From: Tridacna crocea
Lineage: Eukaryota; Mollusca; Bivalvia; Cardiida; Cardiidae
Assembly (NCBI GenBank): GCA_943736015.1
Contig: OX031058.1
Location: 3,921,001-3,985,000, forward strand
Direction of reading: 5' to 3'
DNA length: 64,000 bases
This document shows, one piece after another, positions 1-64,000 of the stretch; the stretch's first letter is position 1; each line of letters opens with the position of its first letter. A program made the position numbers and the translations under genes. The notes below the pieces were generated by a model. That model had not been told where the DNA came from and made no database searches. It saw only the letters and a program-made list of their open reading frames with translations.

Positions 1-132
1 TTTAGGAAGGGTAGAGAAAGTGAAAAAGGAGGAAAATGCTGGTTACCAGCATTTTCTCCTTTCCCCACAATGTTTTCAAAAGGCTTCTACCTCAGGGTTG
101 TCAGAGGTCAGTGTTGTGTGGTAAAGGGTTAA
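1..132 (-). mobile_element. Family A TTAA MITE, cut by window edge
   Basis: The central palindrome (centre GGTTACC) and the L arm are present, ending GTGGTAAAGGGTTAA. The R arm lies outside the window. Confidence 0.85.
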
Positions 133-188
133 GTACCTTGGTACTGTACTTGTGCTTTGGTCGCTGACACTCTTTAGTAAAGGAGAAA

Positions 189-375
189 GTGTTTGACTTG
201 AACAAATTGAAAGGATTTGCAGACAACAAAATAAATGAAGTATTCATCTCTTTCTGTACTGGGATAGAAAACAAGGTGGGAAAAGGAGAAAATATTGGTA
301 GCCAGCATTTGCTTCTTTTCCCACAACGTTTTCAAAAGCCATCTTCAAGGGCATTAAACTCTGAATTGCTTTGAG
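189..375 (-). mobile_element. Family A MITE, degenerate
   Basis: The R arm (CAAATTGAAAGGATTTGCAGAC), a decayed centre (ATTGGTAGCCAGCAT) and a partial L arm are visible. Both terminal TTAA sites are lost, so this is an old copy. Confidence 0.7.
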
Positions 376-431
376 GAAAGTGCATATTTTGTCCTCATAT
401 TGTTCTGTCTCTTTCTTCATTGAAATTGAAT

Positions 432-622
432 TTAAGGTATTACCACACAATCCCTACTTTGGTCAACCCCGAGAAAAGCTGGTAACCAGCATTTTCTCCT
501 TTTCCCACAATGTTTTCTACTCTCCACAAAACAAACTTCAAATTTCCACTCACTTATTTCGCCATCTGCAAATGCTTTCATTTTGGACAAGCCTAAACTA
601 TTGTTGTATGGTAATGAGTTAA
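432..622 (+). mobile_element. Family A MITE
   Basis: TTAA lies at both ends. The outer left half of the central palindrome is deleted, so AGAAAAGC runs straight into TGGTAACC. The right TTAA (619-622) is shared with the next copy. Confidence 0.85.
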
Positions 623-850
623 GCCTTTACCACACAGCAGAATTTCAGACCTATACAAATCGAAAGTTTTTGTAGACGATAATTTCACGATGGCTCAAAT
701 GATGCAATTTTTTCTTATATAGAGTAGAAAACTTCGTGGGAAAAGGTGAAAATGCTGGTTACCAGCTTTTTCTCTTTTTTCAGACAAAGTTTTCAAAGGG
801 CCTCTTCCTCAGGGGTCGTTAAAAATCATTATTGTGTGGTACAGGGTTAG
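619..850 (-). mobile_element. Family A MITE, chained to previous copy
   Basis: Begins with the TTAA that ends its neighbour and finishes at a mutated TTAG. The stem carries ACTTCGTGGG on the left and CAAAGT on the right, so the change away from consensus CATT is mirrored in both arms. Confidence 0.85.
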
Positions 851-1298
851 TTGATAGATCTACAATCTTTTTCTGAAGATGTTTACCTTTACCAAAAAAT
901 CCAAAAAGTTTTATATTTAGGAATGGGTTAACTCTTTACCAAACAACAAAACTTTAGGCTTGTCAAAATCTAAAGCATTTGCAGACGACAATATAAAAGT
1001 GACTGAAAATTTGAAATTTTTTTTGTGAAGGGTAGAAAACATTGTGGGAAAAGGAGAAAATGCTGGTTACCAGCATTTTCTCCTTTTCCTACAATGTTTT
1101 CTAAAGGTTTTTTTCTCAGGGGCATCAAAAGTAGGGATTGTGTGGTAATGGGTTAATAAGGCCTCTTCCTCAGGGTCATTAAAAGTCGTTATTGTGTGTT
1201 AAAAGGTTAATTAAATAGATCTACAATATTTTTCTGAAGACATTTATCTTTCTTTTCTAAAAATTCCAAAAAGTTTTATATTTAGGAATGGGTTAACA
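797..1298. repeat. Direct duplication flanking a MITE
   Basis: About 131 bp at 797-927 (tail of the preceding MITE plus a spacer with TAGATCTACAATCTTTTTCT) is repeated at 1157-1298. Both units end GGAATGGGTTAA. The family A copy at 928-1156 sits exactly between them. Confidence 0.75.
928..1156 (-). mobile_element. Family A MITE, near consensus
   Basis: Complete 229 bp copy with TTAA at both ends and a perfect central palindrome. It lies at the junction of a tandem duplication. Confidence 0.92.
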
Positions 1299-1311
1299 TG
1301 GTTTTATAGAT

Positions 1312-1580
1312 ATATGGAGTGCAACACGCGAAAAGGGTCATTCGGACATCTGCGTAAAGTGTCGTCTCGGATCAGCCTGCGCAGTCCGCGCAGGCTAATC
1401 CGAGACGGCACTTTCCGTTTTAATGCCATTTTCTGTTTTGCGCATGTCTACTGTAGCAGAAAATCTAATGTAGTCGTAAAGTGCCGTCTCGGATTAGCCT
1501 GCGCGGACTGCGCAGGCTGATCCGAGACGACACTTTACGCAGATGTCCGAATGTCCCTTTTCGTGTGTTGCACACCATAT
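1312..1580. mobile_element. Double-palindrome MITE (family B)
   Basis: The inverted repeats are almost 100 bp long and differ at only a few positions (ATATGGAGTGCAACACGCG against AATATGGTGTGCAACACACG). Each arm is itself a hairpin built on GTCTCGGATCAGCCTGCGCA and its complement, so one strand can fold into two hairpins or one long stem. It is markedly more GC-rich than its surroundings. It has no coding capacity, and the target duplication is ambiguous (TA or AT). Confidence 0.85.
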
Positions 1581-1858
1581 TGGAAATAGGTTTAATGTGA
1601 AATCCTAGGGGCTTATATCTTTCTATAGAATACAATATTTCCTAACCTGGATTGAATGTAATTAGAGATATTTATCTGCTAAAGAAGAAATCAAAAGAAA
1701 ATATCATGTGGTATGGCTGCTATGTGTAGCAGAGGTATTCTTTGTTGGGTTTGTTTGGTAGTTAACAATGTTTTCAACATAATTTCTTTTATATTTTGGC
1801 TGCATCTTACCACAGTTACCCTGAGTTAAGGTGAAGTACTTAACAAGCTTTGAACCAT

Positions 1859-2086
1859 TTAACCCATTACCACACAATCCCTACTTTTGATGCCCCCGAG
1901 AAAGAAGCCTTTTGAAAACATCGTGGGAAAAGGAGAAAATGCTGGTAATCAGCATTTTCCCCTTTTCCCACAGTGTTTTCTACCCTTCCCAGAACAAATT
2001 TCAAATTTCTGTCACCTTTATTTTGTCATCTGCAAATGCTTTCAATTTGAACCAGTCTGAAATTTTGTTGTGTGGTAAAGAGTTAA
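1859..2086 (+). mobile_element. Family A MITE, near consensus
   Basis: L arm first (TTAACCCATTACCACACAAT), centre GGTAATC, R arm last, TTAA at both ends. Its right TTAA is shared with the following copy. Confidence 0.92.
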
Positions 2087-2311
2087 CTCATTACCACTCG
2101 AGAAAATTTTGGACTGGTCCAAATTGACAGCATTTGCAGACGACAAAATAAAGGTGACTGAAAAATAGAAATTTGTTCTGGGAAGGGTAAAAAACACTGT
2201 GGGAAAAGGAGAAAATGCTGGTTACCAGCATTTTCTCCTTTTCCCACAGTGTTTTCAAAAGGCTTCTTTCTCAGGGGCGTCAAAAGTAGGGATTGAGTGG
2301 TAATGGGTTAA
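2083..2311 (-). mobile_element. Family A MITE, chained
   Basis: Shares TTAA with copies on both sides. The stem has CACTGTGGG on the left and CCCACAGTG on the right, a symmetric departure from consensus CATTGTGGG. Confidence 0.92.
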
Positions 2312-2448
2312 CACACAATCCCAAGTTTTAATGCTCCTGAGAAAAAAGGGTTTTGAAAACATCATTAGATAATAAAATGCAGATAACCAGCATTTTCTCC
2401 TTTACCCGCAGTGTTTTGTACCCTATCAAAGACAATTCCATCAATTAA
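2308..2448 (+). mobile_element. Family A MITE, R arm deleted
   Basis: L arm and palindrome are present. Almost all of the R arm is missing, but a TTAA still closes the element and is shared with the next copy. Confidence 0.8.
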
Positions 2449-2598
2449 CTCTTTACCACACAATCCCAACTTTTAACGACCCTAGAGAAAAATCCTTTTG
2501 AAAACATTATGGGAAAAGGAGAAAATGCTGATAACAGCATTTCAATAGGCTTCTAGATCAGAGTTGTTAAAATTTAGGATTGTATGGCAATGGGTGAA
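2445..2598 (+). mobile_element. Family A MITE with two L arms
   Basis: Both ends are of the L type: CACACAATCCCAAC at the left and the complement of the same arm at the right. Elsewhere one end is L and the other R. The right TTAA has become TGAA. It looks like a foldback derivative of about 154 bp. Confidence 0.75.
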
Positions 2599-2711
2599 GG
2601 AACTTGGTACTTTAACTTCTGAATATCTCCGAAACCATGTGCAATAGCTAGAAAAATAATCCTGTCACAATATTGCCCATTTATCCTCGCAAAGAATTTG
2701 ACAAACCTTGA

Positions 2712-2775
2712 AGTTGACCCCGTGGCTCCCGAGTTATGAGCCCTGTCAGCTTGTGACTGAGCTACCGGGCGAACC
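2712..2775 (-). other. Possible tRNA-like fragment
   Basis: Read on the minus strand, CGCCCGGTAGCTCAGTCACA resembles a tRNA D-arm/A box. The expected B box is poor (GGGGTCAACTTC). It may be a decayed SINE head. Confidence 0.3.
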
Positions 2776-2881
2776 ACCAATGGACCTAAAAGGTCAGCAA
2801 GTATTCTTTCCAAAGTTGGATGATTGTAGAGTCATAACAGGATATGAATTGAATGATAGATATGAATTGAAATTTGCCTTC

Positions 2882-3181
2882 ATTTTTTTTATCATCACCG
2901 GTTTCCCATATGGGCAACTCCCCCGGAGGAGGCTGTTGGTATTGTTACAGGGGATACTGCAGATACAGGACGAAATCCATCCTAAGTTTACATCTTTTTT
3001 TTTTTTACATATGTGTTGTTGCTTCGTCACAGGAGACCTTGGTTTAACGTCTCATCCAAGGGACTCAGTAATTTTAGATGGCCAGCGGTGGGCATCAAAC
3101 CCACACCCTCATGTGACCTGTTCAAACATCTGCAAATTTACGAGTGCTATGCTCTACCAACTAAGTTATGCAGGCTGATCT
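2882..3181 (-). mobile_element. tRNA-derived SINE
   Basis: On the minus strand the head has an A box (AACTTAGTTGGTAGAGC) and a B box (GTGGGTTTGATGCCC). A central domain follows with GATGAGACGTTAAACC, then a tail ending in eight A residues. The central motif recalls the V-domain SINEs reported from molluscs (RUDI type); that assignment is from memory. A second copy lies at 22.2-22.7 kb. Confidence 0.7.
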
Positions 3182-3461
3182 ATAACAGATATTTTTATTG
3201 AACACTGGTTATGAAGAAAGCATTGATGGTTTGAAGGAAGCCATAATAAGTTAACAATATGATGAGGCTATTGATCACGAAAAGATCAAAGAATTTTGAC
3301 AAAAAATGAAGTTATCTCTCTTCCCCTGCCAACCCCACATTCATTCTACACACTTTTGATCCTTTGATGAATTTAATATAAAATAAATTTATTGTCGATA
3401 TTCAAATTTTTACAAAGTCTTAACATCAAAAACATTTGAAAAAGAAGAGGGGGATATGTAT

Positions 3462-3677
3462 TTAACCCATTACCACACAATCCCTACTTTTGACGCCCCT
3501 TTAGAAAACATTGTGGGAAAAGGAGAAAATGCTGGTAACCAGCATTTTCTCCTTTTCCCACAATGTGTTCTACCCTTCACAAAACAAATTTCAAATTTTC
3601 AGTCACTTTTATTTTGTTGTCTGCAAATGCTTTCCATTTGGACAAGCTTAAAATATTGCTGTGTGGTAATGAGTTAA
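3462..3677 (+). mobile_element. Family A MITE
   Basis: TTAA lies at both ends, with a small deletion in the L arm next to the stem. First of a chain of three copies joined by single TTAA sites up to 4052. Confidence 0.92.
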
Positions 3678-3827
3678 CCCTGTACTGCACAATGACAACT
3701 TTAAAGACCCTGGGACTGAAGCCTAAGTTTGAAATCATTGTTAGAAAAGGAAAAATTGCTGGTGACCAGCATTTTCTCCTTTCTCACAAGATTTTTGACA
3801 CTACCAAAGAAAAATTGTACCTTTTAA
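3674..3827 (+). mobile_element. Family A MITE, R arm deleted
   Basis: Middle member of the three-copy chain. The L arm and a slightly decayed palindrome (GGTGACC centre) are kept, and the R arm is lost after CTACCAAAGA. Confidence 0.8.
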
Positions 3828-4052
3828 CCCATTACCACACGAGAAAAATTTAGACTGGTCCAAATTCAAAGCATTTGCAGACGACAAAATAAATGTGACT
3901 GAAAAATTGAAATTTGTTTTGGGAAGGGTAGAAAACACTGTGGGAAAAGGAGAAAATGCTGGTTACCAGCATTTTCTCCTTTTCCCACAGGGTTTTCAAA
4001 AGGCTTCTTTCTCAGGGACGTCAAAAGTAGGGATTGTGTGGTAATGGGTTAA
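3824..4052 (-). mobile_element. Family A MITE
   Basis: Last member of the chain and complete. The left stem has CACTGTGGG and the right CCCACAGGG. Confidence 0.92.
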
Positions 4053-4148
4053 GCCACATTGAATTGTTGTTGGCAAAATATTTTCTTTTTGGAAAGGGCT
4101 AAAATTTTGTCATTTGGTGAAGGATCAAAGCTTCACCTTTTAGCATGA

Positions 4149-4340
4149 TTTAATCTTTAAACCAAACAGTCCATGTTCTGAGACTTTTTACAATGATGGA
4201 ATTTGTCTTTAAAAGGATTGCAACATTGCAGGAACAGAAGAAAATGCTAGTTACTTTCATTTTCTTCTTATCCCACAATATCTTCTGAATTCATCTTCTG
4301 CAGGGTTCCTAAAACATAGAATTGTTTGTCAAATGCCTAA
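4149..4340 (-). mobile_element. Family A MITE, very degenerate
   Basis: Recognised from ACCAAACAGTCC, AGAAGAAAATGCTAGTTAC, TTTTCTTCTTATCCCACAAT and a closing L-type end, with about 30% decay by eye. Confidence 0.5.
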
Positions 4341-4404
4341 TGAAGTAGACCCCTTTGATTCTAAAAAAAACACGAAATTCATTTCAAATTTAGTGTAGTT
4401 CTTT

Positions 4405-4492
4405 TAATGAAAAAATGTTGCAAAATCACAGACAGCATTGGAAAGCCCTCTTCAGGATGGCTAAAACTTGGGATTGTGTGGTAAAGAGTTAA
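4405..4492 (-). mobile_element. Family A MITE end fragment
   Basis: Only the right-hand L arm remains (CTTGGGATTGTGTGGTAAAG) with its TTAA. Confidence 0.6.
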
Positions 4493-4620
4493 AAACAGAA
4501 TAGATTTTATTGTGAACCTTTTCTTATAACTTCAAGGTGGTACATTGCCTCTTACAGTACAATGTTTTGCTGTAATTCATTTAAATTCACTGTTATGCTA
4601 ATTTTTGTAACTGATTACTC

Positions 4621-4842
4621 TTAACTCACATGGTTCCTACTTTTAACGACCCTGAGAAAGAAAGGCATTTGAAAACATCATGGGAAAAGGAGAAAATGCT
4701 GGTAACCAGCATTTTCTCCTTGTCCCATGATGTTTTCTACCTGTCTCAAAACAAATTTCTATGTCTTTGTCACATTTAATATTTTGTCTGCAAATGCTTT
4801 CAGATTAGCCTAGCCTAAATTTTTGTCCTTTGATAGAGTTCA
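4621..4842 (+). mobile_element. Family A MITE with mirrored stem changes
   Basis: Left stem reads ACATCATGGGA and right stem TCCCATGATGT, where the consensus is ACATTGTGGGA and TCCCACAATGT. Two base changes are thus present in both arms. The right TTAA has decayed to TTCA. Confidence 0.9.
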
Positions 4843-5171
4843 ACAAATTTGCTGCATTGTAAAAAAAAAATATTGTGGCAAAGGAGAAACTGCTCTCAAT
4901 GAGCAACTGCTCCTTACATTACAATACTTCTTAAATGTTGTCTGCATGATGGATGTTGAAGGGAGGTCAAGGTTTAGTGTGATTTGGTTCGTCAGATCAT
5001 TGTCATTATCATTCCATAAACATAAAAGTTGTATCTGGGTGTCATGGTTTGAAATTCTTTTCTCTCTGTCAAATAATCTATACTCTTCACTCCAACGTCC
5101 TCTCAAACATTTTTGTCTGGACAGTCATTGACAGGGGACATTCTCTTCCCCTTCTGAAGCCTTTCCTAATC
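4843..5171. other. No assignable gene
   Basis: AT-rich sequence with a weak family-A-like hairpin (AAAGGAGAAACTGCTC near 4880). Opposed short frames here show no recognisable domain. Confidence 0.5.
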
Positions 5172-5612
5172 AATCCCTGGTTTTCATGACCCTGAAAAAG
5201 AGGCCATTTGAAAACATTGTAATGGAAAAAGGAGAAAAAGTGGTGTTCACCAGCATTTTCACCTTTCCCAACAGTGTTTTCTACTCTCCCAGAACAAATT
5301 TCAATTTTTGACTCATGATAATTTTGTTGTCTTTAACTCTTTACCAAACGACAATATTTTAGACTGGTCCGAATTGAAAGCATTTGCAGACGACAAAATA
5401 AAAGTGACTGAAAATTTGAAATTTGTTTTGTGAAGGGTAGAAAACATTGTGGGAAAAGGAGAAAATGCTGGTTACCAGCATTTTCTCCTTTTCCCACAAT
5501 GTTTTCTAAAGGCTTCTTTCTCAGGGGCGTCAAAAGTAGGGATTGTGTGATAATGGGTTAAATGCTTTCAGTTTGGAACAGTCTAAATTTTTGTTGTTTG
5601 GTAAAGAGTTAC
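5172..5612 (+). mobile_element. Family A MITE split by another family A copy
   Basis: The outer copy runs from a decayed L end to TTTTGTTGTCT, then resumes after the insert as AAATGCTTTCAGTTTGG. Consensus here is GTCTGCAAATGC; this copy reads GTCTTTAAATGC once the insert is removed, which supplies the TTAA target. Confidence 0.85.
5333..5561 (-). mobile_element. Family A MITE nested in family A
   Basis: Complete near-consensus copy inserted at a TTAA inside the R arm of the older copy at 5172-5612. Confidence 0.92.
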
Positions 5613-5700
5613 CTCTTCAACACACAATTCTTTTTTTTAGCAACCCTGCGGAGTTTTTAAAATAATGGGAATAGATGAAAATAATAGTAACCAGCCACTG
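5609..5700 (+). mobile_element. Family A MITE fragment
   Basis: Starts at the mutated end of the previous copy (TTAC) and keeps a decayed L arm and a trace of the stem (AATAATAGTAACCAGCC). Confidence 0.5.
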
Positions 5701-5989
5701 GTCAGAATTTAGCAGATTCTGTTCTTGAAATCTTATCTTGTCAGTACCTAGGAGGTTTACATTAGGAAAAACTGTCAGTCATGTGATCTTGGACATGGCT
5801 GTGCCCTTGAAATAACTGAGTAACAACAACAGAAACGGTAAAAATATTGATATCTCTGAATCTATACTGCCAACAAAATTGATAAAAAATCAATTTACAA
5901 ATTGTTTGGCAAATGAAATGTATTTAGAAAGATTTTAATAGAACATTGTGACTGATTTCTTATTTAAGGTCTTCATCCCCTAACTCTCA

Positions 5990-6138
5990 TATTGGTCACC
6001 AGCATTTTCTCCTTTTCCCACGTTTTCTACCCTTCCCAAAACAAATCCAATTTTTGAGCCACATTTAGATCTATTTAGTTGTCTGCAAGTGCTTTCGATT
6101 TGGACAAGTATAAAATTTGTCGTTTGGTAAAGACTTAA
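5990..6138 (+). mobile_element. Family A MITE, L arm missing
   Basis: Begins in the centre (TTGGTCACCAGCATTTTC) and has a full R arm ending TTTGGTAAAGACTTAA, shared with the next copy. Confidence 0.8.
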
Positions 6139-6363
6139 CCCTTTTCAACACAATGACAACTTTTAATGACCCTGAGGAAGAGGCCTTTTGAAAACTTTGT
6201 GGGAAAAGGAGAAAATGCTGGCAACCAGCATTTTCTCCTTTTCCCACAAAGTTTTCTACGCTATCAAAGAAAAATAGCATCATCTGAGCCACTATGAAAT
6301 TATCATCTGCAGATGCTTTCAAGTTGGATAGGTCTAAAATTCTGCTGTGTGATAAAGGGTTAA
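6135..6363 (+). mobile_element. Family A MITE with mirrored stem change
   Basis: Complete, with TTAA at both ends. The stem has AAAACTTTGTGGG on the left and CCCACAAAGTTTT on the right, a symmetric change from CATT/AATG. Confidence 0.9.
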
Positions 6364-7327
6364 ATCATTGGATTATTTGGTGAAGGATGTAGGAATGTAT
6401 AAGAATAAGTTCAACCAATGATGCATCACATCATTGTGAAAGAAATGAGTGACAAAAGCTTCATTGATACTCGTAACCCTGTGAGCAGACATGTTCTTTG
6501 GTACTGTACCATAGAGATATTGGAGTGGTAGGGGGGAAATCATTTTGCGGCAGGTTAGTTTCTGTACTATATTAATTCTTTTACCTTTGACCTTACATTT
6601 TGAAATCTGTACAGATAGCTCTGTCACATAAAAGTACACTGAAACAGTTCCTTGATGGAGACTAAATCAAATTATGTCAAGTTTTATTGATTCAAAGTAA
6701 GTTTCACTGTTTGCTTGTAGATATCAAACAAAAAAATCATAAGGCTTTCCACATATAATTATATATCTAAGCAAGAGTGGCATCATTTTCCAGCATACCA
6801 AGGAAGTAGTACAGAAGTTGGCATATGTTGTAGTTGGTCATGCTGTATTCTCTTGCTCTATATGACAAATCAAGTACAACTGGGACCCAAAAAAATTACA
6901 CAAGTGAATTTATCAAAAATAAGTCATTGGTTTGTTATACACTGCATTTGGAATTTTTATGTGATTAAAAATTTTGCATAATAAGTACCCTATCATGTCT
7001 GCAAAGTTGTGCTCAGTATTCAAAGAGTTATTATACCACTTCCTGGCTGCACGATTAGAGCCAATGCAGTTTTGAAATAGTGGGTTTATTCAACTCTCAG
7101 TCTGAAGAATCTTATAAAAGTCATGATGTCCTAATGAGACCTGGGTATTGATGGGATAGCACTGGGGATTGATGGGATAGTACTTTGGCAAAAACAAGTT
7201 AACATTAATGAGGCTTTATATATGAAAACATGAAAACATTGTGACAAGTAGAGTAAAATGTCTGAATTGGAGCAGATTCTCTGTAAAGGTGCTTTTTGTT
7301 AAAATCACATTAAATTTTGTTTGTCTT
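6364..7327. other. No gene recognised
   Basis: About 960 bp of AT-rich sequence without a convincing frame, splice pattern or repeat of the classes seen elsewhere. Confidence 0.5.
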
Positions 7328-7557
7328 TTAACTCATTACCAAACGAAAAAATTTTTTTACTCAACCAAAATGAAAACGGTTACAGATGACAAATTAGATT
7401 TAGCTGAAATGATGATTTATGTCTTTAATATGGTAGAAAATATTGTGGGAAAAGGAGAAAACGCTGGTTACCAGCATTTTCTCCTTTACCCATAATGTTT
7501 TCAAAGGCCTTCTCTTTCAGGGTCGTTGAAAGTCTGGATTGTATGGTAAAGAGTTAA
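7328..7557 (-). mobile_element. Family A MITE
   Basis: Both TTAA ends are present. The R arm is diverged (AAAAAATTTTTTTACTCAAC) while the palindrome is well kept. Confidence 0.88.
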
Positions 7558-7617
7558 GACGCATTCCCCCCCCCCCCTTCCAAAACAAAAAGTATTTGCT
7601 TTGTGAGGTAAATCAGC

Positions 7618-7846
7618 TTAACCCTTGACCACACTGCAAAATTTTAGACCAATCCAAATTGTAAGCATTTGTAGACGACAATTTCAAAGTGGCTCAAATA
7701 GCACAATTTTGCTTTGATAGTGTAGAAAACTTTGTTGGAAAAGAAGAAAATGCTGGTTACCAGCATTTTCTCCTTTTCCCACAACCTTTTTAAAAGGCTT
7801 CTTCCTCAGGGGCGTCAAATGGTGTCGTTATGTGGTAAAGGGTTAA
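7618..7846 (-). mobile_element. Family A MITE
   Basis: Complete. The left stem (ACTTTGTTGG) and right stem (CCCACAACC) no longer pair fully, so mirrored change is not universal in the family. A 12-base C run lies just upstream at 7566-7577. Confidence 0.88.
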
Positions 7847-7947
7847 GTAGGGTCTTCAGATTTCTGTAAAATCTTTTTTCACCTTGAAGAGTTGACATAA
7901 TTAGGTGAACTCTCAGTTAATAAGAGATATCTTTGTATCAAGGTTTA

Positions 7948-8175
7948 TCAAACCCTTTACCTAACAACAGAAGATTAAACATGTCCAAATTTAGACCATT
8001 TGCAGACAACAAAGACAAGGTCGCTCAATTGGTGAGATTTTTTCTGGATATGGTTAAAAAACATTGTGGGAAAAGGAGAAAATGCTAGTAACCCGCATTT
8101 TCTCACAAGTTTTTCTAAAGACTTCTTCCTCAGGATCATTAGAATTTAATGTTGGAATCTTGTAGTAAATGGTTT
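7948..8175 (-). mobile_element. Family A MITE, old copy
   Basis: R arm (CCATTTGCAGACAACAAAG), intact left stem and shortened right stem. Both terminal TTAA sites have mutated. Confidence 0.75.
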
Positions 8176-8679
8176 GTCCTTTCATTCTGATCCTAACAAA
8201 GTGCTGAAGATTTAAATTGTTTATTTCAAGATTTTTTCTTTAAATGCTTAATGCTGAAGATATTTTTTTAATGACAGTTTCTTTGTCTTTAATTTCTAAA
8301 TTATGTGAGAAATAGAAAAATTGGTCATTAAACAATACATGATCATTTGCTTATATCCTCAATTTGATTGTAATTGGATTTTTAACAGAAGTTCAATGAT
8401 ATCAAATGACTGACAAAGCTGTTTCAAATTGAGTGTGCATAGAAAGATAGCTCCCCTTGCTAACATGAGCTGAAAATAAATCATATTTGAAAAAGAACCT
8501 TAAAGTGCCTTTTACAACTAGGGTTGTCTTTGTGACTACAAAAATGTGCCTCTGATTTTTGATCATCACTGTTGGCTTTGGTGAAACACTATAGTACAAA
8601 AGTAGTTATGATATTGTAATTACATGTACTTTGTTATATTTCTTGTCCAAAAACATTAATGTCCTTTGGGTACATTTGC
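8176..8679. other. No gene recognised
   Basis: AT-rich filler between two MITE copies; a 65-codon minus frame has no recognisable features. Confidence 0.5.
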
Positions 8680-8900
8680 CAATCTAAGGGATGACTTTTT
8701 GCTGCACTTGTCTAAATTGACAGCAATTGCAAACAAAAATTCAATTGTCACTCAACTGATGAAAATTGTCTTTGATAGGGTAGAAAACATAGTGGGAAAA
8801 GGAGAAAATGCTGGTTACCAGCATTTCTCCTTTTCCCACAATGTTTTCAAGAGGCTACACTTTCAGGATTGTTAACATGAGATGTGTAGTAAAAGGTTAA
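8680..8900 (-). mobile_element. Family A MITE, left end decayed
   Basis: R arm decayed at its outer end, palindrome intact, L arm shortened, right TTAA present. Confidence 0.8.
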
Positions 8901-9108
8901 TCAAAACAATACTTTTATTAAAGGAATAGAGATTTGAATCTTATTGACATTATAAAAGTGGGTAGCAATATGTTTGAGGTGCAGTAGATAGTGTTTGATC
9001 TTAAATTGTGATTTTGGAAAGTGTAATTGGCATTCTATTGAGCACAAAAGGTAAGTGCATGTATAATTATTTGGAGTTTAACCTAGGATTTCGTTTCATT
9101 GTATAGCT

Positions 9109-9331
9109 TTTTACTCTGTAGATACTCCTTTCTACGCATTTCTTGTAGGATCCTTTGGAAAACATTCTGACAAAATGTGAAATTGCTTGTGACGAGCAAT
9201 TTCACCTTTTGTCACAATGTTTTCTATGCTATCAAAAGCTGCAATATACACATAAGAAATGTCTTCATCCTTGCTGTTATTTAGTGTCCATTAGAGATAC
9301 CATAGAAATGCCTTATGGGGTAAAGGGTTAA
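9109..9331 (+). mobile_element. Subfamily A2 MITE
   Basis: Same TTAA-type ends (GGGGTAAAGGGTTAA) but different arms and a different centre, AATTGCTTGTGACGAGCAATT. It pairs with the better copy at 13.66 kb. The left terminus has lost a few bases. Confidence 0.8.
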
Positions 9332-9421
9332 CTCTGCACAAGACATTAAAACATTTAATTCTGTACATGTATACCTGTCTAAATTCAAAAAGCATTTACG
9401 AATAATCTTAATTTGTCTTAA
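9328..9421 (-). mobile_element. Family A R-arm fragment
   Basis: A 94 bp piece between two TTAA sites, one shared with each neighbour, with a weak R-arm match (CTGTCTAAATTCAAAAAGCA). Confidence 0.45.
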
Positions 9422-9625
9422 CCCTTTACCACACAATGCCGACTTGTAACGAACATGAAGAAAAAGCCTTTTGGAAACATAATGAAAAAAGGAAAAAAAT
9501 GCTGGTAATCAGCATTTTATCCATTCCCCACAAAATTTACTACCCTATTAAAGCGAAATTGCACCTTTTTAGCCACTTTTAATTGTCCTCTGCAAATACT
9601 TTCAATTTAACATCATTTTCCTGGA
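9418..9625 (+). mobile_element. Family A MITE, right end lost
   Basis: The L arm with TTAA and a diverged stem (AAAATGCTGGTAATCAGCAT) are clear. The R arm fades after AATACTTTCAATTTAA. Confidence 0.75.
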
Positions 9626-9694
9626 CTCAATTAGGTAAATTTTATCTCAAAAGCCAACTCAAGTCAGATACTATATGTCTGTAAATTTGCTAAT

Positions 9695-9899
9695 TTTACC
9701 AAATTTCAAAATTTTGTCCAAACTAAAAATATTTGCAGATGCCACAAGCTTTTGAAAATGTTACAAAAAGAGAGAATGCTGGCAACTAAGATCATTGTTT
9801 CCAACTTTTCAAGAAATTAATCCAATCAAGTAAGCAGTTGAATTAGTTGCCTGAAAATACTTCAGAGTTGGACAATTTTATGATTGTTTTGTCTCTTAA
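9695..9899 (-). mobile_element. Family A MITE, very degenerate
   Basis: Traces only: TTTGTCCAAACTAAAAATAT, TTTGCAGATG, AGAGAATGCTGGCAACTAAG and a final TTAA shared with the next copy. Confidence 0.4.
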
Positions 9900-10711
9900 C
9901 TCATTACCAAACAACAAAATTTTATACTGTTCCAAATCAAAAGCATAAATTTTGCAGATGACAAAAAATGAATGTGACTGAAAAATTGAAATTTGGTTTG
10001 GGAAGGGTAGAAAACATTGTGGGAAAAGGAGAAAATGCTGGTCACCAGCAGTGGGAAAGAACCGTAACTCTACCTTGTGCTGTCTTTGAGTTATTTCCCT
10101 TTGATCATTTTTACAGCATTTTCTGCTTGTCCAGAGGATAACTTTGTCATCTCTGGTCCGATTGACTTGAAACTTGGCATTTGTGTTTGTGGCAATAATA
10201 TGGAGCGCGATGTGAAAGAACTGTAACCCTACCTTTTGCTGTCTTTAAGTTATTTCCCTTTGATCATCATTTTTACAGCATTTTCTGCTTGTCCGGAGCA
10301 TAACTTTGTCATCTCAAGTCTGATTGACTTGAAACTTGGCAATTTTGTTTGTTGCAATAATATGGAGTGCAGTGCCGAAGAACCGTAACTCCATCATGTG
10401 TTGTCTTTGAGTTATTTTCCTTTGATCGTCATTTTCACAGCATTTTCTGTAACTTTGTCATTTTCAGTCTAAACATCTTCAAGTTTAGTATGCACAATTG
10501 TTGAAAAATTATGGAGTGCAGTGCATAAGACTCATAATTTGCTGCATTGCTATTTTCCTCTACCTGCTCTATACGATTAGTATTCCCCTTTGACAACTCG
10601 CAGTGTGACGGGCATATCTTACGACAATTTGCCGCTCTTGTTCTCACAATGTTTTCAAAAGGTTTCTTTCTCAGGGCCATTTAAAGTCAGGATTATATGG
10701 TACAGAGTTAA
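9896..10711 (-). mobile_element. Family A MITE split at its palindrome tip
   Basis: R arm and left stem run to GGTCACCAGCA at about 10,052. The right stem resumes at about 10,631 (TTCTCACAATGTTTTC) and ends at TTAA. The interruption falls at the tip of the hairpin. Confidence 0.85.
10053..10630 (+). repeat. 162 bp tandem array inside a MITE
   Basis: About three and a half units of 162 bp, each with ACAGCATTTTCTG, TAACTTTGTCAT, GACTTGAAACTTGGC and GAACCGTAACTCTACC. The same unit fills the Helitron-like element at 19.0-20.2 kb. No leader or hairpin tail accompanies it here. Confidence 0.85.
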
Positions 10712-10969
10712 ACAGTGAAGTTAATGGGAAATATTGCAATATATGTAGTTCAAAAATTGTATACTCTTTTAAATTAAAAAAGCTTATAAGATTTTGAACT
10801 TTTTTATAAGAAGGAAAAGACTAATATATTATGAAAGTTGATGCTATTCATTTTTCTAATGGAAATTCAATTGTATGATATCATTTTCTTCTATATCAAG
10901 CTGACTGAATTTTTCAAGGGGGGGATATCACACAATATCACACTATCCTGTTACAGAACATCATTTTTG

Positions 10970-11052
10970 TTTTACCCTTTGCCAGACAAAAAAATTTTAT
11001 AGCCTTGAGAGGATTTAAAGTATTTGCAGAAGACAGTTTCAGTGTGCCTTAA
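10970..11052 (-). mobile_element. Family A R-arm fragment
   Basis: ACCCTTTGCCAGACAAAAAA followed by AGTATTTGCAGAAGACA; it ends at the TTAA shared with the next copy. Confidence 0.6.
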
Positions 11053-11317
11053 CCCTTTACCAAAAGATAAAATGTTAAGACTAGTCCAAACTGAAAGCAG
11101 TTGAAGACAACAAAATTAACCTAACTCAAAAATTGATATTTGTTTCCAGCTGGGTAGAAAACATTGTGAGAAAAGGAGAAAATGCTGGTTACCAGCATTT
11201 TCTCCTTTTTCCACAATGTTTTCATAAGTCTCTTTCTTCAGAGTTGTTAAAAGTCCAGACCGTGTTGTAACTTTCTTTAGAGTTGTTAAAAGTCCAGACT
11301 GTGTTGTAAAAGGTTGA
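11049..11317 (-). mobile_element. Family A MITE with internal duplication
   Basis: Complete apart from a right end mutated to TTGA. A 39 bp stretch of the L arm (GAGTTGTTAAAAGTCCAGAC) is present twice in tandem at 11,241 and 11,280. Confidence 0.85.
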
Positions 11318-11399
11318 GATATAGGGGGATGGGGTATGCAGGAGGATTTGAATCGCTGTATATAATAGAAGTTCCAATTTCTATATTTGATATCCACTT

Positions 11400-11625
11400 T
11401 TAACTCTGTACCACGCAATCCTTAATTGAAAGATATCTAAGAGAAGATTTTTAAAAACATTGTGTGAAAAGAGGAAGATTCTAGAAACCAGTATTTTTCG
11501 TCTCCCCATTGTGTTCTCTACCTTTTCTTGGACAAATCTTTCAAATTATAGGCCACAAATGGTTTTTGGTCTTCAAATGCTTGCAAAATTGAAGAGTCTA
11601 AAACCTTTGTGGTCTGAAAGAGGCT
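11400..11625 (+). mobile_element. Family A MITE, diverged
   Basis: TTAACTCTGTACCACGCAAT starts the L arm. The stem is heavily mutated and the right TTAA is lost. Confidence 0.7.
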
Positions 11626-11632
11626 TCAATCC

Positions 11633-12050
11633 TTAACCCATAAACCAAATCGAAAGCATTTGCAGCCCACAAACATAAAGTGATTCAAAACCTGAAATTT
11701 TTTTACCTCGAGAAAACATTGTGGGAAAAGGAAAAATGCTAGGTACCAGCATTTTCTCACACTAGTTTAACCCATTACCAAACGACAATATTTTAGACTG
11801 GTCCAAATTGAAAGCATTTGCAGACGACAAAATAAAAGTGACTGAAAATTTGAAATTTGTTTTGTGAAGGGTAGAAAACATTGTGGGAAAAGTAGAAAAT
11901 GCTGGTTACCAGCATTTTCTCCTTTTCCCACAATGTTTTCTAAAGGCTTCTTTCTCAGGGGCGTCAAAAGTAGGGATTGAGTGGTAATGGGTTAAAGAGG
12001 TTATCTTCTTTATCATCATTAAAACTCTGGGTTGTGTGGTACAGAGTTAG
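11633..12050 (-). mobile_element. Family A MITE split by family A
   Basis: Outer copy: R arm and stem up to CATTTTCTCACACTAG, then the insert, then AGAGGTTATCTTCTTT and the rest of the L arm ending GTACAGAGTTAG. Confidence 0.85.
11767..11995 (-). mobile_element. Family A MITE nested in family A
   Basis: Complete near-consensus copy sitting in the older copy at 11,633-12,050, with TTAA on both sides. Confidence 0.92.
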
Positions 12051-12397
12051 AATGAAGTTGTTTGTCAAGCTGGCAATAAACATACATTATACTTTCTATA
12101 GCTATTGTAGTATTTTGTACTTCTTACCTCCTACTGTTGAAGGTTTTTGCATCGGAACTGTCCTATTTGATGACATCGTGGCAAAAAAGAAAACTTGCTT
12201 GATGTATTGAGCAGCTTTTACTGTTGTCAAAACCTTTCTAACTTATATTTGTTTTAACTTCATTTTGTGATAAATACTCAGATCTTGTTCAGGTACCTGC
12301 AACGATATTCTGTTTAAAGAAAAAAAATGTCCCATATACAAAACATGCTTTTATAATTGGGTAATTATGACCAAAACTACTTCGTATTTGAAGTCTG

Positions 12398-12642
12398 TTA
12401 ATTCTTTACCAGTTTTAATGATCCGAAGAAAAAGCTTTTTTAAAAACATTGTAGGAAAAGGTCTTTTGAAAACATTGTAGGAAAAGGAGAAAATGCTGGT
12501 AACCAGCATTTTCTCCTTTTTCCACAATGGTTTCTCCCCTTCTCAAGTCAAATTTCTGTTTTTTTAGCCACAACTATTTAATTGTCTGCAAATACTTTCA
12601 GTTTGGACTAGTCTTAAATTTTGTCGTTTGGTAAAGAGTTAA
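12398..12642 (+). mobile_element. Family A MITE with internal duplication
   Basis: A 26 bp stretch of the left stem (AACATTGTAGGAAAAGG) is doubled at 12,445-12,490. TTAA lies at both ends; first of a chain of three. Confidence 0.88.
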
Positions 12643-12851
12643 GCCTTTTACCTCTGACTTTTAACAATCCCGGGTATTATGGCTTTTGAAAACACAGTGG
12701 CAAAAGGAGAAAATGCAGGTGACTTCATTTTTCTGTAACATTTCTCGCTTCTTCCATATCAGATGCAACTTTTGATTCAAATTTTGATTGTCATCTGCAA
12801 GTACTTTCAATTTGGACAATTGTAAAAATTCCTCATTTGGTACAGAGTTAT
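12639..12851 (+). mobile_element. Family A MITE, stem decayed
   Basis: Shares TTAA with the previous copy. The right half of the stem is gone, and the right terminus is now TTAT, shared with the next copy. Confidence 0.8.
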
Positions 12852-13115
12852 CCCATTACCAAACAATCCCTCCTATTGACAACCCTTAGAAAACATTGTG
12901 TAAAAAGGAGAAAATGCTGGTAACCAGCATTTTTTCTTTTTCCCACAATGTTTTCTTCCCATTTTGAAACAAATTTCAATTCTCTAGTCACATGAATTGT
13001 TTCTTCCCATTTTGAAACAAATTTCAATTCTCTAGTCACATGAATTGTATTTTGTCGTCTGCAAATGCTTTCAATTTGGACCAATCTAAAATTTTGTTGT
13101 TTGGTAAAGTGTTAA
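12848..13115 (+). mobile_element. Family A MITE with internal duplication
   Basis: A 48 bp part of the R arm (CCCATTTTGAAACAAATTTC and onward) occurs twice in tandem at 12,953 and 13,001. Confidence 0.88.
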
Positions 13116-13139
13116 CTTTTGGGCACAGAATCAGACTAT

Positions 13140-13378
13140 TTTATCCTTTTACTATACAACAAAATTTTAAAGTTGTCCAAATTGAAAAAATTTGCAGACG
13201 ACAGATCTTGCACAAAAGTTAAAGTTTGTCTTTGATGGTATCAAAACATTTTGGGAAAAGGAGAAAATGCTAGTTTCAAGCATTACCAGCATTTTCTTCT
13301 TTTCCAACAGTATTATCAGCAAGATTTTTCCTTAGGGTATTTGAAACGTGGGGTTACTGGTATTTGGAAATAGGTTAA
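13140..13378 (-). mobile_element. Family A MITE, diverged
   Basis: The R arm is clear (AAATTTGCAGACGACAG). The centre has gained about 10 bases between the half stems. The right TTAA is intact and the left is TTAT. Confidence 0.8.
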
Positions 13379-13420
13379 TATAAAGGAATCGATATGGGTT
13401 TAGGCATTGTGATAACCTTT

Positions 13421-13627
13421 TTAACTCTTTACCAAACGACAAAATTTTAGATTGGTCCAGATTGAAAGCATTCGCAGATGATAAAATAAATGTGACTGAA
13501 AAAATTGAAATTTGTTTTAGAAAGGGAAGAAAACATATAGCAAAAGGAGAAAATGCAGGTAATAATATTTTCAAAAGGCTTCTTTCACAGAGGTGTTAAA
13601 AGTCGGGATTGTGTGGTAAAGGGTTAG
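13421..13627 (-). mobile_element. Family A MITE, right stem deleted
   Basis: R arm near consensus. Most of the right half of the palindrome is missing, so GCAGGTAATAATATTTTC runs into the L arm. Confidence 0.85.
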
Positions 13628-13658
13628 TCTTATTTCAGTTTATAATATGCAAAGTTTT

Positions 13659-13887
13659 TTAACCCTTTACTCCATAGATACTCATTTCTACGCATTGCTT
13701 GTAGGAGCCTTTGGAAAACATTGTGGCAAAAGGTGAAATTGCTCGTGACGAGCAATTTCACCTTTTGCCACAATGTTTTCTATACTATCAAAAGGTGTCA
13801 TATACACATAAGAAACGGCTTTATCCTTGCTGTTATTTAGGATCAATTAGAGATACCATAGAAATGCCGTAGGGTGTAAAGGGTTAA
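13659..13887 (+). mobile_element. Subfamily A2 MITE, complete
   Basis: TTAA lies at both ends. A perfect palindrome of about 60 bp (ACATTGTGGCAAAAGGTG … CACCTTTTGCCACAATGT) is centred on CTCGTGACGAG. The outer arms (GATACTCATTTCTACGCA, GAGATACCATAGAAATGCC) are unrelated to L or R, yet the ends CCCTTTAC and GTAAAGGG match family A. Confidence 0.88.
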
Positions 13888-13984
13888 CTTGAAAGAACTG
13901 TAAAATTTAGCTCAAACAATGAGATTTATCTGTGATGCAGTCAGTACAAAACAATACAGGAGTAGAGTAATGCATGCTTTCTAT

Positions 13985-14078
13985 ATGACCATTTTCTCTA
14001 TTTCCCACAATGTTTTCAAATGCCTTTTTTTTTAGGGTTGGACAAGAATTGATTGGATTATTTGGTAAAAGGTTACCA
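13985..14078 (-). mobile_element. Family A MITE fragment
   Basis: Right stem (TTTCCCACAATGTTTTCAAA) and a decayed L arm ending TTTGGTAAAAGGTTAC. Confidence 0.65.
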
Positions 14079-14104
14079 CAATTCTGCACCAAACAATCTT
14101 ATAT

Positions 14105-14311
14105 TTAACCCTTTACCACACAATCCCATCTTTTAATGACCCTGTTAAATAAGGCTTTTGAAAACATTGTTGGAAAAGGAGAAAATGCTGGTAACCAGCA
14201 TTTTCTCCTTTTCCCACAATGTTCTCTTCCCCTCCTAAAACAGTTCTAGATTTTTAGGCATGTTCATTTTTTCGTTAAATTTGGACCAGTCTAAAATTTT
14301 GTCATTTGGTC
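14105..14311 (+). mobile_element. Family A MITE, right end lost
   Basis: L arm and palindrome are good. Part of the R arm is deleted (TTTTTCGTTAAATTTGG) and the copy stops at GTCATTTGG. Confidence 0.85.
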
Positions 14312-14329
14312 CCTATGGAATAAAGTGTT

Positions 14330-14502
14330 TGAAAATATTGTACTGGTAAAGGGAAAAATACTGTAAACAAACATCTTATCGTTCCCCCACAATATTTTCT
14401 ACTCGTCCAAAAAAACCTCTGTTCATTTGAGTCACATTTAATTTGTCGTGTGCATTAATTAATTTCGTCGTCGAACATTTTTTCTTGTAGTATAGAGCTA
14501 AG
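14330..14502 (+). mobile_element. Family A MITE, very degenerate
   Basis: Faint stem (GTAAAGGGAAAAATACTGTA and CCCCCACAATATTTTCTAC), followed by GTCACATTTAATTTGTCGTG. Confidence 0.45.
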
Positions 14503-15173
14503 GGTATACAAGTGGCGTACTATAAGGTCTTATAGATGGTTTAATTACCTTTGATAAAGCAATATTGAACAGCAATATTTTTTTCAAAGTGTCAAGCTTG
14601 AATTATTTAAAGAACAAATCAGGTCTACAAGATGGATAAAGTTATTCATGAATGAAAAATTCCTTGTTTTGTTTTGAAATATTGATCGCTTGAAATCTCG
14701 GTGCTGGATTATTATAATTACTGTAACTGTGAATTTAAACCTGGACTTAGAGTAGATTGTTAAATTTTGAGAGAAAGTTGATTGTGAATTGGCATTCTGT
14801 GGAATATCCTGTTTGTTGTGAATTTAAATGGTTTTGTTTTACATGGATCATGAGACCAAATAGTTGAATTATAAAAAAAGGAGCACAGTATTTTTTTTAC
14901 ATATATAGTGCACTGACAAAAAGTTGTTATAATCTTCTACGTTTCGCAGTATTTCTTTGAAAAAGATTGCATATTAAAGCATAAAGAATGGAGGTAAGTA
15001 AATTGTCAGCTAATAGAATTCAGTGTTTTAATATATGGAAATTAACTTTTAAGCATTTGTACTTTTACCTACAAGATAAGATCTAAAAGCAATTTGTGTT
15101 TTATTCTCTGAGCATAGAGACAACCCCCTTGGTATTATGGTCATGCTGTTTACATAACTATTATACTGATTGA
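14503..15173. other. No gene recognised
   Basis: AT-rich. The only notable site is ATGGAGGTAAGT near 14,990, a donor-like context without a supporting frame. Confidence 0.5.
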
Positions 15174-15956
15174 TTTTTAGCTCACCTGATCACGGAGAGA
15201 TCAAGGTGAGCTTTTGTGATTGTGCTGTCTGTTGTCTATTGTGCATTTTGTAGTCATCTACAATAACTTAAGGTGTATTCCTTTCACCTGTTCTGGCACA
15301 ATCTTCTGTGGTCTGAAGTGCTGCTCTGGAATGTGAGAAAGGAATATTTCAGAACACATACACTGTTCCGGTAGTATGTTCTGAATGGAGCATTTTCGGA
15401 ACATTATTCTAAACCATATCAAAATGAAAGTACATAGCCATGATGGCTGTTGCAAGAGCTATTGTCTTAGTTGTGTTAGTTGAGAATATGATTAGCTGCG
15501 AAGGGGGAGTAGAGATAAGTGTACAATGCTCCTATTTATGGCTTTCATATCGTAAAAAAGACAGTTGCAAGTTTGGTCTTAAAGAATTGTCTAACTTGCA
15601 GCCATCTTGTATCACCTAGCAATGGTCAGCAGGTGTGCTGCACCTCGATTAAATTAGAACAGTCAGAACATGTTCTAAAGAACACAGCACAGTGTTCAGA
15701 AATACTCCATTGACCTAGAACATGTTCGGAGTGTTTGGATTAGCAAAAGGAATACGCCTCTAGTGTGCTCTCTGATGGTCACATTTTTAGTCGGGTACTC
15801 ATGAGACTTGGTCAGCATGTTTGTCTTGATGTTATGTTTGACATGTTTGAAATTCGATCACATGTCAGAAAAAAGGTCACAAGGCTAGATTTTCTGGACA
15901 AAATTAAAAGATGACTTTCCCCAGGTGAGTGCTTTAGGGCCATTGGCCCTCTTGTT
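15174..15956 (+). mobile_element. Helitron-like non-autonomous element
   Basis: Begins TTTTTAGCTCACCTGATCAC with a short hairpin (CTCACCT…AGGTGAG). It ends with AGGTGAGTGCTTTAGGGCC and a GGGCCATTGGCCC hairpin followed by CTTGTT. A leader with subterminal inverted repeat and a terminal hairpin is the layout described for molluscan Helentron/HINE elements. It has no coding capacity and carries a nested TIR element. Confidence 0.7.
15271..15759. mobile_element. TIR element nested in Helitron-like element
   Basis: Ends are AGGTGTATTCCTTT and AAAGGAATACGCCT, a 14 bp inverted repeat with one mismatch. The interior is rich in GAACA/TGTTC hairpins. The target duplication is unclear (CTTA against CTAG). 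Confidence 0.6.
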
Positions 15957-17276
15957 CCATCTATTTATCTCCCCAGTGGTTGCCCAGATAGGCAACACCT
16001 CTAGATTGCTTATTAAGTTATTGGAGACTGTGCAAGATACAGGCGATGTGACACCTGTTTCTTTATTTCGCTTGGTTAGTAGCACTGTCACATGGGGCTT
16101 TTGTTTAACCACAGGAATTGTGGTTTAACACCTGAATAAGAAAGACTATTTGTGAATTTTTATATTACGAATATACCCTTTGTCCATAATAACAGCCATA
16201 CTAAATAAACCCCCCCCCCCACTCTCCCTTCCTGTATTATTGGTGTAGAGTTAAGATGCAATCCTTCAAACATGGCCAAAAAAAAGATACAAAATATTGC
16301 TCATTTGTAAGAAATTGTGTTAATATAAGGCCATGAGTAAAACAGTTCACTTGTAAAGAACTAATGGATTTAACCTTAAAAATTGAATCCCAGAAGAATT
16401 CCTGGGAATCAAAACGAGATGTTATCACTTACTGTAACAAAGAGAAGTTCTGTAATGGTGTCAGTTTGCTAAAATATTTATCCCATTTACTTAGATTTAT
16501 CCCATTTACTTAGAGTGATACCTGTCCATGAGAATTAAATAGGCCATGACTATGAAATCGGAAATCTAGACTATGAAATTGGAAATCTATCGGATGTTTG
16601 AGTAATTTGGTAAACCTTAATCATATGGATTGTATCAAGATTTGTGATTAGAGCCAAGCAAATTGATTTTTTTTTTAAAATTCTTTTCTTTATATCAAAT
16701 TGATTTTCTTAATCCTTTTACCATTGGGTGCTTTGATAACACAGAGCTTGTCTTTTTGGAATGAATGTTGTCATTCAACAGATGTTCTACATCCTAGAAT
16801 ATCAGTGAAGGCTCAGAGTTGAATCTGGAATGGCCAATCTGGGCCTTTCTGAGGAATAGATGAAGGTCTGTTTGACAGAACTAATCACCCTCTCTCAAGA
16901 CTTGGTCCTAAATAATGCTTTTCAGACGTGGCTAGGTCTAAAATTTTGTAATTAAGGTTAAAGGTGGCCCTTCAAATCTTGGGACGAAAATTTTACAAAA
17001 AATGCAAAAAAAATCATCCTTATACACCCAAAGCCTTTTAATTTTCACTCATAAAACCCCAGTAGTCGAAAACCACCTGACAACACGAGAAAATAGAGAT
17101 TTACTATGGCCCAGGTTGACACCAACGGGAGACACGTTCTATTTTTAGATGATCAGTTCGCTCATTTACATACAGGAATACACAGACTAAGTTTCAAACA
17201 TAGCGTCTGAAGAAGACTGATTATGGAAAATAATTATAACATGTTTGTTATGTAATGGAATTTAGGCGTTATGAGT
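15957..17276. other. No gene recognised
   Basis: Includes a C run at about 16,209-16,220 and a duplicated 18-mer (TTTATCCCATTTACTTAGA) near 16,480-16,515. A 75-codon minus frame and its plus shadow at 15.9-16.1 kb show no domain. Confidence 0.5.
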
Positions 17277-17330
17277 CACGTGCAAGTCACTTGACATTCC
17301 CACAATGCTTCATTGATTTTTGGCGCGAAA
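17277..17330. promoter_or_regulatory. Cluster of promoter-type motifs
   Basis: An E-box CACGTG (17,277), TTCCCACAATGC (17,297, resembling the ZNF143/Staf core) and TTTTTGGCGCGAAA (17,317, a strong E2F-type site) lie within 54 bp. This is motif evidence only. It may be part of an unrecognised repeat, and no first exon was identified beside it. Confidence 0.3.
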
Positions 17331-17409
17331 TCTAAAAATACCTTAAGAGGCTACGTAGGCTTTTAAGGGAACACCATCAAAAGAATTTTTTTTTGGAATT
17401 TTATGAATA

Positions 17410-17637
17410 TTAACTCATTACCACACAATCCCGACTTTTAACGACCCTAAGGAAGAAGCCTTTAGAAAACATTGCGGGAAAAGGAGAAAATGCTGGTAAC
17501 CAGCATTTTCTCCTTTTCCCACAATGTTTTCTTCCCTTCACAAACAAATTTCAAATTTTCAGTTACTTTTATTTTGTCGTCTGCAAATGCTTTCGATTTG
17601 GACAAGCCTAAAATTTTGTCGTTTGGTAATGAGTTAA
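17410..17637 (+). mobile_element. Family A MITE with known empty site
   Basis: Complete. Removing it leaves TTATGAATATTAATTATTGA, which matches the uninterrupted paralogue near 40,063 (complement TTATGATTCTTAATTATTGA), so the insertion duplicated exactly TTAA. Confidence 0.93.
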
Positions 17638-17729
17638 TTATTGATGATTTGTATTATTTTTTCATATGAATTTCAGTGATACATATATTTATTAATTTGG
17701 TGAGATGTAAAAAGTCTAAATACCCACTT

Positions 17730-17911
17730 TTAAGTCTTTACCAAACTACGCATTTTTGGACTAGTCCAAACGGAAAGCATTTATTTAGTAGACGGCAAAA
17801 TAAATATGACTGAAAAGTTAAAATTTGCTATTGGAAGGGTACAAAACAATGTTTACTGAAGCCTTCTCTTTCAGGGTGGTCAAAAGTAGTTGTTCTGTGG
17901 TAAAGGGTTAA
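17730..17911 (-). mobile_element. Family A MITE lacking the palindrome
   Basis: Keeps R arm, L arm and both TTAA ends, but the centre is reduced to AAAACAATGTTTACTGAAG. The paralogous empty TTAA lies at 39,967-39,970. Confidence 0.85.
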
Positions 17912-18331
17912 TTATATACCTATTATGGGATGTAAAGGTGGGACATGGAAGGCGTCAGCTCAAACTGTAATCAGGAAAAATGTGAGGTCAAATCTCACCT
18001 TGAAGTAATAATTTTTACAACAATGCTATCAGTTCCTACAGCTTTTATTTACAGTTTACACAGGGGACAACCTCTATGTTCGCATTATCCGACTGCGACC
18101 TTTATTGGATCAATTCCAAATTTTTTTTGTCAAAATTGAATCAAACTGACGTGGTCACACTTCTGGCAGACTAATTGAATTTTCGTTTCCAGTTTCAATA
18201 CTAACCATGATGCTTGGCTGAGACAATTACTTGCTGCTCATATACCAAAGGTCTTGAAGAGTTGGCTGAATGCAGCATTTTTCCAAATAAGTGTACAATA
18301 CGACAACATTTAACCAATTTCTGAATCTTAT
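17912..18331. other. No gene recognised
   Basis: A 64-codon plus frame begins at 17,945 but has no domain, splice context or repeat identity. Confidence 0.45.
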
Positions 18332-18565
18332 TTAAACAACTTTACCAGAAAACAAAATCTTATGCTCATGCCTGTTAAAGGCATTTGTAGAAGAAGACAA
18401 ATAACATTTTGCTCTGATTATAGGATTTGTCTCTGAGAAGGTAGGAAATGTGGTGAGAAAAGGAGAAAATACTGGTGATCAGTATTTTCTCCTTTTCTCA
18501 AAATGTTTTTGAAAACCGTCTCTGTTGGAGTCATTGAAATGCAGGACTGTGTGGTAAAAACTTAA
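18332..18565 (-). mobile_element. Family A MITE with mirrored stem changes
   Basis: The stem reads GTGAGAAAAGGAGAAAATAC on the left and GTATTTTCTCCTTTTCTCA on the right. Both the G-to-A change in ATGC and the GTGGG-to-GTGAG change appear in both arms. The arms outside the stem are much more diverged. Confidence 0.85.
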
Positions 18566-18996
18566 AACAACAAGGATTGCATCACTGTTGTTAATCTCTA
18601 GCTGATAAATACCATCTACGCATGTACGTTCCTATGGAAATGATTTACTTTCAGTAGGAAACAAATTGTGTGACTATGGCTGACAAAATGAAAGCTTCCT
18701 GGGGCAGGAATGTAGAGATGATAATATTGAACCTCGTTGCAAGCTATGCAGAAATAAGAATTGATGTAAACATTTTTTTTTTTGAAATGTCTTTCATTTT
18801 CTTTTAAATGAACATGTATTAAATTAATGAGCTTTTCTTCCCTTTTCTGTTTTGTGAAATATGCAAGACTATAAAAAGATGCATAGAAAATACATGGAAT
18901 AGGAGTTGTCAAAGAGGGCAATCAAGTGGACCTCTGTAATGGCATGACCTGTGTCATACGATACAGCAATTAAATATGCATTACTGTTTGAATAAG
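18566..18996. other. No gene recognised
   Basis: AT-rich; a 101-codon minus frame overlaps here without any recognisable domain. Confidence 0.45.
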
Positions 18997-20216
18997 TTTT
19001 TATACCCCTGCAAAACGAATCTTTTCGCGGGTATACTGGAATCAGCCTGTCGGTCTGTGTGTCAGTCCATCCATGTGTCTGTCTGTCCATCTGTGTCTGT
19101 CTGTGTACAAATACCAGCTGACTTTTTACTCTCTAACATCTACAATTATCAGCCAATCAGCACCAAACTTGGTCAAAACATAATTATATGACTATAAGAT
19201 CTTGGATGAATTCAATTATGGGTCTTATCAGACTTGAATAACTCGAGTTATTTTCCCTTGAATTAGAAAAATTGCTATATTTGACTTTGTTTATAATGTT
19301 AGAGTATAAACAGTCTTCACCAAACTTGGTCAAAACATGTATGACCATAACATCTCAAATGAGATTGACTATTGGTCTAATCGGACTAGAACAACTAAGA
19401 GTTATTTGCCCTTGAATTAGAAAAAAATGCTGTATTTGACTTTTTTACACTGTAGCATCTACAAATATCAACCTATCATCACCAAACTTGGTCAAAATAT
19501 ACATAATTATAACATCATTGATGTATTTGATTATGGGTCTAATGGGACCCAAAGGACATGAGTTATTTGCCCTTGAAATAGAAAGTTTCTTAGAATAGTG
19601 CTTTAGTCAGAGCATAACTTTGTCATCTCCAGTATGATTGACTTGAAACTTGGTATTTACATTTATTGCAATAATATGGAGTGAAGTTTGAAAGGACCAT
19701 AACTCTACCTCGTACTGTCTATGAGTTATTACCCTTTGATCCTCTTATTTACCACATTTTCTGCTCATCTGCAATGTGACTTTGTCATCTCCTGCCTGAA
19801 GATATTCAAATTTGGTATGCATGACTATTGAATCATTACAGAATGCAGTACTCAAGAACCATAACTCTTCCTAGCACAAAGTTGGACTTATACCCCCTTT
19901 TACCTTCATTTTATAGCATTTCTTGCTTGTCCAGAGGAAAACTTTGTCATCCTATGTAGGAATGACATGAAATCTAGTATGCTTATTTGTGGCAGTATTT
20001 GAAAGTGCTGTTCACAAGAATTGTAACTCTACCTCGTATTGTCTTTGAGTTATTTCCCTTTGAATGTCATTTTTACAGCACTTAGTGCTTGTCTGGAATA
20101 TAACTTTGTCATCTCAAGTCAGAAGGACTTCAAACATGGTATGCATTTTTTTTGCAATATTAACGAGTACATAGCGCAAGAACAATAAGTGTAACTGTGT
20201 ACAAAATACTACTAGT
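18997..20216 (+). mobile_element. Helitron-like element with tandem units
   Basis: The leader TTTTTATACCCCTGCAAAAC contains a hairpin (CGAATC…) and GTCTGTC/GTCCATC runs. About seven degenerate units of 160-175 bp follow, with CACCAAACTTGGTCAAAAC, GAGTTATTTCCCTTTGA and ACTTTGTCATCTC. The end is placed at about 20,216 by loss of the unit. This resembles molluscan tandem-repeat-bearing Helentron or 'pearl' elements. It has no coding sequence. Confidence 0.7.
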
Positions 20217-20327
20217 TGTCTGTTTCTGACAAAGAGCTGGCAGGGTTATTAAGTCACATTCAGTGATAACTCTAGTTTGCTTTAGTCTGTAGTTATAACT
20301 TTTCCCCCTTCCACATCCAATAATCTG

Positions 20328-20520
20328 GATCTGTATTCACCAACCAGTCTAAAGAACATTCTTAGTCTTATTCTGCAGAATTTTGTTAATATTAAAATTA
20401 TTGAACTTCTGATTGCCTAAACCAAATGTGATTGGCTAAACCATTTCTGTTACTTTCACAGTTAGAAAATCTTAAGAACAAGACAAAGAATGTTCTTAAG
20501 AGTGGTTGTGAATACAGACC
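20328..20520. mobile_element. Palindromic MITE (family D), copy 1
   Basis: Ends GGATCTGTATTCACCAACC and GTTGTGAATACAGACC. The inverted repeats continue as AAGAACATTCTTAGTCTT and AAGACAAAGAATGTTCTT. Related copies lie at 28.35 and 43.09 kb. Confidence 0.75.
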
Positions 20521-20812
20521 TTGGTTTCCAGGGATTGGGTCCAACTGCCCATGGTGTCTTCTTCTTCAATAGTCTTCGACCAAATCAGCTGAAAATTTGA
20601 TGGAAGTTTTCCTGTTGCTCACCCATGCTCCTTCAATTCTTAGAACAATTCATCATTTATTATAGGGGATTTATCCCTTTCAGTTTTCATCTAAGCCATT
20701 GCCAAGGTACTTGTTGGGATGCGGGATGGGTCAGCCTACAGCACGTAACATCTTACTCTGTCCTGTTTTACGTCTTAGTTTTGCAGGCAATTTTGACAAA
20801 ACTTCTTTTGGC
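20521..20812. other. No gene recognised
   Basis: Short interval with a 63-codon plus frame lacking any domain. Confidence 0.4.
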
Positions 20813-22140
20813 TTAACCCTTTACCACACAATCCGGACTTTTAACAACCTTTAGAAAGAAGCCTTCTGAAAACATTGTGAGAAAAGGAGAAATTGCTGGT
20901 AACCAGCATTTTCTCCTTTTCACACAATGTTTTCTTGCCTTCCCATAAGAAATTTCAAATTTTCAGTCACTTTTATTTTGTCATTTTTAGCTCTACTGGC
21001 TTTCAGCCAGCAGCGCTTATGTCATGGCGTGGTTTCCGTCTGTCCGTCCGTTACTCTTTTTCTTGTTTACGCGATAAAGTCTGCATTTGCTGCCCAATTT
21101 TCATGAAACTTGCACAGTTTGTTTATCTCATCAACAGCTTCAACCCTATTGATTTTGAGAAAAATCCAACAAACAGTATGGGAAAAGTAGCCAGTTCAAG
21201 TTGAAAATTTCAAAATCTTGTTTACACGATAGAGTCTGCATTTGTGGTCAGATTTTCGTGAAACTTGCAGAGTTTGTTTATCTCATCAATAGCTTTAACC
21301 CAATTGATATTGAGAAAAATTCAACAAACAGTATGGGAAAAGTAGCCATTTCAAGTTGAAAATTTCAAAATCATGTTTACAAGATAAGTCTATATTTGTT
21401 GCCCGATTTTTGTGAAACTTGCACAGTTTGTTTATCTCATCAATATCTCAACCCTATTGATTTTGAGAAAAATCCAAGAAACAGTATGGGAAAAGTAGCC
21501 ATTTCAAGTTGGAAATTTCAAATTCTTGTTTAGGCGATAAAGTCTGCATTTGTGGTCAGATTTTTCGTGAAACTTGCACAGTTTGTTTATCTCATCAATA
21601 GCTTTAACCCTATTAATTTTGAGAAAAATCCAAGAAACAGTATGGGAAAAGTAGCCATTTCAAGTTGAAAATTTCTAAATCTTGTTTATGCAATAAAGTC
21701 TGCATTTGTTGCTGATTTTCATGAAAATCACACAGTTTGTTTATCTTATCAGTAGCTTCAACCCTATTGATTTCGAGAAAAATCCAATAAACAGTATGGA
21801 AAAAATAGCCATTTCAAGTTGAAAATTTCAAATTCTTGTTTACTGGATAAAATGTGCATTTGTAATTAGATTTTTGTGAAACTTGCACAGTTTGTTTATC
21901 TCACCAATAGCTTCAACCCTACCTATTTTGAAATAAATCTAACAAACAGTATGGGAAAAGAAACCATTTCAAGTTGAAAATTACCAATTCTTGTTTTCGT
22001 GACAAAGTATGCATTTCTTGTCAGACTTTCATGAAAAAGCAAAATTGAATTCTCTGCCAGTAGAGCATATTCAGGCCCTTCAGGGCCTTCTAGTTTCAAT
22101 TTGGACCAGTCTCAAATTTTGTCCCTTGGGACAGAGTTAA
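20813..22140 (+). mobile_element. Family A MITE split by a Helitron-like element
   Basis: L arm, palindrome and part of the R arm run to TTTTATTTTGTCA. The remainder resumes at TTTCAATTTGGACCAGTCTC and ends GACAGAGTTAA. About 10 bp of the R arm (CTGCAAATGC) are absent at the junction. Confidence 0.88.
20984..22093 (+). mobile_element. Helitron-like element with six 155 bp units
   Basis: The leader is TTTTTAGCTCTACTGGCTTT with a CTGGC…GCCAG hairpin and GTCTGTCCGTCCGT. Six tandem units of 153-156 bp each carry GTTTGTTTATCTCATCAA and AACAGTATGGGAAAAGTAGC. The tail is GCCAGTAGAGC, then a GGCCCTTCAGGGCC hairpin, then TTCTAGT. The tail hairpin followed by CTAG fits a Helitron 3' end. Inserted in a family A MITE. 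Confidence 0.8.
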
Positions 22141-22244
22141 TGACTGCTTGACCAGTTGTTACCATCAACAACATGACATTGTGGCAAAATTTCTTCTGAT
22201 GAAGTGTCATGGATTTGAAAGGTGGGAAACTGTTGATATGATTT

Positions 22245-22738
22245 TGTATTTATTTATTGTTGCTACCAGCTACCCATATGGGAGCCACCCCATGAGGCTA
22301 GGTAAGCTACAGGACAATTTCAGAATGAAACCCATGTTGGGTTCTTCAACCTGCTTGGAACAAAGCATAGTTACATAAGACTTACGTTTAACTCATTACC
22401 AAACGACAATGTTTTAGGCTTGTCCCAATCGAAAGCATTTGCAGACGACAAAATAAAAGTGACTGTAAATTTGAAATTTGTTTTGTGAAGGGTAGAAAAC
22501 ATTGCGGGAAAAGGAGAACATGCTGGTTACCAGCATTTTCTCCTTTTCTCACAATGTTTTCTAAAGGCTTCTTTCTTAGGGGTGTCTAAAGTAGGGATTG
22601 TGTGGTAATGGGTTAAAGGGTGACCCGAAAGACTATTAACAATTTTAGCTAGCTATAGCCATGGGGATCGAACCAACACCCTCAAGTAACAAGTCAATTA
22701 CAAGTTTAGTGGTTTACCTTTTGAGCTAATTCCGCTCT
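22245..22738 (-). mobile_element. tRNA-derived SINE split by a MITE
   Basis: Minus-strand head at 22,738-22,664 with an A box (ATTAGCTCAAAAGGTAAAC) and a B box (GGTTCGATCCC). The central domain is cut at its TTAA by a family A copy, and the tail resumes at 22,387 and ends AACAATAAATAAATAC. Without the insert it is about 269 bp and collinear with the SINE at 2,882-3,181. Confidence 0.7.
22388..22616 (-). mobile_element. Family A MITE inside a SINE
   Basis: Complete near-consensus copy. Its target is the TTAA in the SINE central domain, which is intact (GGTTTAACG) in the copy at 3 kb. Confidence 0.92.
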
Positions 22739-22868
22739 TATTTACCATTGAAGTTGGACATGTGTTTCAGTCAATAAGGTAATTTACTATATTGGTTTTA
22801 TCATGTGACAGGCTTGCTCTCTTGTTAATTACATATCAGAACCCTTCCTTCTGCTGGTATACTCTCTA

Positions 22869-23407
22869 CATCTTTGCGAGCCAAGGTTACGATCACTACG
22901 TGGATCTTACCTTGGCAGATCAAGCCCGATTTTGAGATTCCTGCGACACACCCCCTGTTTGATGCTGCTTATTATCTCCCTTTACATCATATTTCTTATA
23001 GCCAATGGAATGTCATTTTACAAACGGCTTACAAGTACAATAATTCAACATGGAGCAATAACCACAAACGTACTTCAACATTCCATGATGGTCAGGTGCT
23101 GGGATATAGACTAAAACATCTGATAATTGATTGGTCACATTGAAACTTTATGTAAATATTGTTTGTCTTTGTTTTCTTCGGTAATAAATCATTACAGATC
23201 TTGCACACTTCCACCGAGGTATTCGTGTTTACCTTCTATTTTTATCGCAACCCTGTTCTATTTTTATCAAAGATGAAATGCTACGAGCGATTTGATTTGA
23301 TGCAGTTAGAGCTAGCTGCAACCAATGAAAATGCGTATCGGGTGATTGTCAAAATCAATCTCAATCCGCCAAGGGTAGAGGATCGTAACCCTTGGCTTGC
23401 AAAGATG
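22869..23407. mobile_element. TA-flanked TIR element, 539 bp
   Basis: Termini CATCTTTGCGAGCCAAGG and the complement CATCTTTGCAAGCCAAGGG form an inverted repeat of about 27 bp running to TTACGATC, bordered by TA on both sides as in Tc1/mariner insertions. Interior frames of 60-89 codons show no transposase motif, so it is probably non-autonomous. Confidence 0.7.
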
Positions 23408-23519
23408 TAGTCTCTACAGTTTGACAGAATTGACTTGCTGACTTACCGGTAGATACATTCCCATAGATTGTGGGATGATTTATATTTATTATATGAGCCA
23501 TGCTCTACCAAAAGGGGCT

Positions 23520-23607
23520 TTAACTCCTTACCAAACAGTCCCTTGTTCATAGGACTTTGAGATAGAAGCCTTCTGAAAACATTATGGGAAAAGGAGAAAA
23601 TGCTGGT
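23520..23607 (+). mobile_element. Family A half copy
   Basis: TTAA, L arm and left stem only. It stops exactly at the palindrome centre (AAATGCTGG), a likely breakpoint at the hairpin tip. Confidence 0.8.
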
Positions 23608-23992
23608 GTTATGGATGAAAATGTCCTTTTGGTTTCATTTTGTCATTTCTTTTACTTGGCACTGACCTTTTCAGGTCTTAAAGAGTCTGATCTTGATCAT
23701 GTTTGTTTGGGATCAATGCATGTACAACGACCAGGCTGTAACCTCCAATTAATATCCATGTCAGTTAGAAATAAGGAGTGTTGATTAGTTTTGTTTTGAA
23801 AAGCAAGAAACAGCTTTTTGTACATGCTGCTTTGCCTGACAAACTTTCAGCAATAATAATACAGTACAGGTGTAGCCCCAGGATCGAAATATTCATATGT
23901 ACAGTAAGTTATGAAATGCCAATAGGGGAAGGAGCTGGTGGGGGTCTAGGGCTGTCCCACTGAAAAATTTGAGCATTTTGTGAAATGGTGGG
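23608..23992. other. No gene recognised
   Basis: Two short plus frames with no domain. The right end (GAGCATTTTGTGAAATGGTGG) is the first unit of a degenerate tandem pair whose second unit is at 24,243-24,285. Confidence 0.45.
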
Positions 23993-24183
23993 AGAGCTCC
24001 AGATAAGAGCAAATGATGGCATTCTAAATCCGTTATTTGTCTTCCAAAGCCTATGTTGTGGGTACTCATTAAAATCGTCTCATCGAGACAATACTAATGA
24101 GTATCCATAAGTTTACAGGGTTCAATGGAGAAACTAATATTTTCAATTATGAAATCAAAATCACTCCCTCTATCTGGAGCTCT
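23993..24183. mobile_element. Palindromic MITE (family E), copy 1
   Basis: Ends AGAGCTCCAGATA and TATCTGGAGCTCT. The interior stem is TGTGGGTACTCATTA with ATTAGAATCGT-type loops. The second unit of the host tandem repeat (GTGAAATAGTGGATTCTAGC) shows the uninterrupted site. A related copy lies at 41.2 kb. Confidence 0.7.
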
Positions 24184-24515
24184 GATGGCAGGTTCTAGCA
24201 TGTCTTTGGAAGAATATTTGCTGTATAATATATAATTTGAAAATTTTGAGCATTTTGCTGTGAAATAGTGGATTCTAGCATGTAATCTGACGAATATTTT
24301 TTTTTTTGTAAATAATTTGTCACTAACATTGCTGTAGGCATGTGCATATTATGTTAATGGGCACTACACCCTTGTACAGAAGAAAAACTGTAAGTTGCAC
24401 TCAAAACAGATTTTGTGAAGTAGACATTATTTTGATAGAAAAATAAGCCAATGTTTTGAAACGAATCAGAGAATCTAATTAATTCAGGTAGGGATTATCC
24501 CTTTATGTCATCACC

Positions 24516-24724
24516 TTATCCCGTTTCCCAAATGACAATTTAGAGCATGAATTCAAAACATTTGCAGGCCACAAAATTGAAATAAGTACTAATGAAAGGG
24601 TTGAAAACATTGCAGAAAAAGGAGAAAATGCTGGTTACCAGCTTTATCTCCTTTTCTCAATATGTTTTCAAAAGCTTTAACCCCTTGAGCCATTGAAATC
24701 CAGAATTTGTTGGTAAATGTTTAA
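24516..24724 (-). mobile_element. Family A MITE, diverged
   Basis: R arm (TTTGCAGGCCACAAAATTG), left stem intact, right stem mutated, TTAA only at the right end. Confidence 0.75.
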
Positions 24725-24841
24725 ACAAATCTACAGCAGACAAGTATGAAAACATCCTGGTTAAAATGTGGACATACAAAGTGAATTAAATTTGTTACAT
24801 GAACACATTGTGGCAAAAGGAGAAATTGATAAGAATAAGAG

Positions 24842-25026
24842 TTAAGTCTTTCCCAAATGACAGAATCTTGGACTTGTTCGGATTGAGCGGAATGAATTTT
24901 GCAAACGAGAAATGAAATATGACTTAAATGGTGGAATTTGTTTATGACAGCTTAAAAAAACATTGTGAGAAAAGCTTTCCTACTTGGGTACATAAAAAAA
25001 GTCTGGATTGTTTGGTAAGGGTTTAA
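24842..25026 (-). mobile_element. Family A MITE lacking the palindrome
   Basis: TTAA at both ends. R arm and L arm are joined through CATTGTGAGAAAAGC with no right stem, the second centre-deleted copy in the window. Confidence 0.75.
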
Positions 25027-25678
25027 TTAATTTTATTGGGCATTGTAAAGGGTAATTTAAAGTCACATACCGGTGATGAGAAAAAAATGACTGACGAAAA
25101 AATGACGCCAGATTTTAACCCTGTTTTCACGCCAAGCACTATGGCTATGCCAGAAGGCTATTTTGTTTCAATACAATTAGTGACTTCAACTTGCGTATCC
25201 AATTAACTTATTATCTCCTTGACTTGTGTATTGATCTAATCCAGAATAGATAGATTGTTTTCATCAGCCACAGAATGTATAGATCAAAACTTATTTTGAT
25301 TGGATTTAAGTTTGACAGTGATGACGGCCCAGGAGATAATGCAGGGATGAGTGGAGTTCAAATCAAGTTTGGCATATTTGGTATCATTTTATAGGTAGTG
25401 GATAATAACTGCAGAATGATGGGTGTTTGTACAGGAAAATTTAAACATAATAAAGTCAGGTAAAATATCGAAGTTTTTCGAAATATGATCTTTAAATTTC
25501 TGTGTGTTTTGGCTAATGTTTGAAATTGTTTTGTTTTGTTTATAATGTATTTAAATTTGGCTGAATTATTTCATATTGCATAAAATTAGAGCTACTCTGA
25601 AAACACTGCTGCATAAGGAGAAACTGCCTGTAACAGGAACAGAGCGGTTTTTCAAATGTATTTAGATTTGAGTCGTAT
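25027..25678. other. No gene recognised
   Basis: AT-rich sequence; no convincing frame, TIR or tandem structure was found. Confidence 0.45.
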
Positions 25679-25886
25679 ATAACCCTTAACCACACAATCC
25701 CTACTTTTAACGACTCTGAGAAAGAAGCCTTTTGAAAACATTGGGTAACCAGCATTTTCTCCTTTTCCCACAATGTTTTCTTCCTTTACCAGAAGAAATT
25801 TCAAATTTTCAGCTTTTTTATTTTGTTGTCTGCAAATGCTTTCAAGTTGGAGCAGTCTGTAACTTTGTTGTTCAGTAAAGAGTTAA
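25679..25886 (+). mobile_element. Family A MITE, left stem deleted
   Basis: GAAAACATTGGGTAACCAGC shows loss of the left stem between CATTG and GGTAACC, leaving the right stem unpaired. The left end is ATAA. Confidence 0.85.
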
Positions 25887-25939
25887 AAGTATGGAAAATT
25901 TTGTGGAGATATGACAATATGTTCTTGTATGTTCGGTCC

Positions 25940-26257
25940 AAGTGTTACTTGCTGGCAGAAGGACGAAATTTAAGCTCCTGTGCAAAGTAAATAACAGATT
26001 TATTGACCTGGCAACTTTATACATTCTAGAAAATGTTGGCTGGCAGGAGACTAGATGAGTGTGCGTGTTGCTTGACTGGACAGTGGTGACATGCTATCAG
26101 CTATGTTGGTGGGGTCGGGTCCTGATGTCAAGCAAGGAAGCAAGTCTCTTGGAGGAGTAAAGCTATTAGCCTTAATTGCTAATCTTTGGAGACATGCTAC
26201 TGTTTGCGTTACTCTGCTCTTTTCATCAAGGAGCATGTCTTCCAGCAAGTAACACTT
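25940..26257 (-). mobile_element. Ambiguous TIR element or solo LTR fossil
   Basis: About 318 bp bounded by AAGTGTTACTTGCTGG and CCAGCAAGTAACACTT. On the minus strand it starts TG, ends CA, and contains TATAAAG followed by AATAAA, as a solo LTR would. However, the inverted repeat extends beyond TG/CA and no matching target duplication is visible. A 65-codon frame inside has no known domain. Confidence 0.45.
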
Positions 26258-26562
26258 AGGCTGATGGTACTAAGGCAGATTGTCATCTTCACAATTATTT
26301 ACATTCTTTCAAGTGGTATGATTATAATGTAATTGCATTTTAACACCTGCTTTGTTTATTTTGACAGCTTTTGGAATTTTAATATGGATTATCCATTGTT
26401 CAAAGGAGTCTTATCAAAATCATTTGGTGGATTATCTACTCTTGAAACATGTAGACAAAGATATATATTATTGGATGTGAGCTTGTACAGTTCCTAGTCA
26501 TACAAACTAATGGTTATAGTACATTATTATATTGACAAAAATGATGATTGATTTGTTATATA

Positions 26563-27856
26563 GTGCGGTCACAAATCAGTAAATGCCGCCTGCCAGCATG
26601 GTAACTGCCAGTTTTCACAGAAATCTGGCCGGTGGCAGCTCACTGGCAGGCACAAACTGCAGGTGGTGGTGTAAGTTTTAAGAAAAATTTAAAATTCTGT
26701 CTGCCACCGGCCAATTTTTTCCAATTGAGCCTGTTGTCAGGGCACCGGCTGGGCACATTTCGTAGTCGTGCAGTGGCTATCAAGCAGCAGAGTACGGGCT
26801 GCAGCGCAAAGTTTACTCATTTGTGGGGTTCAAGGGCCTTCAAACTTTGGCCAGCGATCAGTAGGAACTAACTGCCACTCTCCATCATGCGGCCTACTGG
26901 CGCTATGCTACCAACATGCTACCTTAAGATTTCAAAATATCTGCTGGCGTTAGGGTGGAGATTAAAAAGCAGCTGGGAGGCAACTGTCACAGTTGGTAGG
27001 TGGCAGGATGGCAATTTGCCACCTGCCGGGCCCCTGAAAATAATCCAAGGCCATCCATCATACAAAATAGTCGTCATGGCGATTCTAATAGCAACAGAGC
27101 GACTTGGAGACTTGCGTATTGCTGGGGCTTGGGCTCAGGTCTCTTGGGCTTCTGTGCTGGTGCCTTGTCCTTCCCCTTGCGACAGCCTTTAGCGGGCAGC
27201 TTGTGGAAGGAAGGATTTCTTAAAAATTAGATCTATTTATCTTGTGATTGATAATAAAAATGAACAGTTTGTAGTGATACAAGAGCAATCTAGGTAAATT
27301 TATATATACCCCATAAACCAGCCTTAACTGCCTTCAGATTTTCGGGTGAGTGCCGGCCAGTGGCAGTTCAAATGCCCAAGCGCCGGCCGGTGTCCGCCAG
27401 GTCGCCCTGTGGCCGGCAGCTATCAGATTTTACCTGCCAATCTTAGCCCTGCTGAAGGCAAATATTTTGAAATTGAACAGTGGCATGTCGGAAGCAAAAG
27501 GGCAGCAGGCCACATGCAGGAGAGTGACAGTTATTTCCTACCAATCGCTGGCCAAGTTTGAAGGCCCTCGAACCCCAAGACCGGATAAAAATCTTGCTGC
27601 AGCCCTTCTGCCACTTGTAGCCACCGCGCGACTATGACATGCGCCCGGTCGTCGCCCTGATGAGAGGCACAACTGGAAAAAATCGGCTGGTGGCAGATAG
27701 AATTTTAACTTTTTCTTAAAACTTCAGCAGCATCCTAGCGACGTCTAAAATGCCGCCTGTCGATTGTGCCTGCCACCGAGCTGCCACCAGCTGAATTTAA
27801 GTGAAAACTGGCACTTACCACGCTAGCAGGCGGCATTTACTGATTTGTGACCGTAC
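26563..27856. mobile_element. 1.29 kb foldback element, TA-flanked
   Basis: Ends GTGCGGTCACAAATCAGTAA and TTACTGATTTGTGACCGTAC, each next to TA. The two halves are imperfect complements over most of their length: TTGTGGGGTTCAAGGGCCTT on the left pairs with AAGGCCCTCGAACCCCAAGA on the right. It is GC-rich compared with its flanks and has many GCCGGC/GGCAGC motifs. Frames of 60-100 codons in both halves are by-products of the composition. No transposase is seen. Confidence 0.8.
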
Positions 27857-28348
27857 TATTACTGGCAGTTATTTAATAGCACTAGCACCAATTTGTAAAA
27901 AAGTCGGCCGGCGGCATGTAACTTTAAGAATCCATCGATGTCTGAAATTAGGCAGGCGGCAGTTTCATATTGTAACCGTAGTGTTAATGATATGACTGTT
28001 GAAAACGTCTTGAATTCATTTTGATTATCCATATTATCCAAGTATTTTCTCGGAGTTGGTGACTATTTCTGCTGCATGTTTATTTCAGAAGGTACTCGGT
28101 CTAAGATTGGTGTTAAATATCAAAATACCTTAACTTCATGAGAAATAATTAGATTCCAAATTTTTGGATACTCACTTACGTCAACCCCTACCTACACACA
28201 ATGACCTTGCACGATTGCTGATGCAGTATTGTAACACACACTGATTGTCCAAACTTTTTGTCTTCATATAGATGTACCCATTTGCCCTACAATAGATCAT
28301 TGCAAGCCAAATAGATTAATATCAGTTTGTTCATATTCATATAATTTT
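27857..28348. other. No gene; trace of a related foldback end
   Basis: At 27,945-27,990 GGCAGGCGGCAGTTTCATAT followed by TGTAACCGTAGTG resembles the terminus of the preceding element, suggesting a decayed relative next to it. Confidence 0.4.
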
Positions 28349-28510
28349 GGCCCATATTCACCAACCATTCTTAAAGATATTTTTTGTGTTATTTGAGCTT
28401 TAGAAAATAATGAAAGTAAGTATTCAGAACTTGTCTTACTTTCAAAATTTAGATAACTTTTGAGAATAGAACAAAGAATGTCCTCTAACATGGTTGGTGA
28501 ACACAAATCC
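28349..28510. mobile_element. Palindromic MITE (family D), copy 2
   Basis: GGCCCATATTCACCAACCAT at the left and ATGGTTGGTGAACACAAATCC at the right match the termini of the 20.3 kb copy; the centre is diverged. Confidence 0.7.
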
Positions 28511-29545
28511 TAATGTCTACATTTTTTACCTTGTACTCAGTATCAAACAACAGTTAGCTTTAAAACTTGAATGGGAGTTTAAAATTGATACTTTCCAAGA
28601 GCACATGTTTCTACCTAGCTTATATTTCTACCGTCAGTTTCAACAGCATTCTATTGAAAGCTAAAACTGCCATAGGCATGAGGGAAAAGATAAATGGCTG
28701 CACCATCTGAAGTGTGAATTTATGTCGGCAGATGTAACATAGACTAGGAATGTATTGATTGATGGAAAATTAATGTGACTTTGTTGTACACAATCAGGAG
28801 TTTTGCAAATAACTCTAAATGCATTTTTAGTTGCAGATATTAAGGTAAATTTTGATAGGGTAAACCATTAAATTTTGGTTAGAAATGAATAACCAATCAA
28901 AAGTCTCAAGTGGGCTGAGAATGTTGTCAAGAGTGGTTTATTGTTACAGGCTGAGGATTCTTACTTTCATAAAGCTGCTGCTACATCTCTTATAATAGTA
29001 AAGAAATTTGAAATGTCTATCCTACGAGAGAATTAAAATTGATACCACATTACTGAAAATGTGTAGAAATTATACCCTTGAAAGGGGACTTTTGAAGTGA
29101 CATTGTAAATAACTTTTCTGCCATGAAACAGTGAGTAACTTGGTGAACTCGGTAAGTCTTAAGCCTGACTGTTTTGAAACAAAAGGGTAAGGTATTATCA
29201 CTGCCCTATTGTTGTGCATATTGTCCTCACGCAAAATTTCCAGATTTTCTTGTATATCTGAAATAGGCTTAGAATGCAGTTATTACGTCATATAGCCATT
29301 ACAATTTTAATGCATACATGTAGCTACCATAGACTAGTAGTCTCTTTTTAAAGCCAAGGGGGTAGGGGGTGTCATTATATTTCCAAAAGGGAATCATTAA
29401 ATGAAGTAAAACAACCTAGAATTTCCAAAGGAAGCTGATTACACTGTTGTCAAGGTTTTTGTCCATGCTAATACTGCTGATGCACTCTGCATCTGCATCG
29501 AATAGAGTGGGTTTCTCGCATGGCAGTCTTTTTGCCATCAGCACT
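28511..29545. other. No gene recognised
   Basis: About 1 kb without a repeat of the classes above and without a convincing exon. One of the longest repeat-poor stretches in the left half. Confidence 0.45.
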
Positions 29546-29852
29546 CATGGGCGGATCCAGAGGGGGGGATCGGGGGTCCGGACCCCCCCCTGGAATTTTT
29601 GCAAAAATGTGGTTATCAGATTCGTGGAATGGTACTGCTTTGATACTGCACAGCAATTATGTAAAAAACAGTCATAAATTTTAAAAAAAAAAGGTTCCAA
29701 ATGTGGAAACCTCCTCATGGTTAGAACTAGAAACGTTGGCTTTTCTTGTAAACGGCTTACATCCTGAAATCCGGAAGTCAAATTATCATATTATAAGACA
29801 AGTGCGTTTTCGGTGGGACCCCCCCTCAGAAAGATATCTGGATCCGCGCGTG
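29546..29852. mobile_element. hAT-like non-autonomous element
   Basis: Termini CATGGGCGGATCCAGA and the complement CACGCGCGGATCCAGA are flanked by AGCACT on both sides (AGCACTCA/AGCACTGA if 8 bp). The TSD size and CA start suggest hAT; there is no coding capacity. The end motif GCGGATCCAGA recurs at 36.33 kb. Confidence 0.65.
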
Positions 29853-30189
29853 AGCACTGATCAATTTTACCTCTGATCATGAGTCATTTGGAAATTATAT
29901 AATATTCACAACAAGAAAAAAAGAAGACGCATGGGCGTCAAGGTCGCCCGAAAATGATTTTTTTTTTTCCATTATTAAACTGAGAAATATGTAGACAACA
30001 GAATTGATCTGACTCCAATTTTTTCAGTTATTTTTCATTTGTGATAAAAATAGCTAGATCTTTTGTTTTCCAATGAAATTGACATAACAATAGTGACCTA
30101 AAATGTCATAAATTTGCCATATGACCAACTGTCAAAATAAAGTATGGGCTTTCGCACTGCAAAATGTTCAAATGCCCGATTTACATTTT

Positions 30190-30450
30190 ATTCTACTTTT
30201 ATGCCAGTATTCAATTTCGCCATCTGAGAATAACTGCATAATTAAAAAAAATGCTAAAAATACTTTTCAGCCAAATATTGTATTTCGTTTATAATTGGAG
30301 ATACATGTATACCTTATAATTGGTCAATGATTACAAAAGATACATGTGGTTACTAAATAGTTTATTTTACAACTTACATTCAAGTTATATTTCCCTTGTG
30401 AAGTTTCTTTTTCCATTGCGCCGGTCCCGTGCAATGGTAATTTAGAAGAA
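30190..30450 (+). repeat. Repeated 230 bp unit, copy 1
   Basis: TTCGCCATCTGAGAATAACT … TTTCCATTGCGCCGGTCCCG is repeated at 32,560-32,783 and 33,012-33,250. Confidence 0.6.
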
Positions 30451-30549
30451 GTTTAATGATCTGGGTACTCAATAGGTATGGGGGAAAAAGTTTCAGCTTA
30501 TTTAACTTGTAACTTATCAAGTAATGTCATCTTTATTATATATATTATC

Positions 30550-31510
30550 AAACATGAACTCATTCTTTTTTTCAAAGTGGTCAATCGTCTAGTTCCAAAC
30601 TACCTATGCCCTCTTGTCCCGCCCACTGTTGGAAGTAACACGACGTATAATCTTCGTAATTCTAATGACTTGGCAAATATAGTTTGTAGAACTAGCGTTT
30701 ATATGAATTCCTTTCTGCCATCAGTTGTAAGGGCATGGAGCTTTTGGCCACAAGCTACAAGAGAAACTGACTCTCTCTCGTCGTTTAAACGTTTGCTGAA
30801 CATAGACAAACCCACTCCTTGTAAACTGTATTTTTATGGGGAAAGAAAAATGCAAATTATTCATACTCGACTTAGAAATACATGTAAATGTAGCGATCTA
30901 AAACAACATCTCTTCTGGAAAAATATTGTGGCTTGTCCTCTTTGTCGTTGCGGGGAAGTAGAATCTAATACACACTACTTCTTTGAATGCAGATTTTATC
31001 ATTCGAACAACACTCGGACAACATATTAGTGCAAAATCTGCTTTTAATATTGATACAGTTCTTTTTGGAGACAGTGAACTCTGCTTTGTCGAAAACAAAC
31101 AGATCTTCAATGCAGTTCATGAATACATTGAAAAAAGCAAGAGATTCTCTTAGTTTTAATCAAATACATTAAAAGTCCTCTTTTTTGACAATGTAACACA
31201 TTACTGTCGAGAACATATAAATTATATACATGTACAAGTATAATTCTGTATCTTTTGTTGCCACTCTACTCAATCACCAATCACCATTCCTTTTTTCTTT
31301 TTACTTTTTCAGATAATGAAGCCTTTTTGTTCTTTACATTCATTACTTTCTGGTTTTTATGATAATCTTTTCTCTTCTTGATATTATTTGATAGTATTGG
31401 CATATCATGTGATTTAGCTTGGGGAGGGGAACTATATAAGCAATATGCTTTCGTTCCGATCCTTTTCACATTTATTTCTTGTATTATCTATGTATAGCCA
31501 ATACAAAATA
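30550..31510 (+). mobile_element. 5'-truncated LINE (jockey/CR1-like) 3' end
   Basis: A plus frame within 30,478-31,029 matches the C-terminal tail of molluscan LINE reverse transcriptases: FFKVVNRLVPNYL, YNLRNSNDLANIV, SFLPSVVRAW, LHTRLR-like IIHTRLRNTCKC and the C-rich CPLCRCGEVESNTHYFFEC. The catalytic RT core is absent, so the insertion is 5'-truncated. Near 30,985 the homology moves to another frame (HISAKSAFNIDTVLFGD to EYIEKSKRFS, ending at about 31,153), so it is non-functional. The 3' UTR runs through the GAACTATATAAGCAATATGC-type motif to about 31,510. Confidence 0.85.
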
Positions 31511-32029
31511 CAGTTTAACAAGATATGCAGGACATGAGAAAAGACAAAAATGCATGTATATCAGTAATAGTTTGGGAAAAATTAGTATGTGTCGGCATTA
31601 CATGAAATACTTCATGTTTTCCGAAGGAATAATGGAAAAGATAATAACAAATTACGTTGTTTACGTTGAAAAACCAAAAAACGTTGACATAAAAGAATTC
31701 AAACATCACCAAAACTATCTGCTGCTGAGCGCGCCTAAATATGGTATTGCAAATGTTGTGCATCAGGACCAGACAGCATGCAACGTGCATTCTGATCGCT
31801 AATCCACAAAGTCTGAAAGTTAACGGTTCGAACTACTCAATCTTCAGCTTTTCTTTCCTGAAAAATTTTCAATTACATTCATTAATACGAGGAAAGTCTG
31901 ATAACATTTCGAATATCTGAAATTAAAAAAAAAAAGATTTCATGTACAATGTACATTTATACAAATAATCAACTGCGAATGATAAAACATATACATGTAT
32001 ACTGGTAATTGCAACCAAATTCTGTAGGT
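31511..32029. other. No gene recognised
   Basis: A 107-codon plus frame (31,479-31,802) overlaps a minus shadow. It lacks any recognisable domain and begins in the LINE UTR. Confidence 0.45.
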
Positions 32030-32450
32030 GAAGTTTCGGAGGACAGTGTAGATTAAGATCAGTCTTACAAGAAATGCTCTCTGATCCTAGATCTACACAA
32101 TCCAATACACTGATCAACATGCTGAGCTACGTACATGTATATGAATTCATATATAACCTGACAAAATAAGTAATAATTACGGATATTGCTAAATATGTAA
32201 GCTGGCATGTAAACTGATTAATGTAACCAAAGCCGGTCAGTGAAATATCTGAGGACAGTGTAGGTCAAGATCAGACTTACCAAAATTACAATCTGATCCT
32301 AGAATTTATCTGATCCACGCAATTTAATGTATATAAGATGATACATGTAACCAAAGCCGATCAGTGAAATATCTGAAGAGAGTGTAAATCAAGATCAGAC
32401 TTACCAAAATTGAAGTCTGATCCTAGATTCACGCAGTCTGATGCATGTAA
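32030..32450 (+). repeat. Tandem GATC-hairpin units (three)
   Basis: Three units about 120-190 bp apart, each with AGTGTAGATCAAGATCAGAC followed by a complementary arm (GTCTGATCCTAGA) and separated by CATGTAACCAAAGCCGATCA. Confidence 0.75.
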
Positions 32451-32559
32451 GCTGATATTTAAATCAAGTTATTATCCATTTTAAAATTCAATCTGAACTT
32501 TAAGACCTGTGTTGGGTTCATTATATTGTACTTGTTCGAACTTGGTAATTTTTCCATTT

Positions 32560-32783
32560 CCCCTTCTGAGATTACCTGCTTAAGAAGGAAATACTGCTAC
32601 AAATATATTTTTTTTACCGTAAAAACTTTATTTTTCAATATTCCTGTAGATATACCTTAGGAAAGATATATGAGTACAAATATACATGTTTGAAATCATA
32701 CATATTTACTTTATATAGTAACAAATGTATAATGTCTATTGCGTACTTTCTTTTCCATTGCGCCAGTCCCGCACAAAGGAAAT
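32560..32783 (+). repeat. Repeated 230 bp unit, copy 2
   Basis: TACCTGCTTAAGAAGGAAAT … TTTCCATTGCGCCAGTCCCG; interrupted from copy 3 only by a family A MITE. Confidence 0.6.
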
Positions 32784-33011
32784 TTAACCCTTTCCCAAAC
32801 AATCCCTTATTTTTACGGATCTAGAATAGTAGCCTTTTGAAAACATTGTGGGAAAAGAAGAAAATGCTGGTAACCAGCATTTTCTGCTTTTCCCACAATG
32901 TTTTCTACCCTCTCATAGACAGAAATCATCTTTTCAGCAAAAGTTGAAATTTCGTCTGCTAATGCTTTCAATTTGGTCTAGTCCAAAAGTTTGTCGTTTG
33001 GAAATGGTTAA
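32784..33011 (+). mobile_element. Family A MITE
   Basis: Complete, TTAA at both ends, inserted at the junction of two tandem repeat units. Confidence 0.92.
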
Positions 33012-33250
33012 AAGGTTTTAACATTTCGCCATCTAGGAATATGTGCATAAAGGAAAAATATCACTACAAGTACATTTTTTTCAGAGGTACAAAAACATAT
33101 TTTTTGGTTTTTACTTGTAAATTACCTTTAATAGGTAGAAAAAAAAAACATGTTTCAAATCATTATTGTTATTCTATTTAATAAACAGGCATAATATATT
33201 TCCATGCGTATTTTCTTTTCCATTCCGTCCATTGCTCTAAAATATTTCCA
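33012..33250 (+). repeat. Repeated 230 bp unit, copy 3
   Basis: TTTCGCCATCTAGGAATATG … TTCTTTTCCATTCCGTCC, the diverged third member of the array. Confidence 0.55.
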
Positions 33251-33329
33251 TTCCGCTCTTTAGGCCTACCGTTAAAGAGTCATTATCTCTCGCTAGATAG
33301 CATTCTATAAATACTCAAATCATCGAAGA

Positions 33330-33715
33330 ATATGACATGCGCAGACAACGGTAAAGAGTAGGAGCAGTTCTGCATTTCCATTGGTTCCTAAGATCATGTG
33401 ACTGGACGAGTTCATTTGCGTTAAAAATAGATGCATTCTGCACAAGAACATTAATTGTTTCACAAAATGTTGCGCAGCAGACCGTTAATAATTCTTTCAC
33501 GATTCTTTATCGGTTTAAAAACAAGTAAACAACCTAAAAAAAGGTGAAGAAAACCCCACACAACAATTTCACAAACATTCACACCTATTTTACCAAATTA
33601 AACCTGGCGAATATGATGAAAGATTTCAACCGGAAGTACCTACACTCTCCATGAACATCCTCTTCTGAACTATATTAAATATAAGGTCGCCGGCTTCTGC
33701 CGGGCAACCAATAAG
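33330..33715. promoter_or_regulatory. Candidate promoter region
   Basis: Within 385 bp: GACATGCGCA (33,334, NRF1-like), CCATTGG (33,379, inverted CCAAT), ACCGGAAGT (33,629, ETS) and GGCAACCAAT (33,703, CCAAT), in a stretch unusually rich in CG for this window and free of known repeats. A start for a plus-strand gene containing the 38,077 exon is possible. No transcript evidence can be seen. Confidence 0.35.
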
Positions 33716-34595
33716 TAGGGGGCAGTTATTGTTTTACTTTCTCTTTCCAAAATTCTTCCAAGCTAGTTGACAAATTTTATGTCACTGGAAGTTCATGGTG
33801 TTATTCAAAGTGTATAGTTATGTATTGGATAGTTGGGTACAAATGGCAACAAATTATGTGGTAATTAGCAATGTGTCAATTCAATTAAATTATTCTAGCT
33901 TCAACTTAATGGTTTAGTAAATCTATGTTCAGAAAGTAAAAAGATGGAGTAAGGTTTAGTAGAGGGATAGCGTGTATAAGGGATATAGTAGTAAGTAAAT
34001 GAACTGGCCAAATTTACTCTAGCAACAAATACCTTACTACTGGAAATTACTCATTTAGGTATATGTGTATCAGACATTTCAAAAGGAAAAGTTCAAACCT
34101 CGATTTCACATCCAAAATGCTCTGACACAGTATACCATTTTAACTGTAGATACAGTGTACCATGCTTGTAACTTACCTTTAAAGGGAGATAAGAAGGATT
34201 CATGTAAATCTTAAGTTCGGTAGGGTAAGAATGTTGATTGTGGAAAAAGGGAACTTGTCACCAGTATTTTGCAAGTTTCTTGTATGTGTGTCTGACATAT
34301 TTCAAATAGCTTGACAGTGACTTATCAGTAATTAATTAATCCATGCAGTTTCTTGCCATGACAAAGTTATTGATCAATAATGTCCTCTTCAAATAGACAT
34401 ACTGACAACATATTTTCCTACTGACCAGATTTTCTCAATAAGCCCCCCCCCCACTCCCCAATAAAATGGGGGAGCATATAGTGTTACACCTTTCTCTGTC
34501 TGTGTGTTTGTATATATGTATTTATGACCATGCAAGTAACCACTTTGCTCAGGGCAAAAAATTCTATGATCATTTACCTCTGTGTAAAGGCCCCC
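33716..34595. other. No gene recognised
   Basis: AT-rich, with a C run at about 34,443-34,452. Confidence 0.45.
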
Positions 34596-34823
34596 TTAAC
34601 CCATTACCACACAATCCCTACTTTCGACGACCCTAAGAATGAAGCTTTAGAAAACATTGCGGGAAAAGGAGAAAATGCTGGTAACCAGCATTTTCTCCTT
34701 TTCCCACAATGTTTTTTACTCTTCACAATACACATTTCAAATTTTCAGTCACTTTTATTTTATCGTATGCAAATGCTTTCGATTTGGACAAGACTGAAAT
34801 ATTGTCATTTGGTAATGAGTTAA
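34596..34823 (+). mobile_element. Family A MITE, near consensus
   Basis: Complete. Plus orientation leaves an open frame through most of the element, as in several young copies. Confidence 0.92.
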
Positions 34824-35446
34824 CTGGTGTCATTGTCAGTCCGTTAAATAGAGCCTTTTCATTAAAGAAAATCATCAAGTAAAACGGCAAAAGGAAAACT
34901 CTGTGTTCTTAATGTTCTGAATGATTTAACATATTTCTGTATTTCAGAAGAAGGGCAAGTAACGAAATATATTTCTGTGACTTTGCTGTAGTTGTGTACC
35001 TTGTTTATTAGAATGACTTAAATGCAGGGCCTGAATGCCAGGCTAGGGCCCCCTTGAAATGTTCAATGTCACATTGGCTTTGAATAGAGAAAATACGGTA
35101 AGCAACGAGAAATTGGCAGTTATATTTGTGGGCTACAATGAAACTTCTCAACAGCTTAGCAAACAAATTGGCCTTTGACAGCAAATAGCATATTGTCAAA
35201 CAGTAAGAGAAGAATTTGAGTAGACAGTGGCTGTATTTGATTAAGGGCCCAGTACATCCATGGAGGCATAGATATTTTTAGCATTTTATTAACTTACTTT
35301 TAGACTTACCCATATTGAAAGCATTAGCAAGTTTAGTTAATTAAATTAGTTTCAAAGATTTGATTTGTATTTGACCGGGCAGAAAACATGACCGGGCAGA
35401 AAACATTCTGATCTTTTTCCCATAAGCTTTTCAATAGCTTAGGGTG
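34824..35446. other. No gene recognised
   Basis: At 35,295-35,440 weak R-arm and stem traces (CCATATTGAAAGCATTAGCA, GGGCAGAAAACAT twice) indicate an eroded family A copy. Confidence 0.4.
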
Positions 35447-35675
35447 TTAACCCATTACCACAGAATCCCTACTTTTGACGCCCCTTAGAAAGAAGCCTTT
35501 AGAAAACATTGTGGGAAAAGGAGAAAATGCTGGTAACCAGCATTTTCTCCTTTTCCCACAATGTTTTCTACCCTTTACAAAACAAATTTCAACTTTTCAG
35601 TCTCTTTTATTTTGTCGTCTGCAAATGCTTTCGATTTGGACAAACCTAAAATCTTGTCGTTTGGTAATGAGGTAA
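35447..35675 (+). mobile_element. Family A MITE, near consensus
   Basis: Complete except that the right TTAA is now GTAA. Contains an uninterrupted 66-codon frame from 35,475. Confidence 0.92.
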
Positions 35676-35869
35676 GAAGATGAGATCATTTTGGAAAAAG
35701 GTTAAGAGCAAATCTATAATCATGTGTTATATGTAATAGTAGACCCATAGATATGCTAATATTGAGATTTCATGAAAATTTAGGGTAGGTAACTTAACCC
35801 TCATTTTACTGACAGGGAGTTATTGAATAGGTAGTGATTTCATATCTATATCAGAAGAGAAAATATAAA

Positions 35870-36040
35870 GATTTGTCCAAATTGAAAGCAATTGAAGACA
35901 ACACTCAGTTGTTATTGAAAGTATGAAAACTGTCCTTGATAGTATAGAAAACATTGTTGGTAAAGGAGAAAATGCTGGTTATGAGCATTTTCTCTTTTTT
36001 CCCATAATTTTTCCAAAGGTTTCTTTCAGAACTGGGACAT
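35870..36040 (-). mobile_element. Family A MITE, partial
   Basis: R arm (CAAATTGAAAGCAATTGAAG) and palindrome (AATGCTGGTTATGAGCATT) are clear; both termini are lost. Confidence 0.7.
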
Positions 36041-36247
36041 GTCTGAAATTTGGTGTATGAAAGACTTTGATGACCTAAAGGACTTTTGCAAAATCTGCAA
36101 GATTGTGAAAAGAAGTTCATAGGATTTTTGTTCTGCACTTGTAATAAAAACAGAAAGTTACCAGTATATTTCTCTTAAAACCTCCTGAATTGGAAAGCTT
36201 GAAAATTCTTACAAACAGTAGTCAATAACAAAAGAATCAAATGAACA

Positions 36248-36445
36248 AACGCATGGCAGAAATACAAATGGCATCTGGCAGGATTTGAACCCATGGCACA
36301 CAAGATCCTCCGAAAGTTATCATATATCATAGGCGGATCCAGAGGAGGGGGGCCGGGGGTCCGGACACATGCATGGCAGAAATACAAATCTTTGTTTTTC
36401 AAGGTTTAGAATACCATAACCACTGAGCTAAAGAGGTATCTCCCC
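36248..36445 (-). mobile_element. tRNA-like SINE head split by hAT-like fragment
   Basis: Minus strand: A box TTTAGCTCAGTGGTTATGG near 36,430 and B box GGGTTCAAATCC near 36,285 are about 145 bp apart instead of the usual 40. The gap holds CCGGACCCCCGGCCCCCC and GGATCCGCC (end motif of the 29.5 kb element) plus one copy of a 19-mer, GCATGGCAGAAATACAAAT, present at 36,251 and 36,371. Confidence 0.55.
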
Positions 36446-36995
36446 AACACAGATGTTATTAGATATTGTATTTAAATCGGGACAAAGCCATGCATAAAGG
36501 AGTAGTTTCAAGTAACAAAGCATTATTGGAAAAGATACTAAATGCTTCCTGCCAGCTAAGTTTGATCAATATTTAATTTTTCGTTCGCAAAATTAAATCT
36601 TCCAATGTAGATAAGGATAAAACTGTCTCAGTCCGGTATTAAGAGTAAAGGTAATTATTGATTGGATTAATGCAACCTGAATGACAACACATGTATATGA
36701 CATGTCACATGTTGGTTTCTTTTTATAATCAGTTTTAAACGGCTGGTCCTCCTACTAAATTATACCAGTACAAGTGTAATGAGTGATTTTAGATGACATT
36801 GTGGAATCAATAGATCAGAATGTTGCAATTCAATATCGACATGGATTAGCATGGATAATGTGGGAGATATACCATGCATGAACAACTATGTTTGTACATT
36901 GTAGTGACGGCTGTGTTTTTGTTCACTCTGAATGCCTTGTTCAGAAACAGGTATAGATAGATCTACATCTTTCTAGATCAATAATTGATATGTAG
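36446..36995. other. No gene recognised
   Basis: No repeat or exon identified. Confidence 0.45.
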
Positions 36996-37224
36996 ATAAC
37001 CTATTACATGACAATCCCTACTTTTGACGACCCTGAGAAAAAATCCTTTAGAAAACATTATGGGAAAGGGAGAAAATGCTGGTAACCAGCTTGTCTCTTT
37101 TTCCCACAATGTTTTTTACCCTTTACAAAATAAATTTCAAATTTTCAGTCACTTTTATTTTTCCGTCTGCAAAATGCTTTTGATTTGGACAAACCTAAAA
37201 TTTTGTCATTTAGTAATGAATTAA
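36996..37224 (+). mobile_element. Family A MITE
   Basis: Complete with the right stem shortened (CCAGCTTGTCTCTTTTTCCC). Left end ATAA; right TTAA shared with the next copy. Confidence 0.88.
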
Positions 37225-37446
37225 TTCTTCAACTCATGACAAAGTTGTAAACATGTCCAAATTGAAAGAATTTGCAGACACCAAATTAAATGTGATTCAA
37301 ATGATTCAATTTGTTTTTGAAAGATAAGAAAATATCGTGGGAAAAGGAGAAAATGCTGGTTACCAGCATTTTCTCCTTTTCCCATGTTTTCAAATGTCCA
37401 ATTTCTCTTGGTTGTTTAAACTCTGGATTGTGTTGTAAAGGGTTGA
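37221..37446 (-). mobile_element. Family A MITE, chained
   Basis: Shares TTAA with its left neighbour. Palindrome perfect around GGTTACC; the right end is mutated (GGGTTGAG). Confidence 0.88.
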
Positions 37447-37508
37447 GTTATTCCCATTTTGTTTCCACGTATAAAAGATATCTTTACTAACATCAATGTT
37501 CTAGGTAC

Positions 37509-37737
37509 TTAACACTTTACCAAACAATCTCAGGTTTTTGTGACCCAGAGATAGAAGCATTTTGAAAACATTGAGGGAAAAGGAGAAAATGCTGGTGACC
37601 ATGCATTTTATCCTTTTCCCACAGGTTTTCTACATAGCTGGAAACAAATTTCATTTTTTGAGTTACCCTTATTTTGTCGTCTGCAAGTGCTTTAAATTTG
37701 GTCAAGTCTAAAATTTTGTTGTTTGGACACGTATTAA
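37509..37737 (+). mobile_element. Family A MITE
   Basis: TTAA at both ends. The left end is a mixed type (ACCAAACAATCTC) and the centre has gained a base (GGTGACCATGCATT). Confidence 0.88.
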
Positions 37738-37808
37738 TTCACCAGTTACAGCTGAGGGATATGATGGCTCCCATCACCTGAGGTATGCCGGATGCATAAA
37801 GCTAATGA

Positions 37809-38037
37809 TTAACCCATTACCAAACGACAAAATTTTTGACTGGTCCAAATTGAAAGCATTTGCAGACGACAAAATAAAAATGACTAAAAATTTGAAATTT
37901 GTTTTGTGAAGGGTAGAAAACATTGTGGGAAAAGGAGAAAATGCTGGTTACCAGCATTTTCTCCTTTTCCCACAATGGTTTCTAAAGGTTTCTTTCTCAG
38001 GGGCGTCAAAAGTAGGGATTGAGTGGTAATGGGTTAA
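37809..38037 (-). mobile_element. Family A MITE beside a candidate exon
   Basis: Complete near-consensus copy ending 39 bp upstream of a candidate splice acceptor junction at 38,076/38,077. Confidence 0.92.
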
Positions 38038-38076
38038 GAATAACTCAAAGACTTCAATCTTTACATTTACTTTCAG

Positions 38077-38207
38077 GCCTGTACCACCTGGTCCACAGTT
38101 ATCTACAGCGCGCCGAGCGGCCAGACAGCGCGCCATGATACGACAGAAACAAAGAGCAGGCGACTCTGATGGAGTTGGACAGCTTTCTGACGAATCTCCA
38201 GTGCAAG
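38077..38207 (+). CDS. Candidate internal exon of an unknown protein
   Basis: A 131 bp stretch between TTTACTTTCAG and GTAACT stays open in the frame that gives VPPGPQLSTARRAARQRAMI, then RQKQRAGDSD and a Ser/Asp-rich end GQLSDESPVQ. It is GC-richer than everything around it and free of repeats, which is what an exon would look like here. The acceptor phase leaves two bases to come from an upstream exon, and the donor leaves one. The basic, low-complexity peptide suggests a disordered linker; I cannot name the protein. No neighbouring exon was identified. A CG-rich motif cluster at 33.3-33.7 kb is a possible start of the same transcript, by inference only. Confidence 0.45.
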
Positions 38208-38478
38208 GTAACTACTTCACATTTAGCAGTCAATATCTTCTGAAGGAAAGGGCACCCTAATTAGATCTGTATAACATTGCCTTTCACCGCTAAAATCATA
38301 CAGATTTGGCTAGGACTAGGGTAATCTATAGTTGATGTGGAGAAGCAGTGTCTATCAACTGTTCGCTAATGGATTACATGAGTCTTAGCTAAATCTGTAC
38401 TTTTTTTTGGCAATGAAAAGCGATGTTACACCAATCCCATAAGGGTGCCCTATCCTAAAGGGGTAAATCCTTTACTGC

Positions 38479-38830
38479 TTAACCCCTTTACTTCACAATC
38501 CCAAGTTTTAATTACCCTGGGGAAGAAGCCTTTTTTAACTCATTACAAAACGACAGTATTTAGGCTTGTCCAAATCGAAAGCATTTGCATATGAAAAAAT
38601 AAAAGTGACTGAAAATTTGAAATTTGTTTTGTGAAGGGTAGAAAACATTGTGGGAATCGAAGAACATGCTGGTTATCAGCATTTTCTCCCTTTCCCACAA
38701 TGTTTTATAAGGGCTTCTTTTTCGGGTGGTCAAAAGTAGGGATTAAAAACATAGAGGGAAAAGGAGAAAATGCTAACAACCAGTGTTTCCCCTTTTCCCA
38801 CAATGCTTTTTACCCTATCACAGACCTCAA
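38479..38830 (+). mobile_element. Family A MITE split by family A
   Basis: The L arm runs to GAAGCCTTTTTT, the insert follows, then AAAACATAGAGGGAAAAGG and the stem resume. The R arm fades after TACCCTATCACAGAC. Confidence 0.75.
38535..38746 (-). mobile_element. Family A MITE nested in family A
   Basis: Starts TTAACTCATTACAAAACGAC. Near the right end the consensus terminal TGTGTGGTAATGGGT is missing, so GTAGGGAT meets TAA directly. Confidence 0.8.
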
Positions 38831-39410
38831 GCCCATGTGTACTTGTTCTTGAATTTTCATTTGGGGATGTTTGAATTAGTAAGAGTCTAAAATGTATTCT
38901 TTGGAAACAGGATAACTCTAGCAGATGATGAAAATGAAGACTTGCAAAAATTTGTGTACACAAACAGGAATGTGAATCAAAATTCAGTGATGGAGCTTGT
39001 CTTAAATAGGGTAGGAAACATTGATGGAAAAGGAAAAAAATTACTGATATTAAACAAGCATGTTCGCCTTTCCCCGCGATATTTTTAGCCTTCAGGATTC
39101 AAAAAATCCACTCATCTCTACCAGTAAAAATTTGGTGAGGGCAAGTTTATTATCCTTCTTTGTCTAAATGTAGGACAAGTGCAAAATGGCAGGAAGACAA
39201 GTAAGAATTATGAAAAATTTCAGTGACAACTCTAGTTCTAAATGCAACAGAATTCCACTGCAGTTGAATAGTTATACTGGATGATTATGATGTAGTATCG
39301 CAACTTTTGAATTCTGGAGTGTGAATCGATCTCGCACATCAATAACTTGGTCAGTTGTTAAAGAATCACTGGTCATGCTTCATTAATTATAACTAGACAT
39401 GCATAATTGA
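38831..39410. other. No gene recognised
   Basis: A weak stem-like trace at 39,005-39,080 (AGGGTAGGAAACATTGATGG, CCGCGATATTTTT) suggests an eroded family A copy. Confidence 0.4.
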
Positions 39411-39863
39411 TTAACTTTTTACCAAATGACAATATTCTAGACTTGTCAGATTGAAAGCATTTTCAGACGACAATTTTAATGTAGCTCAAATGGTGCAATC
39501 TTTTGTTAACCCTTTCCCAAACAAAAGATTTTTGGACTAGACCAAATTGAAAACATTTGCAGACGACAATTCAACTCTGTCTGAAATGATGATTTCTGTC
39601 TATGATAGGGTAAAAAACATAGTGGGTAAAGGAGAAAATGCTGGTTACCAGCATTTTCTCCTTTTCCAACAATGTTTTCAAAAGGCTACTATTCTAGACC
39701 CATAAAAACCAGGGATTGTTTGGGAAAGGGTTAATTGGGTAGAAAACATTGTGGGAAAAGGAGAAAATGCTAGTTACCAGCATTTTCTCCTTTTCCCACA
39801 ATGTTTTCAAAAGTTTTTTTTGTCAGGGTCGTCAAAAGTAGGGATTGTGTGGTAAAGAGTTAA
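39411..39863 (-). mobile_element. Family A MITE split by family A
   Basis: The R arm reaches ATGGTGCAATCTTTTG. The sequence resumes after the insert as TTGGGTAGAAAACATTGTGG with a perfect palindrome and full L arm ending TTAA. Confidence 0.88.
39506..39734 (-). mobile_element. Family A MITE nested in family A
   Basis: Complete with TTAA at both ends, sitting in the R arm of the older copy. Ends are CCCTTTCCCAAAC and TTTGGGAAAGGG, so the terminal change TACCA to TCCCA is present at both termini. Confidence 0.92.
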
Positions 39864-39949
39864 GTAAATTTAATGAGAAAAATGGATGAAAACTATAAAT
39901 TGATATCATTTAGAGATTGTGTCAAATGCTCATTCATAATCCTGTAGTA

Positions 39950-40120
39950 CGAATTCCCTCAAGGTATTAAAGGTGAGTATTTAGAATTTTTACATCTCAC
40001 CAAATTGAAAAATATATATAGCACTGAAATTTATATGAAAAAATAATACAAATCATCAATAATTAAGAATCATAAAATTACAAATAAAGAAAATTTTGAT
40101 GGTATTCCCTTAAAAACCCA
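39950..40120 (-). repeat. Dispersed repeat, uninterrupted copy
   Basis: Complement of the 17,362-17,930 repeat without its two MITEs. TTAA occurs at 39,967 and 40,063, exactly where the insertions lie in the other copy. Confidence 0.75.
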
Positions 40121-40357
40121 GGCCGATTCGAAACGGAGAGAATTCAAGTCACACTGGCTTAAACTTTTCAGTTGGCTAACTTACGAAAGTGAAGAGAATT
40201 CATGACAGAAAATTCATAAATCAGAACATACAGATTTTTTGACAATTTGAACAATTTTTTTTTTAAATGGGGTTTAAAAGATGGAACTCGTAAAGTTGGT
40301 TTCAGACTCATAGTTTTTCATCCCAGCGAGTCCCAGGACTCACTTATAGCAAATTGT

Positions 40358-40479
40358 AAAAAAATCACTGGAAAAGGAGAAAACGCTGCTTACCAGCATT
40401 TTCTCCTTTTCCCATAGTGTTTTCAAAAGGCTTCTTTCTCAGGGGCGTCGAAAGTAGGGATTGTGTGGTAATGGGTTAA
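40358..40479 (-). mobile_element. Family A MITE, R arm missing
   Basis: Starts within the left stem (CACTGGAAAAGGAGAAAACG) and keeps the right stem and L arm with TTAA. Confidence 0.85.
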
Positions 40480-40723
40480 GGAGCCATAATTTAGTTTGCT
40501 CTGTCTAAAGGAGGCTAATGAATCTCTTGTGATGAATTGTACATAGCAGGTTATAACAATTGTGGTTGCATTAAAAATCAGTTTTGTTTAACAGATAGCT
40601 TAATCTGGATGTAGACTGGTCCTTTGTCATGTAGAACATTTACCAGAAGCAAAATATTTTGACTCTTGTCAGACTGCATGGTCTGCGTTGGCTGACCTGG
40701 GTCCAGACTGTTTTCTTTTTGCA

Positions 40724-40900
40724 TTAATCCATTACAACACAATCCCTACATTTGACGACCCTGAGAAAGAAGCCTTTTGAAAACATTGTGGGAAAAGGAG
40801 AAAATGTTGGTAACCAGCATTTTCTTCTTTTCCCACAATGTTTTCTGCTCTTCACAAAACAAATTTCAAACTAAAATTTTGTCGTTTGGTAAAGGGTTAA
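40724..40900 (+). mobile_element. Family A MITE with internal deletion
   Basis: Both TTAA ends and the palindrome are kept. About 50 bp of the R arm are missing between AAATTTCAAA and CTAAAATTTTG. Confidence 0.88.
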
Positions 40901-41182
40901 ATCGCCTTTTCACAGGGAATGGTTTGTTTTTGAAACCAGCCTAGCACTGTAAAAATTACCCAATGAAAAACATGAGTGTGTGATCTGCCAGTTTGATATG
41001 ACTGATATATTGTGGAAACAGGACCTGGTGTAAATCACCATTCAATCAATTTGTGAGACCATGTTAATAAAACTCTTTCGAAATAAACAAAAGTGTGTAA
41101 TTAATTCCATCAATTTTACAGCATCAATTTCATAGACCAATGAACTGAAAAAAAAAATTGGAACCTTTGATGGCTTCAGAAA
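40901..41182. other. No gene recognised
   Basis: No repeat or exon identified. Confidence 0.4.
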
Positions 41183-41348
41183 AGAGGGAGTGATGGTATT
41201 CTAAAGTTATTGTTTCTCTTCAAAACACTATGTTGTGTGTACTCATTAGAATCGTATCGATGAGACGTTTCTAATGAGTACCCACAACATAGGGTTTAGT
41301 GAGGAATAATTATTATTTTCAGTGTTGAAATCAAAATCACTCCCTCTA
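41183..41348. mobile_element. Palindromic MITE (family E), copy 2
   Basis: Ends AGAGGGAGTGAT and ATCACTCCCTCT. The central stem is TGTGTACTCATTAGAATCGT with its complement ACGTTTCTAATGAGTACCCA, meeting at ATCGATGAGACG. Confidence 0.75.
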
Positions 41349-41415
41349 TCAATAGATCTGTTTTATATGAGTTTCGATTTGTCTTAGACAACATGGGTTT
41401 ACTTTTGCAGCAGCT

Positions 41416-41469
41416 TTAGATCAAGATCAATCTACACATCATCATGAATTCTGATCTGTGACCTACTCT
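41416..41469. repeat. GATC hairpin
   Basis: TTAGATCAAGATCAATCTAC and GAATTCTGATCTGTGACCTA form a diverged short stem of the dispersed GATC-hairpin type. Confidence 0.5.
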
Positions 41470-41635
41470 ATACAACATTTTGTGACATAATGTTAATTAA
41501 ATCGGCTATGAATATGCATGACATCAGTATTTCTTTGTGGACATCAAGTTTTTAGAGTATCAGATGTCTGATCCCAGATCTGCAGTAGCTCTGGAATATT
41601 TAGTCTAAATAGATTAGAAATTTTATACAGATGGT

Positions 41636-41865
41636 TTAACCCTCTACCTCACAATTCCAACTTTACATGACCCTGAGAAAGAAGCCTTTTGAAAACATTG
41701 TGGGAAAAGAAGAAAAAGCTGGTAACCAGCATTTTCTCCTTTTCCCACAATATTTTCCACCTCCTACCATAGCAAATTTTAATTTTTGAGTCACACTTTT
41801 TCTGTTGGCTGCAAACAAGTTCAATTTAGACTGATCTAAAATTTTGTCATTCAGAAAAGAGTTAA
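41636..41865 (+). mobile_element. Family A MITE
   Basis: TTAA at both ends. The L arm is diverged (CCTCTACCTCACAATTCC) and the stem is largely intact. Confidence 0.9.
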
Positions 41866-42192
41866 GTTTGTCTATGACCTAAAGCAAATTCACGTAGGCA
41901 GAGTTCGAAGAGTTCTAAACTGCCTGTCAAAGCATAATAAAGAGACTCCATTGTGTGTGCGAGATCATTATAGGCTGAAAACATGAAACATGCATTATGC
42001 ATCAACAATTCTTCAAATAAAGTGGGTTGTATAATTTGCTGCCTTAGCAATATTTAGACATTGTTGAAACACAAGTACACGTATTAGAAAGTCTTGCTGT
42101 CCATTGCAACTGATAAAACATGTTTGTTTCTGTGTTTGCTAGTTAAATCCTTGAAGTGCACTTTACAAGTATAGTTGCCCTTTTTGCCAATA

Positions 42193-42230
42193 TAGATCAA
42201 GATCAGACTGCACAAAACATGCAGTCTGGA
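42193..42230. repeat. GATC hairpin
   Basis: TAGATCAAGATCAGACTGCA, then AAACA, then TGCAGTCTGGA: a typical member of the small dispersed hairpin family. Confidence 0.65.
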
Positions 42231-42260
42231 CAAGAACACCCCTGACCTTGAAATAACATG

Positions 42261-42768
42261 AGCCTGATTCCCTGAAAAAGATTGCAGGGCCTTTTTCCCT
42301 GACTGAGAATGTCGGGCCTTATTCCCTCACTGATAGTGACAGGCCTTTTTCCCTGACTGAGAATGCTAGGCCCATGTAATTGCAAGATTAAGGATGCTGT
42401 TGTCAAGGCTGTCTCGCTCAGGGAATAGGGCCTGACACTCAGGGAATAAGGTCCAACAATGTCAGTCAGGGAAGAGAGCTTGACACTCAAAGTCATCGAA
42501 TAAGTACAACACTTTCAGTCAGGGAATAAGTACTGACACTCTTAGGGAATAGGGCCCGACACTCAGGAAAAAGTACTGACACTCTCAATCAGGGAATAGG
42601 GCCCGATACTCAGGAAAAAGTACTGACACTTTCAATCAGGGAATAGGGCCCGACACTCAGGAAAACGTACTGACACTCCCAATCAGGGAATAGGGCCCGA
42701 CACTCAGAAAAAAGTACTGACTCTCAATCAGGGAATAGGGCACGACACTCTCAGTCAGGGATTTATTT
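42261..42768. repeat. Inverted minisatellite, 47 bp unit
   Basis: From about 42,417 the array runs in one direction with units containing CAGGGAATAGGGCCCGACAC and AAAAAGTACTGACACTCTC. At 42,261-42,374 the same unit occurs in the opposite direction (GGGCCTTATTCCCTCACTG). The arms face each other across about 40 bp. Minus-strand frames through the array (peptides like VGPYSLIGSVS) are judged by-products. Confidence 0.8.
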
Positions 42769-43084
42769 AAAAGTCTGACATAACTATGGTACCCGTAATG
42801 GCAATATTTCCTATGCCACAATTTGGGAACCGGTGTAATTTGAAACCTGTGAGCAAACTTCTGTTGGTTTAAAACATTGCAGCTACGAAGCCAAGTATTT
42901 ATAATAAATAGAAAAAAAATGTAAGTGTGAAACTTAGTTAAGGTGAACAAGTGCCTTGATAATAGACCTGTAGGCATCCAAGCAAAGGTCTGATGATAAT
43001 CATTATGACAAATTGATGTCTTGTCGTTCAATGCAGCCTTTTCCCTCAGAGAGAATTGTGTTTCATTCAGAAGGAATTTCACGC
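42769..43084. other. No gene recognised
   Basis: A minus frame continues from the minisatellite through 43,082 without domain similarity. Confidence 0.4.
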
Positions 43085-43264
43085 AACATTCTTAAGAATG
43101 TGTCTTTCTTATTCTTTAAGATTTTCTGACTGTGAAAGTAACAGAACTGATTAGCTAAACTGAATGGTTTATCCAAACTCAAGTTCTGTTACTTTCTTAT
43201 TCACAAAATTCTGAAGAACAAGACTAAGAATGTCCTTAAGTATGGTTGGTGAATATGGACCCAG
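43085..43264. mobile_element. Palindromic MITE (family D), copy 3
   Basis: Matches the 20.3 kb copy (AACATTCTTAAGAATGTGTC, AAGAACAAGACTAAGAATGT) and ends GGTTGGTGAATATGGACCC; the left terminus is truncated. Confidence 0.7.
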
Positions 43265-43365
43265 AAAATGCTGGTAACCAGCGTTTTAAAATTTATTTTT
43301 CAGCAATGTGTTCTACCCTATCAAAGATGGAGATAATCTGTTTAGCTACATTTAAGGCTGAATAC
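43264..43365 (+). mobile_element. Family A MITE fragment
   Basis: GAAAATGCTGGTAACCAGCG and a decayed R arm; no termini. Confidence 0.6.
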
Positions 43366-43587
43366 AAAATTTTGTCTTGTCGTGTACAGAGTCAATAGTA
43401 CAGTATGTGGAGTCTGCTTTTTCCAAATAGACACAAAAGCTGCCTCTAGGTGATAAATTTGCATGTTTCAAATGCATCACAAGCCATGTGAAGAAACTGA
43501 TTAAATATTGATTTTGCAATTGAAATATAATGTTATTTGCTATTTGAAAAGTTTTGAATAGCATTACTTGTGTTACAACTTAAACCC

Positions 43588-43821
43588 TTGATTCTTTACC
43601 AAATAGCAAAGCTTTTAGCCTTGTCCAAAGTTAAAGCATTGGCAGACATCATAATTATCAAATATTATTCAAAACACAAAATTTGTCTTTTATAGGGATG
43701 AAAACATATAGGGAAAAGGAGAAAATGCTGGTTACCAGCATTTTCTCCTTTTCCCTAAAATGTTTTTAAAATTTTTCAAATCAGGATGGTTAAATGTTGA
43801 GATTGTGAAGTAAAAGGTTCA
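43588..43821 (-). mobile_element. Family A MITE, diverged arms
   Basis: The stem is well paired (ATAGGGAAAAGGAGAAAATG with CATTTTCTCCTTTTCCCTA) while the outer arms are decayed. GTGGG has changed to TAGGG, mirrored as CCCTA. Confidence 0.85.
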
Positions 43822-43913
43822 TGCACATAATTTATGAAATGGACTTTCTCGTTCATTTTTTTTTACAATTTCAAAGCTCTTTTAGTACAAATATCTCGCT
43901 ACAAAGTTGGCAA

Positions 43914-43952
43914 TGTAGATCAGAGATCAGACTGTATGTTCTGTGCAGTCTA
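43914..43952. repeat. GATC hairpin
   Basis: TGTAGATCAGAGATCAGACT, then TGTGCAGTCTAA. Confidence 0.55.
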
Positions 43953-45397
43953 ATATAAATCTGCATAAACTGCAGAAGCAATTAAACCTTGGTCCAAGGC
44001 TATGAAAGATAAGTATTGAATGTAAAATTACAATGACTCGGGTATCAAAGCTACAGAGCTCTAGTATAAATGCTACAGGGCTGTAGTGGAACTCTCTGCA
44101 CCAATCGTCAGGTTGTTTCTTTCTGTTTTTGCTTGAATACTGTCTGAATCAGCGGTCAAATTTTCTAATTTGGTTGCACATATAACATTATAGGCAATAA
44201 CTATAGACAGTAGCCATTAAGCTATTTTCATTTACTGTGCGTGATTATCAATCAGTGAAAATTTCTGTATTCTATGATAGACATGTTTTAGTTGGCCTTG
44301 GGTTGACACATTTCTAGTTTATTTTCTCCTACCCTGAGATCACATAAGAGTAAGCCCTAAACATGTATATTACATTAGATGCTAGTCAGATCAAAACCAG
44401 TGGAACAGTGTTTGAAACAAATTACATTTACAGCAGTCTTTCACCATTAACAGTCAGATTTATTATATTTTATCTTATTTACTTTGGCCATGTAACTATA
44501 GGATTTATATATATTTTACTACTAGGATTGTTTGCCTAGGCAGGAGGGGTCCTTGTCAAAGATAATTCATACTTATTTACTTTGTCAACATTAACTATTT
44601 GCTTCCACTGAGATAGTGGAGAGAAAAAATTCTGAAGATCGTGATCAACTTAACCATTTACCTAACACTGAGTATTTTGTACTTTTTGCATATAGTACAC
44701 AGAAGGCGTCAAAGTTTTATATATAAACTGTTTTGGCAATGCTGACAATTTTTGCATTCTGTAGGGTGTTGAAGTGTTTTTTTGGTTACAGTGAGTGAGA
44801 CTTGAAATCGGATTGAAACAAGTGTTTGGTCATGTCTTTCCTGAAAACGGAAAGTAAGGGAGATTTTCTTCTTCCATTTGATAAATAAGGAGAAGATTAA
44901 AAAAGAAATGGAGGTTGCCAAATTTTCAGATAGCGACAGTTAAAAAACATACCAAATATAGCAGGCAGTCATTCCTTTCCAGAACAATACAGTAATCTTA
45001 ACTGACCCTGAATCTAAGATTTACATTTGTCATTGATTAATTACAGCCAGAAACAGCCTTTACCTTGCAAGAATTAGCATTGTTCTTCCTAATTAAGTGA
45101 CATGGACATTCTTATTGCTGAAGATGTATACATTATTACAGTTTCAGTAAAGAAGAAAAAATATTTCTGGTGGTATTTCTAGTGCGCTCTTAGCCATTTA
45201 AGATACTTTTCTTAGAATATCTGGCAAAGAAGCAGGTATTGTAGATCCAAGGTTAGTATTAAATGCATGTTCCGTACTGTCAGATATTGACCTACAATGT
45301 CTGCATAGGTAATTGCATCAGGGGTCAGTGTTACAAGTGTTAATAATTTCTTTTGGCCTCAAAGATTCCATTTCCAAATTCAGAATAGTCCCAGGGC
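43953..45397. other. No gene recognised
   Basis: About 1.4 kb with no family A copy and no convincing exon, the longest unexplained interval before 51 kb. Confidence 0.45.
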
Positions 45398-45790
45398 TTT
45401 AAGTATGTGTTGATGACCTGCCTAAGAAGTTTATTGCCATTGGAAACTTATGTGAAAGACCTCTCTTGGCATTCTGTTTTCAACCCTTAACCTATTATCA
45501 CACAATCCCTACCTTTGACGACCCTTTGAAAGAAGCCTTTTGAAAACATTTTGGGAAAAGGAGAAAATGCTGGTAACCAGCATTTTCTCCTTTTCCCACA
45601 ATGCTTTCTACCCTTTTACAAAACAAATTTCAAATTTTCAGTCACTTTTATTTAGTCGTCTGCAAATGCTTTCAATTTGGACAAGCCTAAAATTTTGTTA
45701 TTTGGTAATGAGTTAAGTATGTGTGTGTCAGTGACCTGCGTAAGAAGTTTATGGCCATTATGGAAACCAATGTGAAAGACCTCTTTTTCT
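45398..45790 (+). repeat. Direct duplication around a MITE
   Basis: TTAAGTATGTGTTGATGACC … GTGAAAGACCTCT at 45,398-45,475 recurs at 45,713-45,790. The first unit begins at an unoccupied TTAA, the second directly after a family A copy. Confidence 0.75.
45487..45716 (+). mobile_element. Family A MITE, near consensus
   Basis: Complete, between two copies of a 75 bp duplication. Confidence 0.92.
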
Positions 45791-45805
45791 ACAATGTTTT
45801 CTACC

Positions 45806-46035
45806 TTAAATTCTTTGCCAAACAACAAGATTTCAGACATGTCCAAATTCAAAGCACTTGCAGACGAGAATTAAATCTGACTGAAAAAATTAAAATTTCC
45901 TATGGTAAAGGTAGAAAACTTTGTGAAAAAAGGAGAAAATTCTGGTTACCAGCATTTCCTCCTTTTCCCACAATGTTTTCAAAAAGCGTCTTTCTCAGGG
46001 TCATTAAAAGTCTGGATGGTGTGGTAAACGGTTAA
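45806..46035 (-). mobile_element. Family A MITE
   Basis: Complete. The left stem is decayed (ACTTTGTGAAAAAAGG) but the right stem is consensus. Confidence 0.9.
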
Positions 46036-46054
46036 CAAAGACAGTGATTATCAT

Positions 46055-46139
46055 ATGAGCCACATTACTGTTATTTTGTTTTCTGCAAATGCTTCTAATT
46101 TGGACAAGTCTAAAATGTTGTTCTTTGGTGAAGAGTTAA
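46055..46139 (+). mobile_element. Family A R-arm fragment
   Basis: TTTTGTTTTCTGCAAATGCT to GGTGAAGAGTTAA. Confidence 0.7.
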
Positions 46140-46607
46140 GCCATTGTCAGAATAGACAACTCTTATTTAGTTGAAACTTTTTTAACAAGTATAGAAATTG
46201 CTGTATGCAATAATTCTTTCATAAGCCATAGAAAATAAACAGGGACAAAATGTAATGGTTTGATAAAATCATAAGCTTATTTTAAAAGTTTTTTGATTAA
46301 GTTATATCAGGAAAGGGTTCAAGCACTAAGGTCCATACAAACAGTATAAAGGCTGTTTGGCAAAAGTTTTGATGGGTTTTAAACTCCTGAGATAAATGTG
46401 TGAGTCACAATCTACAAGACTGTGGGATGCTACCCATGGGTTACAGAGTTGTCTTTCCTACCTAATTACGATTTATACATAGAAAGAAATTACTCTGTAC
46501 CATTCTTTTATTTCTCTTTCTTCTTGCTTGGTATTTCAATGCTAGTTTTATCATTATTTCACTTATACCACAGGGGTCAATTTGCCTATTCATGCTTTTT
46601 TTGGGTA
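46140..46607. other. No gene recognised
   Basis: A 93-codon plus frame at 46,422 is hydrophobic because it translates a T-rich SINE tail. Confidence 0.45.
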
Positions 46608-46842
46608 TTTTTTTTTTTTTACACAAGTAATTCATACAGTATTCTTTACAAGCCACTGGCTGCTTTCCCACAGACCCATTGTCAAAACAATGAAAAGAAG
46701 TGAGAGAGGAATGAATTCTGTAGCATGACCATCATCTATCCTATTTCTATCCAGGAAAAAAACTGGCAGAGCCTGGAATTTGAACCAACAACCCATCTGT
46801 TCTGAAATCCTGTATACTACAGACTGCTACAGGGACTCTGCA
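46608..46842 (-). mobile_element. tRNA-derived SINE, second family, copy 1
   Basis: Minus-strand head with closable acceptor ends (GCAGAG…CTCTGC), an A-box-like CTGTAGCAGTCTGTAGTATA and B box GGTTCAAATTCC. The body has GGGAAAGCAGCCAGTGGCTT and ends in a poly-A tail of about 14 (T run at 46,607-46,620). Confidence 0.65.
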
Positions 46843-46882
46843 TCAAGCAGTTATCAGCCTGATATTACTATGTTTGCTCTTT

Positions 46883-47117
46883 CATAGTTCCCTGAAGCTG
46901 AACTGTTCAGGACATCTTAGTACCCTGAAGCCAAACTGTTTAGGAGATCATAGTCCCCTGAAGCTGAACTGTTCAGGACATCATAGTCCCCTGAAGCGGA
47001 ATTGTTGAGGACATCATTGTCCCCTGAAGCTGAACTGTTCAGGATATCATAGTCCCTTGATGCTAAACTGTTCAAGACATCATAATTCCCTGAAGCAGAA
47101 CTGTACAGGAAATCACA
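46883..47117. repeat. Minisatellite, 33 bp unit, seven copies
   Basis: Unit CATAGTCCCCTGAAGCTGAA + CTGTTCAGGACAT. On the minus strand the period of 11 codons gives an open repeat YDVLNSSASGD for six units before a stop. There is no start codon or neighbouring exon. Confidence 0.85.
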
Positions 47118-47248
47118 GTTTTTGGAAAAAGAGAAAGAGTTTTCTACCCTTTTAAAGAAAAAAACCCATTATCTGAGCCACATCTAATTATTTGTGTGCA
47201 CATGCCTTGAATTTTGGCTAGACAAAAATTCTGTTGTTTGGTTATTAA
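47118..47248 (+). mobile_element. Family A MITE fragment
   Basis: Decayed R half: AGTTTTCTACCCTTTTAAAG to TTCTGTTGTTTGGTTATTAA. Confidence 0.55.
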
Positions 47249-47269
47249 AACCAATGCTCTTCTATGTCC

Positions 47270-47472
47270 CTGTACTGGACAGTCCAGAGTTTTAAACAAT
47301 TGTTGTAAAAGGAGAAAATGATGGAAACCAGAATTTATTTTGTCTCCTATTCCCACAATGTTATCTACCCTTTCTAAAACAACTCTCATTATTCAAGCAA
47401 TAATTTCTTTTTCATCTGCCAAAACTTTCAATATAGACAGCTCTGAACATTTGTTTTGAGGGAGGGTATTAA
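47270..47472 (+). mobile_element. Family A MITE, degenerate
   Basis: Stem trace (GTAAAAGGAGAAAATGATGG, CTATTCCCACAATGTTATC) and R arm to GGGTATTAA. Confidence 0.6.
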
Positions 47473-48070
47473 TACAATTTCAACATGCTACCTTTTGCTG
47501 AGCTATATGAAAATAGTTGTTGCAGTGATTGTCACTTATGGATTAGTTCTTGTAGCATGCAGGTAATTTATAAGATGAAGTCAAACTTGAAAACCCATTG
47601 GAATACTCTTTCATTTATTTACATATCTTTTAGTGAGATTTTAAAAGCTTATTCATCAAAACAAGTTCTTACACAAACTGTAATATTATATCTTTAGATA
47701 GATCTTTTGGCAAACTGTCAATAACCGACGACAATTTCTTTAGTCACGTCTAGCACCAGGATTTGTCCATGTTCCAGTGTGAACTTTGGGCAGTGATATG
47801 ATTTAAATAATTCATGGCTTATTAATTGAATAAAAAGATAACTGAAGTAGATTAATTTTATATGTCATTTGTGAATGAATGATTGATTGATTATGAACAT
47901 AGAGGATGACATTGGGGGGGCACATGTGTCATCGTGGCATTGTTTTTATTTCACAGCCATCTTGATGACTAATCAGAGAATCTTGTAACAATGAAGAGTG
48001 GATATTTGCTGGTCAAATGTTAAAATTCAACTGATTTTTGTGTGGTGAAATTTGGAATTTTTTTTTTAAT
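47473..48070. other. No gene recognised
   Basis: AT-rich; a 70-codon plus frame at 47,485 has no domain. Confidence 0.45.
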
Positions 48071-48300
48071 TGCTTTCCCTCTCAAGCTAAGGTTTTAAGG
48101 ACCCCAGTGAAAAGGGCTTTTGAATTGTGGGAAAAGGAAAACCAGCACCAGCATCTTCCCAGGATGTTTTCAAAGACAAATCCCGCTATTTAAGCCACAG
48201 TGAGTTTGTTACTTGCATTTTCTCCATTTTCCACAGTGGTTTCTGAAGAGCCTTTTTCTTCAGGGTTGCTAAAACTCTGGATTGCGTGGTGTCAGGTTAA
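48071..48300 (-). mobile_element. Family A MITE, degenerate composite
   Basis: A first stem trace (GTGGGAAAAGGAAAACCAGC) and a second right stem (GCATTTTCTCCATTTTCCAC), ending GGTGTCAGGTTAA. Probably two overlapping old copies. Confidence 0.5.
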
Positions 48301-48602
48301 ATGAAATTGCACCTATCCACCGGGTGTATAAGGTATTTTCTTCAAAGGAAGTTCCGATAGTAAATGTAAAGGGCCAGCTTATCTGTTTGCTGACAGACCT
48401 GTACACAAAACATGAAACCCTGTTCCTTATTAAATGACTGATTTTAGCATGTGATGTCCATATCAAACTGCATTATTGGACATAATGCAGCCATGCCCTA
48501 GACTGCTTACCCAAACTGTTGTTAATTTTATGACAATTTTATAGAAGATTATCTAGACTGCATCTGGAATGTCTAGTCTGACATTCAATCTTGATCTACT
48601 CT

Positions 48603-48828
48603 ATTAAATTCCATATCGGATGACAATATTTAGCCTGTCTCAAATTGAAGATACTTGCATATAATTTAATTGTGGCTGAAATTACTGCTTTGTATTTAAA
48701 GAATGAGAAATATCGCTGGTAAAGGAGGAAATGCTGAAACCATTGTTTTCTCCTCTTTTTCCACAATTTTTTGAGATGTCTTCTTCAGGGTCTCACATTT
48801 ATGAGAGTTAATTAGTAAAGGGTCAAGG
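48603..48828 (-). mobile_element. Family A MITE, old copy
   Basis: R arm (GGATGACAATATTTAGCCTG), imperfect stem (GGTAAAGGAGGAAATGCTGA) and reduced L arm. Confidence 0.6.
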
Positions 48829-49162
48829 ATTTTGATCTTTAATTTTGAGGGTACCTTAGAGATTAAAAAGTATATGTGATTCAGATCTTTATTTTTCTGT
48901 CAGAGGTTGTGATTTACCTATGATTCTTTTAGAAAGTTCTCTGATAAGCTGTGAATGGAAATATGTAGGGCATATAAATTATGGCTTGCTTGTATTGATG
49001 ATATAAATTTGAGTGTTCTAAAATGTGTAAAGTTTATTGATTTTGAACTCCATGTCTATGGTTGGGAAATATTTTAGATCTGTGTGTTTTCTTTTGGGAT
49101 TTAAAAGTTTTGTGTCCCTGAGCTAAAACGTAATGGATCAAGATCAACCTGTACTGTCTTAC
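48829..49162. other. No gene recognised
   Basis: AT-rich spacer. Confidence 0.4.
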
Positions 49163-49393
49163 TTAACCTTTTTCCTAACAGTCACATATTGTAACAACCC
49201 TGAAAAAGAAAGCTTAAGAAAACATTATGGGAAAAGGAGAGAATGTTGGTAACCAGCATTTTCTCCTTTTCTCAAAATGCTTTTTGCCCTTTCTTAGATA
49301 AATCCTTCTGTGTGAGACACCTAATTTGTCATCTGTAAATATTTTCAGTTTGGAGTATGGTAGTTGAAAATTTTGTGGTTCGATGAAGAGTAA
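49163..49393 (+). mobile_element. Family A MITE, diverged
   Basis: TTAACCTTTTTCCTAACAGT at the left, a well-kept stem and a decayed R arm; the right end is GTAA. Confidence 0.85.
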
Positions 49394-49959
49394 AAATTAC
49401 TATTTTGATTGAACTGTAGGTTATATTTAAAAGATCAAGATTTAGGACTCTCTCTGTGGAATATTTAATGTGAAAAAGTGATGACCTCAAGAAGAATTAT
49501 TTTTGTGGTAAAATTTATCATTTGGAAGCTGCATAATTTTGTCTTTGATTGTTAGTGATAGAAAGTGAAAATTATTACTTGGTCTAGGTTTTTCAAGGTG
49601 AATCGATCTGCTGCAGGTGAATTGTGAAAATGTCCATGTAAAAAATTAATAATAGAAATTAGATCTAGATCTGCCATGACTAAAGTAGTCTATTTGTCAA
49701 AAATGATAAAGTCAAAAAATTGTTCTTGATGGGCAATTTCTTATTTTGCCATGTTTTTAAAACTTAAAGCAAGAGACAGAAAAAAGTCTGATAGTGATGA
49801 CGTCCTTGAAATAAATCTTTTATCAAACAGGGTAACACGCCTTGTGTTGGGCCTTTGACCAAATTTTTATGTGCTCCCAATGGTTATGGAGAACTTTTCT
49901 AAAGTTTGAAAAAAGTTCTTTAATCCATGCTGTCCTAGAGTTTCTTGAGAGTCCTCAGC
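49394..49959. other. No gene recognised
   Basis: AT-rich spacer without a recognised repeat. Confidence 0.4.
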
Positions 49960-50115
49960 AGAATATTCTTTCTAAGCCACTGGATGCTTTCCCACATAAC
50001 CATTGTTAAAACAGTGATCAAGGCTTAGAGTGGAATGGATCCTGTTGCAATGACTATCATCTCGTTTTCAAGGACTGTACACTACCAATTGTGCTATGGT
50101 GGCTTTGCTGTTTAC
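49960..50115 (-). mobile_element. tRNA-derived SINE, second family, copy 2
   Basis: AAGCCACTGGATGCTTTCCC and CAATGACTATCATCTCG align with the copy at 46.6 kb. The head is partial and the poly-A tail is missing. Confidence 0.55.
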
Positions 50116-50856
50116 AGTGTTTATGGGGTTTTGGGTTTTGTTTGTCTTGACAGCTGTTTGCCTTGAAGTGTCCCTTTAAAGTTAAAATATCATTCCACAT
50201 TTTCATCCAAATAATGAGAAATACAAAAAGAGAATAGAAGGATCAATGTATGTTAATGTAAAGATAAGACACCAATGCTTTCAGATGATACAGCATGCAG
50301 CATCAATAAAACTGGCTGATGCGGTATGATGCCGCAACCCCTACTAGCATAGCCTCACGGCTTTGGAGCTCAATTTCACCACACCAATCAAAGTAACATG
50401 ATTACGCCTCTGCATATAGAAAGAAAGGTGTGCCAGTGAGGATGTTGAAAGAGCTTTTTGAATGATTATTCAACCGTGCCAGTTTCAAACAACAATTGCT
50501 GACTTGATTGAGTAGATTTGCATTGATCTCTGCTTGAAGACTGAAGGTGATATTTTCCATACACTGGTCGAAGACGTCTTTTAAAATTGTCAATTATTGG
50601 ACAGTGGAGAAATTGCTCTGTATTAACGATTCCCTCAGTTTTCGCAAAGCGTTTTGGAAATTACTGACTAGGCAGATCTGTTGGTTTATTTTTATCTGTT
50701 AATTTATTCGATTGATCAAATTCTTTTTGAAAGTCTATAATGTTGCATTTAACACAATGAAAGAACACTACAGGAATAAATCTTGAGGATTATTCACAAG
50801 AAGACAATGTTTGTCTCGTGGTTGTTTTAAAGCATAATAATGTCTTTGAGGATTTA
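50116..50856. other. No gene recognised
   Basis: No repeat identified; a 63-codon minus frame at 50,402-50,593 lacks a domain. Confidence 0.4.
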
Positions 50857-51003
50857 TGGTCCTACCAGCATTTTCTCGTTTTCCCACAATGTTTTCTACC
50901 CTTCTGGAAACAAATTTCAATTTTTGATATACGTTCTGATTGTTGTCTGGAAGTGCTGTCAGATTGGACCAGTCCAAAATTTTGTCATTTAGTAAAGAGG
51001 TAA
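50857..51003 (+). mobile_element. Family A MITE, L arm missing
   Basis: Right stem and R arm only, ending TTTAGTAAAGAGGTAA. The right-most family A copy in the window, 37 bp before a candidate start codon. Confidence 0.85.
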
Positions 51004-51040
51004 AGCAGAACACTATCAATGTGGATGGAGTTGTTTAACA

Positions 51041-51146
51041 ATGGGGAGAGACAGTGTAAACATGAAGCAACAGAACTGGATTTTACTAGGCATTGCTGCA
51101 GTTGGTGTCTGTGGTATTATCTGGTACTACCGACATAAAAGGCAAG
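51041..51146 (+). CDS. Candidate first exon, signal-anchor protein
   Basis: ATG at 51,041 opens 35 codons plus one base, followed by the donor GTAAATG. The peptide starts MGRDSVNMKQQN, then has a 17-residue hydrophobic span (WILLGIAAVGVCGIIWY, residues 13-29) and a basic stop-transfer tail YRHKRQ. This is the layout of an N-terminal signal anchor or a mitochondrial outer-membrane anchor. A second in-frame ATG is at residue 8. The sequence is non-repetitive, but no downstream exon could be paired with it. Family not recognised. The adjacent family A fragment would lie in the 5' UTR or promoter. Confidence 0.45.
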
Positions 51147-51181
51147 GTAAATGATCATTTCACCCATTAGGTTTAATCATA

Positions 51182-51221
51182 CCCCCCCCCCCCCCAACAC
51201 ACACACACACACACACACACC
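51182..51221. repeat. C run and (CA)n microsatellite
   Basis: Fourteen C followed by about twelve CA units, 35 bp into the putative first intron. Confidence 0.95.
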
Positions 51222-52242
51222 CATACACGTATTGCATTCGTTCTGAGGACCTTGAAACTTTACGTCATTATGAGGACTCACTGAAGCCATAGAGCTACAG
51301 AACTGGCAGTTTGTAATTACAATTATGTTCACACCCAGAAAAATATTTTTAACAAATATCAACGTTACACTCGGCTAGTATGACCTAAAAACGTTCAGAG
51401 GACTCTTCCTATTTTCCATACAAAGTGAGGACACGTTATGAGGACGTTTAATTCTTACATCAAAACGAGGACTTTGCTTGCACACTCGCAATTTTACAAC
51501 ATTGTTGGGACTTACGTGAGAATCACAAGATATGCGAAATACACTGATATTGTTTACTAATTACATACTGTACAGAACATACGCTCTTTTTCATATCAAC
51601 ATAATTGTATTACTTTTCACTCACACGGCAAACCCATGGTGGTAGCCGTGGAAAATGTAAATTCAAAACCATTTCAAATGTTAACATCTTAATATTTTAT
51701 CGCCAAATTCAAAATGATATCAATCAAAAAAGATTATTTAAGGATACAAGTTTTGAAAATGAACTGAATGAGAAATAGTCATATGGTATATTTAGCCAAC
51801 TGAAGCGGAACAGTAAAGTTTAGACTGAACAAAATAGCAACTGCCATTGCTGCACTGTTTTAGTGTTTCTTTATCTACAGTTGACTATTTTTTTCAAATG
51901 TCTTATTCTGATTTTCAAATGTCTTATTCTGATCTTTTGGACAATGATCTTGATAGTGTACGTCACGCTCTTGACTTTTTCCCCCTCTCCTACATTTACA
52001 AGAAATCCATTTATACCAGTAAATCTCCCTTTACCAACGAATTCTGTGATTCAACGACCAAAATGATGAGGGTTTTTAAAATACGATTTGTTCGAAAAAA
52101 AAAAAGTTAAATCCTTAAAGAGTTAAAGCGCCGAATTAATTAAATGGATTTAAATTTCTATAAAGAATAGCAGCCGAAATTTGCCATTTCAAGCCTCGAT
52201 CGTTCTAGTCTAAAAAGAGCAAAGCAAAAAAAAAAAAAAAAA
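51222..52242. other. No gene; scattered GAGGAC motifs
   Basis: GAGGAC occurs six times between 51,240 and 51,480. Its complement GTCCTC recurs in the repeats at 55.5-57 kb, suggesting an eroded member of that array. A short tandem (TTTCAAATGTCTTATTCTGA, twice) lies at 51,890-51,933. Confidence 0.45.
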
Positions 52243-52300
52243 CGTAGAACCAAGATTATGCTGCACATTTCATGTAGTCTGATCCTGATACACTCTATCC
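52243..52300. repeat. GATC hairpin
   Basis: GTAGAACCAAGATTATGCTG and CATGTAGTCTGATCCTGATA. Confidence 0.55.
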
Positions 52301-52741
52301 TCAAAACAACTAAATCCGTTTCATCGCTGAAAGGGTTGTGAAGGATCCAATACTCGTAAATTGCGTGCCCTTTTAACTCATTTCTTCCTAAAACAAGTGT
52401 TACCCAGTTACTTGAAAAAACGAAAGTGTAGAACATAAATTATCTTCGAACCGATACATGACTGCAGAGAAAAATGTTACGGAAAAGAGTGACGAACAAT
52501 TTCATCTGTTACCACAACCCCGTCAAAATGTCGTGTGATGTAAGGCGTAAAGGCGCAGAAAAATACCTGACTACAGGAGGTAATGCTTCAATTAATGAAT
52601 GGTGTTTATTGCAATGGCATTATTGTAGGACAAATCATTTCTGATACAACACCACATTAATCAAACATTTATCTCTACATGTATACATACATGCATTAAC
52701 CCTTGGGCTGCTAAGGGGTACTTACTGACCCTTTTGCATGC
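52301..52741. other. No gene recognised
   Basis: Spacer between two hairpin elements. Confidence 0.4.
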
Positions 52742-52796
52742 GGTGTGGATCAAGATCAGACAGCAAAATTCATGTAGTCTGATCATTGATCTATGT
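52742..52796. repeat. GATC hairpin
   Basis: GTGGATCAAGATCAGACAGC and ATGTAGTCTGATCATTGATC, a well-kept member. Confidence 0.65.
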
Positions 52797-53813
52797 ACAA
52801 TGTCTGATAAGGGCATGGTTTCCTTGAAAAGATATTCGAAATTTTGGGTTTTTACTATCGGTTTAAAAGTTCCATTAACTTTAGTAGGATAAGAGTTAAA
52901 TTGCATCTGGGGATTTCTGTAAACAGTTTATGGGTTGATATGCTGCACTGAGTATTTCCCGCCATAAGTACCATGTCGATATCAAAGATTAAATACACAG
53001 AACGAATCGCAGTAAGGGCGTAAAATGATTATCACTCCCATCTCTTTAACACCTTTCTGCAATATGGAGTTAAATGATTTGACCGGCCGATTTATAGATG
53101 CCATTTCCAGATTTCACCCTTTTCCAGTCGATCGCAAGTTAATATGTAGTTGTTAAAACCTAGATCACAATCAGCCCGCAGATTCCTACAATTCAATCTT
53201 GATATTCACAGTTCGGTTGTTTTAACCTATTTAATTATATGATAGATGTGGAAAAAAAAGATGATTGTAACTGAAAGAAAGTAAAGGCTTTTGCATCGAT
53301 TCAGCTGAATATCGTGTATCATATCAATATATTGAATGGTTCCTTTTGTCACATGGGGATTTTCTGATTATGTTATCATTTCCTTCTCCTTATTTATAAT
53401 TGAGAATTATTGCAGCATTTCTTCCAGAAAACATGTAGACTCTGATCAGATGCCACATGTCGCATGATGACTATCTATGCTTGGCAGTACCCTTTTTTTG
53501 GTGACGCTTAACCATTCATTGTCTAACATCATTAGGGATTTATCTTGGCGGGAAATCATACTGACCGAGGGCGGAGAAACGAAATTTTGCACAACACTAA
53601 ACATGTCAATAGACGGTACCTTGAAGTTTCCCTCTAATTTTCCGCAGTTACATAACTACCATCCTTATTTAGATTATTGATAAAATGCAGAGTTTTTTCC
53701 CAAGGATTGTAAAGCTAGGGCAAGATTGTTGCATTTGTCCATTCTTTATATCAATTATCAGTTCTGTTTAATGAATTGCTTCCTGCCTGTTTCCTTTTCT
53801 ATTTAGAGAGAGA
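52797..53813. other. No gene recognised
   Basis: About 1 kb without repeats of the types above. A 67-codon plus frame at 53,477-53,680 has no known domain. Confidence 0.4.
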
Positions 53814-53835
53814 GAGAGAGAGAGGGAGGGAGAGA
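53814..53835. repeat. (GA)n microsatellite
   Basis: About nine GA units followed by GGGAGGGAGAGACAGATAGA. Confidence 0.9.
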
Positions 53836-54299
53836 CAGATAGACAGAGGGTTACTTCAAAAAAGAAATTATTAACCGTTAGTTTGCAGTATATATATCAA
53901 TAAAATGTATCATCAAAATATATAATAAACCTCTGTGAACAATAGAACTATTATCTGTTGGAAATAATGATACCAGGATTGATTGATTGATTGGTGTTTA
54001 ACGCAGTTTTCAACATTATATATAAAGAAAAAAACTGTATCATCAGACTATCCAATGGAAGACATGCATGAAGTTTCATCAATTTTTATGAAGGACTTGA
54101 GAAGACATCCCTTTAACAATAAATGCTGCAACATTTCTGCCATTTCAAGCAGCTAGCTAGAGACTAAAGTGTTAGAATTTCTAGCACCTGACTGGGTAGC
54201 TCAATGGATATATTGTGTTACTTGTGATCTAAAAGGGTTACCAATAGACTGAAGGATGGACAAATGGATGGACAGACGGATGCACAATGGACTTATCAA
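53836..54299. other. No gene recognised
   Basis: Includes TGATTGATTGATTG near 53,978; otherwise AT-rich. Confidence 0.4.
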
Positions 54300-55452
54300 T
54301 CAACCAATAAAAATATGAAGTTTCATGAAACTATGTGCATAAGTTGGAGATACATTGTAAAAAAAATCAAATTTGACTTGAAGCCCCCTTTTTCCATGAT
54401 ACAGTGATAAATTGCAAAACCCTGACAATACACGCTAAGGCCACATTTTCCAGTGAAAATCTCATCCAAATCTGTTGAGATATGTCCCGTAATTAAAGAG
54501 ATATTGGTGAAAAATGAAATATAACATGAAGCCCTTTTATTCCATGATGCAGTATCAAATCCCAAAACCTTGACATGTGCATTAGGTTATATGATTCTGT
54601 GAAAATTGCACCGAAATCTGCCAAGAAATGTGGAAGGCATTGCGTTCACAAGAAATAGAATGAAAAAAAAAAAAAAAAAAACACATGAAGCCCCCTTTTT
54701 CCATGATGCAGCTACAAATCACAAAACCTTGACAATATGCGATAGGTCACGTGACGAGAAATATTCTGTGAAAATTCTATTCAAATCCGTCAAAGAAATG
54801 TGGGAGGATTTGCGATCACAAAAAAAATGAAAAGAAAAACAAAACAAAACAGAAACCATGATGCCCCCTTTTCCATGATGCAGCTACAAATCGCAAAACA
54901 TTAACAATATGCGATAGGGCACATGACGAGGAACATTCGGTGAAAATTTTATTCAAATTCGTCAAGAAATGTAGGACGAAGTGTGTTCACAAGAAGTAGA
55001 ATGAAATATAACATGAAGCCCCCTTTTTCCATGACGCAGCTAGTAATCGCAAAAGCATTGACAAAGTTGCGAGGTCAATCTGGGTTATTTTTTTCCCTTC
55101 ATTTCCTACTGGCGGTAGATAGATGTGACAAGTTGAATGTAAAAATTCTGTATAGTTTTTAAAATAAGACTAAAAACATTACAAGTGCACTGAACCGCGT
55201 AACTTAAAAATCGCTCCCAGTCGGCCATTTTGCATCGAATCAAAAAACAAAAGAACTGTCTCGGGAGAATGGGTTATTGTACACATGGTATAAAGTTTCA
55301 CGAAATTCCGTCCAGTGGAATCGGAGATATTTTCCGGGCTGGACACACGATCAGGCGGACGAACAGGCGGACGGACAAACAGACGGAAGGACGCACGGAC
55401 AAACAACGCTAAAACTATATCTCTCCGCCTTCGGCAGGGGATAATAAAAGCT
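54300..55452 (-). mobile_element. Helitron-like element with tandem units
   Basis: On the minus strand the leader TATCCCCTGCCGAAGGCGGA at about 55,440 is followed by GTCCGTCCG-type runs. About five units of 165-170 bp then carry CATGATGCAGCTACAAATCG and its variants. Same architecture as the element at 19.0-20.2 kb, in opposite orientation and with a different unit. The left end is not sharply defined. Confidence 0.65.
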
Positions 55453-55539
55453 TTTTAAAAGTGACAAAACTCTTAAATGGGACAAAAACAGATAATGTTA
55501 CGACCACAAAAGCTTTACTGACAAGATTATGAATTGAAT

Positions 55540-57080
55540 TATGACTAATTAGTCCCCAACTCTAACGTCCTCGCAACGACACACTTTCTCTTCAATTTTG
55601 CAAGGCATGTTCGCTTTTCAGAAAATTATGCATGTATTAAGATCTAAAAATATCTGTATTTAGGGCTTCCCTACCCTACCTAGAAGATGCTACTGATCCT
55701 AAACTGTTTACGCTACGATTGGAAAAAAATCTGTCGGGTGTGATTTCGGTACAAGGTCAAGGTCCATGAAAAACATCTGGAAAAAAAAAACATAAATCCC
55801 TACTTACCCTACCTGCAGCATATCGGACCGAAACCCTACACACAGATTTTTTTTGTAAGGCCTTAGAGGTATTATACAGCCTACAGATATGAATCTACAT
55901 GGATAAAAGAAAAAGTATGAACATAATTCTGCATTATGTCATTTACTTTGCTGAGTTGAATCTCACACTTTGTGTCAGCTCAGGATTTGTGAACATTTCT
56001 ACAGCCTCCTTATGTTAGTAAAACGCTTATCGACCAACCAAAACTGTTCTGAAGCCAGAAAATGAAATAAAGTGTTTGCGGGTTCGAACAAAATGAAAGA
56101 CTTCACAGATTGTCCGGCAAACAATGCACTGTTCTAATTGATAAGAATAAAATCAGGCATTCCTTCCTATAGAAAACTGATACACACTTTGTCATTTAGA
56201 TCTGGTCATAACCAGGAATAAAGCGAATAGTACTTTGGCAAGGGATGACTTATAGGACAAAAGTTAAGATTCAGATATGAGTATACATATGTCTTCGTAA
56301 TACATGTATCTGACAAACCAACAGCACGGCCTTTAACCTAGTATAGCTAATCAGTCATCAACCATGATAATTTTTATATGATGAATAAAGCATTAAATAG
56401 TACGGGATTTATTCCCTTCAGAAAATCTTGCCGTCAAGATTATGAATTAAGTTATAACAGACAAAACATTTAAATAAGGCAGAAAATTATACAGATTATA
56501 AATTCATGCCGGTAAGATTATAAATCAAGTTATCACTGATAACTACCGTCACGTCCTCATAACGTCATACTCATATTTTAAACTCTGTGGAACATGTCTC
56601 ACCATATGTATGGTTGGTAACGGTCTTATTCAGTCCAATCTAAATCTACCCAAGTCATCAATATCTTCTTAGTTTTTACATTTAAGTGAACAGAACGGGC
56701 CCCGATCTTACAGCGAAAATGAATAGACCTATCACGTCCTTACAACGTCACACCTGCACTTCTCCGATGTATGGTTAGTATCGATCCTATTCAGTCCAAT
56801 CTAAATCTACCCAAATCATCAATATCTTCTTAGTTTTTACATGTAAGTGAACAGAACGGTCCCCGATCTTATAGCGAAAATGAATGGATCTATCACGTCC
56901 TCACAACGTCACACCCGCACTTAAGTTATATAGAACATATTTCTCCATACGAGTGTATAGTTGGTAGCGATTCTATTCAGTCCAATCTAAATCTACCCGA
57001 ATCATCAATATTTTCTAAGTTTTTACATTTAAAGTGAACAGAAGGGTCCCGATCTTATGCGAAAATGAATTGACCAATCC
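55540..57080 (+). repeat. Degenerate tandem array, about 170 bp units
   Basis: Three clear units at about 56,560, 56,735 and 56,895 share CACGTCCTCACAACGTCACA, TATTCAGTCCAATCTAAATC and AAGTGAACAGAACGG. Weaker related blocks lie at 55,560 and 56,440-56,560. An unrelated inverted pair (TCTGTCGGGTGTGATTTCGG and CCGAAACCCTACACACAGA) sits at 55,730-55,850. Confidence 0.7.
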
Positions 57081-57867
57081 GCAAAGGTGCAATCTGTTCT
57101 TACTAATTGGTTCATAATACTTATCTCGAATATTGTGCTAAAACTCCATGGCTTTTCCAATCATATAAACATATAAGCAGGCGGTCCGTATTGTTAAAAA
57201 AAAAAACAGTATTCTAAGAAAAACAATTTAACGAAGATTACATCGCTTTAATTATTTCTTTTTTTGCGGGGCTGCTATTATGTTGTTCTACACTCCGTGA
57301 AGGATTTCAAACATACTATTTCAATTTTCGAGGTTTTCGTTTAGTCTGCATTTGTTTCAAAATGCATGAAAAGAATCTTATAGCTTTAACAGAACTGAAA
57401 GAAACTTATCTTCACCTATAGATTAGACTTTTGAAATACAATGACTTTTGACCACACTGCTTCAATCGTGAGAACTTGGCGAGAAATTCATTGGAGTCTA
57501 TATTAAAGAGACGTTTCAAATTGGAATCGAATATATTTATTCATTTATTGTTTACTTATTAGTTTTCCAAAATCAAATGCTAACTGAACAGTGAAAAAAT
57601 GAGAAAATTTAGGGTACCTTGCTGAATTTATCTAACCTGACCCAGTCACTTTTTCCCAACTCACTTTGCGACAGGCAGTTTTCGCCATTTTCTAAGAATC
57701 ACTGGTATGTTTTTGACCATCAAAGTCCATTTTCCCATTCAGTTGTTGGTCGAATCTGGTAAGGTTGTTTGGTAATGATTTTAAAAAAAAATGCGTTTTA
57801 TAAAGAAGACCGAGGAAAATAACTGTGACAGAGAATAAACGAAAATCCCCTATTTACTGACTTTGAA
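57081..57867. other. No gene recognised
   Basis: AT-rich, no repeat or exon identified. Confidence 0.4.
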
Positions 57868-58020
57868 TGAATGCCCTTATAAAAGTAAGTCAAATTGTCG
57901 TTTGAAGATATATTTCTTCCATTTGTATTTTTTCTGTACATATATAAATATGCCCTTGTAAAAGTCAGTAGAATCATGATTTGAAGATATATTTCTTCTA
58001 TTTGTGTGTTATGCATATAA
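57868..58020 (+). repeat. Two 80 bp tandem units
   Basis: ATGCCCTTATAAAAGTAAGT … GAAGATATATTTCTTCCATT occurs twice, at 57,868 and 57,949. Confidence 0.75.
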
Positions 58021-58504
58021 AATGTCTTTTATGCATTTCGAATTTCGAAGCATAAACTGAATTATAAGGACGCCTGAAATATTGTAACGTTGTATTTAAA
58101 AATCCTACATTGAAAACCTTGAAATCCTTATTTTCCTCAATTGAAATCCTCATTTTAAAGGGATACTTGCTTTCCGCCACGTACAACATGTTTGACAGTT
58201 TTAAAATATATGAACTAGATAGTGAGAAAAAAATAACAACTGAAATTTGCCAACATTGTAAATATCCGAATCAGCCCATGCAACCATGAAATAAGACCAG
58301 GATCCGCATTGTTTTTAATTATAAATTGCGTATTAAAGCTAACAAGATATTTGTGAGCCGCGTAGAATCATATTGTGCTGTATACAGGATTAAAAACTGT
58401 ACTGGCAAATAACTGACAGCGTCTTTCTATCTTTATTACGCTATCATTCTATCTTTATTAACTTTCTTTTATTTTTTCCCGTTTTATTTCATTTCCTATC
58501 AACT
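58021..58504. other. No gene recognised
   Basis: AT-rich; no structure recognised. Confidence 0.4.
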
Positions 58505-59115
58505 ATGAAGTTTCCTTTTCGTGCAGAGCCAATCAGAGATCAGGTGCCATAAAACTTGCAGCCTGATCTTTGATCTATCTTGCCCGCTTTTATTCAATCC
58601 GCAGTATATTTGGATCTAGTAGTGACTGTAAATTTCCATTTCTCACATCTAGTAATGTAATGGAAAAACTGCACATTAAACTTTGTGTTTTATACAATAT
58701 CTATACAGTTTCTATGTAGTTTCCGTTTCGTGTAACTGTAGAATGGACCGAAGATCAGGTGGTACAAAACTTGCAACCTGATCTTTAATCTATCCTGCTC
58801 GCTTACAGAAGCAATTTTATTTGAATCGCAGTATTATTGGATCTAGTACTGACTGGATATTTCCATTTCTACCATCTAGTAATGTAGTGGAAAATTGCAC
58901 ATTATTTTTTAAATCATATATTTTATACAATATCTATGTTGTTTCCGTTTCGTGTTACTGTAGAGTGGACCGGAGATCAGGTAGTACAAAACTTGCAGTC
59001 TGATCCTCGATCTACTCTGCCCGTTCACGGACATAATAATTTTAAAATTTTTGTATTATTTGTTCTAGAACTGGCTGAAAGTTTCCATTTCACCTATCGA
59101 GTAATTTAGTAGGAA
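58505..59115 (+). repeat. Three tandem 210 bp units with GATC hairpins
   Basis: Units start near 58,505, 58,715 and 58,930. Each contains GTTTCCGTTTCGTG, a hairpin (AGATCAGGTGGTACAAAACT with TTGCAACCTGATC) and AGTAATGTAATGGAAAA. Confidence 0.8.
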
Positions 59116-59718
59116 TATGTCCATTTTACTCATATACTTCCTTTCTATATGCTTCCATATGCTTTACTATAATATTAAATACTCTCACATCTACGATTAT
59201 CTACCATTTGAATTAACGTCTATCGAAATTATATGGGCCGCGTCAAGCAAAAAGGGGTCTAAATGACATTTTGGTCGATTTTCAGATTTTTACTGTAAAT
59301 TGAAGTATAACACTTTACCTTTCATGTGGTATAAAAATTTCAAAGATATCCCTACAAATTATCAAGAAACGGCTATGCAAAAGACGCCACCGTTGTAAGC
59401 ACGTTGTAATTTTTTTGACGTCACGCTTTTCACGTTCCAAACTGAATGACATGTCTGTTCTTTGTATCGTTATTGTATACATTTAAAGGGACAGAACCAC
59501 ATTTTATGTAATTATCAACTGTTAAATGTGTAATGAAGTAAATCCTCATATTTCACACACAGATGGTTGCTTAGCAACGGATAACGCAAAATATACAAAT
59601 TCTTATTTAGTTCACTTAAAACTTTTGATATTTACTGGCGACTGAGTTCATTAAGTTGCACACAATGGAACTGCGTAAAAGTACCGATGCACATCTAAAT
59701 TCGTGAACATATCAACAA
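59116..59718. other. Downstream region of the transposase-like gene
   Basis: No frame. On the minus strand this would be the 3' UTR and beyond; no clear AATAAA was found close to the stop codon. Confidence 0.4.
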
Positions 59719-59968
59719 TTAACACTCTGGGGGGCAAAACATATCTCGATGAATAGGTCGTATGTAAGGTCGGACTGTTTTAAACAGATAGTTGTGGCGT
59801 TGTCGACTCAGTCCTGCTGGCTGTAGGATTGCGGGGGTATTTCGTGCTTCATTGAACCTAAGTGTTGGATCTTTCAGAATATTTATCTTCTTCTCTTCAG
59901 CACTCTGACTTTCTTTAACTGTCATGACACCTGGTTCTTCAGCAGAAAAACGGAAATACTGGTATTTT
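59719..59968 (-). CDS. Exon 5: basic C-terminus and stop
   Basis: 250 bp including stop. Acceptor TTTTCACAG|AAAATACC. Encodes KYQYFRFSAEEPGV, LSRQRHNYLFKTVRPYI and ends DMFCPPEC. Confidence 0.82.
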
Positions 59969-62900
59969 CTGTGAAAATGATATATGTAAATAATTTTATA
60001 GACACTTTTATTACTGTTTGTCTAAACGTTGATTATCAAAGATCAGATACACACACTATCTCTGATTTGATTCCAGTTGTACAATAACAGTCTAGTATTG
60101 TCTCGTAAAAGCTTGGGCAGGATGCAAACATAGGTGATAAAACATGAGTCTATTGATGCACAAATGCACATCTTCATCAACAAAATGGGGAACTTGAAAA
60201 AGTTGCCGAAGACTGTGAAGAGCAGTGCATATAAAAAATCATTCATTGTTAATAAAAGTCGAAAAGCATTTCACCATTCAATATGAAAACTAATCTACAT
60301 AAAAGGGAAAGTTTGGGCCGGCTGTGCGAAATTCTCAGCCTGATCTAAGTTAGTTATGTTCGCAGAGAATAACTTTTTTATGTTTAAGTTTAATGTTGGT
60401 GAACCCTTTTCTTACCGTATTCCGGAAATAGGTATAAACCATTCACTTAGAAATGTTTTCCAATCCCTCCAACACCAAGATGGATACATAACAGCTTCAT
60501 TCGTGGTTGATGACTTGTTAACCAAATCTCGCAGTTGCTCTAGCGTTTCACAATCAGTGCGTCTATAGAGTCGTTTTATGTGAGCAAAACTTCCATCAAC
60601 TAGACAACGGGCATGTCCTACAGAAATGAAATTACATGTCTGCAATTAAAATTTGAACGAATGAAAGAATGAAAGAATGAATGAATGAATGAATGAATGA
60701 ATGAACGGCCAACGATGAAAAGTAATAGGACACAATACTTTAATTTCCACTCTTTGTGGAAAATGTAAGATGATATCTTTCCTTTTCATTGTTCACTAAG
60801 AACTGAAGATCAAATGTTATATGCTGAGATGATGATAATTTTACCTGGGACCTGCATAAGATATTCGATGGTTGAATTCTGTCCCGTCATTGTCCGCCAC
60901 ATAAAATACCACATTACAAATTTGTTTTTGTTCTGACCTGAAAAGCAAACAGTTCATGCATGAGAATAGAACAGAACAGAAAGCATCAGTTACACTACAA
61001 TATACAAAAACAAAGTTCTGTTCATGAGAACAGACAGGATATAAATTTAGCCTCTTTGTTTGTCCAAATTCAGTTAGTATGTTTGGCCATGTATTGTAGC
61101 TTGTCTAACTTTGTGAATACCTATCTAGAATAGAATGTGAAAAAATGATCTATGCTATACAGGCCTAAAATACAAATTATTGCCAGTTTACACGACTTTA
61201 CTCCACATGACACTGGTCTTGACCATTTATCAATCAAATGTGTGATATTTCTTAAAGTGGCAGAAGATAAAAATCTTCACCTGGACAGTTGTCAGCATGA
61301 ATGGAGAATGATCTCGTTTGATTTCCGTGAGTATTTAGTGCCCAGTCTACCATAGAAATAACAGCGTTAGGTCCGTGGGTGTTAGATCCGTCTTGTCCGA
61401 TTGTTTGATCCTCATCTATAAGGAAGTTGTACTGTTTTGGAATACCGTCCGTTCGAAAGCCAAAAATCTGAAGTTTCCGCAAGGTCATGAAATACAGGGG
61501 TCCCATCTGCCTGGAGAAGTGAGGTAGGCACACATTTTGGCTGAAATCGAAAGTGTAATGAGCCAGACCAGCCTCTCTACTCTGTCGAACACATCTATTG
61601 TACAGGTCTCGTTCCTGAAATAAATTAAACTGCTACAGACTGATAATCCGTTTTAAAGTCCCTGTAGCGGCCAATAGTAAACATGCCGGTGTAATAATGC
61701 ATTTAGTATTAAATCATATCCTGTAAAAGTATGCAAACTATTGTGATAATGACAAACTATTGTTATATCGTTGGTCCAAGTGTAAATCTGGCAGAAAAAC
61801 AAAAAGAAATTTTAAAAAAAAAGGTAAAAAGTAAACAAAACATTGAGCGACCTGGCAAGTTTCATCCTAGTCTTAGAATTAATTTTTCCGCCAGCGACAA
61901 AAAGTTGGACCGGCCGTACAATTACAATATTTCATCTTCACAACTATTTCAAATGCACTTTACACCTGCATTATTTACTTTTGAGCGTTACTGTGCCTGT
62001 AAAGAGAAATTCGTTAGATATTCTTTATCTTGGGAGAGGTTAGTTACAGTAGTTGTCGCCGTCGAAGTTACCCTAAATTTGTCGTTTTGTCTTGAATGAT
62101 TACTAGTAAACTGTATGATGTTCATTGTGTAGTAAGCATCAATGTGACATAAACTGTTCACAGAAGACACACTCCTATACTGGGTAGAGCTATTGTGAAC
62201 TATTATCCCTTTAACCTTGCCTTTCGTAACCACAGACATACCTCGAAGAAAGCGTGGACTTAGATCAGTTTGCACGTTTTTGAAGTCTGATCTTTATTCA
62301 CATTTCAGATGCAATACAATTTACTGATTTCGCAAATACTTTGTAATCATAAGCCACATAATAATGTTTGAAAAAGAATAGTTTTTTTTTTTAATAAAAA
62401 ATGAAGGTTAAAAAAAATTACCCATACCTGCTGTGCTAGGAGAATGTGTTGTCTCATAGTATTGGTAGATTCCAATTTTTCCTCCTCCGTCACGGCATCC
62501 ATTATCTTTCGACGCAACTTTTCGCACGTAGAACAGACATCTTCTCTTGGTGTTGCAATACGTATATGTGAGAGACATGCACCCCACACAGATTTAAATG
62601 TTGTCAAAGAAACCACTTTGACTGGTGGGACCATTTCGGTGCATACTGCGGCATAGTCTTTATGCAACTGGGATTTTGTTGTACCACAAGTCAGGTAAAT
62701 TGGCGGGATATTATCTGTTCCTCTCGGTGCGGCTGGTTGGGGAATTCCATGCTCGTCTGCGTAATTTTTTATGAAATGTACCACACGTTGAATATCCTCG
62801 AATGAATGAGCATTGACTGGACGTTTTCCTGTGTTACCATGTCTTCTTGGAACAACGCCGTTATGCGACAGATGTTTGTTCAAAGTAACGAGGTATTTTT

Positions 62901-63513
62901 TGCCGATGTCATGCGAAAGGAGGAAGGTAGACCTACAAACTGTTGTCCCAAGAAACTTGTGCGACCTTCTAATCCTTTGTCTCTTTTTTCCCCTCTTTGT
63001 CGTCACTATACTTCCCTCATCATTCAGTAATCCCATAAGATACATTTCCTTCGTTTTTTTTTCCATTTCTCGCATGTCTAGAATATGTTTATAAAATTGC
63101 TCGAAGGAAAACTTATTACAGCAGTTCAGGCGACAACAACGATGCGACCGGAATCTCTCTATTTTCTCTCTTAGCTCATCAACATGTCCTTCATTAAAAT
63201 ATACATCATTGTCATCAACAAAAACATTTCCTTCACCAAGATTGTCAAGAATATTTGTACCCTCCTCCTCAACATCTTCAATTCCAACACTGGCATCCAC
63301 GCCGCATTCCTCTGTATGATTACTGTGATCACTCTCCGATAATTCCTCACTCTCTTTTGACAAAAAGCTTCTGACTCTGCTGTCGATTAAATCCTCTACA
63401 ATCGAAGGGTCCTGCTCAACATAATCAGCAAGATCGTCATCGTCACCGTTTTCACTCAGCTGGGAGTTAGCTGGAGTTCTCCCAAAGTGATCTGATATTA
63501 TACTTTCTAGTTC
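59719..63513 (-). CDS. Five-exon transposase-like gene, N-terminus off window
   Basis: Joined minus-strand exons 63513-62428, 61614-61281, 60937-60845, 60617-60416 and 59968-59719 encode about 654 residues with no internal stop; all four introns are GT-AG and all phases agree. Order: acidic N-terminus (DDDDLADYVEQD), a Cys/His-rich patch (HRCCRLNCCNKFS), a basic segment (TTKRGKKRQRIRRSHKFLG), CSTCEKLRRKI, then a core with YTFDFSQN, HADNCPGQNKN and GHARCLVDGSF, and a basic C-terminus ending CPPEC. The core recalls the DN.xGQNKN proteins found in many copies in invertebrate genomes (possibly the DUF7869-like, transposase-derived group); Asp in each of the three motifs would suit a DDE/RNase-H-fold nuclease. 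That assignment is inference. Exon 1 shown here starts at an acceptor (TTTCTTTTTCCAG), so at least one upstream exon is expected beyond 64,000. Confidence 0.8.
60316..60350. repeat. GATC hairpin, partial, in intron 4
   Basis: GGCCGGCTGTGCGAAATTCT with CAGCCTGATCTAA, a diverged member inside the transposase-like gene. Confidence 0.4.
60416..60617 (-). CDS. Exon 4: GHARCLVD motif
   Basis: 202 bp. Acceptor TTTCTGTAG|GACATG, donor CG|GTAAGA. Encodes GHARCLVDGSFAHIKRLYRR and TDCETLEQLRDLV, ending WFIPISGI. Confidence 0.85.
60658..60704. repeat. (GAAT)n microsatellite, intron 3
   Basis: About eleven tetranucleotide units in the third intron of the minus-strand gene. Confidence 0.9.
60845..60937 (-). 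CDS. Exon 3: GQNKN motif
   Basis: 93 bp. Acceptor TTTTCAG|GTCAG, donor CCAG|GTAAAA. Encodes QNKNKFVMWYFMWRTMTGQN and STIEYLMQVP, completing NCPGQNKN across the junction. Confidence 0.85.
61281..61614 (-). CDS. Exon 2: first catalytic-like motif
   Basis: 334 bp. Acceptor TTTCAG|GAACGAGAC, donor CCAG|GTGAAG. Encodes ERDLYNRCVRQSREAG, HYTFDFSQNVCLPHFSRQ and ends FSIHADNCPG, split in the Gly codon. Confidence 0.85.
62256..62293. repeat. GATC hairpin in intron 1
   Basis: GGACTTAGATCAGTTTGCAC and TGAAGTCTGATCTTTA. Confidence 0.5.
62428..63513 (-). CDS. Exon 1 in window: N-terminal and Cys-rich region
   Basis: 1,086 bp, phase 0 at both ends, donor CAG|GTATGG. Alternatively the frame can start at an ATG at 63,543, but that would place MKKRSCFFFQ, the translation of a polypyrimidine tract, at the N-terminus. 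Spliced use of the acceptor is more likely. Confidence 0.8.
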
Positions 63514-63637
63514 CTGGAAAAAGAAACAAGAACGTTTCTTCATTTAAAGATCCAATGCATGTTGAAATATTTATTTGATCTATAATTATGGCATGTTTAT
63601 TTTCATGGAGGAAAAAAAAAAAACTATTTCATTTCAT

Positions 63638-63719
63638 GTGGATAGCGTGACTCGAACCCACGGAAGCAAGTTTTCAGCGACCTGAAGTCGGCGCTCAGAC
63701 CGTTGCACTACAGATCCAC
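63638..63719 (-). tRNA. tRNA-Leu(CAG)-like pseudogene
   Basis: Minus strand: acceptor ends GTGGAT/ATCCAC pair, D-arm region TAGTGCAACGGTCTGAG, anticodon loop TTCAGGT (CAG) with a class II long variable arm, and T-loop GGTTCGAGTC. The anticodon stem (CCGAC/CGCTG) has two mismatches and the T stem one, so it is probably a pseudogene or SINE head rather than a working tRNA. Confidence 0.6.
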
Positions 63720-64000
63720 AATACCTTTTCTATTAATAAATATAATACTAATTACTAATTTTGGACTGAAATGGTTAGATAAAATCTTTTTTTTTTTAAG
63801 AAAACGAAAAATAAACAGGTTTGATCTTACATTTTTCTAATTAAAAGCCTTACTCTGCAATGGTTTCCTTTTGGTTCAAAGAGTCTGATTATTTCTTAAA
63901 TTTTTACGACCGCGCTTAAAATTAATCTTTTTATCACATCTAGGTCAATATTTAGATGTCAAGATCGGAATATCTATATTAAACATAAGATTTACAGACC

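Follow-up and report, generated by a model that had tools for sequence, protein, structure and literature searches.

MITEs of the piggyBac superfamily are the closest described counterparts of the repeat family analysed here, which shares with them TTAA ends that are duplicated on insertion, short terminal repeats (TTAACCCTTTACCACAC / TTAACTCTTTACCAAAC) and a lack of coding capacity. Unlike these MITEs, the present family has at its centre a long palindrome that is separate from its terminal repeats, and the PF13843 genes of its genome are candidates for the transposase that mobilises it. Bacterial REPINs are likewise mobile palindromic units that form a hairpin; they are tied to RAYT tyrosine transposases and a single-stranded intermediate is proposed (PMC3116915). 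The element studied here differs from REPINs in being a eukaryotic TTAA element that decays mostly by changes in a single arm, and for which inheritance by subfamilies was tested. Homogenisation of inverted repeats by template switching, as outlined in PMC8604942 and PMC8794818, would predict mirrored multi-base changes like CATCATGGG/CCCATGATG, whereas the present copies show neither clear inversion of the spacer nor a special closeness of the two arms within a copy, and three of the four variant sets traced are mainly inherited. In a literature search, no title or abstract opening among the matches listed described the present family or a eukaryotic MITE whose central palindrome carries mirrored changes.

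The repeat copies in the Tridacna crocea window, by which we mean the whole 64,000-nt stretch of DNA that was analysed, constitute one non-autonomous, TTAA-target, piggyBac-like MITE family. The element is ~229 bp long and flanked by TTAA, and its core is a 65-bp near-perfect palindrome (32-bp arms with a 1-nt spacer). The window holds 82 matches, and the family occupies 15.6% of 160 kb sampled elsewhere in the same 1.05-Gb genome, in which one near-perfect palindrome has at least 32,000 exact copies; by extrapolation of the sampled density, related copies number several hundred thousand. TTAA was present at both ends of 91 of 144 near-full-length copies, at one end of 36 and at neither end of 17, where chance would supply it in 9% of 14-mers. 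Duplication of the target on insertion, with the single TTAA in the empty site that is expected of a piggyBac-type element, was seen for the copy at 17410..17637 (+ strand), whose joined flanks match L022 (90%), L018 and window positions 39983-40118, none of which overlaps a MITE match; the empty-site TTAA is single in L022 and at 39983-40118 and mutated in L018. Junction-spanning matches were obtained for 33 of 92 joined flanks, some of them being MITE sequence, and of three that were inspected, one was clear, one had a degenerate junction and one overlapped the MITE itself. Terminal inverted repeats are present, with consensus ends TTAACCCTTTACCACACAAT and TTAACTCTTTACCAAACGAC, and an autonomous partner would be expected to have TTAACCCTTTACC ends. 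A CCC start is typical of piggyBac. Matches to the piggyBac DDE domain (PF13843) numbered 118 in the same genome and 0 in 14 control genomes. When four long ORFs were searched against Pfam, three had no match and one had an endonuclease match together with a weak reverse-transcriptase match.

A sequence-only reading of the window had singled out six copies in which departures from the consensus in one arm of the palindrome are matched by complementary changes in the other, and had proposed arm-to-arm correction or selection on an RNA hairpin as the cause. Its coordinates and examples were right: against the family consensus, the six copies carry 8 mirrored pairs and 16 single-arm changes. The copy at 4621..4842 (+ strand, stem 4672-4736), of which 4674-4740 folds at -31 kcal/mol with DNA parameters, is mirrored at the adjacent pairs 63C and 64A, reading CATCATGGG/CCCATGATG, and has one unpaired change. 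That at 6135..6363 (+ strand, stem 6191-6255) has mirrored 61T and one single-arm change, and that at 2083..2311 (- strand, stem 2191-2255) has mirrored 62C, a variant found mirrored in 16 of 230 sampled copies; the latter copy adjoins another at 1859..2086 (+ strand), a TTAA being common to both. The remaining three, all on the - strand, carry mirrored 61T with six single-arm changes (619..850), mirrored 67A and 82A with six (18332..18565) and mirrored 64T with two (43588..43821). Two further - strand copies had been named as exceptions, and mirrored pairs are indeed missing from both: 7618..7848 has three single-arm changes and one pair changed in both arms to a non-complementary state, and 45806..46036 has five single-arm changes. 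The impression that the outer arms diverge freely was also borne out, mean divergence from the consensus being 19-21% in the outer arms versus about 10% in the stem. In a near-consensus copy (5332..5562, - strand), positions 5438-5508 give a complete stem when folded with DNA parameters (-39.1 kcal/mol).

Across 235 stem-spanning copies, drawn from the window and from 250 kb of the same genome and all retained for this count, 6,989 pair cells comprised 5,842 with both bases as in the consensus, 511 changed in the left arm only, 473 changed in the right arm only, 115 mirrored and 48 changed in both arms without complementarity. Mirrored pairs thus exceed the 36.7 predicted by column frequencies, and 110 remain when five of the six identical copies of tandem group L007 are dropped (230 of 235 copies kept, the set from which the matched, cluster, tree, spacer and wobble counts below were drawn). 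The excess above chance is real, but covariation accounts for a minority (10%) of changed pairs, and single-arm change dominates (984 of 1,147). When each copy was compared with partners matched for number of changes and for outer arms, 102 mirrored pairs were observed versus 46.4 expected (202 copies, each with at least 28 scorable pairs). Masking of common variants left 47 versus 33 in all 202 copies and 11 versus 2.4 when the count was limited to the 119 that have no more than four stem changes. On the terminal branches of a tree of 181 copies (those retaining at least 110 of 143 outer columns, to which the clusters were also restricted), 31 mirrored changes were found versus 13.2 expected, and single-arm changes outnumbered mirrored ones 20 to 1. 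What remains is a 2- to 4-fold excess of seemingly new paired changes, for which source lineages of small size, an occasional template switch or an exchange of stems could account.

Most of the mirrored variation that could be traced is inherited. Three of the four variant sets followed, 78C/G, 79T/A and 62C/80T/85C, are mainly subfamily marks, as expected if symmetric variants descend from a few inherited subfamilies, whereas the fourth, 63C/64A, does not belong to one lineage. Letter-pattern searches of the genome found 273 copies with both bases of pair 78 changed versus 16 in an offset control; C/G made up 88 among 100 matches listed of the 273, and 15 of 17 alignable copies (20 fetched; as for the other variants, these occupy early places among the matches listed and are not random draws) fall in one outer-arm subfamily. 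For 79T/A, which made up 35 among 100 matches listed at its pair, mostly from this burst, 15 of 20 fetched copies form one near-identical young burst and 5 lie outside it. The variants 62C, 80T and 85C are jointly the majority state, fully mirrored, in one 5-copy outer-arm cluster; at that cluster cut, none of the four clusters of at least four copies has a majority unpaired stem change. At a looser cut, unpaired variants are seen to spread as well, a right-arm change at pair 61 being the majority state of one 8-copy cluster. On the tree, 62C falls on two internal and two terminal branches and not on one. The genome holds 10 copies with doubly mirrored 63C/64A, two of them forming a tandem pair, versus 0.55 expected, and their outer-arm backgrounds are unrelated. 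By a test that is weak for old, divergent copies, whose outer distances saturate, 2 of 19 shared mirrored variants (3 of 19 in a re-drawn tally) and 0 of 98 single-arm variants present in at least four copies cluster by outer arms (p<=0.05). The outer-arm distances are those of alignable copies, which leaves out 3 of the 20 78C/G copies, at least L026 of nine 63C/64A copies and several of the 20 consensus-stem copies used for comparison (all within the initial 1.8 Mb of a single contig); L028, which overlaps L027, was also set aside.

In the largest outer-arm cluster, of 66 copies, singleton changes per site are about equal in the 5′ arm, the stem and the 3′ arm (1.21, 1.29 and 1.42%), and the stem has roughly a third as many shared changes as the outer arms (7.5, 2.9 and 9.05%). 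Because private changes are thus equal and shared stem changes depleted, the palindrome seems to be constrained in source elements, with copies decaying arm by arm. The equality of stem singletons, together with the few mirrored changes in this cluster (13 versus 127 single-arm, 9 of the 13 being 62C), led us to reject correction as the main cause of low stem divergence. Source constraint is supported by this cluster and less clearly by two 9-copy clusters: their stem singletons lie below those outside (4.6 versus 7.9 and 6.8%; 1.9 versus 2.2 and 3.8%), and one of the two shows no depletion of shared stem changes (2.7 versus 2.2 and 3.2%). These two clusters and the several placements of 62C fit the explanation preferred below less well than the largest cluster does. 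Terminal changes per site on the 181-copy tree are also fewer in the stem (11.1) than outside it (17-18).

We therefore lean, with some reserve, towards the explanation that source elements keep the palindrome, that mirrored variants are inherited as subfamily marks and that the arms of inserted copies decay independently. The inheritance of three of the four variant sets, the independence of the arms among closest relatives and the scarcity, in the largest cluster, of shared changes within the stem are direct observations. Elements that go on copying would tend to retain the palindrome, in sequence and in symmetry, perhaps through selection for a structure needed in transposition (binding of transposase or of a host factor, or hairpin extrusion). 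A stem change that spreads from a source lineage would often be present in both arms, the second having arisen by ordinary mutation or, in the source element, through a single template switch, and the mirrored variant would pass to the progeny and mark them as a subfamily. Once inserted, a copy would be largely free, and point changes would gather in each arm separately. It is tempting to read covariation in the stem of a repeat family as proof of hairpin correction or of RNA selection; here, outer-arm phylogeny and genome-wide counts indicate that much of the traceable covariation was inherited from source elements, and they limit the frequency of arm-to-arm correction after insertion.

Such correction, through hairpin template switching or intrastrand gene conversion at a low rate in copies already inserted, is a possible, if on the whole unlikely, source of the residual mirrored variants. 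A mechanism that homogenises short inverted repeats is well known (PMC8604942); the excess survives masking both in clean stems and on terminal branches, 63C/64A is mirrored in several unrelated backgrounds, and 46 of 69 double-changed copies at pair 81 are complementary versus about 15 by quasi-independence (fits at pairs 78 and 79 were unstable, with few non-complementary cells and a degenerate fit at 78, and were not relied on). Among the closest relatives, however, arms differ by 4.8% within a copy and by 4.9% between copies (outer distance <0.08; 53 pairs), a comparison of 35 copies, taken from the set of 202, in which correction of fewer than roughly a tenth of changes would not show. 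At outer distances of 0.08-0.12 the values are 4.8 and 5.4%, with similar small gaps beyond, and inheritance also predicts such a gap. The 1-nt spacer, a weak test of inversion, is far from randomised: among 216 copies the centre base is A in 165, T in 24, G in 20 and C in 7. Centre T (11%) is only slightly above G and above the mean A-to-T frequency of outer A columns (7.9%), so that there is no clear inversion, although it does exceed the frequency in stem A columns (2.6%). At pair 78, T/A and G/C total 5 among 100 matches listed, whereas in the offset control they make up 8 of the 16 matches in the genome. Ongoing correction is at best rare and was not detected as a strong effect, which weakens the idea of arm-to-arm correction and leaves it the residual excess. 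That rare template switching repeatedly copies changes between arms, with CATCATGGG/CCCATGATG arising independently in unrelated MITE backgrounds, seems doubtful to us; were it so, the family would constitute a natural mutation-accumulation assay for hairpin template switching in vivo, and its abundance would make the rate of such switching at palindromes measurable, given two related genomes.

The residual excess may instead be statistical, coincidences being made more frequent by positions that mutate readily, by a mixture of copy ages and by small subfamilies absent from the sample, an account to which we give a rather low probability. Partly mirrored intermediates near 63C/64A are plentiful among 100 matches listed of 850 (at most two mismatches), the T63C change makes a CpG, from which the variant might soon follow by decay, and at pair 83 complementary doubles number 54 among 100 matches listed versus 35 by quasi-independence. 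Against this, the control matched for number of changes keeps the excess, and non-transition mirrored classes are also in excess (G/C at pair 81, 10 versus 2.7 expected; T/A at pair 79). As an exclusive origin of 63C/64A, CpG decay was rejected: there is no CpG in the consensus stem, and decay therefore offers a route only via an intermediate.

Exchange of stems between subfamilies, by inter-copy gene conversion in the most conserved segment, would move a mirrored stem as a unit and thereby account for the unrelated backgrounds of 63C/64A, as well as for a 9-copy cluster whose majority stem is the consensus one even though 24% of its outer columns depart from the global consensus; we regard it as improbable, the 78C/G variant and the 79T/A burst being mostly confined to their own outer-arm lineages. 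Selection on an RNA hairpin, whether for a small RNA or for a structure and whether in every copy or in the sources, is very improbable: the stem-loop is predicted to fold perfectly with DNA parameters and clusters differ by mirrored majority states, but no preference for wobble pairs was found (246 single-arm changes to G-U versus 286 to A-C in 230 copies, the strand being read short-arm-first), an Rfam search of the window at gathering thresholds gave no match, and private changes in the largest cluster reach the same frequency in the stem and in the outer arms.

The repeats at issue are all, in a profile search (profile made from 15 copies), copies of a single element of about 229 bp, which is a very abundant piggyBac-like MITE and is of a known kind; no described family was matched to it in this analysis. 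It consists of a short 5′ arm (columns 0–55), a 32-base left stem, one unpaired base, a 32-base right stem and a long 3′ arm, and the stem of copy 5332 folds completely as single-stranded DNA (−39.1 kcal/mol). The window (G000:C3:3921001-3985000), part of a 1.05-Gb eukaryotic genome of 31 contigs, holds 82 profile matches (22.9% of its bases), of which 55 cover the stem. Another 138 make up 15.6% of the sequence in 16 stretches of 10 kb taken at arbitrary positions (L005–L020; 0 to 54% per stretch), and the 59-base stem consensus is matched exactly at 32,084 places genome-wide. Of 144 copies that are nearly full length, 91 have TTAA at both ends and a further 36 at one, against a chance expectation of about 9% per end window. 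When the flanks of the copy at 17410–17636 are joined, they match three element-free places, two of which (the sampled stretch L022 and window 39983–40118) have a single TTAA at the site of insertion, while in the third (L018) the TTAA is mutated. The genome contains 118 matches to the piggyBac DDE domain (PF13843), several within long open frames; these genes are candidate partners for the MITE. Several of them are intact and have identical scores, and piggyBac-type transposases are possibly active at present. At window 1859–2311 and 3462–3830, MITEs adjoin with one TTAA common to both, an arrangement that suggests that the MITE's own TTAA end may be usable as an insertion target.

The 235 copies that span the stem offer 6,989 pair cells, and 1,147 of these are changed: 984 in a single arm, 115 mirrored, i.e. 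changed in both arms and still complementary (110 without five identical tandem copies in stretch L007), and 48 in both arms but not complementary. From the column frequencies, 36.7 mirrored pairs would be expected in these copies, and a control whose partner copies were matched in their outer arms and in how many changes they carry gave 46.4 expected versus 102 observed in 202 copies, a number reached in none of 2,000 draws. The mirrored signal is real, yet it is a minority of stem changes. The six copies singled out in the sequence-only reading (4621–4842, 6135–6363, 2083–2311, 619–850, 18332–18565 and 43588–43821) do contain eight mirrored pairs, with 16 single-arm changes alongside; copies 7618 and 45806 show no mirrored pair, as had been claimed.

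On a phylogeny of 181 copies built from the outer arms alone (FastTree plus parsimony), terminal branches, which include unsampled source history, have 625 changes in one arm, 31 mirrored ones and 13 doubles that are not complementary, with 13.2 mirrored predicted from pairs shifted along the stem. Internal branches carry 79, 4 and 6, respectively, versus 0.24 mirrored predicted. Changes per site are fewer in the stem than in the outer arms on both terminal (11.1 versus 17–18) and internal branches (1.55 versus about 5).

As far as they can be traced, the mirrored variants are most likely, for the most part, marks of source lineages. Both bases of pair 78 (left-arm consensus column) are changed at 273 places genome-wide, versus 16 for an offset control pairing left 78 with right 97, and 88 of the first 100 listed are C/G. 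Twenty 78C/G copies were retrieved from that first 100; the outer arms of 17 were alignable, and 15 of these, judged by eye, share one subfamily, with a mean outer distance of 0.217 inside the group versus 0.284 to consensus-stem copies. Pair 79 has 191 doubles, the first 100 listed comprising 39 C/G, 35 T/A, 12 G/C and 14 non-complementary. Of 20 retrieved 79T/A copies (L076–L095), 15 form one burst, almost identical along the entire element, and five lie elsewhere; because of this near-identity, recent movement of the MITE family is possible. Within one outer-arm cluster of five copies, 62C, 80T and 85C are jointly the majority state, all mirrored, and at the same cut a majority unpaired change is absent from all four clusters of at least four copies. 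A looser cut gives one eight-copy cluster, including the 61T copies 6135 and 619, in which a right-arm change at pair 61 is the majority state; therefore, unpaired variants can also spread, and a two-step path exists. Taken alone, 62C is placed on four branches of the outer-arm tree, two internal and two terminal, and thus lacks a single clean origin. None of 98 single-arm variants present in at least four copies clusters by outer arms. Among the 19 mirrored variants that occur in two or more copies and have usable distances, two (table) or three (re-drawn tally) show such clustering.

With common variants masked, 47 mirrored pairs are observed versus 33 expected (11 versus 2.4 where the stem has no more than four changes), and a shift control of up to five columns yields 74 matches in 96 pair-shifts versus 47 in 32 true pairs. 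Double changes are complementary in 46 of 69 at pair 81, versus about 15 by quasi-independence, and in 54 of the first 100 listed (235 in total) at pair 83, versus 35. The example offered for arm-to-arm correction or selection on an RNA hairpin, 63C/64A, is exactly mirrored at 10 places genome-wide (two being a tandem pair); the left arm alone has the variant at 195 places and the right arm alone at 91, and 32,084 places are consensus. This exceeds the 0.55 expected under independent arms, a figure that is raised to some degree by the mixture of copy ages and by a putatively fast CpG intermediate. The variant is not one recent subfamily, because the mean outer distance among nine mirrored copies (0.296; L026 is not alignable in the outer arms) is not below that of consensus-stem copies (0.249). 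Its partly mirrored relatives are common. Such a residue could have been made by many small source lineages, by stem exchange between copies or by rare template switching.

The most useful outcome is how inherited and private change differ, together with the limit set on arm correction. In a 66-copy cluster, the per-site frequency of singletons is 1.21% in the 5′ arm, 1.29% in the stem and 1.42% in the 3′ arm, whereas that of shared changes is 7.5%, 2.9% and 9.05%; the stem is ignored by private mutation but not by inherited change. Outer-arm singletons are possibly under-counted where an inherited allele masks them. The contrast is less clear in two nine-copy clusters, with singletons of 7.9/4.6/6.8% and 2.2/1.9/3.8% and shared changes of 2.2/2.7/3.2% and 2.0/0.35/4.0%, the singletons of small clusters including inherited variants. 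Among the closest relatives (outer distance <0.08; 53 pairs, 35 copies), arm mismatch is 4.8% within a copy versus 4.9% between copies; it is 4.8% versus 5.4% at distances of 0.08–0.12 and 14.4% versus 16.7% over all 202 copies. If arm exchange were frequent, it would push the centre base from A to T. At this unpaired base, a spacer of only 1 nt, A predominates (165 copies), followed by T (24), G (20) and C (7); T is only a little more frequent than G and than the mean of outer A columns (7.9%), though it clearly exceeds stem A columns (2.6%). A G-U preference was not found among single-arm stem changes (246 giving G-U versus 286 giving A-C).

Most likely, elements that transpose tend to retain the palindrome, whose halves may be read by transposase or host proteins or whose hairpin may itself be important, and symmetry is lost arm by arm in inserted copies. 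Bacterial REPINs, which are mobile palindromes, are reported to carry mirrored changes (PMC3116915). Arm homogenisation through template switching is described for yeast genes (PMC8604942) and RNA genes (PMC8794818).

Stretch L008 (G000:C2:5000001-5010000) has zero MITE profile matches and contains many long open frames packed closely together, by their look a candidate Polinton-like element; the one frame searched against Pfam gave no match, nor did a 398-aa frame at window 62350–63543 (− strand). In L007 (G000:C1:25000001-25010000), a single MITE copy is caught in a tandem repeat of about 1.67 kb, with six occurrences of identical score. At window 20813–22005, a tandem array of about 155 bp (family D20) starts within or beside the copy of the MITE at 20813, as though that copy had given rise to a satellite. 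Another kind of element, which has long inverted arms (GCAACACGCGAAAAGGG...) and is presumably common in bivalve genomes, lies at window 1320–1580.
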